A DNA stretch of 64,000 bases from Mycolicibacterium baixiangningiae. GTDB lineage: Bacteria > Actinomycetota > Actinomycetes > Mycobacteriales > Mycobacteriaceae. Below the pieces are notes generated by a model, which was not told where the DNA came from, did no database searches, and saw only the letters and a list, made by a program, of their open reading frames with translations. The translations under genes were made by a program, and so were the position numbers. The stretch covers positions 3,658,001-3,722,000 of the forward strand of contig NZ_CP066218.1 of assembly GCF_016313185.1 (NCBI RefSeq). The letters run 5' to 3'. Every line of letters begins with the position of its first letter. Position 1 is the stretch's first letter. This document shows, piece by piece, positions 1 through 64,000 of the stretch.

Positions 1-82
1 CGATCTCGCTGATCCCGCCCAGCGCGGTCACACGAAGTCCGCCGACTGCGAGCGGGCCCGGCGCGCGGAGGTCCTTGTTCAC
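1..82 (-). CDS. rnj: Ribonuclease J, N-terminal fragment (cut by window edge)
   Basis: The first 27 codons of a protein that continues beyond the window edge. Read on the minus strand it starts with GTG and gives NKDLRAPGPLAVGGLRVTAL, then GGISEI. This matches the start of mycobacterial RNase J, a metallo-beta-lactamase-fold ribonuclease that acts as 5' exonuclease and endonuclease in mRNA decay and rRNA maturation. The GTG lies 4 bases after the dapA stop, so it is probably co-transcribed with thyX and dapA, the usual mycobacterial order. No catalytic motif is inside the window; the call rests on the N-terminal match and synteny. Confidence 0.8.
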   Translation of the reverse strand, partial: MNKDLRAPGPLAVGGLRVTALGGISEI

Positions 83-86
83 GGCG

Positions 87-1767
<1,681 letters not shown>

Positions 1768-1776
1768 GGCGTCACC

Positions 1777-2544
1777 TTAGTCAGTCAGCACGCCGGCGCG
1801 GCGCATGGCCGTGGCGATGACCTCGAAGTCGATCGCCACGTGGGCGCGGGCGATCGCGTCGGCCTCGTCGGGGCGGCCTGCGACGATGGCATCGACGAGA
1901 TGTTCGTGGTCGTACAGCGCCCGCCGCTCCATAGCGGCCATCGTGTCGTGCCCACCCCACGGATGCGCCGGTGCGGCGATGCTGACCGACGACTCCAGGT
2001 CGAGCAGCAGCTTCTTGAGCACCGGGTTGTGCGCGGCGTCCATGATCGTCAGGTGCAGCCGGCTGTCGGCCTGCTGGGCGTCGACACCGCTGCGGGCGGC
2101 GCGGAAAGCCGCAAGTGCCTCGCGCAATGCCGTCGCGTCGGCGTCGGTGCGCGATTCCGCGGCCGCGCGGCAGATGGCGCCGTGCAGCCGGCACACCGCG
2201 TCGCACCGATCGCGCAGTTCACCCAGCCGCACCGCCAGCGTCCGGCTGACGGCCCCGGTGGAGGACTCCCGCCACTGTTCCAACACGTAGGAGCCCCCGC
2301 CGCGACCCCGCCGGGTTTCCAGTAGCCCGCGCTCCACCAGCCGGGCCAGAGCCGCACGGACGGTCATCCGCCCCACCCCGAGCGAGGCGGCGAGTTCACG
2401 CTCGACGGGAAGGCGGGTACCGGGCAGGTATTCGCCGACCGCGATCGCGGTGACCAACCGGTCGGTGATCTCGTCGACGCGTGACGGCATGTCGAGCTGC
2501 TGGTTTAGCAGACCCGGCGTCGCCGCCGCGCCGTTCTCAGCCAT
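1777..2544 (-). CDS. GntR-family (FadR-type) transcriptional regulator
   Basis: About 255 residues. A GntR winged helix-turn-helix lies near residues 20-90 (TRLPVERELAASLGVGRMTVR followed by ALARLVERGLLETRRGRGGG). A helical FCD/FadR-type ligand domain follows to the C-terminus. I start at MAENGAAATPG because longer starts run back into the intergenic palindromes. The gene is divergent from the peptidase/permease pair at 2630-5010, and two palindromes lie between them (2572-2607), so it most likely regulates that pair in response to an amino acid or peptide-derived acid. The ligand is unknown. Confidence 0.85.
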   Translation of the reverse strand: MAENGAAATPGLLNQQLDMPSRVDEITDRLVTAIAVGEYLPGTRLPVERELAASLGVGRMTVRAALARLVERGLLETRRGRGGGSYVLEQWRESSTGAVSRTLAVRLGELRDRCDAVCRLHGAICRAAAESRTDADATALREALAAFRAARSGVDAQQADSRLHLTIMDAAHNPVLKKLLLDLESSVSIAAPAHPWGGHDTMAAMERRALYDHEHLVDAIVAGRPDEADAIARAHVAIDFEVIATAMRRAGVLTD

Positions 2545-2571
2545 CTCCCAGCCCTCTCCATGGATACGGGC

Positions 2572-2607
2572 ATGGTAATGACCATCATTGGTCTTGCAAC
2601 GAGACCA
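2572..2607. promoter_or_regulatory. Tandem palindromes, probable GntR operators
   Basis: Two palindromes sit between the divergent GntR gene and the hydrolase gene. ATGGT-AATG-ACCAT is at 2572-2585. TGGTCT-N7-AGACCA is at 2589-2607, with perfect 6-base arms. Both contain TGGT..ACCA half sites, the type commonly bound by FadR-subfamily GntR proteins. Their place in an 85-bp divergent intergenic region suggests simultaneous control of both genes. Assignment to this GntR protein is inference. Confidence 0.6.
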
Positions 2608-2629
2608 TTGACGGTTCATTCTGGTCGCC

Positions 2630-3535
2630 ATGTCTGTCGACACCCGCACCGTGCCGTTCCGTGATTACGAAACCTGGGTGAGGATCGCCGATCCCGACGA
2701 GCCTCGCGACGGCTTGTTGCCGCTGGTCGTCCTGCACGGCGGCCCGGGTATGGCACACAACTACCTGCGCAACATCGCCGAGTTGGCCGACGAGACCGGC
2801 CGGCGGGTCGTCCACTACGACCAGATCGGCTGCGGGAACAGCACTCACCTGCCCGATGCCCCCGCGGACTTCTGGACCCCGGAGTTGTTCGTCGAGGAGT
2901 TCCACGCGGTGCGGTCGGCCCTCGGGATCGAGCACTATCACCTGCTCGGCCAGTCATGGGGCGGCATGCTGGGCGCGGAGATCGCAGTCCTGCAGCCCCC
3001 TGGTCTGGCGTCGCTGTCGATCTGCAACTCCCCCGCGTCGATGGAACTGTGGATGGCCGGGGCGGCCGAACTGCGCGCGCAGCTGCCGCCGGAGATCCAG
3101 GAGGCGCTGGACCGGCACGAGAAGGCCGGGACGGTCACCGACCCCGAGTACCTGGCCGCCACCGAGGAGTTCTACGTGCGCCACGTGTGCCGGGTGGTGC
3201 CGCCGCCGAAGGACTTCGTCGAGACTGTGGAGCAGATGGAGGCCGAGCCGACCGTCTATCACACGATGAACGGGCCCAACGAGTTTCACGTCCTGGGCAC
3301 GTTGCGGGACTGGAGCATCATCGACCGGCTCGGCGCCATCGCGGCGCCGACCCTGGTGGTCGCCGGGGAGTTCGACGAGGCCACACCGGCGACGTGGGCG
3401 CCGTACGTGGAGAACATCGCCGACGTGTGCAGCCATGTCTTTCCCGGTGCCAGCCACTGCAGCCACCTCGAGAAGCCCGAGGAGTTCCGGGCCGTCGTCG
3501 CCGAATTCCTCGCCGCGAACGACCCCACCGCGTAA
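2630..3535 (+). CDS. Proline-iminopeptidase-like alpha/beta hydrolase (peptidase S33)
   Basis: A 301-residue alpha/beta hydrolase of the proline iminopeptidase / L-amino-acid amidase family. Visible marks are the oxyanion motif HGGPG at 36-40, the nucleophile elbow GQSWGG with Ser109, a late Asp in GEFDEATP and the catalytic His in GASHCSHLEKP near the C-terminus. Such enzymes release N-terminal proline or hydrolyse amino-acid amides in the cytosol. The next gene, 20 bases downstream, is an amino-acid permease, so uptake plus hydrolysis of an amino-acid derivative is likely. The divergent GntR gene probably controls both. The exact substrate cannot be read from the sequence. Confidence 0.85.
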   Translation: MSVDTRTVPFRDYETWVRIADPDEPRDGLLPLVVLHGGPGMAHNYLRNIAELADETGRRVVHYDQIGCGNSTHLPDAPADFWTPELFVEEFHAVRSALGIEHYHLLGQSWGGMLGAEIAVLQPPGLASLSICNSPASMELWMAGAAELRAQLPPEIQEALDRHEKAGTVTDPEYLAATEEFYVRHVCRVVPPPKDFVETVEQMEAEPTVYHTMNGPNEFHVLGTLRDWSIIDRLGAIAAPTLVVAGEFDEATPATWAPYVENIADVCSHVFPGASHCSHLEKPEEFRAVVAEFLAANDPTA

Positions 3536-3555
3536 CTCTCCGACAGGAACCGCCC

Positions 3556-5010
3556 ATGGCCACTTCTGACACCAACGCCTCTGCAGCTGCGGCCCCCGAC
3601 GGCCAGCGCACGCTGGAATCCTTCGGCTACAAGCAGGAACTCAACCGCTCGGTGGCCACGGTGGACCTGGTGGTCTACGGGCTCGTGTTCATGGTGCCGA
3701 TCGCGCCGTGGGCGATCTTCGGGACCGTCTACAACAGCGCGTCCGGGATGGTGCCGCTGGTCTATCTGGTCGGCCTGGTGGCGATGGTCTTCACCGCGCT
3801 GGCCTATTCGCAGATGGCCAAGTCGTTCCCTCTGGCCGGATCGGTCTTCTCCTACGTGGGTCGCGGAATCCACCCCGCTGCAGGGTTTTTCGCGGGCTGG
3901 GCCATCCTACTGGACTACCTCCTGGTGCCGACGCTGCTCTACGTGTTCGCGGCCGAGTCGATGATCGGTCTGTTCCCCGACACGCCACGCTGGCTGTGGG
4001 CGATCGTTTTCGTCCTGGTCAACACCGTCATCAACCTGGCCGGGGTCGGCTCGCTGAAGTTGGCCAACCGCGTCTTTCTGGTCATCGAGTTGGTGTTCGT
4101 CGCGATTTTCATCGTGATCGCGGTGCGCGCGATCAACGGCCAGTCGCTGCCCGACGTCGGCTGGAGCCTCTCCCCGATCTGGGACCCCAGCGTGATGAGC
4201 GCACCGCTGCTGGCGACGGCGTTGTCCATCGCCGTACTCAGTTTCCTTGGGTTCGACGGCATTTCGACGCTGGCCGAGGAGTCGACGGGCCAACGCAACC
4301 CCGCCGGGCGGGCCATGCTCATCGCCCTGTTCGTCGTGGCGACCCTGTTCGTAGTGCAGACATGGCTGGCGAGCCTGTTGGCCGGGGGGCGAGAGTCGTT
4401 CAGTGAGGACGACGCCGGTAACGCGTTCTTCACGCTGGTGCAGGCTGCCGCGAACACCGGGTGGATGAACGCGTTCTTCGCGGTCAACGTGCTGGCCGTC
4501 GGTTTCGCCAACGCCATGGCGGCCCAGGCCGCGACCAGCCGGTTGCTGTACTCGATGAGCCGCGACCGCCAACTGCCCCACTATCTGTCGCGGATCAGCA
4601 GCCGGCAAGTGCCGATGCTGGCGCTGCTGACGGTCAGCGCGCTGAGCCTGGTGCTGGTGCTGTTCTTCGTCGGCCAGATCGGACTGATCTCGTCGCTGGT
4701 GAACTTCGGTGCGCTGTTCGGATTCTGCCTGCTGCATCTGTCGGTGCTCTGGTACTACCTGGTGCGCAGGAAGTCGCGGAACTACCTGCTGCACCTCGTC
4801 GTGCCCACGCTCGGCTTCCTGATCATCGCCTACGTGCTGTTCAACGCCGATCCGCTGGCCAAGATCGGCGGCGCCGTGTGGCTGGTGATCGGCGCGATCA
4901 TCTTCGCGATCAACATCTTTCGCGGGCGCGGGGTCCCCGAGCTGGCGACGGAGCAGGAAGTCGGCACCATCGGCGAGGGTTCGGTCGGGGGGATCACCGG
5001 GCCGAGGTAG
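3556..5010 (+). CDS. APC-superfamily amino-acid permease
   Basis: A 484-residue integral membrane protein with about 12 hydrophobic segments. The first two are typical of the APC family (LVVYGLVFMVPIAPWAIFGT, then a segment ending ALAYSQMAKSFPLAGSVFSYVG). This subgroup carries amino acids or amines across the plasma membrane by proton symport or exchange. Translation probably starts at the ATG giving MATSDTNASAAA, with AGGAAC upstream; the reading frame is open much further 5' but that part is antisense-like noise across the hydrolase gene. The gene is paired with the hydrolase at 2630-3535. The ligand is not predictable. Confidence 0.87.
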   Translation: MATSDTNASAAAAPDGQRTLESFGYKQELNRSVATVDLVVYGLVFMVPIAPWAIFGTVYNSASGMVPLVYLVGLVAMVFTALAYSQMAKSFPLAGSVFSYVGRGIHPAAGFFAGWAILLDYLLVPTLLYVFAAESMIGLFPDTPRWLWAIVFVLVNTVINLAGVGSLKLANRVFLVIELVFVAIFIVIAVRAINGQSLPDVGWSLSPIWDPSVMSAPLLATALSIAVLSFLGFDGISTLAEESTGQRNPAGRAMLIALFVVATLFVVQTWLASLLAGGRESFSEDDAGNAFFTLVQAAANTGWMNAFFAVNVLAVGFANAMAAQAATSRLLYSMSRDRQLPHYLSRISSRQVPMLALLTVSALSLVLVLFFVGQIGLISSLVNFGALFGFCLLHLSVLWYYLVRRKSRNYLLHLVVPTLGFLIIAYVLFNADPLAKIGGAVWLVIGAIIFAINIFRGRGVPELATEQEVGTIGEGSVGGITGPR

Positions 5011-5047
5011 TTCCGTCGGGCTCGAGGAAGCGCTGTTCGCGCCCCGC

Positions 5048-6178
5048 CTAATCGAGATGCCGGTGGTGAATCTGGTCTCCGCCTGCGCGCTTCGCGCGGT
5101 ACATCGCAGCATCCGCCACCTCGATGAGGCGGTCGACGAACCGGGGGTGGTCCCGCGCCGAGCCCGGGTCGGCCGTCACGGTGCACGTGCCGAAACTTGC
5201 GGTGACGCCGAACGGCACGGTGACGATCTCGCGCCGCAGACGCTCGACGGTGGCCGCATGCTTGGCAGGTCCATCGGTGTCCGCGATCACGAACTCCTCC
5301 CCGCCGAGCCGGCACAGCACCGCATCGGCGCGGCACGTGTGGCGCAGCACCACAGCGACATTCACGAGCACGTCGTCGCCGGCGGCATGGCCGTGGGTGT
5401 CATTCACCTTCTTGAAGTCATCGAGGTCGAGCATCGTGACGTTCAGGCAAATACCGTCTGGACGGTTGACGGCCAGCTCGTGCACGGCGTGGTAGAAGCC
5501 GCGGCGGTCGAGCAGCCCGGTGAGCGGATCGCGATCCGAGTTCCGTAGATCTGTACGCAAGGTGTGCACCAGCGACTCGATGCCGAACGGCACGCCGACG
5601 TTGAGCGCCACCACCGTCAGCAGCGCCGCGACGGTCAGCGACACGTCGCCGCTTTCGCCCAGTAAGCGGGCCGCGGTGATCGCCGAGCACAGCATCGCGA
5701 CGAGGAGGTTGACCAGCATGTGGCTGAGGGCGTGGAAATAGGCGAGAAAGCCGCCGACGGCCGCGAACAGCGTGCAGCCCATCAATCCGTTGTAGGGATT
5801 CGACATCGCCAGGCACATCGCGGCGATGCTCAGCGAGCAGACAGCGTTGAAGATCATCGACTGATTGCGCGTCGGCCACCGCCGCAGCCACAGCACCGAT
5901 GCGCCCGCCCCGGTCGCCGCGGAGGTGACCGCTACCGCTCGCGTCAGCGTGTGGTCGGGCCCGACCGGACTGCCCAGCAGCACGATCGGCAGTGCCGCGA
6001 GTACCGCGGTGAAGCCGAAGGTGGCCAAACGCCACTGCCGCTGGAGCCCACGGTCGCGCAGGTAAACCGTGAACCAATCGAACTGGTCGCTCTGGCGCCA
6101 CCATCGTCGAACCGACCCGCCCATGCCCCGGGCCCGACGGGCCGGGTCCGCCAACTCTTCTGTGTGCCTGTCGGACAT
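5048..6178 (-). CDS. Membrane-bound diguanylate cyclase (GGDEF domain)
   Basis: A 376-residue protein. The N-terminal half has about six hydrophobic segments (residues about 50-200). The C-terminal GGDEF domain carries DPLTGLLDRRGF, DLDDFKKVNDTHGHAAGDD and the active-site motif GGEEF, so it should make cyclic di-GMP from two GTP. No EAL domain follows. It is the last gene of a four-gene minus-strand run (8738 to 5048) that also holds a hypothetical protein, a TetR regulator and an AlkX-type protein. It is convergent with the permease, with a 37-base gap. What the membrane part senses is unknown. Confidence 0.88.
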   Translation of the reverse strand: MSDRHTEELADPARRARGMGGSVRRWWRQSDQFDWFTVYLRDRGLQRQWRLATFGFTAVLAALPIVLLGSPVGPDHTLTRAVAVTSAATGAGASVLWLRRWPTRNQSMIFNAVCSLSIAAMCLAMSNPYNGLMGCTLFAAVGGFLAYFHALSHMLVNLLVAMLCSAITAARLLGESGDVSLTVAALLTVVALNVGVPFGIESLVHTLRTDLRNSDRDPLTGLLDRRGFYHAVHELAVNRPDGICLNVTMLDLDDFKKVNDTHGHAAGDDVLVNVAVVLRHTCRADAVLCRLGGEEFVIADTDGPAKHAATVERLRREIVTVPFGVTASFGTCTVTADPGSARDHPRFVDRLIEVADAAMYRAKRAGGDQIHHRHLD

Positions 6179-6199
6179 CCGATTTTCATACCCTGTCGG

Positions 6200-7414
6200 T
6201 CATGCCAATGCATGCTCCAGCGCCCCGACCAGGTCGCCACGCTCCCCGACCGTCACGTCGCTCAGCCCCAACCACCCCGCCATGCTCCGCAGCTCCTGGG
6301 CAAGGGCCGCCGCGACGTATGCCGGGTCCTCCCCCGGCTCGGTGAACGCGCCGACCACGTGCAGCGCGTCGCGAGTCCGCTCGGCCTTGAGGTCGACCCG
6401 CCCCACCAGTCGGCCGTCGAGCAGGAACGGCCACACGTAGTAGCCGTACTGTCGCTTGGCCGCAGGCGTGTAGATCTCGATGCGGTAGTGGAAACTGAAC
6501 AACCGCTCGACGCGCGGGCGAAAGAAGATCAGCGGATCGAACGGGCACAGCAGTGCGGTCCCCCGGTCGGCGCGCGGAACGGTCTGTCCGGCCCGCAGAT
6601 ACGCCGGCGCCGCCCACCCGTCGACCTCGACCGGTTCCAGTTCCCCCTTCGCGACCAGGTCGGCGATCGTCGGCTTCACCTGCTTGGCCGCAAGCCGGAA
6701 GTAGTCGCGAAGGTCGGCCTCGGTGGCCACGCCCAGCGCTCCCGCCGCCCGCAGGCACAGTTCCCGGACCGCCTCGTCGTCATCGACCACCCGGGCCACG
6801 ACCTCGGCGGGTAGCACCCGTTCGGTGAGGTCGTAGTGGCGGGCGAACCCCACCCGCGTCGCGGTGGTGAGCACACCGGAGGCGAACAGCGCCTCGGTCA
6901 CCCATTTGGTGTCGCTGCGGTCCCACCACGGGCCTTTGCGGCCGCGCTGTTCGGCACCGAGGTACTCCTCGATCTGCCCCGCGGTGGCCGGACCCAGTTC
7001 GGTGACCGCGGCGACGACGTCGTCGACGAGTTGCGGATTGCCCTTGACGATGTGCGTGCCCCACCGGCCGTGGGTGTATTCGCGCATCCGCCACCGCAAC
7101 AACGGCCAGTCGTCGACGGCCACCAGCGCCGCCTCGTGCGCCCAGTACTCGACCAGCAAGCGGGGGGCGCGCGCAGAATGCGACCACGCGGCGCTGTCGA
7201 GGACGCCGCGGTCATAGGGTCCCAGCCTGCTGAAAACCGGGGCGTAATGCGCCCGCACCGCCACCGACACCGAATCCAGTTGAAGGACCTGGATGCGGTT
7301 GATCAGCCTGCGCAGGTGCGCCCGGGTCACCGGGCCACGAGGCTTCGGCTCGGCGAAACCCTGCGCTGCGACGGCGATCCGGCGAGCCTGGGCGCCGGTG
7401 AGGGAAGCAGCCAT
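6200..7414 (-). CDS. Winged-helix DNA glycosylase of the YcaQ/AlkX family
   Basis: A 404-residue protein of the HTH_42 (YcaQ-like) family, whose studied members are DNA glycosylases that unhook interstrand crosslinks or bulky alkyl adducts. The catalytic QxD motif is visible as QLD in RIQVLQLDSVSVAVRAH near residue 40. Several winged-helix segments and the family C-terminus (ELRSMAGWLGLSDVTVGERG) follow. It ends 22 bases before the GGDEF gene and starts 14 bases after the TetR gene, so it is probably in the same operon. The QxD rather than QxQ form places it with E. coli YcaQ rather than Streptomyces AlkZ. Damage specificity is inferred from the family. Confidence 0.85.
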   Translation of the reverse strand: MAASLTGAQARRIAVAAQGFAEPKPRGPVTRAHLRRLINRIQVLQLDSVSVAVRAHYAPVFSRLGPYDRGVLDSAAWSHSARAPRLLVEYWAHEAALVAVDDWPLLRWRMREYTHGRWGTHIVKGNPQLVDDVVAAVTELGPATAGQIEEYLGAEQRGRKGPWWDRSDTKWVTEALFASGVLTTATRVGFARHYDLTERVLPAEVVARVVDDDEAVRELCLRAAGALGVATEADLRDYFRLAAKQVKPTIADLVAKGELEPVEVDGWAAPAYLRAGQTVPRADRGTALLCPFDPLIFFRPRVERLFSFHYRIEIYTPAAKRQYGYYVWPFLLDGRLVGRVDLKAERTRDALHVVGAFTEPGEDPAYVAAALAQELRSMAGWLGLSDVTVGERGDLVGALEHALA

Positions 7415-7428
7415 CAGGCCATCATCGC

Positions 7429-8007
7429 CTACCGCACCGACAGGATGCGGTCGAAGACGAGCGCGGTCACGTTGTCGACGGGGGCGCTGTCACCGACGGC
7501 CTTCGCCCGAAGCGCCGCACCTTCCCATGCGTCGACGATCAACTGTGCCGCGGCATCGGCGTCGACGTCGGCGGTGATGTCCCCCGCCCGCTGACCCTCG
7601 CGGATGGTCTCGGCGAGCAGGGCGCGCCACCTCCCGAGCGCGGCGGTCACCGCGGCAGTCACCGCGGGGGCGGCGGCGGGTGCCTCGGCGGCGAAGTTGC
7701 CGAACATGCATCCACGCCGGTACCCGTACGCGGCGAGGTCCTCGCCGAGGTGGTCGAGGTGGTTGCGGATACGTTGCAGCGGAGGCACTCCGGGCGCGGT
7801 GAGCAGATCGAGCCGACGCCGCTGGCCGTAGCGGGCGAGCACCTCGACGGCGAGCGCCTCCTTGCTGTGGAAGTGGTTGTAGAAGGACCCTTTCGGCGCC
7901 CGGGCGGCCGACGCGATCGCCGCCACCCCGGTGGCCGAGTACCCACCGGCGTGGAGCGCCTCGAATCCGGCGTCAAGCAGCGCATCTCGGAGACTGGGCT
8001 TGGGCAT
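7429..8007 (-). CDS. TetR-family transcriptional regulator
   Basis: A 192-residue TetR repressor. The N-terminal helix-turn-helix is clear (GYSATGVAAIASAARAPKGS followed by FYNHFHSKEALAVEVL, residues about 22-58). The helical ligand domain has the family phrase GCMFGNFAAE. It overlaps no neighbour but is only 8 bases from the hypothetical gene upstream. It may repress its own operon through palindromes at 8754-8779 upstream of that first gene. The inducer is unknown. Confidence 0.9.
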   Translation of the reverse strand: MPKPSLRDALLDAGFEALHAGGYSATGVAAIASAARAPKGSFYNHFHSKEALAVEVLARYGQRRRLDLLTAPGVPPLQRIRNHLDHLGEDLAAYGYRRGCMFGNFAAEAPAAAPAVTAAVTAALGRWRALLAETIREGQRAGDITADVDADAAAQLIVDAWEGAALRAKAVGDSAPVDNVTALVFDRILSVR

Positions 8008-8015
8008 CGGCTACC

Positions 8016-8738
8016 TCAGCTGATTCGGACGTCGTCGATGTCGACGGATACGGTGACGATCCCACGGATCGGGGTGCCGTCGTCGTCGCGGGGGTGGACG
8101 ACGCGCGTGACCGGCAGCACGATGCCGTCGAACTCGCGGTGGTGGTCCATGTAGTGCGCCGCCGGCGAACCGCCCGCGATGTCGACCTGGTAGTCGCGCC
8201 GTCGCAGCAGCCCGTCTCCGTCGACATAGAGCATCTGGTCGGCGCTGTGCGTGGCGATGCTGTCCGGATAGCGCACGCCGAGCCGCCGCCACGTCTGACC
8301 GTTCTCGTGCCACGTGCCGAGTTCCTCGATCTGTACGCCGGGGAATGTCAGGTGATACGGCTCGGTGAGATACGTCCACATCGCGTAGCCGGAGAAATAT
8401 GCCAGTTGCGTTGGTGTCCAAGCTGTCTCGAGGGTGTGTCCGGCGAACGACGCGCGCGGGTCGCGCAGCGTTTCGACCGGCTCGTGGGCGCCGTCGTCGT
8501 GCTCGATCACCACGGCTCGGGGGGTGTAGTGCGACCGCAGACCCGCAGTCGGCAGCGGCCGGTGCCACGCCTGCTGGTCCTGAACCCGGATCTGCACGGT
8601 CGAGTCGTCGAGGATGCCGCCGACACCCTTGAGCGGCCACAGCACGCCACCGACGGTCTGGTGAATCGCGATGGTGTCGATCTGCCGCCACCGGTCGGCT
8701 CCGCCGTATGCGGCGAGCACCTCGTCGAGAAGGTTCAT
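8016..8738 (-). CDS. Conserved hypothetical protein, no recognised domain
   Basis: A 240-residue soluble protein with no signal peptide and no membrane segment. It begins MNLLDEVLAAYGGADRWRQI and is rich in W, Y, H and D, with a beta-rich look (repeated short segments such as HYTPRAVVIEHDDG and LYVDGDGLLRRRDYQVDIAG). The N-terminal A-Y-G-G-x-x-x-W pattern resembles small lipocalin-like or outer-membrane-carrier-like proteins often annotated beside TetR regulators, but I cannot assign a function. It is the first gene of the TetR/AlkX/GGDEF run and follows palindromes that may be TetR operators. Confidence 0.75.
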   Translation of the reverse strand: MNLLDEVLAAYGGADRWRQIDTIAIHQTVGGVLWPLKGVGGILDDSTVQIRVQDQQAWHRPLPTAGLRSHYTPRAVVIEHDDGAHEPVETLRDPRASFAGHTLETAWTPTQLAYFSGYAMWTYLTEPYHLTFPGVQIEELGTWHENGQTWRRLGVRYPDSIATHSADQMLYVDGDGLLRRRDYQVDIAGGSPAAHYMDHHREFDGIVLPVTRVVHPRDDDGTPIRGIVTVSVDIDDVRIS

Positions 8739-8753
8739 ATCGGTCTCCTGGTC

Positions 8754-8779
8754 CGGTCGACCGCTCTATATGACCGGTC
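8754..8779. promoter_or_regulatory. Palindromes upstream of the TetR operon, candidate operator
   Basis: CGGTCGACCG (8754-8763) and GACCGGTC (8772-8779) are perfect palindromes 8 bases apart, separated by CTCTATAT. They lie 16-41 bases upstream of the minus-strand gene that starts at 8738. On the minus strand the order is GACCGGTC, ATATAGAG, CGGTCGACCG. The AT-rich spacer could be a -10 region flanked by repressor half-sites. GC-rich palindromes also occur by chance in this DNA, so confidence is moderate. Confidence 0.4.
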
Positions 8780-8827
8780 GTCTTACTCGACGAACACGAA
8801 AGATCTCCCCGGCATTCCGAGGACCTG

Positions 8828-9313
8828 TCAGCTGATCCGCTGGTAGCTGTGGAACCGGTACCGCAACCCGGAGGTACTGGTCAGCCAATCCCCGGTGGTG
8901 CCGGCCCAGGCCTCGCCGAGGACAGGCGCGATGGCGTCCGCGTCCTGGCGGTGCAACTCGATCTCGACCTCGGTGACCTCGCACCGCGTCGCACGGGAAA
9001 GCGTCTGCGTGTAGACGCGCTCACCGCCGATCACCCATGTCTCGTCGTCGCCCAGCGCGTCGTCGAGGGCCGTCACGACCTCCGCTCCGTCAGCCAGGTA
9101 GTCGGCCTGCCGGGTGAGGACGATGTTTTTCCGTCCCGGCAGTGGCCGCACCTTCGGTGGGAGCGACTCCCAGGTGCGCCGCCCCATCACCACGGGATGG
9201 CCGAGGGTGATCTCCTTGAACCGGGCCAGGTCCTCGGGAAGGTGCCACGGGATGCCGCCGTCGCGTCCGATCACCCCCGAAGTGGACTGCGCCCAGATGA
9301 GTCCGACGGTCAT
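8828..9313 (-). CDS. dfrA: Dihydrofolate reductase
   Basis: A 161-residue enzyme that reduces dihydrofolate to tetrahydrofolate with NADPH. Family marks are [20 protein letters not shown] (substrate and Met20-loop region), the catalytic acidic region [26 protein letters not shown] and WVIGGERVY. The start is the ATG giving MTVGLIWAQ, matching mycobacterial homologues; an in-frame extension upstream overlaps thyA. It is 28 bases downstream of thyA, so the two are co-transcribed. This is functionally sensible because ThyA converts methylenetetrahydrofolate to dihydrofolate, which DfrA recycles. Confidence 0.96.
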
Positions 9314-9341
9314 GATCGACGCTCGGTCCTGCAAGCAGACC

Positions 9342-10142
9342 TCATACCGCCACCGGCGCTTTGATCGCCGGGTGCGGGTCATAGTTCTTGACGACGATGT
9401 CCTCATAGGTGTAGTCGAATATTGAATCCCGCTGCGCGAGAACGAGTTCCGGATAGGGCCGCGGGTCGCGGCCGAGCTGCTCGGTCACCTGCTCGACATG
9501 GTTGTCGTAGATGTGGCAGTCCCCGCCCGTCCACACGAACTCACCCACACCGAGCCCGGCCTGGGCGGCCATCATGTGCGTGAGCAGTGCGTAGCTCGCG
9601 ATGTTGAACGGCACTCCGAGGAACAGGTCGGCGCTGCGCTGATAGAGCTGGCACGACAACCGTCCGTCGGCGACATAGAACTGGAAGAACGCGTGGCACG
9701 GCGGCAGAGCCATCTGCGGTATCTCCCCGACGTTCCACGCCGAGACGATGTTGCGCCGTGAGTCCGGATCGCTCCTGAGCAGGTCGAGGGCCGCGCTGAT
9801 CTGGTCGACGTGGCCGCCCGACGGCGTCGGCCACGACCGCCACTGCACGCCGTAGACGGGGCCGAGGTCACCGGCGTCGTCCGCCCACTCGTCCCAGATG
9901 GTGACACCGTGCTCGTGCAACCAGCGCACATTCGAATCGCCGCGCAGAAACCACAGCAGCTCGTAGACCACCGACTTCAGGTGCACCTTCTTGGTGGTGA
10001 TCACCGGGAAACCGGCGCCGAGGTCGTACCGCAGCTGGTGGCCGAAGAGACTGCGGGTTCCGGTGCCGGTGCGGTCGGCTTTGGGTGTGCCGCGCTCGAG
10101 GACGAGGCGCAACAGGTCCTCGTACGGCGTGGGAATGGGCAC
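9342..10142 (-). CDS. thyA: Thymidylate synthase ThyA
   Basis: A 266-residue dUMP methylase using methylenetetrahydrofolate as carbon donor and reductant. The active site [11 protein letters not shown], the [13 protein letters not shown] motif and the terminal [13 protein letters not shown] are intact. The GTG start giving [14 protein letters not shown] fits the family length; the open frame runs far upstream but across the oppositely oriented hydrolase gene. It is first in a thyA-dfrA operon. The flavin-dependent ThyX is encoded 8 kb away. Confidence 0.97.
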
Positions 10143-10184
10143 GTCGGTCAGCTTACTTCCAGACGCCCGAGTAGAACGGATGGC

Positions 10185-10925
10185 ATGCCGAGCATCTCTG
10201 CGACCATCACGACGCCTGACGGCGCCTGCCCCGTGACCCTTCACACGCCGAACGGCCCCGGTCCGTGGTCGGGGGTGGTGATGTACCCCGATGCCGGTGG
10301 CGTCCGGCCCACATTCCACGAGATGGCCGACCGGCTGGCCGCCTTCGGCCACGCCGTGCTGCTTCCCGACGTGTATTACCGCAGCGGCGACTGGCAGCCG
10401 TTCGACATGGGCACCGTCTTCGGCGACCAGGCCGAACGTCAGCGCCTGTTCACGATGATCAGTTCCGTCTCCCCTGAAGCAATGGCCTCCGACGCCGCCG
10501 CGTTCTTCGACTTCCTCGCCCAGCGGCCCGAGGTGCGCGGCGACCGGTTCGGGGTGTGCGGTTACTGCATGGGCGGACGGACCTCGGTGATCGTGGCGGG
10601 GCTGGTCCCGGAGCGGGTCGCCGCGGCGGGTTCCTTCCACGGCGGCGGCCTGGTCACCGACGATCCGTCGAGCCCGCACCTGCTCGCGGAGAAGATGACG
10701 GCGACGGTCTATGTGGCAGGCGCGCAGAACGACAACTCGTTCACGACCGAACAGGCCGAGACACTCGACAAGGCACTCACCGCAGCGGGGGTGCAGCACA
10801 CCGTCGAGATCTACCCCGCCGGCCACGGTTTCGCGGTTCCGGACAACGGGCCGTACGACGAGGAGGCCGCGCAGCGGCACTGGATCGCGCTGCAGGAGTT
10901 GTTCGCGAGTTCGCTGCCGAGCTAG
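10185..10925 (+). CDS. Dienelactone-hydrolase-family protein
   Basis: A 246-residue alpha/beta hydrolase. It has the dienelactone hydrolase elbow with a cysteine nucleophile ([11 protein letters not shown]), a late Asp region ([12 protein letters not shown]) and the catalytic His in [11 protein letters not shown]. Such enzymes open lactones or esters in the cytosol. The ATG at 10185 gives [13 protein letters not shown]. It is divergent from thyA, as I recall for the corresponding region of other mycobacteria. It shares the four bases CTAG at its stop with the convergent gene at 10922. The physiological substrate is unknown. Confidence 0.85.
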
Positions 10926-11377
10926 GCGGCCGCCCGGTTTCGCTTGACCTTGCCCAGCGCGCGCAGGATCCCCCGCGCGGCGTAGATCCCGGCGACGACC
11001 GTCAGCAGGATCAGCACGATGAACATCACCAGCCAGTTGGTGCGGTCGTGGCTGACGTTCCACCACACGACCGTGAACAGCACCGCGCAGACGAATCCCA
11101 CGATGTCGCGCCAGTTGCCCTCGTACGACATGGCCGCCATGCGGATCTCGCGGCTGCGCTCGGTGGTGGTGATGAGGTCGTCGATGCGCTGGTCGATGCT
11201 GCGCTTGAGGCGCTCGCGCAGTTCGGCCTGCTCGGGCGGGATGCGTTCGAGCAACTCCATGTCCTTGGCGATCATCCCGCGGACGTCGGGGCCTTTCATG
11301 CCGCCGGCTGCGATGCCGAGCAGTGCGCCGCCTGCGATGGGAGCCGCGCCCAGGGCGATCTCTGCGATACCCGGCAT
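10922..11377 (-). CDS. Conserved hypothetical membrane protein
   Basis: A 151-residue protein. There is a weakly hydrophobic N-terminus ([18 protein letters not shown]). A charged, probably coiled helical section with many E, R and D follows (residues about 35-85). Two membrane segments lie near the C-terminus ([15 protein letters not shown] and [20 protein letters not shown]). The tail is basic ([10 protein letters not shown]). I do not recognise a family. Its stop codon overlaps the stop of the convergent dienelactone hydrolase gene. Confidence 0.75.
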
Positions 11378-11389
11378 CTGTTCGTCCCT

Positions 11390-11590
11390 TCAGTCCATCA
11401 ACATGGCCGAGAGCTCCAGTACGTCGGCCGCCTTCTCGAGCCCTAGACCCGTCGCCAGCTTGTCTACCGCGTACACCGCACCTACCGCGGCGTTATTGCC
11501 GTGCACCCACAGTCCGTAAGGCGCCCCGCGACGTGTACCCGAGTTGGCTGGGTCACCATACGGCCTCGGCGTGCTGTGAGGAGTGTTCAT
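11390..11590 (-). pseudogene. Remnant of a flavodoxin-like gene
   Basis: A 66-codon open frame. Residues 20-51 ([20 protein letters not shown] continuing to LATGLGL) match the C-terminal half of the intact flavodoxin-like protein encoded 1 kb away at 12419-12874 (GRPFGVYLHGNEGTEGAERA and ITAGLGW). The shared frame is RGxP-aromatic-G-hydrophobic-aromatic-hydrophobic-HGN, then GA, A and GLG at matching spacing. The N-terminal flavin-binding half (VHHTPSPH-like) is absent, and the first 19 residues look unrelated. This is best read as a decayed paralogue rather than a functional small protein, although it could still be translated. Confidence 0.55.
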
Positions 11591-11637
11591 GGTGAACCGC
11601 CTGGCTGAAATTTCCCACTGCCCTTAGCATCGTGCCC

Positions 11638-12336
11638 ATGACGGTGAATTCGCCTCCAGGGCTGGCACAACTGCTCGGAGACTTGGCGATCGACCTGCAG
11701 CATGAAAGCGGCACCGAGGCCACGTTGCAGGCGATCACCGAGGGCGCGGTCACCCTCGTACCCGGGGCTTGGGGGTGCGGCATCTCGATGGTCCAGGGCC
11801 GCAAGGTCACCCCGGAGGCGCCCACCAATCCGGTCGTTGCCGAACTCGATCAGTTGCAGTCCTCGTTGGACGAGGGTCCCTGCCTGAGCGCGCTACGCGA
11901 GCAGCACACCGTGCAGCTCGAGGACATGGCCACCGAAACACGGTGGCCGCGGTTCGCCCGCGCCGCGCTGGATCGCGGCGTGGGCAGCATGCTGTCGTTT
12001 CAACTGTTCGTCATCGACGACACCCTGGGCGCGCTCAACCTCTTCGGCGATCACAGCGGAGCATTCAATGAGGAATCGCTGCTCGTCGGTGGGGTGCTGG
12101 CCCAGCACGCTTCGATAGCGATGATCGGCGCGGCGGCCGAAGCGCACTTCGGCGCTGCGTTGGCCAGCCGCGATATCATCGGCCAAGCCAAAGGTCTCCT
12201 CATGCACCGCGAAAACCTCACCGGCTTGCAGGCCTTCGCGCTGATGGTCAAAACCTCGCAGAACGCCAACATCAAGCTCGTCGAAATCGCGCGGTGGGTC
12301 GTCGAACAGCACGAGTCGAGACTCAACCGCACCTAG
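11638..12336 (+). CDS. GAF-ANTAR domain RNA-binding antiterminator
   Basis: About 232 residues. The GAF sensor domain covers residues 10-165, with the family phrase LDEGPCLSALREQHTVQLED. A C-terminal ANTAR domain follows (RDIIGQAKGLLMHRENLTGL and IKLVEIARWVVEQ). ANTAR proteins bind paired RNA hairpins and prevent transcription termination, and in actinobacteria GAF-ANTAR proteins are abundant. A GTG two codons upstream (11632) is an alternative start. It stands alone between minus-strand genes. I see no obvious paired ANTAR target hairpin next to it. Confidence 0.87.
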   Translation: MTVNSPPGLAQLLGDLAIDLQHESGTEATLQAITEGAVTLVPGAWGCGISMVQGRKVTPEAPTNPVVAELDQLQSSLDEGPCLSALREQHTVQLEDMATETRWPRFARAALDRGVGSMLSFQLFVIDDTLGALNLFGDHSGAFNEESLLVGGVLAQHASIAMIGAAAEAHFGAALASRDIIGQAKGLLMHRENLTGLQAFALMVKTSQNANIKLVEIARWVVEQHESRLNRT

Positions 12337-12418
12337 GAGTCCGCTGAATTAGCAGGCTCGGGGGCGGGCTGCAGCCGGTGGGCATCACCGAACATCTCCT
12401 CAGTGCACAGGTCCAAAC

Positions 12419-12870
12419 TCAATCCACTAGCTGAGCGGCGACCGTCGCGCCGAGGTTCCAGCATGCCTCGACGTCGGCCTTGGTCGGCTTGCCCGCCACC
12501 ACGACGGTCTTAGTAGCCTGCACCCAGCCCAGCCCGGCGGTGATGCGCGCGAGCGCGCGTTCCGCTCCTTCGGTGCCCTCGTTACCGTGGAGGTACACGC
12601 CGAACGGACGTCCACGGGTGGAATCGAGCAGCTGGTAATACGACTGGTCGAAGGCATGCTTGAGGGCACCGCTGAGGTAGCCGAGGTTCACCGGGGTGCC
12701 CAACAGATAGCCGTCGGCCTCGAGCATCTCGACCGACGAGACCGTGAGCGCCGGACGCCTAATGACCTCCACGCCCTCAATCTCAGGGTCTGTCGCCCCC
12801 GCCACCACCGCCTCGAACATCTCCTGGCAGTGCGGCGACGGTGTGTGGTGGACGATCAGCAGGGTCGCGC

Positions 12871-12874
<4 letters not shown>
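12419..12874 (-). CDS. Flavodoxin-like NAD(P)H oxidoreductase
   Basis: A 151-residue flavodoxin-fold protein. The N-terminal FMN phosphate loop is recognisable as LLIVHHTPSPHCQEMFEAV. The second FMN-contact region is GYLLGTPVNLGYLSGALKHAFD, followed by RGRPFGVYLHGNEG. Proteins of this kind are short-chain flavin oxidoreductases of uncertain physiological partner. It overlaps the upstream membrane-protein gene by ATGA, and that gene overlaps dapB in turn, so dapB, the membrane protein and this gene form one transcription unit. A decayed copy lies at 11390-11590. Confidence 0.82.
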
Positions 12875-14078
<1,204 letters not shown>

Positions 14079-14235
14079 CTAGTAGCCGACCGTCAGCGTG
14101 CCGCCGGCACTTGTGCCATCTCGGCTCCCACCCCCTTCCGGGCGGTCTTCGCTCCACAAAAAGCCGGCTCAAACCACATGCGCCACCATGGTTCCACCGT
14201 CACATTCCCGGCGGATTTGTCAGACCATCGCACTA

Positions 14236-14510
14236 GTGTTCGAGTCACGGATGGAGAGCCGTCGTCGCAGCGCTCACGCAGTCCGAAGCTGCCCGCGCCG
14301 CGCTGACCGCCCTCCCCGTCGACTCCCTGACCGTCGACCAGATCCTCGCGGTCACCGAGATGCGTGAACGCGGCCGCCGCAGCGAACTCACCATCGACCA
14401 CGCCCTGACCATCCACCTCATCCACACCGCAACCCCGAACGACATGGGCGCCACCTCGCTCAAAGAGCTCGGCCAACCGGCTCCACATCACCGCCAAAGA
14501 CGCCGTCCCT
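14236..14510 (+). pseudogene. DUF222/13E12-family gene, N-terminal fragment
   Basis: From about 14258 the plus strand reads AVVAALTQSEAARAALTALP followed by DSLTVDQILAVTEMRERGRR and ATPNDMGATSLKEL. This is the N-terminal region of DUF222/REP13E12-type proteins. After SLKEL the frame shifts (consistent with a 2-base loss near 14470) and continues as ANRLHITAKDA up to about 14503, where similarity stops. A possible GTG start at 14236 is in another frame, so the gene is broken at both ends. A second fragment of the same family, same strand, from the middle of the protein, lies at 32868-33056 beyond the catabolic island. The 465-base stretch 14070-14534 holds nothing else I can support. Confidence 0.7.
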
Positions 14511-14534
14511 GCCCTGGCGATCCATAGAGGTTCG

Positions 14535-15470
14535 TCAGCTCAACGGATCGCCAGGGGTCACGGTGCCATGGTCGTTCAGAATGAACGCGGTGAGCTTGCC
14601 TTCGTGCACCGCCTTGTCGATGCGCAATGCCACCAGAGTCTTTTGGTAGTTCCACGAGCTGAGCTCCAGCGTGAGTTGGACGACCTGGTCCCGCGTGAAA
14701 TGTTGGAAGAGATCGGCTTTGATGGCGTCAGTGATGTTCGCAGGGTCGGTCATGTACACGTCGGCGTAGCGCAGTGCGGCTTTGGTGGCCGCCGACAGGT
14801 CAGCGCCCTCGAAGTCCGACTGCATCACAAGTCGGTCCGTCGCACCATCGACCACAGGAACCCCATCCTCGACCAAGCGCAAAGAATTGCACAGATCGCA
14901 GTGGTGATACCACCCGGCCCGCAACCGGACAATCTCGCGGACGAATGCACTCAGCTCAGCATCGGGCTTCACCGTCCCCGGCGCCAGAATGGTGTCGTGC
15001 CAAAGATTATTCGCCCGAATGGGAGTCAAGACTTTGCGATCTGCCGGCCATTCCGGAAAGTCCGCGGAGAACTCAGCGTCTCCGAAGAGCCGGCGGTGCG
15101 CTACCCGAAGCCGCGTGGTCTGGTCAACGGTGTAGATGGCCTCGATGAAGCTCCGCAGGCCGGTCTTGCCGAGCTGGTCGAGAACCGGGGCCAACAGCTC
15201 TGCATCGACATCGGGAACGTAGTCGACAAATTGCTCCACGACCGCGCTCGCAGCCGCCAGGTGCCCGCCACTCACCTCAGTGCTCGTACTGGTTGCGCCC
15301 TCGGGGTCGAGTAGGGCTTCGACTTGCTGGACGATCAGTGCGAACAACTCGCTGTCAAGCGATGACGCTGATGCCCGCCAGGCCCCTTCCAGCGCAAGAT
15401 ATGCAGCAGGACTGACCGCCGCGATGGCAGGCAGATGAAATCGCTCTATGAGGTCGGAATTCAACGACAC
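14535..15470 (-). CDS. AhpD/carboxymuconolactone-decarboxylase-like protein
   Basis: A 311-residue protein. Its C-terminal half has the AhpD/CMD-type redox motif in AFVREIVRLRAGWYHHCDLC (a CxxC, CDLC), followed by NSLRLVEDG and a helical tail (LTLELSSWNYQKTLVALRID). It is clearly longer than ordinary CMD proteins (about 100-190 residues), with an extra helical N-terminal domain. I start at the GTG preceded by GAAGGAGAG, not at the upstream ATG, whose extension runs through the promoter. It has its own promoter with the island-specific palindrome (15568-15619), so it belongs to the same regulon as both main operons. A peroxidase, decarboxylase or isomerase role is possible; the substrate is unknown. 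Confidence 0.75.
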   Translation of the reverse strand: MSLNSDLIERFHLPAIAAVSPAAYLALEGAWRASASSLDSELFALIVQQVEALLDPEGATSTSTEVSGGHLAAASAVVEQFVDYVPDVDAELLAPVLDQLGKTGLRSFIEAIYTVDQTTRLRVAHRRLFGDAEFSADFPEWPADRKVLTPIRANNLWHDTILAPGTVKPDAELSAFVREIVRLRAGWYHHCDLCNSLRLVEDGVPVVDGATDRLVMQSDFEGADLSAATKAALRYADVYMTDPANITDAIKADLFQHFTRDQVVQLTLELSSWNYQKTLVALRIDKAVHEGKLTAFILNDHGTVTPGDPLS

Positions 15471-15567
15471 AGGTAACTCTCCTTCAGATGGGGCTCGTTT
15501 GGTGTTCGGGAGCTGGATCGGCGCACCATGCTGATCAATTCGGGGCAGGGCAACTCGCTCATCAAAA

Positions 15568-15619
15568 AAACTACTGCGGTCGACCACACTCGTCAACACC
15601 CTGCAGAAAACTTTTCCGC
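15568..15619 (-). promoter_or_regulatory. Promoter and palindrome of the AhpD-like gene (island regulon site 1)
   Basis: On the minus strand GCGGAAAAGTTTTCTG (15604-15619) is followed by 7 bases, then TTGACG (-35, 15591-15596), a 17-base spacer and TAGTTT (-10, 15568-15573). The core GAAAA-C-TTTTC is a perfect palindrome. The same arrangement recurs at 24520-24573 and 24589-24642. A site just upstream of -35 fits an activator, for example one of the two IclR proteins of the island; which one is inference. Confidence 0.65.
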
Positions 15620-15630
15620 TTGCGGGTCTG

Positions 15631-16470
15631 TCATGCTCGCGCGGTGAATCCGGCATCCACTGTCATCTCCAAGCCGGTGACGTACCGCGCGGCATCCGAG
15701 GCCAAGAACAGCACCGCGTTACTGACGTCCTCGGGCTGCACTAGGTCAACTGGGAGCAGATTTCCGTCGAGATTCACCGCAGCCTTGGGGTAGGCCTGAA
15801 AAAAGGCAGGTAACTCAGGGTTTTCGACCATCTGCGTCGCGACGCCGGTCGGGTGCACCGTGTTCACCCGGATCGAGTGCTCCGCTAGTTCGTTAGCAAA
15901 GGCGCGGCACAATCCAACCACACCGTGCTTGGCGGCCACGTAGTCAGCCATCGAGCGCAGGCCCCTAATCCCGGCGGTGGAACTCGTGGCGATGATGGAT
16001 CCGCCGCGCTCGCCGGAGATCATCGCGGGTACAGCAGCCTTGATGGTGTTGAAGACGCCGGTGAGATTGGTGTCGATGCAGTCCCGCCAACGCTGGAGGT
16101 CGATGTCCTGGCTCTCGAAGGGGCCAGCTCCTCCTGCTCCGCCGAGTCCGTTCGTTCCCGCATTGGCGACCACGATGTCGATTCGCCCGAACGCAGCAAA
16201 TGCTTCGTCGACCGTCGCCTGAACCTGTTCGAAGTCACGGACATCACCCTGCTTGGCGATGATTTTTCGTCCGGTGGACTCGACCAGCTGGACGGTTTCT
16301 GCCAGATCCTCCGGTGTCGACATTGAGTACGGCACGGTGTCGATCTGGCCGCACAGATCGATGGCAACGATGTTCGCACCGTGTTGGGCGAGTGTGATGG
16401 CATGCCGGCGTCCTTGCCCGCGGGCGGCGCCTGTGACGAATGCTGTTCGGCCGTCGAGGTCGAAGTTCAC
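15631..16470 (-). CDS. Mycofactocin-coupled-type short-chain dehydrogenase (carveol dehydrogenase-like)
   Basis: A 279-residue SDR. It has the NAD site TGAARGQGR and then the characteristic DLCGQIDTVPYSMSTPEDLA insertion of the subgroup whose NAD stays bound and is re-oxidised by mycofactocin. The catalytic tetrad is present (ATSSTAG serine, YVAAK). Subgroup members oxidise alicyclic and terpenoid alcohols such as carveol. The start is GTG with AAGGAG upstream. It is the last gene of the minus-strand ABC/SDR operon, 59 bases after the preceding SDR. The substrate is probably a ring alcohol derived from the imported compound (inference). The mycofactocin system itself is not in this window. 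Confidence 0.85.
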   Translation of the reverse strand: MNFDLDGRTAFVTGAARGQGRRHAITLAQHGANIVAIDLCGQIDTVPYSMSTPEDLAETVQLVESTGRKIIAKQGDVRDFEQVQATVDEAFAAFGRIDIVVANAGTNGLGGAGGAGPFESQDIDLQRWRDCIDTNLTGVFNTIKAAVPAMISGERGGSIIATSSTAGIRGLRSMADYVAAKHGVVGLCRAFANELAEHSIRVNTVHPTGVATQMVENPELPAFFQAYPKAAVNLDGNLLPVDLVQPEDVSNAVLFLASDAARYVTGLEMTVDAGFTARA

Positions 16471-16529
16471 GATTTCTCCTTAACTACATGGTTATTGGAT
16501 TGCTGATGGCTAGTCGGGCAGTACGAATG

Positions 16530-17315
16530 TCACAGGGTTCTGATCGTTCCTCCGTCGAGAATGTGTTCGGCCCCGATGATCGACGGCGCGCGGTCCGACA
16601 CCAGGAACGCCACCAGCTCGGCAACCTCGACCGGCATCGCGACGCGGCCCAGTGGAACTCCGCCGTGGCGATCCATCAGTTCCTGCTTTCCGGATTCGAG
16701 GTCTGCGCCTCGCGCATCGGCCAGTTCACGGGCGAAGTCGACGGCCATGTCGGTTTCGACGATCCCGGGAGCGACGCTGTTTACCCGCACATTGTGTTTG
16801 GCGACGTCGGTCGCCAACGCCTTGCTGTATGCCGTAAGTGCCGCTTTGCTGCACGCGTACGGCACCGACGATGACAGTGGAAGACGACGCTGGATAGAAC
16901 TGATGTGTACGACCGCTCCCCTGCCCCGCTGAATCATGGCTGGTATGAAGGCACGATCGAGCCGGGCCGCGGATAGCAGATTCGTGTGCAAGGCGAAAGT
17001 CCAGTCCTCGTCGCTCATTGCAAGCACACCACCATCGGAGAGGGTGGCGCCGCCGGCCGAATGAATGAGTGTGTCGACCTCACCGAGCCTCTCGTCCACC
17101 TGCGCCTGCAACTGCTCGGCGAAACTGACTGAGGTCACATCCCCGAGGAAGACTTCTACACCGTCGAGTTGTGTTGCGGGAAGGGATCGTCCGATCACGC
17201 CGACTGCTGCACCACTGCGAGCGAATCGCGCTGCCACACTGGCGCCGATTCCCCGCGTGCCCCCGGTGACCAGAACCGTCCGTCCGGCGAACTCGTTTTC
17301 GTCGTTACTCTGCAT
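16530..17315 (-). CDS. Short-chain dehydrogenase/reductase
   Basis: A 261-residue classical SDR. It has TGGTRGIGA as nucleotide motif, the HISS serine, and YACSK as the catalytic Tyr-Lys pair. The C-terminal family phrase is VAFLVSDRAPSIIGAEHILDGG. The start ATG giving MQSNDENEF overlaps the end of the EthD-like gene; another ATG is three codons upstream. It is one of four different SDRs in one operon, suggesting several successive oxidations or reductions of ring hydroxyls or ketones. Cofactor and substrate cannot be assigned. Confidence 0.85.
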   Translation of the reverse strand: MQSNDENEFAGRTVLVTGGTRGIGASVAARFARSGAAVGVIGRSLPATQLDGVEVFLGDVTSVSFAEQLQAQVDERLGEVDTLIHSAGGATLSDGGVLAMSDEDWTFALHTNLLSAARLDRAFIPAMIQRGRGAVVHISSIQRRLPLSSSVPYACSKAALTAYSKALATDVAKHNVRVNSVAPGIVETDMAVDFARELADARGADLESGKQELMDRHGGVPLGRVAMPVEVAELVAFLVSDRAPSIIGAEHILDGGTIRTL

Positions 17316-18147
17316 TGACCGCACCTACCGTTCGGATGAGTTCTGCTGTTGATTTGCCGCGCCGACCGTCCAGGGTGATGGCGCCGTCGTGCACGAAGGT
17401 GATGGCTTCCCGTACGGGGTACACGTGCACCGCGCTGAACAGCTCTGCTTGAGCCGTCACAGTGGTGCTGAGTTCGTCGGTGTCCAGGAGCCGACGCCAC
17501 GCCAGCATGTTCTCGCAGGAGACATGCAACGCTGCGTGATGCTGCCGTTCCGCCGGTATCCGGTTGTCCAGAGCGTCTGGTTCCCATTGGGATTCGTGAT
17601 CGTCGTAGGGCTCCAACAGGTGCCCCGATACGGTGTTCACGAAACCACTGCCGAGGAACGTGTTCACCAGCGTGTCGCGGATGAAGGACCTGAATGGGCC
17701 GGTCTCGGCGTGCGCTCGCCGACGGATGAGCACCAGCACCGACTGGCCATCGGCCGGACCGGGTGCGTCCGCCCCTACGTGTCCGGCTGAGCCCAGAGCG
17801 TAGTAGCCGTAGGTGCCGTCGAAGCAGTTGCGCTCGTCGTCTGCCAGAGCGTCGGTTCCTGTCAACCAGCGATCGAAGTCTTCGCGACTGACGAACGCGC
17901 ACTGTGCCGCACCGTCGATACGCTCGTCGTCGGGCACCGTGGTGTTCACTGAGGGTGCAGTGGTCCAGTCGTGTGATCGCGGGCTATCGAGGTGAAACTG
18001 CCGGTAGAGGTCAATTCCGGGAATCGCTGCACACATCGGCCCGTGCACGTCGGCCCAGTATCTGCTGAACAGTGAGCCGTCCAATCCTGCGCGCCTCACC
18101 ACAGGGACCAGCCGGGTGAGGTCGTGCCGGGTCTGATCACCGGGCAC
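17305..18147 (-). CDS. EthD-domain (dimeric alpha/beta barrel) protein
   Basis: A 280-residue protein. Its N-terminal part carries the EthD-type signature SRYWADVHGPMCAAIPGIDL (residues about 29-48), with the His-Gly-Pro typical of this ferredoxin-like fold. The second half (from about 140, VLVLIRRRAHAETGPFRSFI) may be a second, diverged copy of the fold. Small EthD proteins often accompany monooxygenases or cyclases and act in degradation pathways, but no single reaction is established. It overlaps both neighbouring SDR genes by about 11 bases, so translation is coupled. Confidence 0.72.
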   Translation of the reverse strand: MPGDQTRHDLTRLVPVVRRAGLDGSLFSRYWADVHGPMCAAIPGIDLYRQFHLDSPRSHDWTTAPSVNTTVPDDERIDGAAQCAFVSREDFDRWLTGTDALADDERNCFDGTYGYYALGSAGHVGADAPGPADGQSVLVLIRRRAHAETGPFRSFIRDTLVNTFLGSGFVNTVSGHLLEPYDDHESQWEPDALDNRIPAERQHHAALHVSCENMLAWRRLLDTDELSTTVTAQAELFSAVHVYPVREAITFVHDGAITLDGRRGKSTAELIRTVGAVNAE

Positions 18148-18931
18148 TTTCGGCCATCACCTCTGCTGCCTGGAAGTCGAACCCGGCGGTGAGACCACCA
18201 TCGGCGAGGACGGTGGTGGCGAAGAGTGCTGAGGACTCCGGAGAGAGCAGATACATTGCTGCATTGGCGATCTCGGTGGCCTCCAAGATGCGTCCGAGCG
18301 GGTGCCGGGCTTCGCGGGCCTGGAGGAACGAGTCCGGATCCTTGGTCGATGACAGGTGACGCTCGAACAACCCTGCCTTCGTGGGGCCGGGAGCCAGCAT
18401 GTTGAACCGGATCCCACTGCGGGCGTAGTCCAACGCAATGGTGCGGATGGCGCCTGTGAGCGCCGATTTCGATGACGAATATGCTGCCAGTTGCTGGTCG
18501 GCGAAGTGTGCAACGACGCTGGTCAGCGCCACCACCGCCGCATACTCCGCGGAATGGAGCGCAGGTAGCAGCTTCTTAAGACCCAGTACCGTCCCCAAGA
18601 CATTGATCTCCCAAATTCGGCGCCACGTCGCCAAATCGTCATTCTCGAGCAGACCCGCCTCCAATACTCCGGCGACACTGAGGAATCCCAGGGCTCCGGT
18701 CTTGTCGCGGAGCTCGGCGACGACTCGATCCCACGTGTCCTCCACGGTGACACTGCCTTTTACATGGATATAGTTGGCGAGGCCGGCCAAATCAGCCGGC
18801 GAGGCCTGTGCATCGACGCCGATGACGTGGACTCCCTGCTGTGTCAACGACACTGCGCACTGGAGTCCGATTCCACTCGAGGTTCCGGTCACGACGACCG
18901 TATCGGGCAGGTTAGTCGTCCAAGAAATCAT
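18137..18931 (-). CDS. Short-chain dehydrogenase/reductase
   Basis: A 264-residue SDR with NAD motif TGTSSGIGL, catalytic region ALTSVVAHFADQQLAAYSSS followed by K, and a C-terminal LADGGLTAGFDFQ. The usual NNAG motif is replaced by LSVAGVLEAG, which is a notable deviation in the adenine-pocket strand. The ATG start has GGATGA upstream. It is third of the enzyme genes in the ABC/SDR operon and overlaps the EthD-like gene by 11 bases. Substrate unknown. Confidence 0.83.
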   Translation of the reverse strand: MISWTTNLPDTVVVTGTSSGIGLQCAVSLTQQGVHVIGVDAQASPADLAGLANYIHVKGSVTVEDTWDRVVAELRDKTGALGFLSVAGVLEAGLLENDDLATWRRIWEINVLGTVLGLKKLLPALHSAEYAAVVALTSVVAHFADQQLAAYSSSKSALTGAIRTIALDYARSGIRFNMLAPGPTKAGLFERHLSSTKDPDSFLQAREARHPLGRILEATEIANAAMYLLSPESSALFATTVLADGGLTAGFDFQAAEVMAESAR

Positions 18932-18978
18932 GTGTCATCCTTTAGTTTGGTGTTTCAAGAAGCGATGTCGAGCTTGGG

Positions 18979-19713
18979 TCAGTGCAGCGTGTATCCGCCG
19001 TCCATGACGAGATCGGTACCAGTGACCTGACTTGACTCATCGCTGGCGAGAAATACTGCGCCATAGCCGATTTCGTACGGTTCAGCGAGCCCGAGTGGCG
19101 TCTGGGCAACTACACCCGCGGTGACATCCGGCTGCCTCTCGGTGAGCGGGGTGCGAACAATCCCGGGAATGATGCTGTTGACCCGGATCCGATCCGGGGC
19201 GTACGTCATGGCGGCATTACGGGTGATCATCCGTACAGCACCCTTACTGGCGTGGTAGCTGGCGATGCCCGCCACCGCGACGATGCCCCAGCTGGACGCG
19301 ATGTTGACGATGGACCCTTTCCCGCGAGCACGCAGGTGCGGCACTGATTCCCGGATGCCGAGCATGGGGCCGGTGACATTGACCCTCATGGTTCGCTCCC
19401 AGTCTTCGACCACGACCTCGTCCAGGGCCTGGTAGTCGATCACCGCGGCGTTGTTGACGAGGACGTCCAGCCCGCCGCCGTCGCGCACCACTCCATTCAC
19501 GGTGTCGGCCCAGGACTCTTCGGAGGTGACGTCGAGGGTCGAGAACGACTGTCGCGCCAGAAGCGGGACGCTGGGATCCTTCACGTCGGTGAGCCGGACC
19601 ATCGCACCTGCCTGGCTGAGAGCGTCCGCGATCCCGCGGCCGATGCCGTCGGCTGCCCCGGTCACGATCGCAACCTTGCCTGCAAGCCGTTCGCTTTCAA
19701 CAGTTGTGGTCAT
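18979..19713 (-). CDS. Short-chain dehydrogenase/reductase
   Basis: A 244-residue SDR with TGAADGIGR, DVLVNNAAV, NIASSWG and YHASK, and the terminal phrase VTGTDLVMDGGYTLH. All classical catalytic residues are present. Its start overlaps the permease stop (ATGA), so enzyme production is translationally linked to the transporter. The sequence resembles cyclohexanol/3-alpha-hydroxysteroid-type dehydrogenases in general layout, but that is a weak guide to the substrate. Confidence 0.86.
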   Translation of the reverse strand: MTTTVESERLAGKVAIVTGAADGIGRGIADALSQAGAMVRLTDVKDPSVPLLARQSFSTLDVTSEESWADTVNGVVRDGGGLDVLVNNAAVIDYQALDEVVVEDWERTMRVNVTGPMLGIRESVPHLRARGKGSIVNIASSWGIVAVAGIASYHASKGAVRMITRNAAMTYAPDRIRVNSIIPGIVRTPLTERQPDVTAGVVAQTPLGLAEPYEIGYGAVFLASDESSQVTGTDLVMDGGYTLH

Positions 19714-20792
19714 ACTGCGGTCTCCTTCTGTCGACTTCCGGTAAAGGGTGGGGCGGCCTCACCTGCACTGCCGGCATCACCGCGACGCTGCGCTCGGCGG
19801 ATGCTCACCCGGCGCAGCAGAGGCATCGACACCGCGACCAGCAGTACCGCGGCCTGGATGAGGAGCTGCACGGAGTTGGGGGCACCGGTGCTGAGAACGA
19901 GCTGATCCAGCTGGGTGAGGAACAACGCAGCTGCGGCAATCGACCACACCTTCAGATCGCCACCAGTCAGCGCGTTGCCGGCAAGCACCACCGCAGCAAC
20001 CGACGGAAGCAGTTGATCGGCACCCAGGTCCAGCCCCGGAGTCTGCAGGTAAGCAGTCAAAAGTACGGCGGCGACCCCGTAGAAGATTGCCGAGATGACA
20101 TACGAACCACAGGTGATTCCCGGTACGTTGCCGCCGATCACTTTCAACGCAGCCGGGCTCTTGCCGGCCTGTGTAAGGCGCCGGCCAATCATGGTCCGGC
20201 GATTCACGATTGCGACGAAGGCCAGGATCGCCAACGCCAGGAGAAAGACGTTGGGCAGTCCGACCGTATTGCTGAGGGCGAACTGAGTCAGGCCCGCGGG
20301 CGCACTGGATGCGATTCCGCCCGAATAGAATTGGACGACACCGAGGAGCAGGGCGTTGACGGCCAGGGTGGCGACGATGGGCGTGATGTGCAGTTTGGTG
20401 ACCACCAACCCGTTGGCCAGCCCGCCGAGTGCTGCCGCGCCGATGGCGAACACGATCGCGAGGATGATGCCGTGCTGCGCTGCGAACTGAGTTAGAACCA
20501 GCCCCGATAGAGACATGATCCCTGGAATGGACAGATCGATGCCCCGCTGCTGGATCACCAGGCCCTGGCCGACGGCGATCAGCGCCAATACCCCGGCGAG
20601 GGGCAGCATGGTCATCAGTGCGGGTCCGTCCAGACTGCGCGCAGCGATCAGCGGACTGATCGCGAATAGCGCGATGGTCGCAGGCCAGACGAGGCCCATT
20701 CGAGTCGCTGAGTGCCAGAGCGTGGACGGAGTACCTTTCACCGAGTTCATAGTCTGAGTTCCTGGTTCGTTGTCGACGAGATGCTTTGTCAC
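19710..20792 (-). CDS. ABC transporter permease, sugar/RbsC type
   Basis: About 360 residues with 8-10 hydrophobic segments and the family phrases QGLVIQQRGIDLSIPGIMSL and VVLAGNALTGG. These place it with RbsC/XylH-like permeases of group 2 carbohydrate importers. The GTG start overlaps the stop of the ATPase-permease fusion (GTGA). Together with the permease half of that fusion it would supply the two membrane subunits of a heteromeric importer. It lies upstream of four SDR genes, so the imported molecule is probably their substrate. Confidence 0.85.
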   Translation of the reverse strand: MTKHLVDNEPGTQTMNSVKGTPSTLWHSATRMGLVWPATIALFAISPLIAARSLDGPALMTMLPLAGVLALIAVGQGLVIQQRGIDLSIPGIMSLSGLVLTQFAAQHGIILAIVFAIGAAALGGLANGLVVTKLHITPIVATLAVNALLLGVVQFYSGGIASSAPAGLTQFALSNTVGLPNVFLLALAILAFVAIVNRRTMIGRRLTQAGKSPAALKVIGGNVPGITCGSYVISAIFYGVAAVLLTAYLQTPGLDLGADQLLPSVAAVVLAGNALTGGDLKVWSIAAAALFLTQLDQLVLSTGAPNSVQLLIQAAVLLVAVSMPLLRRVSIRRAQRRGDAGSAGEAAPPFTGSRQKETAV

Positions 20793-23263
20793 AGCTGGTT
20801 CCTGCCCATCTGCGAGTAGATGCCGACGGCGGTGATGGTCAGCAGTCCCATGAGCCAGTACTGCCACGCCGAGCTGAGGTTGAGGAAGGCGGTGACGTTG
20901 CCGATCTGGGCGACCCCGATGGCTCCGAGCAGCGCGCCGACGAATGAGCCCTTCCCGCCGTAGATACTGGCTCCACCGAGGATTACCGCGGTGATACTCG
21001 CGAAGGTGAAGGTGGTTCCCGAGCCAGGGTCACCGATTCCTGTTTGGGCTGCCAGCAACAGTCCCGCGATGCCGGTGAAGAGTCCGGCGAGGAGATACCC
21101 GCCCAAACGGCACCACCAGACGTTGACTCCGAGAAGTCGGGCATTGTCGGGGTTAGAGCCCGTGGCGCGAAGCCGGGCTCCCCAGCCTGTCCGGTGCAGT
21201 GCGATCTCCAGAGCAACAGCGAGGACCACCGCGAACAGCGCGGCCGCGGGAATGATGCCGACCTTGGCCTGGATGATGTTCAGAACGGTGTCGGGGATCG
21301 CGCCCTCGGGCCGGGGCCTGATCAGTTGGCCCAGTCCCAGTGCTGCCATGTAGGTGCCCAGGGTTGCGATCACCGGGGATATGCCGAGCTTTGCGATGAG
21401 GAATCCGTTGACCAGCCCTGCCGCGAGACCGACTGCGACGGCGGTGGCGAGGGCGACCGCAACGCCGGTGAGGCCTCCACCGGCCGGCACAGTGAAGGAG
21501 ATGACGGCGACAGTCAGGCCCATGACCGGCCCCACCGACAAATCAATTCCGGCAAGGACCATGACCACCATCTGCGCGAGCGCGACGAAGGCCAGCGGGG
21601 CAAACATCGTCAGCAGATTGGTCATGTTCAGACCGCTGGCATAGCGATCGTTGGCCGAGGTTGCGATGAGGCCGAGGACGATCACCGCGATGGCGACGAC
21701 ACCAGCGGGCAACCAGCGGTTCATGGCTCCCGAAAGGAACCTGGACTGGCCTCGCTTGACTCCGGAATGCCGCATCGCCGTTGACGTCAGCGCCGTTTCG
21801 GTGATTCGCTGCGCCGAAAGGTGCTCGCCGGCCAACTCTTCGATCGCATTCCCTCGCGAGAAGACAACGACTCGATCGCACAGCCCGGCCAGCTCGACGG
21901 CGTCGGAGGAAACGACCACGGCAGCCGATCCGTCATCACACAGCTCTCGGAGGGTGCTGAAGATCTGCACGCGCGCGCCGGCGTCGACGCCTTGGGTTGG
22001 TTCGTCGGCCAGCAGCACCTTGGGTTGTTCGATGGCTGAGCGGGCGATCAGGGCCTTTTGTTGATTACCTCCCGACAGGGTGCCGACAACGGTCTCGACG
22101 CTTGGTGTCTTGATGTCGTACTCGGTGACTGCCTGGGCGGCAACAACACGAACAGCCGAGGTGTTGACAAATCCGAACTTGGTGTAGCGGTCAGCGGACC
22201 CTGCCGCGATGTTCTCTGCGACGCTCTCCGAAAGGAAGAGACCTGCGGAATGACGATCGTCTGTGATGAGACTGGTTCCACATTGCCGGGAGGACTTCAC
22301 CGACCCGAGTTTTACCGGTCGGCCGTCGACGGTGACTCGGCCGGTTGCCGGCTCCATACCGGCGATCGCGCGCAGTACGTCGCGCTGACCGCTGCCCTCG
22401 ATTCCGGCCAAGCCCAGGATTTCACCCGCTCGCACTGTCAGGTCGACATCATGAAATCCTCTGCCGGACAGCTTTTCAACCACAAGCATCGACGCTGCAT
22501 CAGCATCCAGCGTGGGTTTGTCCGGAAAGGTCTGACTCAGCGATCGGCCCAGCGCGAGTTGGACGATGCCGCGTTCGGTGGTGCCGGCGGTGTCAAACGT
22601 CCCTTGGATCTGACCATCGCGCAGGACGGTGAGACGACTGCAGAAGCGCTGGACCTCCCGGATGCGATGGGAGATGTAAACGATTCCGGTGCCTTGGGCT
22701 CGCAGATCCTCCACTAGGTCGTAAAGCTTGTCGACCTCATTGGCGGCCAGGTGCTCGGTCGGCTCGTCCAGAAGCAGCACGCAAGGTTGGGTCAGCGTTG
22801 CCTTCGTGATTTCGATGACGAATTGCTGCGCCAACGGGATATCGGACAGGGTGCTGGCCGGGTTGATGTCCATTCCCCATCGCGCCATGGCGTCGCGGGC
22901 CCAAGGGTTGATGTCTGATTCCATCAATCGCCGGTCGGGGTCTACACCGAGGGCCAAGTTCTCTGCCACCGTCAGGTGCGGAATCAAGGCGGGATGCTGA
23001 CGGACGATTCGAAGCCCGAGCGATCGGGCTGAGTTCGGATCTCCCTGCCTAAGAACGCTTCCGCCGATGTGTACCGATCCCGCGTCGGGAATCAGCGACC
23101 CCGCAGAGGCAGCAAGCAATGTCGACTTGCCCGCACCGTTCTCGCCTACCAGTCCGTGGATCTCACCGGGCAAGACTGTGAAGTCGACATTGTCGAGGGC
23201 GGTGACGCCGGGAAACGTCTTGGTGATGGCGCGCATGGTGAGCGCGGGGGTTGATGGTGTCAT
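20789..23263 (-). CDS. Fused sugar-type ABC ATPase (two nucleotide domains) and permease
   Basis: An 824-residue fusion. Residues about 8-240 form the first ATPase domain with intact Walker A GENGAGKST (40-48) and Walker B VLLLDEPTEH, but the signature is degenerate (LSDIPLAQQ). Residues about 265-505 form the second, with degenerate Walker A (GIEGSGQRD), intact signature LSGGNQQK and Walker B VLLADEPTQG. This complementary pattern is like RbsA. Residues about 520-824 are an RbsC-like permease (QMVVMVLAGIDLSVGPVMGL, VILGGASIYGGKGSFVGALL). RbsA and RbsC homologues are usually separate proteins, so the fusion is unusual. It overlaps the binding-protein gene by 4 bases. Confidence 0.88.
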   Translation of the reverse strand: MTPSTPALTMRAITKTFPGVTALDNVDFTVLPGEIHGLVGENGAGKSTLLAASAGSLIPDAGSVHIGGSVLRQGDPNSARSLGLRIVRQHPALIPHLTVAENLALGVDPDRRLMESDINPWARDAMARWGMDINPASTLSDIPLAQQFVIEITKATLTQPCVLLLDEPTEHLAANEVDKLYDLVEDLRAQGTGIVYISHRIREVQRFCSRLTVLRDGQIQGTFDTAGTTERGIVQLALGRSLSQTFPDKPTLDADAASMLVVEKLSGRGFHDVDLTVRAGEILGLAGIEGSGQRDVLRAIAGMEPATGRVTVDGRPVKLGSVKSSRQCGTSLITDDRHSAGLFLSESVAENIAAGSADRYTKFGFVNTSAVRVVAAQAVTEYDIKTPSVETVVGTLSGGNQQKALIARSAIEQPKVLLADEPTQGVDAGARVQIFSTLRELCDDGSAAVVVSSDAVELAGLCDRVVVFSRGNAIEELAGEHLSAQRITETALTSTAMRHSGVKRGQSRFLSGAMNRWLPAGVVAIAVIVLGLIATSANDRYASGLNMTNLLTMFAPLAFVALAQMVVMVLAGIDLSVGPVMGLTVAVISFTVPAGGGLTGVAVALATAVAVGLAAGLVNGFLIAKLGISPVIATLGTYMAALGLGQLIRPRPEGAIPDTVLNIIQAKVGIIPAAALFAVVLAVALEIALHRTGWGARLRATGSNPDNARLLGVNVWWCRLGGYLLAGLFTGIAGLLLAAQTGIGDPGSGTTFTFASITAVILGGASIYGGKGSFVGALLGAIGVAQIGNVTAFLNLSSAWQYWLMGLLTITAVGIYSQMGRNQL

Positions 23264-24393
23264 GAGGCGCCTCGGGTGAATAGTTCGCTGAGTTGGGCTT
23301 CGGTGAGGAAGGTCGACAGACTGGCGTCAGGAGGGAGATCTGGATTGCACTGCGGGGCAAGCTCGCCGCCGGCGATCGAATCCTCGAAGAACGGGAGGTT
23401 GACGATGGTCGGCTCCGTATCGGGAATACCCTGCGCGGCTGCAAGACCGTGCCTGAGCGCCACTCGCGTCATCCAGGGGCGCAGCGACTGGGTGGCGATC
23501 TGGAACTGCGGTTGCGACGGCGCGATTTGTTCCCAGAGACAAGAGAATTCGTTTGCGTCGCTGGTGGCCCATACCGGTAGTGGCCGTCCGGCTCCCAGGA
23601 ACGCGCGGATGCCGCCGACCGATCCGCCACCGTAGGTCGAGATGACTCCGTCGATATTCGGGTACTTGGTCAAAGCGCCGGCGACAGCCTGTTGCGTCTT
23701 GCCGACTTCCCAGTCGGTCACCAGGTAGTCGTCCCCGAGGAGCGTCATGTCGGGATACTTGGCCAGTGCCTGCTGCACGGCCAAATAGGTCTGATGGCTG
23801 TACGCGTTTCCGGCTGGACCGCCGAGGACGATTACCGAGCCCTTGTCGCCAAGGGCGCCCGCCACCCAGTCGGTGAGAGTCTTGCCGAACTCGTCGACGT
23901 TCTCCGCGACGAAGGCCGTGTAGTCCCGGCCAGGAACACCACCGGGATCGGAAATGAAGGGCACCACCTGCACACCGGCTGCCGTAGCGCGCCGCACCGC
24001 CGGGAGGTCGGCAGGCCCGAGGTCCTGGGCGATGATGATGTCAACGCCCTGTGCCACGAGGCTGTCGATGTTGGCCCGCATGCGCTGCGGGTCGTTCTGG
24101 GAGTCGACGTAAAGCGTCTTCGTGATATTGGGACATCTGCGTGCTTCGTCATCGAACTCGGCGCGCTGAATCATCCGAGCCGCGTTGTTCGCTGAAATAA
24201 CCAGGTAGGCGACAGTTACATCCTTGTCGCCGCACAACTCCCGAATATCGGTGAAGTCCTCGATCTCCCCCACTCGGGGCGGCTCTACGGCCCCGGTGTT
24301 CTCCGACACCGCGGGAGTGATGGTGCAACCTGCGACCGCGATGGCCGAGACCATCGCCCCCAACACGTTCAACGCGCCTCTAGACCATCGCAA
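23260..24393 (-). CDS. ABC importer substrate-binding lipoprotein (sugar-binding type)
   Basis: A 377-residue lipoprotein. The lipobox is VAGC with Cys23. The mature part has the periplasmic-binding-protein type 1 fold pattern (TVAYLVISANNAARMIQRAE, LVAQGVDIIIAQD, VPFISDPGG, IDGVISTYGGGSVGG). It captures the substrate outside the membrane for the permeases encoded downstream. It is the first gene of the minus-strand operon, about 120 bases from a promoter carrying the island palindrome. The family binds sugars, cyclitols and sometimes other polyhydroxylated molecules; the ligand here is unknown. Confidence 0.86.
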   Translation of the reverse strand: MRWSRGALNVLGAMVSAIAVAGCTITPAVSENTGAVEPPRVGEIEDFTDIRELCGDKDVTVAYLVISANNAARMIQRAEFDDEARRCPNITKTLYVDSQNDPQRMRANIDSLVAQGVDIIIAQDLGPADLPAVRRATAAGVQVVPFISDPGGVPGRDYTAFVAENVDEFGKTLTDWVAGALGDKGSVIVLGGPAGNAYSHQTYLAVQQALAKYPDMTLLGDDYLVTDWEVGKTQQAVAGALTKYPNIDGVISTYGGGSVGGIRAFLGAGRPLPVWATSDANEFSCLWEQIAPSQPQFQIATQSLRPWMTRVALRHGLAAAQGIPDTEPTIVNLPFFEDSIAGGELAPQCNPDLPPDASLSTFLTEAQLSELFTRGAS

Positions 24394-24519
24394 TGGAATC
24401 TCCCATGAAGTGAATGCGGCGCATCGCCGCTGATTGGGGCGGGATGCAACTCGCTCGTGGTGACCGAGCTCTCCGCTGGCCGGTCGGTGTGACCTAGATC
24501 ATCCTGCTCGGCGAGACCG

Positions 24520-24573
24520 AACTTACAGACCCATTCGACGACACGTCAAGTGACTAACAGAAATGTTTTCCGC
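24520..24573 (-). promoter_or_regulatory. Promoter and palindrome of the ABC/SDR operon (island regulon site 2)
   Basis: On the minus strand GCGGAAAACATTTCTG (24558-24573) is followed by 8 bases, TTGACG (-35, 24544-24549), an 18-base spacer and TAAGTT (-10, 24520-24525). The site matches site 1 in 14 of 16 positions. It lies in the 311-base divergent region 24394-24704, back to back with site 3. The remaining 24394-24519 is the untranslated leader of the binding-protein gene. Confidence 0.62.
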
Positions 24574-24588
24574 AGGATCGCGACGGCA

Positions 24589-24642
24589 GCGGAAAAGTTT
24601 TCCAAACTCTGATTGACTCCGACTTCCGAACGTGTCTAACAT
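24589..24642 (+). promoter_or_regulatory. Promoter and palindrome of the NTF2-ALDH operon (island regulon site 3)
   Basis: GCGGAAAAGTTTTCCA (24589-24604) contains the perfect palindrome GGAAAA-G-TTTTCC. It is followed by 8 bases, TTGACT (-35, 24613-24618), an 18-base spacer and TAACAT (-10, 24637-24642). Sites 2 and 3 lie back to back with their GCGG ends 15 bases apart, so one bound regulator array could control both divergent operons. The leader from about 24650 to the ATG at 24705 has no other feature. Confidence 0.65.
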
Positions 24643-24704
24643 CACGCCAAGGCGTATCCACCAAGGACCGGGTTATGCATGAAGCGACGACTGAAAGATG
24701 AGGG

Positions 24705-25610
24705 ATGGGCACTCAGGCGACAGACCGCGACGCTCGTCGGGCAGTGGCAATCGACTACTTCCGCCGGCTCGACGCCGGTCGAGAGATGATTGACCTGTTC
24801 GGCGAACACGCCGAGATCCACTTCCCAAAGTGGGGAATCGCAAGGGGCCACAAAGAAATTCAACAGATGTGGTCCGAAGTCGGGGTGCTCTATCGGTCGA
24901 TCAGCCACTTCACCGAGTTCCTGAACTACGCGTTCGACGACAGTCTCGTGTTCGTCGAAGGCCTCAGCGACGGTGTAGCCGGTGACGGAACACCTTGGAT
25001 CGGGGGCCAGACCTGGGCGGGACGCTGGTGCGACGTCATGGAGATTCGCGACGGCAAGATCGAACGACTGTACATTTACCTCGACCCCGACTACGCCGGC
25101 GCAGACACCCAGCGATACCCGTGGATCACCGATGGCCTGCCGCCTGCCGCGCGGGCGCTGCCCGCCCCGGCACAGAGGAAACACCAGCCCATGACCGATC
25201 ACGACCGAGCCGCGGTGGTGCGCGACTACTTCCAGCGACTGGACTCCGGGGCACCCGTCGAGGAACTCTTCGCCGAACACGCCACCTCCTATTACCCGAA
25301 ATGGGGGGTAGCGCACGGAGCGGCCGCGGTGGGACAGCAGCACCGTGATGTGGCAACCGCGTACACGCAGATATCGCACGTCAGCGAATACCTGAACATC
25401 GTCGTCGACGGCGAAGTCGTCGCGGCAGAGGGGTTGACCGTCGGAACCACCACAGACGGCACGACTTGGAGAGCCGGACAATCTCTTTCGGGACGCTTTT
25501 GCGCAATTTTCGAGGTGCGTGAATTTGCCATCGAGCGGTGTTTCACGTACCTCGACCCGGACCTCACCGATGCGGACTCCGCCCGCTACCCGTGGCTTGT
25601 GTCGAACTGA
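24705..25610 (+). CDS. Tandem NTF2/SnoaL-like protein
   Basis: A 301-residue protein made of two similar halves. Residues about 13-145 and 167-299 share DYFxRLDxG, a LFxEHA motif, YPKWG/FPKWG, ARGH/AHGA, ISHxxEYLN/ISHFTEFLN, WxxGQxxxGRxC and YLDPDxxxADxxRYPW. Each half looks like a complete SnoaL-like NTF2 fold, and the second half even begins with MTDHDRAAVVRDYFQRLDSG like a free-standing gene. NTF2-like proteins include dehydratases and isomerases of ring compounds (scytalone dehydratase, ketosteroid isomerase, SnoaL). A dehydration or isomerisation step in this pathway is plausible but unproven. It is first in the plus-strand operon. Confidence 0.78.
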   Translation: MGTQATDRDARRAVAIDYFRRLDAGREMIDLFGEHAEIHFPKWGIARGHKEIQQMWSEVGVLYRSISHFTEFLNYAFDDSLVFVEGLSDGVAGDGTPWIGGQTWAGRWCDVMEIRDGKIERLYIYLDPDYAGADTQRYPWITDGLPPAARALPAPAQRKHQPMTDHDRAAVVRDYFQRLDSGAPVEELFAEHATSYYPKWGVAHGAAAVGQQHRDVATAYTQISHVSEYLNIVVDGEVVAAEGLTVGTTTDGTTWRAGQSLSGRFCAIFEVREFAIERCFTYLDPDLTDADSARYPWLVSN

Positions 25611-25619
25611 AGGACTGAC

Positions 25620-27053
25620 ATGACATCACCGATCACTTCCGCGGACAATCTCATTGACGGCAAGCTGATCTCTTCCGAAGTCCTCACGTCCTCAGTGAGC
25701 CCCGCAAACGGCACCGTTCTGGGTACGTTCTCCGAAGCCACACCAACAAGCTCCCAGGAGGCAATTGCTGCCGCCCGCCGCGCGTTCGACGAGTTGGACT
25801 GGTCTCGCGATCGGCGACAACGGCACCGCGCGCTGACAGCGCTGGCTGACGAAATCGACAGGCACAGCGAAACTCTCGTGGCTATGCTGGCCCGCGAAAA
25901 CGGCAAAACGGCCGGAGAGGCCGGTTTTGAGCTGAGCCTCACCGCACCGAAGCTGCGTTACTACGCCGCACTGGCGCTGACCGAGAGCGGGCGCGCCGCC
26001 GAAGTGTCCCCCGGCATACACATGAGTTCAGTGCCGGAAGCCGTTGGAGTGGTCGGGATCATCACGCCCTGGAACTCCCCCGTTGTGCTGTCCGTACGCT
26101 CGCTGGCACCCGCCCTGGCTGCCGGGTGCACCGCCGTGGTGAAGATGCCCGGTCAAACCGGGCTAGTGAATGGGCTGCTCCACGAGATCATTCAGTCGGT
26201 CGCGGCGATTCCCGCCGGGGTGGTCAACTCGCTCACCGAGTCCGGCGACCACCTGGCGCGGCTCCTCGTCGAATCACCCGACGTCGACGCTATCAGCTAC
26301 ACGGGTAGCACCCGGGTGGGGCGCCAGATTCTGGCCACCGGCGCCAAGACTCTGAAGCGGGTCTCCCTGGAACTCGGCGGCAAGACTCCTATGATCGTTC
26401 TCGACGACGCCGACCTCGACGCTGCCGTCCCCGTATTAGTCAAGGCCATCACCACTTTCAGCGGCCAGTTCTGCATGACCGGCAGCCGCATCCTCGCCCA
26501 GCGGTCTGTCGCCGCCGAGCTGCGGACCCGTCTCATTGAGGCTCTGACTGCGGTGCGAATCGGACCCGGTGAGGACCCAGCCAGCGACATGGGACCGATG
26601 ATCGATGCCGCGAACGCTGAGCGCGTCCATCGGGAGGTGGAAGCGGCGTCGGCCTATGCGACAGTCCTCGTGCGCGGTGGTGTCCGGCCGGGAACTGCCT
26701 ACTACGAACCGTCTCTGCTCGAGGTCGACGATCCCGGGAAGCCAATCGTCCAGGAAGAAACCTTCGGCCCCGTCGCCACCTTCGAGGTGTTCGACACCGA
26801 CGACGACGCGGTCCGCTGGGCCAACAGCACCGATTACGGTCTGGCGGCGTCCATTTGGTCCAGGGACATCGATCGGCCGCGACGGATCGGCCGCGCTCTG
26901 CGCGCCGGCACCGTATGGACGAACACCTGGGCCCTGGTTGCCGATCAATTTGAAGAGGGCGGCTTCAAGCAGAGCGGGGTCGGTCGCTTGAATGGTCTGC
27001 GGGGGCTCGAAGAATTCCAGGAATACAAGACCTATGTCCAGGTCACGGGCTAG
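25620..27053 (+). CDS. NAD(P)-dependent aldehyde dehydrogenase
   Basis: A 477-residue ALDH. It has the cofactor region IITPWNSPVVL, the SYTGSTRVGRQI motif, the general-base glutamate in LELGGKTP (near 254), the catalytic cysteine in FSGQFCMTGSR (near 288) and the family EETFGPVA and SGVGR phrases. It oxidises an aldehyde to the acid, most simply the product of the zinc alcohol dehydrogenase encoded two genes on. It follows the NTF2 gene by 9 bases. Confidence 0.93.
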   Translation: MTSPITSADNLIDGKLISSEVLTSSVSPANGTVLGTFSEATPTSSQEAIAAARRAFDELDWSRDRRQRHRALTALADEIDRHSETLVAMLARENGKTAGEAGFELSLTAPKLRYYAALALTESGRAAEVSPGIHMSSVPEAVGVVGIITPWNSPVVLSVRSLAPALAAGCTAVVKMPGQTGLVNGLLHEIIQSVAAIPAGVVNSLTESGDHLARLLVESPDVDAISYTGSTRVGRQILATGAKTLKRVSLELGGKTPMIVLDDADLDAAVPVLVKAITTFSGQFCMTGSRILAQRSVAAELRTRLIEALTAVRIGPGEDPASDMGPMIDAANAERVHREVEAASAYATVLVRGGVRPGTAYYEPSLLEVDDPGKPIVQEETFGPVATFEVFDTDDDAVRWANSTDYGLAASIWSRDIDRPRRIGRALRAGTVWTNTWALVADQFEEGGFKQSGVGRLNGLRGLEEFQEYKTYVQVTG

Positions 27054-27105
27054 CGCTCACGCTTCGAAGGTGTAAGTGTGGATACCGAGCAAGGGGATGG
27101 CGACG

Positions 27106-27897
27106 ATGGCGAACGCGACAGACGGGCCGGTCAAATCGGTCAAGTATCCGGTCGAGTCCGTGGCCAACGCCGCACGGATCCTGTTGATGCTGTCCTCCGA
27201 CACCCAGTTGAAGCTCTCAGATGTCGCCGATCATCTCGGCACTTCGCCCTCGACCGCGCATCGCCTGCTGACCACGCTCGAGGCGTCTGGTTTTCTGCAC
27301 CAGCATGAGACAACTCGGTGTTATGAGCCCGGCGACGCGCTGCGGACGTTGGCTGCAGCAATCGCCCCAGAGCGATCGCGGTGGGACTTTGCGCTGCCGT
27401 ACCTGCAGGAACTCAGCGAACGAGTGGACGAAACGGTCAATTTGCAGGTGCTTCACGGTAGCGACATCGCCTTCGTGGAGTCCGCAGAATCCACCGCGGC
27501 GTTGCGGGTGGGCTCCCGGCGCGGAGCCATCATGCCCGCGCATGCGACCTCGGGCGGCAAAATTTTACTCGCTCAGCTTGATAGCGAGCAGCTCGAGGCG
27601 CTATTGGCCCAGAACGAACTGACACGGCTCACTGACGACACCATCAGCGACACCACCACGTTTCTCAACGAGCTCAAACGTGTCCGCAAGCGTGGCTATG
27701 CCACCAATCTCGGAGAGAGCGAGCCGGGAATCGGCGGCGTAGCGGTGGCCGTCCCCACTGACGGCCGGCCAGCGCGCTATGCATTGGCAGTGTCGGTTCC
27801 CACCTCGCGGCTCTCGCGGTCACGAATTCCGGCACTGGTCTCCGAATTGATGAAAACCGCTGCCCTGTTGAGCGAGAGCGATCCCGACGGGCGCTGA
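27106..27897 (+). CDS. IclR-family transcriptional regulator (first of two)
   Basis: About 263 residues. The winged helix-turn-helix is at 16-75 (LKLSDVADHLGTSPSTAHRL). The IclR ligand domain includes ETVNLQVLHGSDIAFVESAE, PAHATSGGKILLAQL and RGYATNLGESEPGIGGVAVA. I start at the ATG giving MANATDGP because AAGGGG lies at proper distance; a GTG 10 codons upstream is possible. IclR proteins commonly act on aromatic or sugar catabolic genes, as repressors or activators. It sits between ALDH and ADH genes. It is a candidate for binding the GCGGAAAA palindromes, but this cannot be told from sequence. Confidence 0.88.
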   Translation: MANATDGPVKSVKYPVESVANAARILLMLSSDTQLKLSDVADHLGTSPSTAHRLLTTLEASGFLHQHETTRCYEPGDALRTLAAAIAPERSRWDFALPYLQELSERVDETVNLQVLHGSDIAFVESAESTAALRVGSRRGAIMPAHATSGGKILLAQLDSEQLEALLAQNELTRLTDDTISDTTTFLNELKRVRKRGYATNLGESEPGIGGVAVAVPTDGRPARYALAVSVPTSRLSRSRIPALVSELMKTAALLSESDPDGR

Positions 27898-27940
27898 TTC
27901 ACCGGTTCACACCAATACCCACCATGATTGGAGAACATCC

Positions 27941-29056
27941 ATGCGCGTGAGCGCAGCCGTTGTAGAACGAACCGGCGCACCCTTCACCATCGTCGACGTC
28001 GATCTCGCTGACCCCCGCGATCACGAGATCGTCGTTCGAATCGTCGCTACCGGGCTGTGTCACACCGATCTCAGTGCTCGCGGCGGGACAACGCCGTTTC
28101 CATTGCCCGCCGTGCTGGGCCACGAAGGTGCCGGGGTGGTCGAGCGAGTCGGTCCCAAGGTGAGCGCCCTCGCCGTCGGCGACCACGTCCTGATCAGCTT
28201 CACCTCCTGCGGTCACTGCCGAGCGTGCCAGGAAGGACACCCCGTCTACTGCCGGGACTGGGTGCCGCTGAATCTCCTCGGCGGTTCGCGTCTCGATGGC
28301 TCCGCGACCATCACCCGTGAGGATGGTCCCGCACTTCACGGACACTTCTTCGGACAGTCCTCGTTCGCAACCCGCGCATTGGTCAACGAGTCCGCTGCAG
28401 TGAAGGTCCCCCGCGATCTGGACCTGGCCACCCTGGCCCCGCTCGGGTGCAGTGTGCAAACGGGTGTTGGTGCCGTGCTTAATGTCGCACGCCCCGAACC
28501 CGGCAGCACCCTTGTTGTATTCGGGGTCGGCGGAGTCGGTTTGGCGGCGATCATGGGAGCCGTTCTGACTCCAGCCGCACAGATCGTCGCTGTCGATGTA
28601 AAGGCCTCCCGGCTCGCACTTGCTGCAGAGTTGGGAGCGACGCACACCATCGATTCCAGTTCCACCGACCCAGCAGAGGCTATCGCTGAGCTGACCGGCG
28701 GCGCCGGGGCGAACTACGCACTCGAGACCAGCGGCCGACTCGACGTGCTCGGAGCCGCTGTCTCAGTGCTGGCATCCGCGGGAACCTGCGTCGTCATCGG
28801 CGCCCCCGCCCTCGGTTCGACGCTGCCCGTAGACGTCACCAACCTGTTGGGCCGGGGCATTCGCCTGCTCGGGTCCAATCAAGGCAATAGCAACCCCGCC
28901 CGCCTCCTTCCGCAGTTGGTCGCGCTACACCGAGCAGGCAGGCTGCCATTCGATCGGCTGATCCGGACATATCCGTTTGCGGACATTAATACTGCAGTCG
29001 CTGACGCGACCAGCGGTGAGACGGTGAAACCGGTTCTGCTCATGCCGCAGCATTGA
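27941..29056 (+). CDS. Zinc-dependent alcohol dehydrogenase
   Basis: A 371-residue medium-chain dehydrogenase. Catalytic zinc ligands are visible as GLCHTD and GHEGAG. The structural zinc loop SCGHCRACQEGHPVYC has its four cysteines. The NAD-binding motif is VVFGVGGVGLAA, followed by an acidic VDVKASR that suggests NAD preference. It is closest in layout to aryl-alcohol (benzyl alcohol) dehydrogenases. It probably oxidises a primary alcohol to an aldehyde for the ALDH of the same operon. It is followed immediately, with stop/start overlap, by a second IclR gene. Confidence 0.92.
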   Translation: MRVSAAVVERTGAPFTIVDVDLADPRDHEIVVRIVATGLCHTDLSARGGTTPFPLPAVLGHEGAGVVERVGPKVSALAVGDHVLISFTSCGHCRACQEGHPVYCRDWVPLNLLGGSRLDGSATITREDGPALHGHFFGQSSFATRALVNESAAVKVPRDLDLATLAPLGCSVQTGVGAVLNVARPEPGSTLVVFGVGGVGLAAIMGAVLTPAAQIVAVDVKASRLALAAELGATHTIDSSSTDPAEAIAELTGGAGANYALETSGRLDVLGAAVSVLASAGTCVVIGAPALGSTLPVDVTNLLGRGIRLLGSNQGNSNPARLLPQLVALHRAGRLPFDRLIRTYPFADINTAVADATSGETVKPVLLMPQH

Positions 29057-29886
29057 CCACGCCGGCAGTCTGTGTCGTGACGCACCCGAAGAAGGTCACC
29101 GAACGACCCGCCTATGTAGTGGAGTCTGTCGACAATGCGTTGCGCTTGCTGCAGATTCTGCGCGATGTCGGCGCCCTCCGAATCAAAGATGCCGCCGCCG
29201 AACTGCACATCGCACCGTCGACCGCCCACCGACTGCTATCCATGCTCGTTTACCGCGGCTTCGCCGTTCAGGATACGCAGCGGGTTTACCACCCCGGGTC
29301 AGCGCTGGAAGCAGGACCTGCCGCCAACGATTGGACCCTGCAGCTCACAGCTCGCTGCAGGCCCCACATGGAGGCGCTGGTCTCCGAATGCAACGAGACG
29401 GTCAACCTCGTCATTCGCGTAGGTGACCAGGTCAGATTTCTATGGTCTGAGTTGTCTACGGAGCTCTTGCGGGTCGGCGACCGCCGCGGGCAGGTCTTCG
29501 ATGCCGAGTTGACGGCCGCCGGCCGAATTCTGTTGGCAGAACTGCCACCTGACGCCCTGGAGCATCTCTATCTCCAGCGCGACGAACCGCGCGGACCTGA
29601 ACCACGGTGGCGTGACCGACGCATGCCGGCCGGAGAATTCGAACGGCTCCGGGCCGATCTCGCGGCGGTTCGCGCGGCCGGATTCGCTGTCAATGTGGGC
29701 CGAACCGAAGAAGGCGTCGCGGTTTTCGGCGCGGCTATCCGTAGCCCTGCTGGCAAAGCCGTCGCAGCCCTGGCGGTCGCCGTGCCCGTCACGCGTTTTC
29801 AACGCCATGTCGAGGGCACACTCGTATCCCGTGTGCGACGCACCGCACACCTGATTACTGCCGATATCGATGACCTGGTGACCTGA
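29053..29886 (+). CDS. IclR-family transcriptional regulator (second of two)
   Basis: About 277 residues. The helix-turn-helix is near 35-80 (LRIKDAAAELHIAPSTAHRL). The ligand domain has ETVNLVIRVGDQVRFLWSEL, LRVGDRRGQVFDAELTAAGR and GFAVNVGRTEEGVAVFGAAI. The start is uncertain: TTG overlaps the ADH stop, and a GTG eight codons later is also in frame; neither has a good ribosome site. It lies directly upstream of the gentisate genes, which have their own promoter with a different palindrome (29893-29909), so it most likely controls them. Confidence 0.85.
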   Translation: MTTPAVCVVTHPKKVTERPAYVVESVDNALRLLQILRDVGALRIKDAAAELHIAPSTAHRLLSMLVYRGFAVQDTQRVYHPGSALEAGPAANDWTLQLTARCRPHMEALVSECNETVNLVIRVGDQVRFLWSELSTELLRVGDRRGQVFDAELTAAGRILLAELPPDALEHLYLQRDEPRGPEPRWRDRRMPAGEFERLRADLAAVRAAGFAVNVGRTEEGVAVFGAAIRSPAGKAVAALAVAVPVTRFQRHVEGTLVSRVRRTAHLITADIDDLVT

Positions 29887-29892
29887 GTCCGC

Positions 29893-29942
29893 ATTCTGTA
29901 GCGCAGAATCCTCTTTGACTGGATTACTTTGCACCGTAACGT
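29893..29942 (+). promoter_or_regulatory. Gentisate operon promoter with palindrome, probably leaderless
   Basis: ATTCTG-TAGCG-CAGAAT (29893-29909) is a perfect 6-base inverted repeat. Five bases later comes TTGACT (-35, 29915-29920), then a 16-base spacer and TAACGT (-10, 29937-29942). Transcription would start about 7 bases on, at or next to the ATG at 29950, giving a leaderless mRNA. The palindrome differs from the GCGGAAAA sites, so the ring-cleavage genes may answer to a different regulator, probably the adjacent IclR protein. Confidence 0.58.
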
Positions 29943-29949
29943 TATTCGT

Positions 29950-31026
29950 ATGGCAGTAGTCGAAAACAGCGAAGCCGACGATGCGTTGCAGCAGTTGTAC
30001 GACGACTTTTCGAACGAGAATCTCAATCCCCTGTGGACTCAAGTCGGCAGCTTGATGCCGAAGACTCCGAGTCCACAGGCTATTCCTTTCGTGTGGCGAT
30101 GGTCGACTCTGATGCCATTGGCTCAGAGGGCCGGAGATCTCGTCCCGGTCGGCCGGGGCGGGGAGCGGCGCGCGATTGCGCTCGCCAATCCCGGGCTCGG
30201 TGGAGCGCCGTACGTGACACCGACCCTGTGGGCCGCCATCCAGTACCTTGGCCCCAAGGAAACCGCTCCAGAACACCGTCACTCTCAGAATGCCTTTCGC
30301 TTCGTCGTCGAGGGTGAGGGCGTCTGGACCGTCGTCAACGGCGACCCTGTTGCGATGAACCGGGGTGACTTCCTGCTGACACCCGGGTGGGCCTTTCACG
30401 GCCATCACAACGAGACCGACCACCCGATGGCGTGGATCGACGGTCTCGACATCCCGTTCGCGCACTACACCGATACGGGGTTCTTCGAGTTCGGGTCCGA
30501 CGAGGTCACCGATGATTCGCTGCCCGAGCGCTCGCGTTCCGAACGGCTCTGGGCTCATCCCGGTTTACGTCCCTTGGCTGGTTTGGGCCAACGGGCTTCG
30601 TCGCCCATCGCAGCCTATCGTTGGGTACACACCGATAAAGCTCTTCGAGAACAACTTTCACTTGAAGACGAGGGCCATGCCGCCACGATCGAACCGGGTC
30701 ACGCAGGCGTGCGGTACACCAACCCAACCACTGGTGGCGATGTCATGCCGACAATCCGAGCCGAGTTCCACCGCCTCCGCGCCGGCGCACGTACCCGTCG
30801 CCGCCGAGACGTCGGTTCGACGGTGTATCAGGTTTTCGACGGCACCGGACGCATCGACCTCGGCGAACGGACGTACCACATCTCGACCGGTGATCTGATC
30901 GTCGTGCCCTCATGGACCCCATGGTCCATCCACGCTGATACCGAACTCGACCTCTTCGCCTTCTCCGATGCCCCGATCATGGAGAAACTCCACCTCAACC
31001 GCACCCTCATCACGGATGGACCCTGA
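29950..31026 (+). CDS. Gentisate 1,2-dioxygenase
   Basis: A 358-residue bicupin ring-cleavage enzyme that opens gentisate (2,5-dihydroxybenzoate) between the carboxyl and adjacent hydroxyl carbon to give maleylpyruvate. The family start motif LNPLWTQVGSLMPKTPSP is present. Iron ligands are probably the histidines in PEHRHSQNAFRFVVEGEG (109 and 111) and one of the GWAFHGHHN group (150-153). The start is taken at MAVVENSE because the predicted transcription start falls there; a start seven codons upstream would lie before the -10 box. The next gene begins 2 bases after its stop. Confidence 0.92.
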   Translation: MAVVENSEADDALQQLYDDFSNENLNPLWTQVGSLMPKTPSPQAIPFVWRWSTLMPLAQRAGDLVPVGRGGERRAIALANPGLGGAPYVTPTLWAAIQYLGPKETAPEHRHSQNAFRFVVEGEGVWTVVNGDPVAMNRGDFLLTPGWAFHGHHNETDHPMAWIDGLDIPFAHYTDTGFFEFGSDEVTDDSLPERSRSERLWAHPGLRPLAGLGQRASSPIAAYRWVHTDKALREQLSLEDEGHAATIEPGHAGVRYTNPTTGGDVMPTIRAEFHRLRAGARTRRRRDVGSTVYQVFDGTGRIDLGERTYHISTGDLIVVPSWTPWSIHADTELDLFAFSDAPIMEKLHLNRTLITDGP

Positions 31027-31028
31027 CA

Positions 31029-31853
31029 ATGAAACTCGCCACCTTGCGGCAACCAGACGGAACGACTTTCAGCGTCCGAGTCGACAACGACCAAATCGCC
31101 ACCACCATAGAGGGATTCTCGGACCTGGGATACCTACTGCAGCGAGCCGACTGGGCCGCGCTGGCCGCCGACGCCAGCGGCCAGCAAGTCGAGCTGGCCA
31201 CCGCCGACTTCGCGCCGGTGATCCCCCGCCCCGGGAAGATTATCTGCGTCGGGCTTAACTACGGTACCCATATCACCGAAATGGGGCGCGAACTTCCCGA
31301 GTATCCAACACTTTTCGCGAAGTTTGCAGAAGCCCTGACGGGACCGTACGACGATGTGGTGGTACCGCGGTACGCCGCCGAGGCCCTCGACTGGGAAGCT
31401 GAACTGGCATTCGTGATGGGCCGCGCCGCCTATCAGGTGAGCGCAGCCGAGGCCGCCAACCACATTGCCGGGTACTCCGTCATCAATGACTACACGATGC
31501 GCGATTACCAGTACCGCACCCTCCAATGGGACCAAGGCAAGACATTCGAGAAGACCAGCGGCTTCGGCCCATTCCTGGACACCGACTACACCCTGGGAAC
31601 AAGAATCGAAGCGAGGTTGGATGGCGAGACCATGCAATCTGCGACCACCGACGACCTCGTATTCACTCCCGACATGCTGGTGGAGTACATCTCACACATC
31701 GTGACCCTGCAGCCCGGAGATGTCGTCATCACCGGCACCACCGGCGGCGTCGGACATGCCCGTAAGCCACCTCGCTACATTGCCGATGGCCAGACCGTGG
31801 AGGTCACCATCGAAGGTCTCGGTACCGTCAAAAACAAGACCGTGGTCAAATGA
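31029..31853 (+). CDS. Fumarylacetoacetate hydrolase-family protein, probable fumarylpyruvate hydrolase
   Basis: A 274-residue FAH-family hydrolase. It has PGKIICVGLNYGTHITEMG, the metal-binding acidic residues in LDWEAELAFVMGR, YSVINDYTMRDYQ and the GDVVITGTTGGVGHARKPP loop. In the gentisate pathway this position is filled by fumarylpyruvate hydrolase, which yields fumarate and pyruvate. It lies between gentisate dioxygenase and the isomerase, overlapping the latter by ATGA. This is the same three-gene order I recall for Corynebacterium glutamicum. Confidence 0.9.
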   Translation: MKLATLRQPDGTTFSVRVDNDQIATTIEGFSDLGYLLQRADWAALAADASGQQVELATADFAPVIPRPGKIICVGLNYGTHITEMGRELPEYPTLFAKFAEALTGPYDDVVVPRYAAEALDWEAELAFVMGRAAYQVSAAEAANHIAGYSVINDYTMRDYQYRTLQWDQGKTFEKTSGFGPFLDTDYTLGTRIEARLDGETMQSATTDDLVFTPDMLVEYISHIVTLQPGDVVITGTTGGVGHARKPPRYIADGQTVEVTIEGLGTVKNKTVVK

Positions 31854-32602
31854 ACCAATCCGCGACGGATTCCCCCGCCGTCTCAGGATTTCAAAACCTC
31901 GACGTCATCGAGCGCCTACAGATCGCCCGTCGTGGAAGTTCCTATTTCGCGCAACAACTCGCCGAACTGTCCGACGCCGACCTCGACGAAGCAACCCTGT
32001 TGCCAGGCTGGACCCGGCGCCACCTCATCGCCCACGTGGGCTACAACGCCGCGGCACTCGGCCGTCTGCTCGACTGGGCCCTCACCGGCACCGAGACTCC
32101 CATGTACGCCTCACCGGAGCATCGGAACCAGGAGATCAACGAGGGCGCCACCCTCAACGGCGGTGCATTGCGCAATCTGTATGACCACACTGCAGCCAGA
32201 CTGGACCACAAGTGGCGCAACTTCCCGCCCGAAGCGTGGCTCTCCGAGGTGCGCACCGCGCAGGGTCGCACCGTGCCGGCTTCGGAGACACTGTGGGTGC
32301 GTACTCGCGAGGTATGGATTCACACGGTCGACCTCAACGGCAACCGCCGATTCGGCGACTTCCCGGGAATAGTTATCGACACCCTTCTGTCCGACATCGT
32401 GTCACTGTGGAGGAAGAAGGCTGTTGGCCACGGACTGGTCCTCGAAGTCAGTGGCTGTGCACCGATCGCAGTAGACCCCGACAGACCTACACACACCACA
32501 GTCACCGGAACTGCTGCGGCGGTGGTGAGATGGGCCAGCGGGCGCGGCGCTTGTCGCCTTGCCATCGAGGGCCCGGCAGACACCCCACCGCGTTGGCTGT
32601 GA
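31850..32602 (+). CDS. Mycothiol-dependent maleylpyruvate isomerase
   Basis: A 250-residue protein of the DinB-like MDMPI family. It converts maleylpyruvate to fumarylpyruvate using mycothiol as cofactor. The zinc ligands of the studied Corynebacterium enzyme have counterparts in HLIAHVGYNAAALGRLLDWA (His62) and in RTREVWIHTVDL (Glu154 and His158, four apart). The C-terminal domain ends PADTPPRWL as is usual. Mycothiol is an actinobacterial thiol, which fits the host. It completes a gentisate-to-fumarate-plus-pyruvate route. Confidence 0.92.
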   Translation: MNQSATDSPAVSGFQNLDVIERLQIARRGSSYFAQQLAELSDADLDEATLLPGWTRRHLIAHVGYNAAALGRLLDWALTGTETPMYASPEHRNQEINEGATLNGGALRNLYDHTAARLDHKWRNFPPEAWLSEVRTAQGRTVPASETLWVRTREVWIHTVDLNGNRRFGDFPGIVIDTLLSDIVSLWRKKAVGHGLVLEVSGCAPIAVDPDRPTHTTVTGTAAAVVRWASGRGACRLAIEGPADTPPRWL

Positions 32603-32867
32603 ATAACGAAGCGCGTGCGCGGTAGACATCAGGGGCGCTACTTTCGCCACCCGCACGCCGATCCGATCCAACAATCGGCGCGGGCCGACATAACCCAGGG
32701 CTCGGATTTCCTGACCTGAGCACGGCGATCGGCCATGTGTCGTCCGACCGGCTGAAGTCGTCGATCTTCGCGCATCGGTGCGCTTGGGAACTGACCTCAG
32801 ACGGTACGCTGACCAGCGTCCCAAGCCCCGTTTGAGTGTGGTCACCTGAACTTGGTCCCACTTTGGA
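32603..32867. other. Right island junction, no supportable gene
   Basis: This stretch between the isomerase gene and the right DUF222 fragment carries no convincing reading frame. On the minus strand a short piece reads QEIRALGYVGPRRLLDRIGV, faintly like the GYxGSxxTVRRYL region of ISL3-type transposases, but the resemblance stops within about 25 residues. The plus strand near 32838-32866 (GTGTGGTCACCTGAACTTGG and onward) could be an insertion-sequence end, but I see no partner copy. Together with 32868-33069 it makes the 467-base gap between genes. Confidence 0.35.
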
Positions 32868-33056
32868 CTCACCGGCGTCCCCGCCACCATCGTGGCCACG
32901 ACGACGGTCAGCGAGCTCGAACGTGCGGCGGGGTGGGCCCACACCGGCGGCGGCAACCGCATCCCCATCCGGGACCTGATCCGCATGGCCGGCGAGTCAC
33001 GGCACTACCTGGCGATCTTCGACGACCACACCGATGGTGACGACGAGCCCGAATAG
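32868..33056 (+). pseudogene. DUF222/13E12-family gene, internal fragment
   Basis: Sixty-two codons read LTGVPATIVATTTVSELERA, then AGWAHTGGGNRIPIRDLIRM and AGESRHYLAIFDDHT, then a short acidic tail and TAG. This is the conserved middle of DUF222/13E12 proteins, just before the HNH nuclease domain. The N-terminus and HNH part are absent. Same strand as the N-terminal fragment at 14236-14510, and the two do not overlap in family coordinates. They are consistent with halves of one interrupted gene whose middle and C-terminus were lost, though two separate remnants are also possible. Confidence 0.75.
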
Positions 33057-33069
33057 CGTTGCGTACCAA

Positions 33070-33585
33070 CTAAAGCGGCGACGCACCACGCAGATGTTCG
33101 AAGATCAACGACGTCTGCGTCCCCGCCACGTCCGCGTCGGCGTTGAGGTTCTCGACGACGAAGGCACGCAGGTCTTCGGTGTCCCGCGCCGCGACGTGCA
33201 GGATGAAATCGTCGGCGCCGGCGAGAAAGTACACGTCCATCACCTGCTGCTTACTCCGGATGTGCTGGATGAAGTTGCGGATCTTGCCGCGGGCATTGGA
33301 CTGCAGAGTCACCGAGATCATCGCCTGCAGAGCCAGGCCGATCGCGGCGGGATCGATGTCGGTGTAGAAGCCGCGGATCACGCCGAGTTCCTGGAGTCGC
33401 CGGACGCGACCGTGACAGGTCGACGGCGCGATGCCGATCGACTCGGCGAGTGCGCTGTTGGAGATCCGTGCGTCGGCGTGCAGGGCGGTCAGGATGCGAC
33501 GGTCGACCTCGTCGATGTCCGCGGGCCGAACATCCTTCGATGCGCGCGCCGACGAGACCACGCTGTTGGTCGATTCTTCTCTCAC
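33070..33585 (-). CDS. aldR: Lrp/AsnC-family regulator of alanine dehydrogenase
   Basis: A 171-residue Lrp-type regulator. The helix-turn-helix is at about 24-70 (DEVDRRILTALHADARISNS, ALAESIGIAPSTCHGRVRRL). The RAM effector domain contains the typical VYFLAGADDFILHV. It is divergent from ald with a 90-base intergenic region carrying an inverted repeat. In M. tuberculosis the corresponding AldR binds amino acids and controls ald; the same role is expected here from family and position. Confidence 0.9.
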   Translation of the reverse strand: MREESTNSVVSSARASKDVRPADIDEVDRRILTALHADARISNSALAESIGIAPSTCHGRVRRLQELGVIRGFYTDIDPAAIGLALQAMISVTLQSNARGKIRNFIQHIRSKQQVMDVYFLAGADDFILHVAARDTEDLRAFVVENLNADADVAGTQTSLIFEHLRGASPL

Positions 33586-33616
33586 GACCGCACTCTAACG
33601 AATCTTCCTCACATGG

Positions 33617-33646
33617 ATTGTGTGGACGTCGAACTTTCTTCACAAT
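33617..33646. promoter_or_regulatory. Inverted repeat between aldR and ald, candidate AldR site
   Basis: ATTGTG (33617-33622) and CACAAT (33641-33646) form perfect arms 18 bases apart in the short divergent region. The AT-rich interior (AACTTTCTT) is typical of Lrp-family sites. It lies 30-60 bases upstream of the ald start and just upstream of the aldR start. Binding by AldR is inferred from position. Confidence 0.5.
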
Positions 33647-33675
33647 TTCATGAGCAATCCAACTCGAGGAGCATC

Positions 33676-34791
33676 ATGCGCGTCGGAATCCCGACCGAGA
33701 TCAAGAACAACGAATACCGCGTCGCGATCACGCCGGCCGGCGTGGCGGAACTGGCCAGCCGTGGCCACGACGTCCTGGTCCAATCCGGCGCCGGGGACGG
33801 TTCCGCCATCTCCGACGCCGACTTCAAGGCGGCGGGTGCTCAGCTGATCGCCGGGGCCGAGAAGGTGTGGGCCGAGGCCGACCTGCTGTTGAAGGTCAAG
33901 GAGCCGATCGAAGCCGAGTACTCCCGCATGCGGGAGGGGCAGACGCTGTTCACCTATCTGCACCTGGCCGCGTCCAAGCCGTGCACCGATGCACTGCTCG
34001 CCTCCGGCACCACGTCGATCGCGTACGAGACCGTGCAGACTGCTGACGGCGCACTGCCACTGCTCGCCCCGATGAGCGAGGTCGCCGGCAGGCTCTCCGC
34101 CCAGGTCGGGGCCTACCACCTGATGCGCACCCAGGGCGGCCGTGGCGCGCTGATGGGCGGAGTGCCCGGTGTCGCGCCGGCGAACGTCGTCGTCATCGGT
34201 GGCGGCACCGCCGGTTACAACGCTGCCCGGGTGGCCGCGGGCATGGGCGCACACGTCACGATCTTCGACGTCAACATCAACAAGCTGCGCGAGGTCGACG
34301 CCGAGTTCGGCGGCCGAATCCACACCCGCTATTCGTCGACGCTCGAGCTCGACCAGGCCGTCAAAGCCGCCGATCTGGTGATCGGCGCGGTGCTGATCCC
34401 CGGCGCGAAGGCGCCCAAGCTGGTCACCAATGCCACCGTGGCGCACATGAACCCGGGCGCGGTACTGGTCGACATCGCGATCGACCAGGGTGGCTGCTTC
34501 GAGGATTCGCGGCCCACCACGCACGACGACCCGACGTTCACCGTGCACGACACGGTGTTCTACTGCGTGGCCAACATGCCAGGAGCGGTCCCCCGCACGT
34601 CGACGTTCGCGCTGACCAACGCCACCATGCCCTACGTGCTCAAGCTCGCCGACAAGGGTTGGCAGGCCGCATGCAACGCCGACCCCGCCCTGGCCAAGGG
34701 CCTGTCCACACATGCCGGCGGGCTGCTCAACGAGCAGGTGGCGGCCGACCTGGAGCTGCCCTTCACCGATCCGGCGACCGTGCTGGCGTGA
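33676..34791 (+). CDS. ald: Alanine dehydrogenase
   Basis: A 371-residue NAD-dependent L-alanine dehydrogenase that interconverts alanine and pyruvate plus ammonia. The start [20 protein letters not shown], the substrate-site [16 protein letters not shown], the nucleotide loop [17 protein letters not shown] and the family phrase [20 protein letters not shown] are all present. GAGGAG precedes the ATG. Regulated by the divergent AldR. It marks the return to the conserved mycobacterial backbone after the island. Confidence 0.97.
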
Positions 34792-34795
34792 CGGT

Positions 34796-35188
34796 TCAGT
34801 CGACGTCACCGTCCACGTAGAACCAGCGCCGTGCCCGAACGGCGAACCGGGACCGCTCGTGGAGCGTCCCGGTTCGCCGGTCCCGACGGTAATGCGCCAC
34901 GAACTCGACCTCCCCGGTGTCGTCGTCACACCCGCCCGCGGCCACGCCGACGATCTCCAGCCCGAGCCACTCCGACCCCGTATCCGGGGTCAGCGCGTCA
35001 GGCCTGGTGCGCGGATGCCAGGTTCGCCAGACGTAGTCGAGATCGCCGACGGCGTAGGCGCTGTACCGCGATCGCATCAACTCCTCGGCCGTCGCGGCCA
35101 GCCGCTCACCCGTGTGCAGGGGCCGGCAGCACCGCGCGTACGAGTCGCCGGTGCCGCACGGACACGCGTCGCTGTCATTCACGTCCAA
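34796..35188 (-). CDS. YchJ-family SEC-C metal-binding protein
   Basis: A 130-residue UPF0225/YchJ-type protein. The N-terminal zinc-binding SEC-C motif is [13 protein letters not shown] (residues 9-21), followed by the family [20 protein letters not shown] and a W-rich C-terminus. Function is unknown. It ends 4 bases from the convergent ald stop and starts 4 bases after the beta-lactamase stop, so it may be expressed with that gene. Confidence 0.87.
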
Positions 35189-35192
35189 CGAC

Positions 35193-36086
35193 TCACCGGC
35201 CCAGCACCTCCGGGAACACCGCCGCGGTCACCTCTCCGACCAACGGCCGGTTGTTCTCGGCGTCCGGATTGTCGGTGGCCGACCTCGTCATCACCGCCAG
35301 CAGCACCCGCTGCCCCTTCGGCCCGTAGGCGATGCCGACGTCGTTGGTGGTGCCGTAGTCGCCGCTACCTGTCTTGTCAGCGGTGGTCCATCCGACCGGC
35401 AGTCCCGCCCGCATGCTCGACGTCTCGTTGGCCCGCATCCAGTCCCCGAGGAGTTGACGCTGCGGCTCCGCGAGCGCATCACCGGTGAGGATCGCCCGGA
35501 ATCCGCCGGCCAGCGCCTCCGGTGTGCTGGTGTCCCGGGGATCACCCGGCACGGCGGAGTTCAGCTCGATCTCGAAACGGTCCAGGCGCGAACGTGGGTC
35601 ACCGATGCTGCGGGCGAATGCGGTGACCGCCGGCGGACCGCCGACGTTGCCGAGCAGAATGTTCGCCGCGGCATTGTCACTGACCTGCAGAATCGCCTGG
35701 CACAGTTCGGCCATCGTCATGTCGCCGCCGACCCGGGGCTCGGTGCGCGGGGAGTTCGGCAGGATGTCGGCCGACCTCACGGGCAACCGTTGGTCGAGCG
35801 AGCGCTCACCCCGTCCGATGAGTTGCAGGACATGCGCCGCGAGGTAGGCCTTGAACGTCGAGCACATGGCGAACGATTTCTGCGCCCGATGGATCGCCGT
35901 GCGCCCGGTGTCCAGGTTCACCGCGAAGACACCGATCACCGCGTTGTTGGCGCGTTCCAGTGCGTCGATGCCACCAACGGCAGGCTGGGCGTACGCCGGC
36001 CGGCCGGCGTACGTGGCGAACGCAGCGGCGCCCCCCAGTGCGGCGGTGGCGGACAACAGTCTTCTGCGGGATACGGAATGGGTCAT
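35193..36086 (-). CDS. bla: Class A beta-lactamase, Tat-exported
   Basis: A 297-residue serine beta-lactamase. The signal has a twin-arginine motif [20 protein letters not shown]. The active site is intact: Ser76-x-x-Lys79 in CSTFK, SDN in [10 protein letters not shown], the omega-loop glutamate in RFEIELN, and KTGSGDYG. It hydrolyses penicillins and cephalosporins outside the cytoplasmic membrane. Mycobacteria typically carry one such chromosomal enzyme. It is downstream of pepR with a 40-base gap. Confidence 0.94.
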
Positions 36087-36126
36087 ACCCCGATGTCATC
36101 ACGGCTGCCGTCTCCGGCGCAACGGG

Positions 36127-37485
36127 TTACCGGCCGACGGACTGAAGTGGTTTCGGCAGTGACGCTTTCGAGCGGTGCGGTCCCAGCACGGCCGCACCGT
36201 AGGGACGTGTGAGCAGCTGCCGGGCAACGGCGTTCACCTGGTCGAGGGTGACTCCGCCGATCTGCTCCAGCGTATGGTCGATGCTGCGGTGCTTGCCGTA
36301 ATTCAGCTCGCTGCGGCCGATCCGGTGCATCCGTGACCCGGAATCCTCCAGTCCGAGCACCAGGCCACCGCGCAACGACCCTTTGGCGATGCGACATTCC
36401 GATTCCGTGATGCCGTCACGGGCCACGTCTTCGAGCACCGCGGTCGTCACCCGGACCACCTCGTCGAACCGCTCCGGCTGACATGCGGCGTAGATCGACA
36501 GCGCCCCGCTGTCGGAGAACGTATCGACCGTCGAGTACACCGAGTACGCGAGGCCGCGGGTCTCCCGGATCTCCTGGAACAACCGGGAACTCAGCCCGCC
36601 GCCCAGAGCGGTGTTCAGAACGGCCAACGCCCACCGATGGTCCCAATGTCTGCCCGGTGTCCGCACACCCATCGACAGATGGGTCTGCTCGGCGTCGCGG
36701 TTGATCAGCTGCAGCGTCGGGTTTCCCGGCACGCGTCCGGTGCCCTTACGCGGCGGTACCGCGGAGTGGCCACGAATCAGCTTGGGGCCGAAGTACTCCC
36801 GCGCCAGCTTCACGACGTCGTCGTGCTCCACGTTGCCCGCAACCGCGAGCACCATGCGTTCGGGAACGTAGCGCCGGACGTGGAACGAGTGCAGTTGGTT
36901 TCGCGTCATCGCCTCGATGGACTCGACGCTGCCGATCACCGGCCGGCCCACCGGGTGGGATCCGAACATCGCCGACAGGAAGATGTCGCCGAGCGTGTCC
37001 TCGGGGTCGTCGTCGCGCATCGCGATCTCTTCGAGCACCACGTCGCGTTCGATCTCGACGTCGTCGGTCGCGCACCGCCCGCGCAGCACCACGTCGGCGA
37101 CCAGGTCGACCGCCAGCTCGAGATCGGTGTCGAGCACGTGCGCGTAGTAGCAGGTGTGCTCACGGGCGGTGAACGCGTTCAGCTCACCACCGACGGCGTC
37201 GACCGCCTGGGCGATGTCCACCGCACTGCGGGTCGGCGTCGACTTGAACAGCAGATGCTCGAGGAAGTGTGCGGCGCCCGCCACCGTCGGTCCCTCGTCA
37301 CGCGAACCGACGTTGACCCACACCCCGACCGACGCGGAACGCACCGAGGGAATCCGTTCGGTGACGACCCGAAGGCCGCCGGGCAGCGTGGTGCGGCGCA
37401 CCGTGGTGTCATCCACGGTGGCCGCATCCACACTTCCCGCGCTGCGCCGCAGCGACTGCCGACTAATTGCTGGCCGTGGCGGCAT
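36127..37485 (-). CDS. pepR: M16-family zinc protease
   Basis: A 452-residue M16 peptidase. The inverted zinc motif HFLEH lies at 73-77 in [16 protein letters not shown], with the distal glutamate in the [18 protein letters not shown] region. The family phrase [21 protein letters not shown] is present. I start at the ATG giving MPPRPAIS, which overlaps the 3' end of gpsI by 23 bases; homologues are of this length. Co-transcribed with gpsI. The substrate is not established. Confidence 0.9.
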
Positions 37486-39748
37486 CGGTGGCGGGCGCTT
37501 CGGCCTCGCCCGAAGCACCGTCCGAGGGGGCGCCCGAACCGTTGTCCGCTGCCTCGTCTTCTGCCACCAGCACCAACGAGATCTTGCCGCGGTTGTCGAT
37601 GTCGGCGATCTCGACGCGAAGCTTGTCGCCCACCTTGGCGACATCCTCGACCTTGGCGATCCGCTTGCCGCGGCCCAGCTTCGAGATGTGCACCAGACCG
37701 TCGCGGCCCGGGAGCAGCGAGACGAAGGCGCCGAAATCGGTCGTCTTCACCACGGTGCCGAGGAACCGCTCACCGATCTTGGGTAACTGCGGGTTGGCGA
37801 TCGCATTGATCATGTCGATCGCCGCCTGCGCCGCCTCGCCGTTGGACGCGCCGACGAACACGGTGCCGTCGTCCTCGATGGAGATCGACGCACCCGTCTG
37901 CTCGGTGATCGAGTTGATCATCTTGCCCTTGGGCCCGATGACCTCGCCGATCTTGTCGACGGGCACCTTGATCGTGGTGATCCGCGGTGCGTACGGGCTC
38001 ATCTCGTCGGGCTCGTCGATGGCCTCGGCCATCACCTCGAGGATGGTGATCCGGGCGTCTTTGGCCTGCGCCAGCGCGCCGGCCAGCACCTGCGAGGGAA
38101 TGCCGTCGAGCTTGGTGTCCAACTGCAGCGCGGTGACGAAGTCCTTCGTCCCGGCACACTTGAAGTCCATGTCGCCGAAGGCGTCCTCGGCACCGAGGAT
38201 GTCGGTCAGCGTGACGAAGCGGCGCTCGGTCTTTCCGTCAACTTCAACGTCATCGGACACCAGTCCCATCGCGATGCCGGCGACGGGGGCCTTGAGCGGC
38301 ACACCGGCGTTCAGCAGCGACAGCGTCGAGGCACATACGGAGCCCATCGACGTCGAACCGTTGGAGCTCAGCGCTTCCGACACCTGACGGATCGCGTACG
38401 GGAACTCCTCGATGCTCGGCAGCACCGGCATCAGAGCCCGCTCGGCCAGCGCGCCGTGGCCGATCTCGCGGCGCTTGGGCGAGCCGACGCGGCCGGTCTC
38501 ACCGGTCGAATACGGCGGGAAGTTGTAGTGGTGCATGTAGCGCTTGCTGGTCTCCGGCCCGAGCGAGTCGATCTGCTGGGCCATCTTCACCATGTCCAGC
38601 GTCGTGACGCCCATGATCTGGGTCTCACCACGCTCGAACAGCGCACTGCCGTGCGCACGCGGCACGATGGCGACCTCGGCCGACAGCGCACGGATGTCGG
38701 TGACACCGCGGCCGTCGATGCGGAAGTGGTCGGTAAGGATGCGCTGGCGCACCAGCTTCTTGGTCAGCGAGCGGAACGCCGCGCCGATCTCCTTCTCGCG
38801 GCCGGCGTACGTCTCGCCGAGACGGTCGAGGACCTCGCCCTTGATCTCGTTGGTGCGCTCGTCACGCTCTTCCTTGCCGGCGATGGTCAGCGCCTCGGAC
38901 AGCGCGTCGGTCGCGACCGAGGACACCGCGTAGAACACGTCGTCCTGGTAGTCGGGGAAGACCGGGTAGTCGGCGGTCGGTTTGGCGGCACTGTCGGCCA
39001 GCGCCTGCTGCGCATCGCACAGCGCGGCGATGAACGGCTTGGCGGCCTCGAGGCCCTCGGCGACGACGCTCTCCGTCGGCGCTCCGGCCCCACCGGCGAT
39101 GAGCTCGATGACGTTGTCGGTGGCCTCGGCCTCGACCATCATGATCGCCACATCGTCGCCGGCTTTACGCCCGGCCACGACCATGTCGAATACGGCACGC
39201 TCGAGCTGCTCGACCGTCGGGAACGCGACCCACTGGCCGTCGATCAGCGCGACGCGCACGCCGCCGACGGGACCTGAGAACGGAATCCCCGAGATCTGCG
39301 TCGACGCGGACGCGGCGTTGATCGCCAGCACGTCGTACAGGTCCTTGGGATCCAGGCTCAGGATGGTGACGACAACCTGGATCTCGTTGCGCAGACCCGA
39401 GATGAACGTCGGGCGCAGCGGCCGGTCGATCAGGCGGCAGGTCAGGATGGCGTCCGTGGAGGGACGGCCCTCGCGCCGGAAGAACGAGCCGGGGATGCGA
39501 CCCGCGGCGTACATGCGCTCTTCCACGTCGATCGTGAGGGGGAAGAAGTCGAAGTGGTCCTTCGGGGTCTTGCTGGCCGTGGTGGCCGAAAGGAGCATGG
39601 TCTCGTCGTCGAGGTAGGCGACGACGGCGCCGGCGGCCTGCCTGGCCAGCCGGCCGGTCTCGAAACGGATGGTGCGGGCGCCGAAGCTCCCGTTGTCGAT
39701 GACGGCGGTCGATTCGTACACACCGTCTTCAATTTCAACTACAGACAT
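37463..39748 (-). CDS. gpsI: Polyribonucleotide nucleotidyltransferase (PNPase)
   Basis: A 761-residue 3'-5' phosphorolytic exoribonuclease. Two RNase PH-like halves are visible ([20 protein letters not shown] in the first; [20 protein letters not shown] with the catalytic region of the second). A KH domain ([20 protein letters not shown]) and an S1 domain ([20 protein letters not shown]) follow, then an acidic low-complexity tail. It degrades mRNA, possibly together with the RNase J encoded at the left edge. It lies downstream of rpsO and its terminator, with a long leader. Confidence 0.97.
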
Positions 39749-39861
39749 TGACGTCCGTACAGCCTCTCTGATTCATACAGCTGTTTCGCGTCGTCACGCC
39801 GGAACACTCACAGCGGATGAACCACCGACCTTGATGCGGCTACGGCCGTCGATCGAAGCGG

Positions 39862-39884
39862 CCGGGGACCTCGCAGGTCACCGG
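39862..39884 (-). other. Hairpin in the PNPase leader
   Basis: CCGG-N-GACCT-CGC-AGGTC-N-CCGG type inverted repeat about 115 bases upstream of the gpsI start. The region between gpsI and rpsO (39749-40149, 401 bases) holds the rpsO terminator at its rpsO end and otherwise only this untranslated leader. In E. coli pnp is autoregulated through a leader hairpin cut by RNase III; a comparable role here is speculation. Confidence 0.35.
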
Positions 39885-40087
39885 CAGCCACTACCGAAGA
39901 CCGCCCGATCAAAGCGGGTCCTGGCATGACACACGGGAACGAAGCCGGCGGTACTGCGCGTTTCGCACCCATATTGCGTTCGAGCCGATCGTCGAACACA
40001 TCTATGTTACATGGCGGGGGTCCCCGGCCGGAGCCGCGGGACGGCCGACCGGGTGACAATTCGCCCCGCGGCCGGTACACCGACATG

Positions 40088-40129
40088 AAAAACCGCGGCC
40101 GACCCGTCGCGTGGACGGGCCGGCCGCGG
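40088..40129 (-). terminator. Rho-independent terminator after rpsO
   Basis: On the minus strand CCGCGGCCGGCCCGTC (40129 downward), loop CACGC, then GACGGGTCGGCCGCGG, followed by TTTTT (40092-40088). The arms are 16 bases with a single G/T mismatch-type position and end in a U tract, 20 bases after the rpsO stop. This strong, classical terminator is unusual for mycobacteria and would separate rpsO from gpsI transcription. Confidence 0.85.
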
Positions 40130-40149
40130 CCGAGTCGAGTGGATCGGCG

Positions 40150-40419
40150 TCAGCGACGCAGGCCCAGCCGCTCGATCAGCGAGCGGTAGCGCGCGACGTC
40201 GACCTGCGCGATGTACTTCAGCAGCCGGCGACGACGGCCGACCAGCAGCAGCAGCCCGCGACGCGAGTGGTGATCGTGCTTGTGCTGCTTGAGGTGCTCG
40301 GTCAGGTCCGAGATGCGCTTGGTCAGCATCGCGACCTGCGCCTCGGGAGAGCCGGTGTCGCTCTCATGCAGGCCGTACTGGCCCAGGATCTCTTTTTTCT
40401 GCTCTGTGGTTAGCGCCAC
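40150..40419 (-). CDS. rpsO: 30S ribosomal protein S15
   Basis: An 89-residue S15 with the family phrases [40 protein letters not shown] and [20 protein letters not shown]. It binds 16S rRNA early in 30S assembly. Flanked by a strong terminator downstream. The 124-base gap to ribF (40420-40543) includes an imperfect GC-rich hairpin followed by CCCCTTTTTG on the minus strand, which may be a weak terminator of ribF. Confidence 0.97.
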
Positions 40420-40543
40420 GAAATTTCACTCCATCCATCGGTCCGCGTGACAAAAGACAGTCCCTAACAAAAAGGGGCGACGCGGCCGCCGCGAACTGCA
40501 GCACACGTCGTTGACGTCGAGGAGTCTATCAGCGACCTGGTGC

Positions 40544-41530
40544 TCAGAGAGAATTGCGCAGAATCGCGCGTGCGCGCTCGGTGTCGCCGTTCATCGCTGT
40601 GATCAGGTCGTCGATCGAGGCGAACTTCTCCTGCCCTCGGATCCTCGCCACGAAATCCACGGCGACGTGCTGGCCGTACAGATCGGCGGAGGTGTCGAGA
40701 ACGAACGCCTCGACGGTGCGGGTGCGTCCCGAGAACGTCGGGTTGGTGCCGACGGACACCGCCGCCTGGTAGCGCTCGCCCGGCACCACCGTGCCCATCG
40801 TCGGTCCGTGCCCGAGGACGGTGAACCAGGCCGCGTACACGCCGTCGGCGGGGATCGCCGAGTACATCGGCGGGGCCACGTTCGCCGTCGGGAACCCCAG
40901 CCCGCGCCCTCGCCCGTCACCGCGGACGACGACACCTTCGACGCGGTGCGGCCGGCCGAGCGCCTCCGCCGCGGCCACGACGTCACCGGCGTCGACGCAT
41001 GAGCGGATGTAGGTCGACGAGAAGGTGACGGTCTCGTCGCGGCCGGGGTCGGCCGCCTCGGAAACCAAAGACAGACTCTCGACGGCGAAACCGAACCGCT
41101 CCCCCGCCTTGCGCAGCATTCCGACGTTGCCTGCGGCCTTCTTGCCGAACGTGAAGTTCTCGCCGACCACGACCTCGACCACGTGCAACCGCTCGACGAG
41201 CAGCTCGTGCACGTAGCGCTCCGGGGTCAGCTTCATGAAGTCCGCGGTGAACGGAATCACCAGGAAGACATCGATGCCCATCTCCTCGACCAGTTCCGCA
41301 CGGCGGGTCAGCGTGGTCAGCTGGGCTGGGTGGCTACCCGGGAAGACGACCTCCATGGGGTGCGGGTCGAACGTCATCAGCACCGTCGGCACCCCGCGGG
41401 AGCGTCCGGCCTTGACGGCGTTGTCGATCAACTCCGCATGTCCACGGTGGACGCCGTCGAACACTCCGATGGTGACGACGCATCTTCCCCAGTCCGTGGG
41501 GATGTCGTCCTGACCCCGCCAGCGCTGCAC
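40544..41530 (-). CDS. ribF: Bifunctional riboflavin kinase / FAD synthetase
   Basis: A 328-residue enzyme that makes FMN and then FAD. The N-terminal nucleotidyltransferase domain shows VTIGVFDGVHRGHAELI and FTFGKKAAGNVGML, and VTFSSTYIRSCVDAGDV. The C-terminal kinase domain shows GRGLGFPTANV and VSVGTNPTFSGRTRTVEAFV. The GTG giving VQRWRGQDDIPTDWG matches mycobacterial starts; a further GTG eight codons upstream is possible. Divergent from sirR. Confidence 0.94.
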   Translation of the reverse strand: MQRWRGQDDIPTDWGRCVVTIGVFDGVHRGHAELIDNAVKAGRSRGVPTVLMTFDPHPMEVVFPGSHPAQLTTLTRRAELVEEMGIDVFLVIPFTADFMKLTPERYVHELLVERLHVVEVVVGENFTFGKKAAGNVGMLRKAGERFGFAVESLSLVSEAADPGRDETVTFSSTYIRSCVDAGDVVAAAEALGRPHRVEGVVVRGDGRGRGLGFPTANVAPPMYSAIPADGVYAAWFTVLGHGPTMGTVVPGERYQAAVSVGTNPTFSGRTRTVEAFVLDTSADLYGQHVAVDFVARIRGQEKFASIDDLITAMNGDTERARAILRNSL

Positions 41531-41580
41531 GACCGCCAGCCTACGGCGCGCCACGCGAGTGGGCTCCGCTAGATCACCTG

Positions 41581-41603
41581 TTGAGGCATTGATTGCCTAA
41601 ACT
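41581..41603. promoter_or_regulatory. MntR/DtxR-type box overlapping the sirR -10 region
   Basis: TTGAGGCATTGATTGCCTAAA (41581-41601) is an imperfect palindrome (arms TTGAGGCAT and TTTAGGCAA as reverse complement, 7 of 9 matching). It overlaps the putative -10 TAAACT (41598-41603). Transcription would begin about 7-9 bases later, at the GTG start of sirR (41612), a leaderless arrangement. The sequence resembles manganese/iron regulator boxes, so SirR probably represses itself. Confidence 0.55.
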
Positions 41604-41611
41604 TTGTCATT

Positions 41612-42307
41612 GTGAGTCCTGACAGCAACTCCCGCGACCTGACGACGGTCGCTCAGGACTACCTCAAGACCATCTGGACCGCCCAGGAGTGGTCGCACGA
41701 GAAGGTCAGCACGAAACTGCTGGCCGAACGGATCGGCGTGTCCGCGTCGACCGCGTCGGAGTCGATCCGCAAACTCGCCGACCAGGGCCTGGTCAACCAC
41801 GAGAAGTACGGCGCCGTGACGCTGACCGACGCCGGCAGGCAGGCGGCCCTGCAGATGGTGCGCAGACACCGGCTGATGGAGACGTTTCTCGTCAACGAGC
41901 TGGGCTACAGCTGGGACGAGGTCCACGACGAGGCCGAGGTGCTCGAACACGCGGTGTCCGATCTGATGCTGATGCGCATCGACGCCAAGCTCGGCCACCC
42001 CACCCGCGATCCGCACGGGGATCCGATCCCGGCCGCCGACGGCCAGGTGCCGACTCCGCCCGCCCGGCAGCTCTCGGAATGCGAGAACGGCGATGCCGGC
42101 ACGGTGGCGCGGATCTCCGACGCAGACCCCGAGATGCTGCGGTACTTCGACAGCGTGGGAATCAGCCTGGACTCCCGCCTGCGGGTGCTGGCCCGTCGCG
42201 ACTTCGCCGGCCTGATCTCGGTGGCCGTCGAAATCGCCGACGGCGCTGAGGCCACCGTGGAGCTGGGCAGCCCCGCCGCCGAGGCTATCTGGGTCGTCGC
42301 CGGCTGA
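41612..42307 (+). CDS. sirR: DtxR/MntR-family metal-dependent regulator SirR
   Basis: A 231-residue regulator. The N-terminal winged helix is clear (VAQDYLKTIWTAQEWSHEKV, LAERIGVSASTASESIRKLA). A metal-binding dimerisation domain (RRHRLMETFLVNELGYSWDE, DEAEVLEHAVSD with Glu/His ligands) and a C-terminal SH3-like/FeoA domain follow. It senses manganese or iron and represses uptake genes. GTG start, probably leaderless, with a palindromic box overlapping the promoter. Convergent with truB, 1 base between the stops. Confidence 0.93.
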   Translation: MSPDSNSRDLTTVAQDYLKTIWTAQEWSHEKVSTKLLAERIGVSASTASESIRKLADQGLVNHEKYGAVTLTDAGRQAALQMVRRHRLMETFLVNELGYSWDEVHDEAEVLEHAVSDLMLMRIDAKLGHPTRDPHGDPIPAADGQVPTPPARQLSECENGDAGTVARISDADPEMLRYFDSVGISLDSRLRVLARRDFAGLISVAVEIADGAEATVELGSPAAEAIWVVAG

Positions 42308-42308
42308 G

Positions 42309-43202
42309 CTACAGCGTCGCGGGGCGCAGTACCACCACGGACTTCGTCCGCTGCCGCCCGTCTTCCAGTAGCGCGAGCACCGAACCGTCCGGCGCGGCGG
42401 CCGCGTAGACCCCGTCGATGCCCGCCGGTTCCAGCGGCCGTCCGTGCCGGGTGGACTCCGCCTCGGCGGGCGTGAGATCGCGGCGCGGGAACACCAGCAG
42501 ACACGCCTCGTCCAGTGAATGGCTCAGCCGCGGTTCGTCGGCCAGCGCGTCGAGTGTGAACGCCTCGGCCAGGCCGAAACCGCCGACCCGCGTGCGCCGC
42601 AGCGCCGTCAGATGGCCGCCGACCGCGAGCGTCACGCCGACATCGCGCGCCAGCGCCCTGATGTAGGTGCCGCTGGAGCAGTCGACCGCGACGTCGACGT
42701 CGACGAACCCGTCGACCCGCCGGATCGCGAGCACGTCGAATCGGTCGATGCGCACCCGGCGGGCGGCCAGTTCGACGGTCTGCCCCTCGCGCACCAGCTT
42801 GTAGGCGCGCTGTCCGCCCACCTTGATGGCGCTCACCGCAGACGGCACCTGCTCGATCTCCCCGCGCAGTGCCGTCACCGCCTCGGCGATCCGCTCGTCG
42901 GTGACCCCGGCCGTCGGTGTCGTCTCGACGACCTCGCCCTCGGCGTCCTCGGTCGTGGTGGTCTGCCCCAACCGGATGGTCGCCGCGTAGGACTTGTCCG
43001 TCGCGGTGAGCAGACCGAGCAGTTTGGTGGCGCGATCGATGCCGACGACGAGGACTCCGGTCGCCATCGGGTCGAGTGTGCCCGCGTGGCCGACCTTGCG
43101 CGTGCCGAAGATCCGTCGGCACCGCCCGACCACGTCGTGGCTGGTCATACCGGCGGGCTTGTCCACGACGACGATCCCGGCGCCGAGCGCGGAACCGCTC
43201 AC
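42309..43202 (-). CDS. truB: tRNA pseudouridine(55) synthase
   Basis: A 297-residue pseudouridine synthase for U55 in the T loop. [20 protein letters not shown], the catalytic aspartate in [26 protein letters not shown] and [15 protein letters not shown] are present. The GTG start overlaps the pptT stop (GTGA). It is last in the pptH-pptT-truB run, in which each pair overlaps by 4 bases. Confidence 0.96.
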
Positions 43203-43870
43203 AGGACGATGGCCGTCAACGCCAGACCGTCCCGCACCGACCACCGGCCCTCCAGTGTGGTCAACGGCGGACCGGATTCGGCGGCCGGATCGATCAGCAC
43301 CTTCGAGACGAACCGCCCGGTCTGCCCCGTCGAGTCGACGTCGAAGGTGATGTGGGCGTCTTCGAACCCGAGCCACCGGTGCGTCAGCGGGAACCATGCC
43401 TTGTACGTGGCCTCTTTGGCGCAGAACAGGATCCGGTCCCAGTGCAGTCCCGGGGGCAGCGCCGCCAGCGCGGTGCGTTCCTCGGGCAGGCTGATGGCGT
43501 CGAGCACACCCTTGGGCAGGACACCGTGGGGTTCGGCGTCGATTCCGATCGAGCGGACGTCGCCGCGGCGGGCGACCGCGGCGCCGCGAAAACCCTCACA
43601 GTGGGTGAGGCTGCCCACCACTCCGTCGGGCCAGCACGGTTCGCCCTTGTCCCCCTTGAGGATCGGCGCCGGGGGCAGACCCAGTTCGCTCAGCGCTTCG
43701 CGCGCGCAGTAGCGGACCGTGACGAACTCGTTGCGCCGCTTGGCCACTGACCGCGCGATCAGCGGTTCCTCTTCGGGCAGCGGCGCGATGCCGGGCGGGT
43801 CGTCGTAGCGTTCGGCGGAGATCACCTTCTCCCCCAACACTTCCGGCAGTAGTGCGATCTGCGGGGTCAT
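43199..43870 (-). CDS. pptT: 4'-phosphopantetheinyl transferase PptT
   Basis: A 223-residue Sfp-type transferase that loads phosphopantetheine from CoA onto the carrier domains of polyketide and mycolate synthesis systems. The motifs [32 protein letters not shown] and the catalytic [20 protein letters not shown] are present. The ATG start overlaps the upstream phosphodiesterase stop (ATGA). Essential in M. tuberculosis as known from that organism. Confidence 0.95.
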
Positions 43871-44829
43871 TCGCGCCTCGCCCTGATCCGCTCCTGCATC
43901 TTCTCCGCGTTCTCCCGCATCTCCTGGGTGATCTGGAAGTGACCACCGAATTCGTTGAGATATCCGGGGGCGTAGTGCGGTTCGGGCAGGATCTGGCGCA
44001 GCCACCGATACGGCTTGCGGCGGCGCCACTCCCGCGGGTAACCGACCGAGACCTCTTCGAAGCGCACGCCGTCGTACCAGGTGGTGCGCGGAATGTGCAG
44101 GTGGCCGTACACCGAACACACCGCGTTGTAGCGGGTGTGCCAGTCCGCCGTCGCGGTCGTGCCGCACCACAGCGAGAACTCCGGGTAGAACATCGCCTCG
44201 CAGGGTTCGCGCACCATCGGGAAGTGGTTGACCTGGATCGTCGGCGTCATCCAGTCGAGGTCCTCGAGGCGCTTGCGGGTGTAGTCGACGCGGTCGCGGC
44301 ACCACGCGTCCCGGGTCGCGTAGGGCTCGGCCGACAGCAGGAACTCATCGGTGCCGACGACGTTGCGCTCGCGCGCGATGGCCAGTCCCTCGGCCTTGGT
44401 GGCCGCACCCTGGGGCAGGAAGCTGTAGTCGTACAGCAGGAACATCGGCACGATCGTCGCGGGACCGCCCTCTTCGGTCCACACCGGATACGGGTGCTCA
44501 GGGGTGACGATGCCCATCTCGTCGCACATGGTGACCAGGTAGTCGTAGCGCGACCGGCCGAAGATCTGCATCGGGTCCTTGGTCGTCGTCCAGAGTTCGT
44601 GGTTGCCCGGTATCCAGATGACCTTCGCGAACCGCTTGCGCAGCAGGTCCAGCGCCCAGCGGATCTCGTCGGTGCGTTCGCCGACGTCGCCGGCGACGAT
44701 CAGCCAGTCGTCGGGTGAGGACGGATAGAGCGACTCGGTGACCGGCTTGTTGCCGGTGTGGCCGGTGTGCAGGTCGCTGATCGCCCACAGCACCGGTCGC
44801 CGGTCGCGTGATGTCTGGTGTGTCGCCAC
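43867..44829 (-). CDS. pptH: Metallophosphoesterase, phosphopantetheinyl hydrolase type
   Basis: A 320-residue calcineurin-like phosphoesterase. Metal motifs are visible: SDLHTGH (D-x-H), GDVGERTDE, GNHELW, VNHFPM and GHLHIPRT. In M. tuberculosis the protein at this position (Rv2795c, PptH) removes phosphopantetheine from carrier proteins, opposing PptT, and the two are co-transcribed with 4-base overlap exactly as here. Assigned from family plus position. Confidence 0.88.
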   Translation of the reverse strand: MATHQTSRDRRPVLWAISDLHTGHTGNKPVTESLYPSSPDDWLIVAGDVGERTDEIRWALDLLRKRFAKVIWIPGNHELWTTTKDPMQIFGRSRYDYLVTMCDEMGIVTPEHPYPVWTEEGGPATIVPMFLLYDYSFLPQGAATKAEGLAIARERNVVGTDEFLLSAEPYATRDAWCRDRVDYTRKRLEDLDWMTPTIQVNHFPMVREPCEAMFYPEFSLWCGTTATADWHTRYNAVCSVYGHLHIPRTTWYDGVRFEEVSVGYPREWRRRKPYRWLRQILPEPHYAPGYLNEFGGHFQITQEMRENAEKMQERIRARRE

Positions 44830-44981
44830 AGCCCATCAGCCTACTGATGCGTGCCCGCGCGGCCGTCCGAGCAACTAGAACGTGTTCTCATTTCGGGTTC
44901 AACGAGCGCTGCGCGACGGCTACACTCCCCCAAGGGTCGGGCCCGATACGGCGGCTTGCCGCCCGGACAACAGGGGGTGAG

Positions 44982-45563
44982 ATGGCCGCCAAGCTGAGAG
45001 TGTTCTCGGCGTTGTGTGCGCTGTTCGCGGCAGTCATGGTGGTGTTCGCGACCAACCCGATGGGCGGATCGGCCACTGGCCGCGTCGACCTGCGCTCGAC
45101 GTTCCTGCCGCTGACCGGATCGACGACCATCAAATGGCCAGTGGTCGACACCATCGACCCCTCTCCGTTCGACCCCTGCCGCGACATTCCGCTCGACGTC
45201 GTCCAGCGCGCCGGCCTGGCCTACACACCCCCGGCCCCCGAAGATGCGCTGCGCTGCAAATACGACGCCGGCAACTACCAGATGACCGTCGAGGCGTTCG
45301 TCTGGCGGACCTACGAGGAGACCCTGCCGCCCGACGCGGTCGAACTCGACGTCGCCGGTCACCGCGCCGCGCAGTACTGGATCATGAAGCCCACCGACTG
45401 GAACAACCGGTGGTGGATCACGTGTGCGCTGGCGTTCAAGACCGACTACGGCGTCATCCAGCAGGTGCTGTTCTATTCGCCGATCTACTCGCAACCCGAC
45501 GTCGACTGCATGCAGACCAATCTGCAGAAGGCCCAAGAACTGGCGCCGCACTACATCTACTAG
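44982..45563 (+). CDS. DUF3558-type exported protein
   Basis: A 193-residue protein. It has an N-terminal hydrophobic signal or anchor (LRVFSALCALFAAVMVVFAT). The mature region has DPSPFDPCRDIPLDVVQRAG and LRCKYDAGNYQMTVEAFVWR, the DUF3558 pattern seen in mycobacterial lipoproteins of the LppV type encoded near here. No lipobox cysteine is placed correctly, so it is probably membrane-anchored or secreted rather than lipidated. AGGGGGTGAG precedes the ATG. Role unknown. Confidence 0.77.
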   Translation: MAAKLRVFSALCALFAAVMVVFATNPMGGSATGRVDLRSTFLPLTGSTTIKWPVVDTIDPSPFDPCRDIPLDVVQRAGLAYTPPAPEDALRCKYDAGNYQMTVEAFVWRTYEETLPPDAVELDVAGHRAAQYWIMKPTDWNNRWWITCALAFKTDYGVIQQVLFYSPIYSQPDVDCMQTNLQKAQELAPHYIY

Positions 45564-45599
45564 ATCTCCTAGCACCGGCACCTGGTTACCCTTGGCCGG

Positions 45600-47255
45600 A
45601 TGACGCCCACCGCTCTTGCAGGACTCCGTCGTAGTTCCGGTGATGCGGTCGGCCGGTTACTCGGTCTCCCCCCACGCACCGGCGGTTTCACCGTGGACCG
45701 CGGGGTGCGGGTACCGATGCGCGACGGTGTCGACCTGATCGCCGACCACTACATGCCCGACACTCCCACGCCTGCGGGCACCCTGCTCGTGCGCGGCCCG
45801 TATGGCCGCGGTTGGCCGTTCTCGCTGCTGTTCGCGGTGGTGTACGCCAGGCGGGGGTACCACGTGGTGGTGCAGAGCGTCCGGGGCACCTTCGGCTCGG
45901 GCGGCGAGTTCACGCCGATGGCGCACGAGAAGGACGACGGCGCCGACACCGTGGTCTGGCTGCGTGAACAACCGTGGTTCACCGGGTCTTTCGCCACCGT
46001 CGGGTTGTCCTATCTCGGGTTCACCCAGTGGGCGTTGCTGACCGATCCGCCACCGGAGCTCAAGGCCGCCGTGATCGCCGTCGGGCCGCACGACTTCCGC
46101 GAATCGTCGTGGGGCACCGGCTCGTTCTCACTCAACGACTTCCTGGGCTGGAGCGACATGGTCGCCCATCAGGAGGACGTACGGGGTGTCGCGGCGCTGG
46201 TCCGGCAGGTCCGTGCACCGCGGGCGCTGGCCCGTGCGACCGCGGACCTCCCGCTCGGCGAGGCCGGGCGCCGGCTGCTCGGCTCGGGCGCGGGCTGGTA
46301 CGAGTCGTGGATCGAGCGCGCCGAGGACGCCGCGTTCTGGGACAGCCTGCGCGCCAACGAGGCGCTCGACGCGGTGAACGTCCCGATCCTGTTGTTCGGC
46401 GGCTGGCAGGACCTGTTCCTCGAGCAGACCCTTGCCCAGTACACCCACCTGCGCGACAGGGGTGTGCCCGCGGCGTTGACGGTCGGGGCCTGGACCCACT
46501 CCCAGCTGATGACGAAGGGCGCACCCACTGTGGTGCGCGAGACGCTGGACTGGCTGGGCACCCATCTCGGCGGGCGCCCGGACGCGCGACGCTCCCCGGT
46601 GCGCATCGAAATTCACAACGACGGCTGGCACGACCTCCCGGACTGGCCACCGGTGATGCCGGAACAGCAGCTGTTCCTGCACGCCACCGGTGAGTTGTCG
46701 GCGACGCCGCCGGATCCGACGGCGCCGCCGTCGACGTTCACATTCGACCCGACCGACCCAACCCCCACCATCGGCGGCCGGCTGCTGTCCCCGCAGGGCG
46801 GTTACCGCGCCGACACCCGGCTGGCCGACCGCGACGACGTGCTCACCTTCACCGGCGCCCCGTTGCCTGCGGACCTCTACGTGGTCGGAACGCCCGCCGT
46901 CGAACTCGCGCACTCATGTGACAACCCGCACCGCGACCTGTTCGTCCGCCTGTCCGAAGTCGATCGAAAAGGCCGCTCCCGCAACGTCACCGACGGATTC
47001 CGCCGACTCACCGGAGAGGACGGCACCGTGCGGCTCGAGCTGGACGCGGTCGCCCACCGGTTCCGCGCCGGCTCCCGGTTGCGCATCCTGGTGGCCGGTG
47101 GCTCGCATCCGCGGTTCGCCCGCAATCTCGGGACCGGCGAACCGCCGATCACCGGCCGCGCGACGGCACCGGCCACCCACACGGTGCATCACGGGCTGGG
47201 CGGGGTCTCACGTCTGGTACTGCCCGCGGGCGACGGTCCGCCGTCAGCCCACTGA
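45600..47255 (+). CDS. CocE/NonD-family hydrolase (X-Pro dipeptidyl-peptidase S15 fold)
   Basis: A 551-residue hydrolase. The N-terminal S15 domain begins VRVPMRDGVDLIADHYMPDT, the serine nucleophile lies in VGLSYLGFTQWALL, and a cap and jelly-roll C-terminal domain follow (DLFVRLSEVDRKGRSRNVTD, LRILVAGGSHPRFARNLGTG). The family includes cocaine esterase, acyl-amino-acid esterases and X-Pro peptidases. The start ATG lies 36 bases after the DUF3558 gene. Its 3' end overlaps the convergent DUF1802 gene by 12 bases. Natural substrate unknown. Confidence 0.9.
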   Translation: MTPTALAGLRRSSGDAVGRLLGLPPRTGGFTVDRGVRVPMRDGVDLIADHYMPDTPTPAGTLLVRGPYGRGWPFSLLFAVVYARRGYHVVVQSVRGTFGSGGEFTPMAHEKDDGADTVVWLREQPWFTGSFATVGLSYLGFTQWALLTDPPPELKAAVIAVGPHDFRESSWGTGSFSLNDFLGWSDMVAHQEDVRGVAALVRQVRAPRALARATADLPLGEAGRRLLGSGAGWYESWIERAEDAAFWDSLRANEALDAVNVPILLFGGWQDLFLEQTLAQYTHLRDRGVPAALTVGAWTHSQLMTKGAPTVVRETLDWLGTHLGGRPDARRSPVRIEIHNDGWHDLPDWPPVMPEQQLFLHATGELSATPPDPTAPPSTFTFDPTDPTPTIGGRLLSPQGGYRADTRLADRDDVLTFTGAPLPADLYVVGTPAVELAHSCDNPHRDLFVRLSEVDRKGRSRNVTDGFRRLTGEDGTVRLELDAVAHRFRAGSRLRILVAGGSHPRFARNLGTGEPPITGRATAPATHTVHHGLGGVSRLVLPAGDGPPSAH

Positions 47256-47804
47256 TCGGCGCACGGAGTCGGCGACCGCGGCGAGCGCGGCGTCGTCGTG
47301 CACGGGCTGCGCCCACTCCGGATCCACGGGCAGGTCGACCCAGCTGGTGCAGCCCCCGTACTGCGGGGTGCGGTCGATGCGCAGCGGTTGCGTCAGCGCG
47401 CTGACCTGGACGACCAGCACGGTCAACCGGTGTTTCGGCCGGAAGTCGAGCCGGTCGGCCTGCACCGAGTCAGCCGTCCAGATGTGCATCGGCTCGAGCT
47501 CCCCGATCGCCTCCGGACGCGTCACCTCAACGGCCGCAACCACTTTCGCTCCGGCGCGCAGCGTCAGCGCGTCTTCGGTGCTGTCGGCGGCCGCCGGTGT
47601 GAGCAGGTCCCGGTGTTCGACCCGCACCCGGTCGGTGTGGCTGTGCGCGACCGTCGGGAAGAGCAGGAACCGCCGGGCCTGAACGTGAGCGGGGACCCGG
47701 AATCGCTTCTCGCCGATACCGCCCTTGCGCAGGAGGACGGTCTGTCTGCCGTCGAGCATGGCGTGCACGGCGGCACTCCACTCCTTGAGCGCCGGGGTGC
47801 TCAC
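47244..47804 (-). CDS. DUF1802-family protein
   Basis: A 186-residue protein. The N-terminal phrase ALKEWSAAVHAMLDGRQTVL followed by LRKGGIGEKRF is the DUF1802 hallmark, then RFLLFPTVAHSH. Function unknown; the fold suggests a nuclease-related or regulatory role in some annotations, which I cannot support. It overlaps the DUF2277 gene by 4 bases, so the two are co-expressed. Confidence 0.85.
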   Translation of the reverse strand: MSTPALKEWSAAVHAMLDGRQTVLLRKGGIGEKRFRVPAHVQARRFLLFPTVAHSHTDRVRVEHRDLLTPAAADSTEDALTLRAGAKVVAAVEVTRPEAIGELEPMHIWTADSVQADRLDFRPKHRLTVLVVQVSALTQPLRIDRTPQYGGCTSWVDLPVDPEWAQPVHDDAALAAVADSVRRSVG

Positions 47805-48067
47805 GCGAGGTTGAGCCGCGCCCGCACCTCGGGACGGCGCAGCGGCGGGACGCTCTTGGGCGGTTGGCGTCGCGGCGGCAGCTGGGACAGCAGCCGGGTG
47901 GTGGTCGCGGTGACCTCGGCGACGGCCGCCTCGAACGCGTCCGCATTGGCCGTCGTGGGGCGCGTGACGCCACTGACCTTGCGGATGTACTGCCGGGCCG
48001 CGGCCTCGATCTCTTCAGCCGTCGCCGCCGGCTCGAGGCCCCGCAGCTCGGTGATGTTTCGGCACAT
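47801..48067 (-). CDS. DUF2277-family small protein
   Basis: An 88-residue protein starting MCRNITELRGLEPAATAEEI and continuing AAARQYIRKVSGVTRPTTAN, the conserved DUF2277 pattern (MCRNI.TL..FEPPAT.EEI..AALQYVRK.SG). Function unknown. Divergent from the enoyl-CoA hydratase gene and overlapping DUF1802 by 4 bases. Confidence 0.86.
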   Translation of the reverse strand: MCRNITELRGLEPAATAEEIEAAARQYIRKVSGVTRPTTANADAFEAAVAEVTATTTRLLSQLPPRRQPPKSVPPLRRPEVRARLNLA

Positions 48068-48104
48068 ACCGCCACGATAGGCGCGAGGGCTAGCGTCTAG
48101 CACC

Positions 48105-48863
48105 ATGAGCAACGCCGACGTTCTGGCCATCGAGACGACCGATCGCGTCCGCACCCTCACGCTGAACCGCCCGCAGGCCCGCAACGCGCTGTCCGCGGCG
48201 CTGCGCAGTGCGTTCTTCGCCGCACTGCGGCAGGCCGAGTCCGACGACTCCGTCGACGTGGTGATCGTGACGGGCGCCGACCCGGTGTTCTGCGCGGGGC
48301 TGGATCTCAAAGAGCTCGGTGACACCACCGAACTTCCCGACATCTCCCCGAAGTGGCCGTCGATGAGCACACCGGTGATCGGCGCGATCAACGGCGCGGC
48401 GGTGACCGGCGGTCTGGAGCTCGCGCTGTACTGCGACATCCTGATCGCCTCCGAGCACGCCCGGTTCGCCGACACCCACGCGCGGGTGGGGCTGCTGCCC
48501 ACCTGGGGTCTGTCGGTGCGGCTACCACAGAAGGTCGGCGTCGGGATGGCCCGGAGGATGAGCCTGACCGGCGACTACCTGTCGGCGAGCGACGCGTTGC
48601 GGGCCGGGCTGGTCACCGAGGTGGTCCCCCACGCCGATCTGCTGCCCACCGCCCGGGCGATCGCCGCGTCGATCGTCGGCAACAATCAGCGCGCGGTGCG
48701 GTCGCTGCTGGAGTCCTACCACCGCATCGACGAGTCGCAAACCGGCGGGGCGCTGTGGCTGGAGGCCGACGCGGCACGGCGGTGGATGGCCGCGACCACC
48801 GGCGACGACATCGCCGAGAGCCGGGCCGCGGTGTTCGAGCGGGGACGCGCACAGGTCCGCTAA
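48105..48863 (+). CDS. Enoyl-CoA hydratase/isomerase
   Basis: A 252-residue crotonase-family enzyme. It has LTLNRPQARNALSAALRSAF, the oxyanion-hole segment AVTGGLELALYCDILIASEH and the second acidic position in ARVGLLPTWGLSVRLPQKVG. It hydrates trans-2-enoyl-CoA in fatty-acid beta-oxidation or a related acyl-CoA path. The position corresponds to echA16 of M. tuberculosis as I recall it. Convergent with the TIM-barrel gene, with a 4-base overlap. Confidence 0.87.
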   Translation: MSNADVLAIETTDRVRTLTLNRPQARNALSAALRSAFFAALRQAESDDSVDVVIVTGADPVFCAGLDLKELGDTTELPDISPKWPSMSTPVIGAINGAAVTGGLELALYCDILIASEHARFADTHARVGLLPTWGLSVRLPQKVGVGMARRMSLTGDYLSASDALRAGLVTEVVPHADLLPTARAIAASIVGNNQRAVRSLLESYHRIDESQTGGALWLEADAARRWMAATTGDDIAESRAAVFERGRAQVR

Positions 48864-49699
48864 CCCGCCAGCGCGGGCAGCACGAGGTCACGGTAGCGCT
48901 GCTTCATCACCTCGAGGACGGTGTAACCGTCTGTCGCCCAGACCTTTTCGTTGAATATCTCGACCTCGATGTCGCCGGTGTAGCCGGCGTCGCGCACCAG
49001 CGCCGTGATCGAGCCGAAGTCGATGACGCCGTCGCCCATCATGCCGCGCGACACCAGCGGATCCGGTGTCATCGGCACCAGCCAGTCGCAGATCTGGAAC
49101 GCGCTGATCCGGCCCGCGGCCCCCGCGGCGGCGATGCCCTCGGCGAGATGCGGGTCCCACCAGACGTGGAAGGTGTCGACGACGACGCCGACGGTCCGCG
49201 CGGGGTGCGGCGCGGCGAGGTCGAGGGCCTGGGCGAGGGTGGAGACGACCGCGCGGTCCGCGCAGAACATCGGGTGCAGCGGTTCCAGCGCCAACCGCAC
49301 GTCTCGTTCGGCCGCGTACGGCACGAGACGGGCGAGCCGATCGGCCAGTCGCGCCCGTGCGCCCGGTAGGTCGCGGTCGGGGATTCCTCCCGCCACGATC
49401 ACCAGTTCCGGCGCACCGAGGGCGGCAGCCTCGTCGATGGCGCGACGGTTGTCGTCGAGCGCGGCCGACTCGTCGCCGACTCCGGTCAGGAAGCCGCCGC
49501 GGCACAGGCTGGATACCCGTAACCCGTTGTCGCGCAAGATCTTCGCGGCGGTGTCGACGCCAACCTCGGCGACCCGGTCCCGCCACGGGCCGATGGCGGG
49601 CAGTCCGGCCGCCGCCGAGGCCTCGACAGCTTCGCGCAGCGTCCACCCCTTCGCGGTCATCGTGTTGAGAGAGAGCCGCGCGAACTGGTCACTCATCAT
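48860..49699 (-). CDS. Sugar phosphate isomerase/epimerase-like TIM-barrel protein
   Basis: About 279 residues of the AP-endonuclease-2/xylose-isomerase-like TIM-barrel family. It begins RLSLNTMTAKGWTLREAVEA and has LALEPLHPMFCADRAVVST, VGVVVDTFHVWWDPHL and IDFGSITALVRDAGYTGDIE, VEIFNE, with Glu, Asp, His and Glu positioned as metal ligands. The start overlaps the DUF993 stop (ATGATGA; 49696 is an alternative ATG). Such proteins isomerise or epimerise keto-sugars and cyclitol products. It is third in the LacI-controlled operon. Confidence 0.85.
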   Translation of the reverse strand: MMSDQFARLSLNTMTAKGWTLREAVEASAAAGLPAIGPWRDRVAEVGVDTAAKILRDNGLRVSSLCRGGFLTGVGDESAALDDNRRAIDEAAALGAPELVIVAGGIPDRDLPGARARLADRLARLVPYAAERDVRLALEPLHPMFCADRAVVSTLAQALDLAAPHPARTVGVVVDTFHVWWDPHLAEGIAAAGAAGRISAFQICDWLVPMTPDPLVSRGMMGDGVIDFGSITALVRDAGYTGDIEVEIFNEKVWATDGYTVLEVMKQRYRDLVLPALAG

Positions 49700-50901
49700 C
49701 CGACTCCGTTCACCGCGAGGAAGGTGCGCATCCGGTGGGCGGCCAGATGCGGATCGGTGAGCAGTCTCGCCCGGTCGGCCAGCACGAACACCTCGCACAG
49801 GTGAGTGACCGAGCGGCCGGAGGCCAGGCCGCCGACCATCGTGAACCCGCGCTGGCGGCCGTTGAGCCAGGACAGGAAGGCAATGCCCGTCTTGTAGTAG
49901 TACGTCGGCGCCGCGAAGATGTGTCGGCCCAGCGCCCGGGTGGACTCCAGGATCTCCCTGGCGCGGACCGCGTCCCCGGCGTCGAGGTGTTGCAGGGCGG
50001 TCGACGCGGCCGGGTAGATCGCCGCGAAGATGCCGAGCAGCGCATCGGAGTGATCCCTGCCCGCGAAGTCGTCGCCGACGATCAGCTCGGGATAGTTGAA
50101 GTCGTCCCCGGTGTAGAGCCGCACTCCCGGCGGCAGCGCGCGGCGCAGCGCCACCTCGTGGTCGGCGTCGAGTAGCGAGACCTTCACGCCGTCGATCTTG
50201 TCGGCGTGGGTGTCGATCAGTTCGCGGAACGTCGCTGTGGCGCGGCCGATATCGGGGTCACCCCAGTACCCCTGCAGCGCGGGATCGAACATCTCCCCCA
50301 GCCAGTGCAGGATCAGAGGGCGGTCGGCCTCGGCGAGCAGGGTGCCGTACACCGACAGGTAGTCCGCCGGTGAGGTCGCCACCTGCGCCAGCGCCCGCGA
50401 TGCCATGAGGATGACGTTCGCGCCGGCGTCGCGCACCACCTCGATCTGTTCGCGGTAGGCGTCGGTGATCACTGCGAGTCCGCGCGCACCCCCGGGAACG
50501 TCCGCCGGATTGATCTGATCGGTTCCGGCCCCACAGGCCAGCCTGCCGCCGACGGCCGCTGCCTCGCGGCCGCTGCGCCGGATCAGTTCCCGGGTGGCGG
50601 GCCAGTCCAGCCCCATCCCCCGCTGCGCGGTGTCCATCGCGTCGGCCACCCCGAGCCCGTAGGACCACAGTTCGTGGCGGTAGGCCAGTGTGGTGTCCCA
50701 GTCGATATCGGCCGGGGCACCGGGGCTGGTATCACCGAGCGCTCTCGGTACCACATGTGCTGCCGCATAGGCGATCCGCGACTCGATCGGCCGCTGCGGC
50801 CTGTGCCAGGGCCCCGGCTCACCCAGCCGGTAGGTGCGGACGTCGCCGTCGGTGGGCAGGAGCACCGACGCACCGGTCAGCGTCCCGGAGGTCGTGGTCA
50901 C
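49696..50901 (-). CDS. DUF993-family protein (dihydrodipicolinate-synthase-like)
   Basis: A 401-residue protein of DUF993. The family resembles class I aldolases of the DapA type: IDWDTTLAYRHELWSYGLGV, RLACGAGTDQINPADVPGGA, the lysine-bearing KIDGVKVSLLDADHEV and the terminal MVGGLASGRSVTHL. No DUF993 enzyme has an assigned reaction that I know. It is sandwiched with 4-base overlaps between an oxidoreductase and a TIM-barrel isomerase, so a carbon-carbon lyase or hydratase step on a keto-acid sugar derivative is plausible. Confidence 0.85.
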   Translation of the reverse strand: MTTTSGTLTGASVLLPTDGDVRTYRLGEPGPWHRPQRPIESRIAYAAAHVVPRALGDTSPGAPADIDWDTTLAYRHELWSYGLGVADAMDTAQRGMGLDWPATRELIRRSGREAAAVGGRLACGAGTDQINPADVPGGARGLAVITDAYREQIEVVRDAGANVILMASRALAQVATSPADYLSVYGTLLAEADRPLILHWLGEMFDPALQGYWGDPDIGRATATFRELIDTHADKIDGVKVSLLDADHEVALRRALPPGVRLYTGDDFNYPELIVGDDFAGRDHSDALLGIFAAIYPAASTALQHLDAGDAVRAREILESTRALGRHIFAAPTYYYKTGIAFLSWLNGRQRGFTMVGGLASGRSVTHLCEVFVLADRARLLTDPHLAAHRMRTFLAVNGVG

Positions 50902-52058
50902 AGCGCGATCTCCGGCACCTCGAGGCGACGGCCCTCGGCGGAGCTGCGGAGACCGAGTTCGGCGAGCTGCACCCCGCGCGCGGCCGACAACAGGCCGAAC
51001 CGGTGCGGCCGTCCGGCCACCGCGTCACGCAGGAACTCTTCCCACTGCAGCTTGAACCCGTTGTCGAGGTCGGCGTTGGCCGGCACGTCCAACCACTGGT
51101 CACGGAACTTCTCGGTAACCGGGAGATCGGGATTCCACACCGGTTTCGGTGTGTGCGCGCGCTGCTGCGCCACGCAGCGGCGCAGACCGGCGACCGCTGA
51201 TCCGTGGGTGCCGTCGATCTGGAACTCGACCAGTTCGTCGCGGTAGACCCGCACCGCCCACGACGAGTTGATCTGCGCGATGATGCCGCCCTCGATCTCG
51301 AAGATGCCGTATGCCGCGTCGTCGGCCGTGGCGTCGTAGGGCTGGTGCGCCTCGTCCCAGCGGGTGGGGATGTGGGTGACGGACCGCGCGGTGACTGCCT
51401 GCACCGGCCCGAGCAGCGCCTCCATCACGTAGTTCCAGTGGCAGAACATGTCGACGGTGATCCCGCCGCCGTCTTCCGCGCGATAGTTCCAGCTGGGCCG
51501 CTGAGCGGGTTGCGAGTCACCCTCGAAAACCCAGTAACCGAATTCGCCACGCATCGACAGGATGCGTCCGAAGAAGCCTTCGTCGACGAGGCGGCGCAAC
51601 TTGACCAGCCCGGGCAGGTACAACTTGTCATGAACGACGCCGGCGACGATGCCCGCATTCTCCGCCATGCGGGCCAACTCGACTGCCTCGCTGAGCGTTT
51701 CGGCGGTCGGCTTCTCGGTGTAGACGTGTTTACCTGCCTTGATCGCCGACGACAGCGCCTCCACGCGGCGCGAGGTCACCTGGGCGTCGAAGTAGACGTC
51801 GATGGTCGGATCTGCGATCACCGCGGCGGTGTCCGTCGTCCACTGCGCGACGTCGTGCTCGGCGGCAAGGTCGGCCAGCTTGTCCGCGTTGCGCCCGACC
51901 AGGATCGGTTCGACGTCGACGCGGGTGCCGTCCTCGAGTACCAGGCCGGTGTCGCGCAGCGGCAGGATCGAGCGGACCAGATGCTGGCGGTAACCCATGC
52001 GACCGGTCACGCCGTTCATCGCGATACGCAGGGTTCTGCGGCCTGAGCCAGATGCCAT
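50898..52058 (-). CDS. Gfo/Idh/MocA-family oxidoreductase
   Basis: A 386-residue NAD(P)-dependent dehydrogenase. The nucleotide fold begins LRIAMNGVTGRMGYRQHLVR, a variant of the usual GxGxxG (GVTGRMG). The catalytic lysine motif is KHVYTEKPTAETLSEAVELA. The C-terminal domain has ITVDMFCHWNYVMEALLGP with the family Asp/His positions. Family members oxidise sugars, inositols and similar polyols. GGAAT-rich leader precedes the ATG at 52058. First gene of the minus-strand operon controlled by the divergent LacI gene. Confidence 0.9.
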   Translation of the reverse strand: MASGSGRRTLRIAMNGVTGRMGYRQHLVRSILPLRDTGLVLEDGTRVDVEPILVGRNADKLADLAAEHDVAQWTTDTAAVIADPTIDVYFDAQVTSRRVEALSSAIKAGKHVYTEKPTAETLSEAVELARMAENAGIVAGVVHDKLYLPGLVKLRRLVDEGFFGRILSMRGEFGYWVFEGDSQPAQRPSWNYRAEDGGGITVDMFCHWNYVMEALLGPVQAVTARSVTHIPTRWDEAHQPYDATADDAAYGIFEIEGGIIAQINSSWAVRVYRDELVEFQIDGTHGSAVAGLRRCVAQQRAHTPKPVWNPDLPVTEKFRDQWLDVPANADLDNGFKLQWEEFLRDAVAGRPHRFGLLSAARGVQLAELGLRSSAEGRRLEVPEIAL

Positions 52059-52173
52059 CGGGGGATTCCTTGTCTGTGGGCCGGCGCCCCGATGTGGGCG
52101 CACCGGCGAGTGCTGTCGTTGATCGGCACCGGTGCGGAACCCGATTCGGGGACCCGCGCGGTGTCAGCACTTC

Positions 52174-52197
52174 GGAATGCGCTTTCCACGGTAAGCT
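52174..52197. promoter_or_regulatory. LacI operator 1 with lacI -10 region
   Basis: GGAATGCGCTTTCC (52174-52187) is a near-palindrome centred on GCGC, the usual centre of LacI-family operators. It is followed by TAAGCT (52192-52197), a plausible -10 box for the plus-strand lacI gene, so the operator would lie between -35 and -10. The identical 14-mer occurs in reverse orientation at 53388-53401. The rest of the 211-base divergent region 52059-52269 shows nothing else. Confidence 0.65.
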
Positions 52198-52269
52198 GTG
52201 GCGCACCGTCCGGTCAACCCCGGTCTGACCCCCCGGGCTCGTCGGGTGGACGACAAGAAAGAGACGGCG

Positions 52270-53301
52270 ATGGTTGCGGTGAGACTGCAAGATGTGGCCG
52301 CCAGGGCGGGCGTGTCGCAGGCGACGGCTTCGCGCGTGCTCAACGGGTCGTCGAGGATTCCCGGGGAGGGTGTGGCCGACCGCGTCCGCGCCGCCGCACG
52401 CGAACTCGGCTACGTCCCCAACGCGCAGGCGCAAGCACTGGCGCGGGCGTCGACCGGGTTGTTGGGCCTGGTCGTGCACGACATCGCCGATCCCTACTTC
52501 TCGTCGATCGCGCGCGGCGTGCAGGCGGCCGCCAGAATCGCCCGCAAACAGATGCTGCTGGCCAGCACCGACCGCGACTTCGACATCGAACACGAGGCGG
52601 TCAGCACGTTCATCGCCCACCGGGCGGACGCGATCGTGCTGGCGGGATCGCGCCAGAGCGGCGACCTGGACCGAGACCTGGAGGCGGAGTTCAGCCGCTA
52701 CCGGGACAACGGCGGCCGCGTCGTCGTGATCGGGCAACCGCTGGCGTGCGGCGGAGCGGTGGAGCCCGAGAATTACCAGGGTGCAGCGCAATTGGCCAAC
52801 GCACTCGTTGACGCTGGGCACACCGAGTTCGCGGTGATCGGCGGTCCGGGCAGCATCCGCACTGCGGTCGACCGCCGCAACGGATTCGTCGAGGCGCTCG
52901 GCCGGCGGGGCCACACCCCACAGGTCGAGGTCTCGGGGGACTTCACCCGTGACGGCGGCTACCACTCGGCGCGTCGACTGGCCGCCGCACTGGAACTGGA
53001 ACCGGGCGGCGGGGCGTCACCGGCCTGCGTGTTCGCAGTCACCGACGTCATGGCGATCGGCGCCATCGCAGCGTGGCGGGAGCTGGGATTGTCGGTGCCG
53101 CGTGACGTCTGTGTCGCCGGCTTCGACGACATCCCGACGCTGCGGGATCACACACCGAGCCTGTCCACCGTGGCGCTCCCCCTCGAGCACATCGGAGCGC
53201 GCGCTGTCGAACTGGCGCTGTGCGTCGACTCCGGCGCTGACGACCTTCGCGAACGCGTCCCCGGCGCCGTGGTGTTGCGCGACAGCACGCGCCTGCCCTG
53301 A
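52270..53301 (+). CDS. LacI-family transcriptional regulator
   Basis: A 343-residue repressor. The helix-turn-helix with hinge is at 1-60 (RLQDVAARAGVSQATASRVL, RVRAAARELGYVPNAQAQAL). The sugar-binding-protein-like domain follows (GLVVHDIADPYFSSIARGVQ, FAVTDVMAIGAIAAWRELGL, VAGFDDIPT). It lies between the divergent oxidoreductase operon and the ABC importer genes, with one identical operator before itself and one before the importer. It therefore probably represses uptake and catabolism of one compound until that compound or a product binds. Confidence 0.93.
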   Translation: MVAVRLQDVAARAGVSQATASRVLNGSSRIPGEGVADRVRAAARELGYVPNAQAQALARASTGLLGLVVHDIADPYFSSIARGVQAAARIARKQMLLASTDRDFDIEHEAVSTFIAHRADAIVLAGSRQSGDLDRDLEAEFSRYRDNGGRVVVIGQPLACGGAVEPENYQGAAQLANALVDAGHTEFAVIGGPGSIRTAVDRRNGFVEALGRRGHTPQVEVSGDFTRDGGYHSARRLAAALELEPGGGASPACVFAVTDVMAIGAIAAWRELGLSVPRDVCVAGFDDIPTLRDHTPSLSTVALPLEHIGARAVELALCVDSGADDLRERVPGAVVLRDSTRLP

Positions 53302-53345
53302 CATCGGCGTCTGACCTGCGCGAAGCGAGGGACAACGTAGGGACG

Positions 53346-53401
53346 TTGACACTGTGTGCTGGGTCACGTTAAAGTCGGAATCGCTTCGGAAAGCGCATTC
53401 C
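53346..53401 (+). promoter_or_regulatory. Consensus promoter and LacI operator 2 of the ABC importer
   Basis: TTGACA (53346-53351), an 18-base spacer and TAAAGT (53370-53375) form a near-consensus housekeeping promoter. GGAAAGCGCATTCC (53388-53401) starts about 12 bases after the -10 box. It is the exact reverse complement of operator 1. A repressor bound there would block the start of transcription of the importer operon. Confidence 0.7.
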
Positions 53402-53444
53402 CACTCGGGCCCCGGGTCCGGGTCACTGCGAACTAAGGACATTC

Positions 53445-54341
53445 ATGGCGGTAGCGGCATCAGCTGGCGTGCGCCCCACCGGGGGCAACGGCTCACCACC
53501 GGATCCCCCATCGGCTTCCCCTGGGCTCGCGCGCCTGCGGCGTCCGAGCTTCAACCCCCGACGCACCGCGGCCGGCCTCTGGCGGCCGGTGGTACTCGTC
53601 CTCGCGCTGGTGGCGGGCTGGTACGCCGTCACGGCAGCCGAGCTCGTCGCGCCCTACATCCTGCCCTCGCCGGCCGACACCTGGCGTACGGCACAGGAGA
53701 ACGCCGCCTATCTGGCGCAGAACACCTGGGTGACAACGTGGGAGACGGTGATCGGTTTCGTGATCGCCGCCGTCGTCGGTGAGTTCGTCGCCGTGATGAT
53801 GATCTACTCGGCGAGCCTCGAGAAGACGGTGTACCCGCTGATCCTGTTCGCCCAGGTGGTACCGAAGATCGCCATCGCCCCGCTGTTCGTCGTGTGGCTG
53901 GGTTTCGGGCCCTCGCCCAAGATCCTCGTCGCCGTGTTGATGGCGTTCTTTCCGATCGTCATCTCGGGTCTCGCCGGGCTGCGTTCGGTGGACCCCGAGA
54001 TCCTCGAGCTCACCTCCACGATGGGTGCGAGCAAGTTCAAGACCTTCATGAAGATCCGCTTCCCCGCGTCGCTGCCCCAGTTGATGTCCGGTCTGAAGGT
54101 GGCGGCCACCCTCGCGGTCACCGGCGCAGTGGTCGGTGAATTCGTCGGCGCCAACGAGGGTCTGGGCTACGTGATCCTACAGGCCAACGGAAATGTCGAC
54201 ACCGCAATGCTTTTCGCTGCCCTGATCATCATGTCGGCGCTGGGCATCGTGTTGTTCGCGATCATCGAGATCGCCGAGAAGCTGCTCATCCCGTGGCATT
54301 CGTCGCGCCGCATCGTCAACTCCGCCAGCACCGCCGTCTGA
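53445..54341 (+). CDS. ABC transporter permease, nitrate/taurine/NMT1 type
   Basis: A 298-residue permease with about six membrane segments and the inner-membrane-component motif EILELTSTMGASKFKTFMKI. It belongs to the SsuC/TauC/ThiX-like BPD_transp_1 group. A long polar N-terminal extension (about 45 residues) precedes the first membrane span. It is first of three importer genes (permease, binding protein, ATPase). AAGGAC precedes the ATG. Confidence 0.9.
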   Translation: MAVAASAGVRPTGGNGSPPDPPSASPGLARLRRPSFNPRRTAAGLWRPVVLVLALVAGWYAVTAAELVAPYILPSPADTWRTAQENAAYLAQNTWVTTWETVIGFVIAAVVGEFVAVMMIYSASLEKTVYPLILFAQVVPKIAIAPLFVVWLGFGPSPKILVAVLMAFFPIVISGLAGLRSVDPEILELTSTMGASKFKTFMKIRFPASLPQLMSGLKVAATLAVTGAVVGEFVGANEGLGYVILQANGNVDTAMLFAALIIMSALGIVLFAIIEIAEKLLIPWHSSRRIVNSASTAV

Positions 54342-54367
54342 CCGTCACTCAACGAGGAGATCGACCC

Positions 54368-55405
54368 ATGACATCTTTCCGCCGCCGCGCCACCGTCGCG
54401 GCCGCCGCCACCACCGCCGCGCTGACCCTGGCCGCCTGCGGCGGGGGCGGCGACAGCGAAAACACGCCTGCCGCAGACGGTTCGGCGAACTCCGCCACCC
54501 TCATGCTCAACTGGTACCCGTACGGCGAGCACGCACCGTTCTACTACGGCGTGCAGGAGGGCATCTTCGACAAGCACGGCATCGACCTGCAGATCGACCC
54601 CGGCCAGGGCTCCACGAAGACCGTGCAGGCCGTCGGGTCGCGGCAGGTCGACTTCGGCTGGGCCGACACCCCCGCGGTGCTGAGCAACATCGACAAGGGT
54701 GTCGAGGTCAGGAGCACCGGCGTGTTCCTGCAGACCACCCCCTCGGCGGTGCAGGTGTTCGCCGACTCCGGCATCAACACCCCGCAGGACCTCGCCGGTC
54801 GCACCATCGCCGTGTCGGCCGGTGACGCGCCCACCACCACCTTCCCGATCTACCTCGACAAGGTCGGCGTGCCGCAGAACCAGGTGACCCAGCAGAGCCT
54901 CGACGCGGCGGGCAAGATGGCCGCGATGCTGTCGGGCCGCGTCGACGGCCTCATCGGGTTCGCCCACGACCAGGGGCCGACGATCGCGAACAAGAGCGGC
55001 CGAGAGGTGCGCTACCTCAAGTACTCCGATGCCGGGCTGAACTTCTACAGCAACGGACTGATCGCCAACGAGTCGACGATCGCCGACAATCCGGAGCTGG
55101 TGCAGAAGATGGTCGACGCCACCAGTGAGGCATTCGCCGCCGCCACCCAGGACCCGGAGGCCGCTGTCGACGCGATGGCGGGCAAGGACCCGCAGATGCC
55201 GCCGCGCGAGGTGCTGCTGCAGCAGTGGCAGCAGACCATCCCGCTCTTGACCACCGCCGCCACCGAAGGTCAGGTGCCGGGCAGCAACGCGAAAGAGGAC
55301 TGGACGACCACCATCGCCACCCTCACCGACGCGGGGTTGCTCGAGACGGCGAAGGACCCGGCGGAATACTGGGATTCGTCGTTCGCTCCCCAGGCCGAGC
55401 AGTAG
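54368..55405 (+). CDS. ABC importer binding lipoprotein, NMT1/THI5-like
   Basis: A 345-residue lipoprotein with lipobox LAAC (Cys24), followed by a GGGGDS linker. The mature part has the NMT1/THI5-like fold: LMLNWYPYGEHAPFYYGVQE, GIFDKHGIDLQIDPGQGSTK, and QVDFGWADTPAVLSNIDKG. Such proteins bind pyrimidines, sulfonates, nitrate-like or aromatic compounds. The ligand may be the molecule degraded by the divergent oxidoreductase/DUF993 operon, because both are under the same LacI operator. Confidence 0.88.
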   Translation: MTSFRRRATVAAAATTAALTLAACGGGGDSENTPAADGSANSATLMLNWYPYGEHAPFYYGVQEGIFDKHGIDLQIDPGQGSTKTVQAVGSRQVDFGWADTPAVLSNIDKGVEVRSTGVFLQTTPSAVQVFADSGINTPQDLAGRTIAVSAGDAPTTTFPIYLDKVGVPQNQVTQQSLDAAGKMAAMLSGRVDGLIGFAHDQGPTIANKSGREVRYLKYSDAGLNFYSNGLIANESTIADNPELVQKMVDATSEAFAAATQDPEAAVDAMAGKDPQMPPREVLLQQWQQTIPLLTTAATEGQVPGSNAKEDWTTTIATLTDAGLLETAKDPAEYWDSSFAPQAEQ

Positions 55406-55416
55406 GGAACGAGACG

Positions 55417-56229
<813 letters not shown>

Positions 56230-56238
56230 GGCGGGTTC

Positions 56239-56661
56239 CTAGGTGTGTTCGGCAGCGAGCTGCTCGACGCTCATCCCGTCGACGAGACGGTCCAGCGCGC
56301 CTGTCATTCTCGGACACTCCCGGGCGGGGTGGTCGGTCGCGCACCCCAGCGCATGGGTGAGGAACTGCTGGGCACCCCGTGCCCGGGCGATCACCCGGTC
56401 CAGCTCGGCGATCTGGTCACGCACCGTCTGCCGCCACTGCTCACTCGGTGCGTCGAGCACCGCCGCCGCGGTGTCCAGCGGCAGACCGAGCCCGTGAACG
56501 ATCTTGAGCAACGCCAGCCGGCGCAGCTCGTCGGGCCCGTACATCCGCCGCCCAGACCGCCGTGACTGCGGGCGCACCAGACCACGGTCGTCGTAGTAGC
56601 GCAGCGCCGACGTCGTCATCCCCAGCCGGGTTGCCGCCTCGCCGATCGGAATCGCCTCCAT
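56239..56661 (-). CDS. MerR-family transcriptional regulator
   Basis: A 140-residue regulator. The N-terminal winged helix is IPIGEAATRLGMTTSALRYY, DDRGLVRPQSRRSGRRMY. A dimerisation coiled coil follows, and then a C-terminal stretch with two cysteines (GCATDHPARECPRMTG, residues about 107-117) that could bind a metal or sense redox state. Divergent from a methyltransferase gene across a 46-base gap that holds a MerR-style promoter, so it probably activates that gene. Confidence 0.86.
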   Translation of the reverse strand: MEAIPIGEAATRLGMTTSALRYYDDRGLVRPQSRRSGRRMYGPDELRRLALLKIVHGLGLPLDTAAAVLDAPSEQWRQTVRDQIAELDRVIARARGAQQFLTHALGCATDHPARECPRMTGALDRLVDGMSVEQLAAEHT

Positions 56662-56669
56662 CCGGCCAT

Positions 56670-56700
56670 TTGACTTCAACCGGACTTGAACCGGCAAGGT
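56670..56700 (+). promoter_or_regulatory. MerR-type promoter with 19-base spacer
   Basis: TTGACT (56670-56675) and CAAGGT (56695-56700) are separated by 19 bases, the overlong spacing that MerR-family activators correct by twisting DNA. The inverted repeat TTCAA-CCGGAC-TTGAA (56675-56690) fills the spacer. Transcription would begin about 7 bases on, at the ATG of the methyltransferase (56708), so the mRNA would be leaderless. Confidence 0.6.
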
Positions 56701-56707
56701 CGAATTC

Positions 56708-57325
56708 ATGACCGAACCCACCACCGTGGTCAACCACCATGCCGGCCATCCCGGCTTCGCCGGCCTCACCGGCGTCCTGTTCGCCATCGTGTTCCTGCTC
56801 ACCGGACGCGGCAACGCCCGTCTCGCCGCCGACGTCGCCGCCGTGTCGGTGGACGACCGTGTCGTCGACGTCGGGTGCGGTCCGGGGACCGCCGCCCGCG
56901 TCGCGGCCCGCCGGGGCGCCCGGGTCACCGGTGTCGACCCATCGGAATCCATGTTGCGGGTGGCGCGGGCGGTGACCCGCCGTCGCACCGCGGTGACGTG
57001 GGTGCGGGGCGGCGCCGAGGCGCTGCCCGTGCCCGATGCGTCCGCGACGGTCGTGTGGGCGCTGGCGACGGTGCACCACTGGCCCGATGTCGGCGCGGCG
57101 CTGACCGAGATACACCGCGTGTTGTCTCCGGGCGGGCGGCTCCTCGTCGTGGAACGTCACGTGCAGCCCGGCGCCACGGGGCTCGCCAGCCACGGCTGGA
57201 CGGCGCAGCAGGCCGAAACGTTTGCCGCACTGTGCAGGTCCGCCGGCCTGACCGATGTGCGCGTGACCGGACACCGGCGTCGGCGCCGGCGCTCCTGGAC
57301 CGTGCGCGGCGTTCGCCCCCAAGGG

Positions 57326-57331
<6 letters not shown>
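56708..57331 (+). CDS. SAM-dependent methyltransferase (class I)
   Basis: A 207-residue methyltransferase. The SAM-binding motif I is VVDVGCGPGTAARVAARRGA, followed by GVDPSESMLRVARA, and ALATVHHWPDV with LSPGGRLLVVERHV as later motifs. The substrate is not predictable. Driven by a promoter with MerR-type geometry, so induced by whatever the adjacent regulator senses. Its end overlaps the convergent dinF gene by 6 bases. Confidence 0.88.
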
Positions 57332-60138
<2,807 letters not shown>

Positions 60139-60141
60139 GTG

Positions 60142-62943
60142 TTAAGTCCTCGCCTTCTCCACCAGTTCGTACGTCTCGATGACGTCGCCTTCTTTGATAT
60201 CCGAGTAGGTCAGCGTCAAACCGCACTCGTACCCGTCGCGCACCTCGGTGACGTCTTCCTTCTCCCGCTTGAGCGACGACACAGTGAGGTTCTCGGCCAC
60301 GACCACGTTGTCACGCAGCAGCCGCGCTTTCGCGTTGCGGCGCATGATGCCCGACTGGACGAGGCAACCGGCGATGTTGCCGACCTTCGACGACCGGAAG
60401 ATCGCGCGGATCTCGGCGCGGCCGAGTTCCTTCTCCTCGTAGATCGGCTTGAGCATGCCCTTGAGCGCGCTCTCGATCTCGTCGATGGCCTGGTAGATCA
60501 CCGAGTAGTAGCGGATCTCGACACCCTCGCGGTTGGCCAGCTCGGTGGCCTTGCCCTCCGCGCGGACGTTGAAGCCGATGATGATCGCATCCGAGGCCGA
60601 CGCAAGGTTGACGTTGGTCTCGGTGACACCGCCGACACCGCGGTCGATGACACGCAGTTCGACCTCGTCGTCGATCTGGATGCCCAGCAGGGCCTCCTCG
60701 AGCGCCTCGACCGTACCGGCGTTGTCGCCCTTCAGGATCAGGTTCAGCTGGCTGGTTTCCTTCAGCGCCGAATCCAGGTCCTCGAGGCTGATGCGCTTGC
60801 GGCTGCGCGCGGCCAACGCGTTGCGCTTGCGGGCGCTGCGCCGGTCGGCGATCTGCCGGGCGATGCGGTCCTCGTCGACGACCAACAGGTTGTCGCCGGC
60901 ACCTGGCACCGATGTGAAGCCGATGACCTGCACCGGCCGCGACGGCAGCGCCTCCACGACATCCTCGCCGTGCTCATCGACCATGCGGCGCACACGCCCG
61001 TAGGCGTCGCCCGCGACGATCGAGTCGCCGACCCGCAGCGTGCCGCGCTGGATGAGCACGGTCGCCACCGGGCCACGGCCACGGTCGAGGTGCGCCTCGA
61101 TCGCCACGCCCTGGGCCTCCATGTCGGGGTTCGCCCGCAGGTCCAGTGCCGCGTCGGCGGTCAGCAGGACCGCCTCGAGCAGCGCGTCGATGTTGGTGCC
61201 CTGCTTGGCCGAGATGTCGACGAACATGGTGTCGCCACCGAAGTCCTCCGCCACCAGGCCGTATTCGGTGAGCTGACCGCGGATCTTCGCCGGGTCGGCG
61301 CCTTCCTTGTCGATCTTGTTGACCGCCACGACGATCGGCACGTCAGCGGCCTGCGCGTGGTTGATGGCCTCCACCGTCTGCGGCATGACGCCGTCGTCGG
61401 CGGCGACCACGAGGATCGCGATGTCGGTGGCCTTGGCACCGCGGGCACGCATGGCGGTGAACGCCTCGTGGCCCGGGGTGTCGATGAAGGTCACCAGTCG
61501 CTCATTGCCGTCCAGCTCGGTCAGGACCTGGTAGGCGCCGATGTGCTGGGTGATACCGCCGGCCTCGCCCTCGCGAACGGTGGCGTTGCGGATCGTGTCC
61601 AGCAGGCGGGTCTTGCCGTGGTCGACGTGGCCCATGACGGTGACCACCGGTGGACGGAACTCGAGGTCGTCCTCGCCGCCCTCGTCCTCGCCGTAGGTGA
61701 GGTCGAATGACTGAAGCAGCTCGCGGTCCTCGTCCTCGGGCGAGACGACCTGCACGACGTAGTTCATCTCGCTGCCGAGCAGCTCGAGCGTCTCGTCGTT
61801 CACCGACTGCGTCGCGGTGACCATCTCACCGAGGTTGAACAGCGCCTGGACCAGCGAAGCCGGGTTGGCGTTGATCTTCTCGGCGAAGTCGGACAGCGAT
61901 GCGCCGCGGGCCAACCGGATGGTCTCGCCGTTGCCGTGCGGCAACCGCACGCCACCGACGACCGGCGCCTGCATGTTCTCGTACTCGGCGCGTTTCGCCC
62001 GCTTCGACTTGCGACCACGGCGAACGGCACCGCCGGGGCGACCGAACGCACCCGCTGCACCGCCACGCTGACCGGGGCGACCTCCGCCGCCACCGCCTGG
62101 CCTGCCGCGGAAACCGCCTGCAGCCGCTCCACCGGCACCGGCACCGCCGCCACCGGGACCGCCCGCGCCGCCGCCGCGGTAGTTACCGCCGCCGCCTGCA
62201 CCACCGGGACCGCCGGGACGGCCGCCACCTGCACCGGGGCCACGGCCACCGGGGCCGGGGCGCGCACCGCCGGGACGTCCCGCGGGGGCACCCGGACGGG
62301 GGCCGGCGGGACGGGGCGGCATGTTGTTGGGCGACATACCCGGACGCGGCGTGCCGGGCCGGGGGGCGCCTGGCCGGGCCTGCGGCCGTGGGATCGGCCG
62401 CTCCACCGGCTGCTGCGTGGAGAACGGGTTGTTGCCGACCCGCGGGGTGCGCGGGGCGGGTTTGGGCGCCGGGCCGGGACGCGGTCCGGGTGTGGGCCCG
62501 GGACGTGACGGAGCGGGCGCGGGAGCGGACGCCGCGGGCTGGGCCGGGGCAGGCGCCGCAGGCTGGGCCGGGGCGGTCACCACAGGCTGAGCCGGAGCGG
62601 GTGGTGGCACCGGGGCCGCCGGCGCGGGCGCCGCAGGCTTGGGGGCCGCGGGCTTCGCGGGAGCCGGCGCGGCCGGTACCGGTGCGGCCGCAGCGGCAGC
62701 CGCTGCGGGCGTCGCGGGGGTGGCCGACGGCGCGGCGGGCGCACCGTTACCTGCGCTCTTGGCCTTGTCCGGGGTGGACCTGCTACCGCCGAACTTCTCG
62801 CGCAACCGGCGCGCTACGGGTGCTTCAACGGTCGAAGAAGCTGATTTGACGAACTCGCCCTGCTCTTTCAGCGTTGCGAGCAAGTCTTTGCTGGTGACAC
62901 CGAGTTCCTTCGCCAACTCGTGTACGCGGGCCTTACCTGCCAC
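60142..62943 (-). CDS. infB: Translation initiation factor IF-2
   Basis: A 933-residue GTPase that places initiator tRNA on the 30S subunit. The N-terminal IF2_N domain is [20 protein letters not shown]. Residues about 60-330 are low-complexity P/A/G/R repeats typical of actinobacterial IF-2. The G domain has [16 protein letters not shown] and NKID, followed by domains II-IV ending [19 protein letters not shown]. Upstream lies a 76-base gap to ylxR. The extreme base skew of the P/A/G section creates long antisense open frames that are not genes. Confidence 0.97.
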
Positions 62944-63019
62944 TACATCTCCATCTCTAGAGGCGACAGCGGTGGTAGGCCGCGCCTCGGGTTAGCTATG
63001 ACGCATTGTCATCGGAACT

Positions 63020-63394
63020 TCACGGTGTGCTCATGTTCTTCGCTACCTGTTCTCTTGCCGGGTGAGGCGAACCCGCCGAGAAATTCTCGACGTGCTCGAT
63101 CACCGCGGATAAGTCCGGTGAACCGGTGATTCGCAACGCTCGGACGAACGCTCGCCGCCGGATTGCCGCGTGTAGGCACTGCTCGCGCGGATGCAACCAG
63201 GCACCCCGCCCGGGCAGATTACCCGCTGTGTCAACGATCGCGGCGCACTCACCGTTCCCGTCGACCACAGCGGCCACTCGAAGCAATTCGGCGGCCAGCT
63301 CTCGCTTCCGGCATCCCACGCATGTCCGCACCGGCCCCGGGGGGTGGTCTTTCGTGCTTCGACGCGGCGATACCGAAGTCTCGCGCTGGCTCAC
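63020..63394 (-). CDS. ylxR: YlxR-family (DUF448) nucleic-acid-binding protein
   Basis: About 124 residues with the DUF448 signature GPVRTCVGCRKRELAAELLR, GRGAWLHPREQCLHAAIRRR and AFVRALR. It lies between nusA and infB as in most bacteria and is thought to be an RNA-binding or regulatory protein. The start is uncertain: the GTG giving VSQRETSVSPRRS is chosen, but other starts up to 63442 or as late as the VRTCVGC GTG are possible. Confidence 0.88.
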   Translation of the reverse strand: MSQRETSVSPRRSTKDHPPGPVRTCVGCRKRELAAELLRVAAVVDGNGECAAIVDTAGNLPGRGAWLHPREQCLHAAIRRRAFVRALRITGSPDLSAVIEHVENFSAGSPHPAREQVAKNMSTP

Positions 63395-63441
63395 GGATGA
63401 GTCTACCGCCCCGGCCCCCGCGAACTGAAACGGCCGTCGCA

Positions 63442-64000
63442 CTACCGATCACGTACCGCGGGATGCGGCGCACCGGAATCGGGCTTTTGCTCGTCGGCCG
63501 GCGCCGCATCGCTGCGGATGTCGATCCGCCAGCCGGTCAGCCGAGCCGCCAGCCTGGCGTTCTGCCCCTCCTTGCCGATGGCCAGCGACAACTGGAAGTC
63601 GGGCACGACCACGCGGGCGGCCCGGGTCTGCTCGTCGATGACGCTGACCGAGACGACCTTCGCCGGCGACAGCGCGTTGGCGACGAACCGCGCCGGATCC
63701 TCGTCGTGGTCGATGATGTCGATCTTCTCGCCGGACAGTTCGCTCATCACGTTGCGGACCCGCTGGCCCATCGGGCCGATGCAGGCACCCTTGGCGTTGA
63801 GCCCGGGTACGCGTGAGGCGACCGCGATCTTCGACCGGTGCCCGGCCTCGCGAGCCACGGCGACGATGTCGACCGAACCCTCGTTGATCTCCGGGACCTC
63901 AAGGCTGAACAGCTTGCGCACCAGGTTCGGATGGGTGCGCGACAGGGTGATCAACGGTTCCCTGGCCCCGCGGGTCACCCCGACGACGTAGCAGCGCAAC
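63442..64000 (-). CDS. nusA: Transcription termination/antitermination factor NusA, C-terminal part
   Basis: The last 185 codons of NusA; the 5' part lies beyond the window. It shows the S1-KH junction [20 protein letters not shown], then [30 protein letters not shown] (KH1) and [20 protein letters not shown] (KH2). The short tail after KH2 lacks the acidic repeats found in enterobacterial NusA, as is normal for mycobacteria. First gene of the nusA-ylxR-infB-rbfA run. Confidence 0.96.

Follow-up and report, generated by a model that had tools for sequence, protein, structure and literature searches.

The window analysed here, a stretch of 64,000 nucleotides from Mycolicibacterium baixiangningiae, contains a catabolic-type gene island in which three putative promoters are each preceded by a similar palindrome. 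This raises the question whether the palindromes define a regulon, and which regulator reads them.

Gene content and promoters of the island

The island block (14535-32613) is shared as a single unit, with 86-88% nucleotide identity, with G168, the only other genome among 396 genomes of the genus that was found with the island; in G168 the 18-kb island sits at a different genomic place. The gene cluster is mobile and probably breaks down an aromatic-type compound; a literature search, whose sources were available in part, yielded no published description of it. On the minus strand, SDR1, SDR2, an EthD-domain protein, SDR3, SDR4, a permease and an ABC ATPase-permease fusion (15631-23263; assigned with Pfam, and with NCBIfam for the ATPase) form part of a predicted ABC/SDR operon, the first gene of which encodes a periplasmic sugar-type binding protein (Peripla_BP_4 in Pfam; 23260-24393, minus strand). 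The plus strand carries the genes for a double SnoaL/NTF2-like protein (24705-25610) and an aldehyde dehydrogenase (25620-27053), both assigned with Pfam and NCBIfam, and for a zinc-type alcohol dehydrogenase (27941-29056; NCBIfam).

The sequence-only reading had proposed that three transcripts share one palindrome-plus-promoter architecture, and direct reading of the sequence confirms the three 16-mer palindromes exactly at 15604-15619 (minus), 24558-24573 (minus) and 24589-24604 (plus). In the order AhpD-like gene, ABC/SDR operon and NTF2/ALDH operon, they are followed after 7, 8 and 8 bases by TTGACG, TTGACG and TTGACT, and, after spacers of 17, 18 and 18 bases, by the -10 boxes TAGTTT, TAAGTT and TAACAT, all as had been described. 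The putative promoters thus span 15568-15596 (minus; -35 at 15591-15596, -10 at 15568-15573), 24520-24549 (minus; -35 at 24544-24549, -10 at 24520-24525) and 24613-24642 (plus; -35 at 24613-24618, -10 at 24637-24642). Their -35 boxes are good and their -10 boxes weak, a combination that is common in activated promoters.

The palindromes stand, but not their extent as 16-mers: the centre is odd, so that the full operator is a 17-mer of the form GCRGAA-N5-TTCYGC. The putative IclR-type operators are operator 1, GCGGAAAAGTTTTCTGC (15603-15619, minus), operator 2, GCGGAAAACATTTCTGT (24557-24573, minus), and operator 3, GCGGAAAAGTTTTCCAA (24589-24605, plus). At all three promoters a gap of 6-7 bases separates the 17-mer from the -35 box that follows it, neither hexamer is overlapped, and the centre of the 17-mer lies about 50-52 bases upstream of the predicted transcription start. 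The centres of operators 2 and 3 are 32 bp apart, a spacing that is equal in G168.

The AhpD-like gene had been described as a lone gene that the shared operator ties to the pathway. Two findings support the tie: the gene has its own operator, and the 18-kb block common with G168 ends with it. The gene is not free-standing, since SDR1 precedes it in the same orientation. It encodes an AhpD/carboxymuconolactone-decarboxylase-like protein of 311 residues (14535-15470, minus; GTG start at 15470). The listed open reading frame of 373 residues is over-extended, because the two closest homologs match the start at GTG 15470. Some homologs of the 311-residue protein are named in their source records as members of the carboxymuconolactone decarboxylase or alkylhydroperoxidase family, and both cysteines of the motif HHCDLCNS are invariant in 15 aligned rows. 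The best Foldseek matches of the structural model are antioxidant-defence/AhpD proteins (3c1l, 2gmy, 7xw1 and 2prr), with E-values of 0.014 or worse and no match at E 0.001. A 327-residue version gave no Pfam match at E≤1, and the NCBIfam score is YciW-related, at 21.8 of 310 bits.

Rarity and conservation of the operators

A genome-wide search for GCGGAAAANNTTTCYR gives exactly three matches in 6,181,092 bases, all of them the island operators, and its reversed pattern gives none in the same bases. The core GGAAANNNTTTCY occurs at only five places in the 6.18 Mb, three of which are operators 1-3. Outside the two island genomes the exact motif is found at 18 places in the 396 genus genomes, and at none of them do the 16 bases to the left or right contain TTGAC (0/18, versus 3/3 in the island). 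Loose forms of the motif are common both genome-wide (61 rows at up to two mismatches, versus 19 for the reversed control) and in the window (16 rows at up to three mismatches, versus a shuffle mean of 6.3, with 1 of 100 shuffles reaching 16), so that only the tight form is specific; looser motifs were rejected as a definition of the regulon because specificity is lost. The combination of GGAA-N5-TTC with TTGAC 6-12 bases further on occurs at six places genome-wide. Three of these are the known operators, and the other three, being without the A/T-rich inner bases, were rejected as regulon members.

In G168 the counterpart of operator 1 is GCGGAAAATAGTTCTGC, and operator 2 has a counterpart as well. 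The AhpD-like promoter is identical at 6/6 positions of the -35 and 5/6 of the -10, and both hexamers of the ABC/SDR and NTF2/ALDH promoters are fully identical. Palindromes, -35 boxes and -10 boxes are kept better than the surrounding DNA, at 79 of 87 footprint positions versus 270 of 382 positions in the remainder of that intergenic DNA (p = 3e-5). When the footprint is slid rigidly, 4 of 189 and 1 of 107 placements, the true position included, reach the observed conservation.

A rival explanation is that the palindromes arose by chance or have no function. It would agree with the frequency of the hexamers alone, which show no excess (18.6 kb hold 3 promoter-like sites, against 3.2 in shuffled sequence, and the NTF2 promoter is the only one of the three to pass the promoter-like filter), and with the abundance of two-mismatch variants. 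The uniqueness of the exact motif, for which the genus density predicts about 1.4e-4 matches per 18-kb island, its conservation and its association with a regulator in Arthrobacter, described below, make this explanation barely credible. The proposed three-promoter regulon is supported by the genome-wide uniqueness, the conservation in G168 and the palindrome-plus-TTGAC layout at the Arthrobacter sp. 31Y ortholog of IclR1.

Candidate regulators and a fourth site

The island encodes two IclR-type proteins. IclR1 (27076-27897, plus), the proposed regulator of operators 1-3, belongs to the IclR family (HTH_IclR 49.6 bits, cut-off 22; IclR_C 138.7 bits, cut-off 24). IclR2 (29053-29886, plus; placed by tree and Pfam) falls in a clade of IclR proteins encoded near gentisate-dioxygenase-like genes (support 96/91, 13 rows, with neighbours checked for part of the rows). 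In this tree, from which five rows duplicating other loci were left out, IclR1 and its Arthrobacter sp. 31Y ortholog belong to a separate clade (100/100, 7 rows).

A protein 83% identical to IclR1 is known from Rhodococcus sp. WS4. At E≤1e-60 the only match in 397 genomes of the order is in the window's own genome, and 1 of 198 Arthrobacter genomes contains an ortholog. Of 20 genomes from which 20 loci in a set of 43 derive, eight have matches at E≤1e-35, with a best identity of 43%, and plasmid relatives (8 records) are only 41-43% identical. The Arthrobacter sp. 31Y ortholog, 53% identical, adjoins GCAGAAATATTTTCTGC, a 12/12 match to the operator pattern, whereas 832 kb of other loci contain no 12/12 match. 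This site lies between divergent genes, in the orientation of the operon and 6 bases before TTGACA; like the island operators, it precedes the -35 and is clear of both hexamers. The GCRGAA-N5-TTCYGC site is thus associated with the IclR1 clade, in one Arthrobacter as well as in both genomes that carry the island.

Operators 1-3 might instead be bound by a regulator whose gene lies elsewhere in the genome. A search with IclR1 finds nine IclR-type genes, of which seven are not part of the island, and A/T-rich palindromes can be bound by other regulator families. However, the exact sites occur only in the island, the operators travel with it to another genomic place, and none of the seven outside IclR proteins falls in the IclR1 clade, which makes such a regulator very improbable.

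A fourth putative operator, not mentioned in the sequence-only reading, is TTCTGTAGCGCAGAA (29894-29908, plus), which precedes a gentisate-dioxygenase-like gene and has the opposite (group 1) half-box arrangement. It scores 11/12 against the TTCTGC-N3-GCAGAA-type pattern, is the only match at 10/12 in 14400-33000 and is identical in G168 at 15/15 positions. The putative promoter downstream (29915-29942, plus) consists of TTGACT (29915-29920) and TAACGT (29937-29942); its -35 is not conserved in G168. The ATG at 29950 follows the -10 by 7 nt, and a leaderless mRNA is possible. The plus-strand genes that follow (29950-32602; NCBIfam, Pfam) encode the gentisate-1,2-dioxygenase-like protein (29950-31026), an FAH-family hydrolase (31029-31853) and a member of the mycothiol-dependent maleylpyruvate-isomerase family (31850-32602; MDMPI_N 99.7 bits, cut-off 24.2). 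The dioxygenase-like protein scores 282.1 bits (E 4.9e-84) against the TIGR02272 equivalog, below the cut-off of 442.1, and is thus a relative whose substrate is not assured.

In the gentisate clade, 10 of 13 rows have TTCYGC-N3-GCRGAA at 11 or 12 of 12 positions at or near an end of the iclR gene, and none has GCRGAA-N5-TTCYGC at 11 or more. The ten comprise eight from the scan plus L006 and L013, whose over-extended reading frame starts had shifted the scan windows off the sites; L005, L016 and L019 have no site at 11/12. The rows of IclR2 and its G168 ortholog represent one site in two genomes, and the random comparison stretches were drawn from loci L004-L046, some of which contain true sites. 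GGAA-type pairs (GGAAA-N3-TTTCC at 8/10 or better) are absent from eight of nine IclR/dioxygenase intergenic stretches, the ninth having one weak 8/10 match. IclR2 fits the fourth site.

IclR1 and IclR2 have the recognition-helix stretch PSTAHRLL in common, so that IclR2 might bind operators 1-3 too. Alone or with IclR1, it would then bind all four sites, in both arrangements, through alternative dimerisation. The half-boxes are alike at all four sites, three-box sites occur in relatives from Rhodococcus DK176, Arthrobacter keyseri and Arthrobacter 31Y (where a second, three-box site also includes a group 1 pair, TTCTGC-N3-GAGGAA), and alternative dimerisation is proposed in PMC8222616. Against this, the gentisate clade shows the N3 but not the N5 arrangement, and the Arthrobacter 31Y ortholog of IclR1 has an N5 site with no separate relative of IclR2, the dioxygenase, the FAH hydrolase or the isomerase detected by tblastn in the surrounding 34 kb. 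The evidence favours IclR1 over IclR2 as the candidate regulator of operators 1-3, and binding of all four sites by IclR2 seems quite unlikely.

Proposed regulation and comparison with known systems

We put at about 60% the probability that operators 1-3 are sites of the island's own IclR1, which would activate the three transcripts, and that IclR2 reads the fourth site. An IclR1 dimer would read GCRGAA-N5-TTCYGC just upstream of the -35 and, with a pathway compound present, recruit RNA polymerase to the AhpD-like gene, the ABC/SDR operon and the NTF2/ALDH operon. By gene spacing, iclR1 may itself lie within the NTF2/ALDH operon, which would provide feedback. The distance between operators 2 and 3, roughly three turns of the helix, would allow two dimers to cooperate. 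IclR2 would read the oppositely arranged site of the ring-cleavage genes, giving a division of labour between two paralogs with near-identical recognition helices, with uptake and upper steps under IclR1 and ring cleavage under IclR2, and with half-site arrangement as the likely distinction between their targets. In this scheme the binding itself, the activation, the start points of transcription, the extent of the operons, the inducer and the cooperation between dimers are all inferred.

The activator role, in particular, we infer from the position of the sites upstream of the -35. Alternatively, IclR1 might bind operators 1-3 as a repressor or dual regulator, released by the inducer. GenR of C. 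glutamicum reportedly activates and represses, by the title of the paper on it. The IclR family comprises repressors, activators and dual regulators, according to PMC8222616. Yet the sites are clear of both hexamers at all three island promoters and at the Arthrobacter promoter, and the good -35 and weak -10 boxes resemble those of many activated promoters; a repressing or dual IclR1 is an unlikely alternative to activation.

On plasmids of Rhodococcus DK strains and on pRE1 of Arthrobacter keyseri, the IclR proteins encoded next to aromatic-ring dioxygenase operons are 41-43% identical to IclR1 and are associated with the same half-boxes. We take these to be phthalate operons; their records specify a Rieske or aromatic-ring dioxygenase. 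Their sites differ from those of the island in having three boxes, CTCTGC-N3-GCAGAA-N5-TTCTGT or its mirror form, with both arrangements at once. No third outer box was found by eye at operators 1-3. A tentative extension of the IclR1/IclR2 scheme, possible but doubtful, is that two paralogous IclR proteins share one half-box (CRGAA/TTCYG) and tell promoters apart by its arrangement (N5 for IclR1, N3 for IclR2), the IclR1 lineage having started from a three-box site and lost one of its outer boxes, and specificity having diverged via dimer geometry and not base recognition. The three-box form would survive beside the related regulators on the Rhodococcus and Arthrobacter plasmids and at one site of Arthrobacter 31Y.

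The palindromes of the gentisate (nag) operon of Rhodococcus sp. TFB are TTCTGC-N3-GCAGAA (PMC3937715). The half-boxes are the same as in the island; the fourth site is of the TFB type, also before a dioxygenase-like gene, whereas operators 1-3 have the half-boxes in reverse arrangement. The available portion of PMC8369764 yielded no operator information. IclR group 2 motifs, TGRAACA-N1-2-TGTTYCA (Suvorova and Gelfand 2021, PMC8222616), are like operators 1-3 in half-site orientation (GRAA...TTYC) and spacing; compared by eye with this published consensus, GCGGAAAAGTTTTCTGC and its two relatives show GRAA and TTYC half-sites that face each other across a short centre. Unlike group 2, operators 1-3 have A/T-rich inner bases (AA, not CA), and the third box is not seen. 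The E. coli IclR motif TGGAAATNATTTCCA and AllR motif KTTGGAAWAWTWTTCCAAC (Table 1 of PMC8222616) have GGAA...TTCC half-sites with the orientation and odd centre of operators 1-3, and the IclR core GGAAA-N3-TTTCC has a spacing identical to that of the island operators. The flanks differ, being GC(G/A) in the island and T/TT in E. coli, and the island sites lie upstream of the -35 at mycobacterial catabolic promoters, with a distant paralog as the candidate regulator.

The regulon proposed here is small and well delimited, has a named candidate regulator, and links to the pathway an AhpD-like gene that would otherwise have no assigned place. PMC8222616 proposes two modes of dimerisation for IclR proteins on DNA, an idea that in its authors' words still needs experimental validation; the IclR1/IclR2 pair, with its inverted half-site arrangements, constitutes a natural test of it.

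Three operators and their promoters

The sequence-only reading had described three palindromic 16-mers, all of which were found exactly where it had placed them; their true centre is odd, however, so that the operators comprise 17 bases. Operator 1 (GCGGAAAAGTTTTCTGC, 15603-15619, minus strand), in front of the AhpD-like gene, matches GCRGAA-N5-TTCYGC at 12 of 12 positions, operator 2 (GCGGAAAACATTTCTGT, 24557-24573, minus), of the ABC/SDR operon, at 11 of 12, and operator 3 (GCGGAAAAGTTTTCCAA, 24589-24605, plus), of the NTF2/ALDH operon, at 10 of 12. The promoter architecture was likewise borne out: the −35 hexamers TTGACG, TTGACG and TTGACT follow operators 1, 2 and 3 after 6–7 bases (7–8 counted from the 16-mers), and the −10 hexamers TAGTTT, TAAGTT and TAACAT follow after spacers of 17, 18 and 18 bases. 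A distance of 32 bp separates the centres of operators 2 and 3, which stand in the intergenic region from which the ABC/SDR and NTF2/ALDH operons diverge. In its leader, the ABC/SDR operon also carries GGTGTGACCTAGATCATCC (24486-24504), fully kept in G168, the other genus genome that carries the island; we take it to resemble, by half, a CRP site (TGTGA-N6-TCATC).

SDR1 and the AhpD-like gene (14535-15470) are on the same strand, and operator 1 stands between them. The two closest homologs of the AhpD-like protein have 311 aa and start in register with GTG 15470, not with 15656, which places operator 1 outside the coding sequence. The model of the protein is of good quality (pLDDT 87, pTM 0.88) and finds its best Foldseek matches, with weak E-values, among antioxidant-defence/AhpD-type proteins; compared with two-lobed sestrin-2, the overlay is longer but poor. 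The protein has 311 residues, against 133–191 in the matched AhpD-type chains.

In the 6,181,092-base genome GCGGAAAANNTTTCYR has three exact matches, all at operators 1–3, and the reversed control has none. The bare core GGAAANNNTTTCY gives six rows, corresponding to five places, three of which are these operators. Exact matches occur in 19 of 396 genus genomes. Leaving aside the two that carry the island, there are 18 places, spread over 17 genomes, and none of them has TTGAC within 16 bases on either side. If a genome is taken as 5.7 Mb, the genus density predicts about 1.4e-4 exact matches for an 18-kb island. Since the promoter hexamers alone show no excess over shuffles (3 found versus 3.2 expected), and since with up to two mismatches the motif gives 61 genome rows and its reversed control 19, the case rests on palindrome, position and conservation.

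The island in a second genome

The double NTF2-like protein is encoded (E≤1e-20) in two of the 396 genus genomes, M. baixiangningiae and G168. G168 contains the whole cluster with unchanged gene order, as one homologous block corresponding to 14535-32613, with identities of 86.4 and 87.9% over the two fetched stretches (loci L070/L071). In the 34 kb fetched around this block, the rest of the 64-kb window has no blastn match at 1e-10, and six flanking proteins, named from sequence (thyA, dfrA, dapB, ORF 12871-13335, an Lrp-type regulator and ald), have no tblastn match, which indicates that the island sits at a different genomic place in G168. One end of the block coincides with the stop codon of the AhpD-like gene; the other lies 11 bases beyond the isomerase gene. 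Its presence in a single further genome of the 396, at another place and with limits at gene ends, marks the 18-kb block as a putative mobile catabolic cluster. As its terminal gene, the AhpD-like gene is linked to the pathway, as had been proposed, without need of the motif.

In the promoter regions, G168 shares 79 of 87 footprint positions with the window; of the intergenic positions outside the footprints it shares 270 of 382 (Fisher p 3e-5). When the footprint is slid rigidly, 4 of 189 offsets reach the observed value in the divergent region; in the AhpD-like region 1 of 107 does, the true position being counted in both. The AhpD-side operator of G168 is GCGGAAAATAGTTCTGC, one base away from the pattern first described.

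Candidate regulators and the fourth site

Of the two IclR proteins encoded in the island, the candidate regulator of operators 1–3 is IclR1 (27076-27897, plus strand), the gene of which starts 22 bases past the ALDH gene and therefore probably belongs to the NTF2/ALDH operon. An ortholog (53%, E≤1e-55) occurs in one of 198 Arthrobacter-genus genomes, Arthrobacter sp. 31Y, where iclR1 and a luciferase-like monooxygenase/oligopeptide-ABC operon (named by reading the translations) point away from each other. Their intergenic region contains GCAGAAATATTTTCTGC, matching GCRGAA-N5-TTCYGC at 12 of 12 positions and lying on the operon strand 6 bases 5′ of TTGACA, which is the island geometry, with no clear −10. 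The region also has a second site, of three boxes, TTCTGC-N3-GAGGAA-N5-TTCTGT; the centre of its N5 pair is 37 bp from GCAGAAATATTTTCTGC. In 832 kb of the 43 loci L004-L046 there is no match at 12/12, against 8 at 11/12 and 149 at 10/12. Within 34 kb around the Arthrobacter locus, tblastn found no separate relative of IclR2, the dioxygenase, the FAH-family hydrolase or the isomerase. IclR1 is listed at 83% identity in Rhodococcus sp. WS4 (P0067).

Between iclR2 (29053-29886, plus) and the gentisate-dioxygenase-like gene (29950-31026) stands a fourth site, TTCTGTAGCGCAGAA (29894-29908), with the half-boxes of operators 1–3 in the reverse, group 1 arrangement. TTCTG-N5-CAGAA occurs at three places in the genome, and TTCYG-N5-CRGAA with TTGAC 4–12 bases downstream only here. 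The 15 bases of the site, a −10-like TAACGT and an ATG seven bases later are identical in G168, where the −35 is not conserved. The position of the −10, 7 nt before ATG 29950, suggests that the mRNA is leaderless. The TTG listed as the start, 29929, falls inside the putative promoter.

Among 38 IclR proteins placed in a tree, of whose 35 inner branches 15 are well supported, IclR1 belongs to a clade of seven rows (support 100/100), separate from the gentisate clade of 13 rows that includes IclR2 (96/91); a third clade, with the two plasmid regulators, has three rows (98/88). TTCYGC-N3-GCRGAA is found at 11 or 12 of 12 positions in 10 of the 13 gentisate-clade rows (L006 and L013 included), the remainder being L005 (best 10), L016 and L019; GCRGAA-N5-TTCYGC reaches at least 11 in none of the 13. 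Of 1500 random 580-base stretches, 15 attain a score of 11 for TTCYGC-N3-GCRGAA and 11 do so for GCRGAA-N5-TTCYGC. For the IclR1 clade, the surrounding DNA is at hand for only three rows, those of the two island genomes and of Arthrobacter sp. 31Y. The two plasmid operons, which are aromatic-ring-dioxygenase operons of Rhodococcus and Arthrobacter, have three-box sites holding both arrangements, CTCTGC-N3-GCAGAA-N5-TTCTGT or its mirror form (L080:7817-7842; L079:7252-7277). In this small sample, half-box arrangement goes with IclR clade. PSTAHRLL is present in the recognition-helix region of both IclR1 and IclR2, so that the two may differ in dimer setting rather than in the bases read.

Proposed regulation and related systems

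We propose that IclR1 binds operators 1–3, whose centres lie about 50–52 bases upstream of the predicted transcription starts (placed 7 bases past the −10), adjoining but not covering the −35. With a putative inducer present, IclR1 would activate the AhpD-like gene, uptake, the upper oxidation steps and iclR1 itself, and IclR2 would govern ring cleavage through the fourth site. The name gentisate-type pathway is tentative, because the dioxygenase-like protein, at 282 bits, scores below the NCBIfam equivalog cut-off of 442.

Sites of the type TTCTGC-N3-GCAGAA have been noted at gentisate genes of Rhodococcus sp. TFB and, by the same authors, of R. opacus B4 and RHA1, where an IclR protein might bind them (PMC3937715); the fourth site of the island is of this type. 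Operators 1–3 have the half-box orientation of group 2 in PMC8222616, and they share the core GGAAA-N3-TTTCC with the E. coli IclR motif, TGGAAATNATTTCCA (Table 1 therein).
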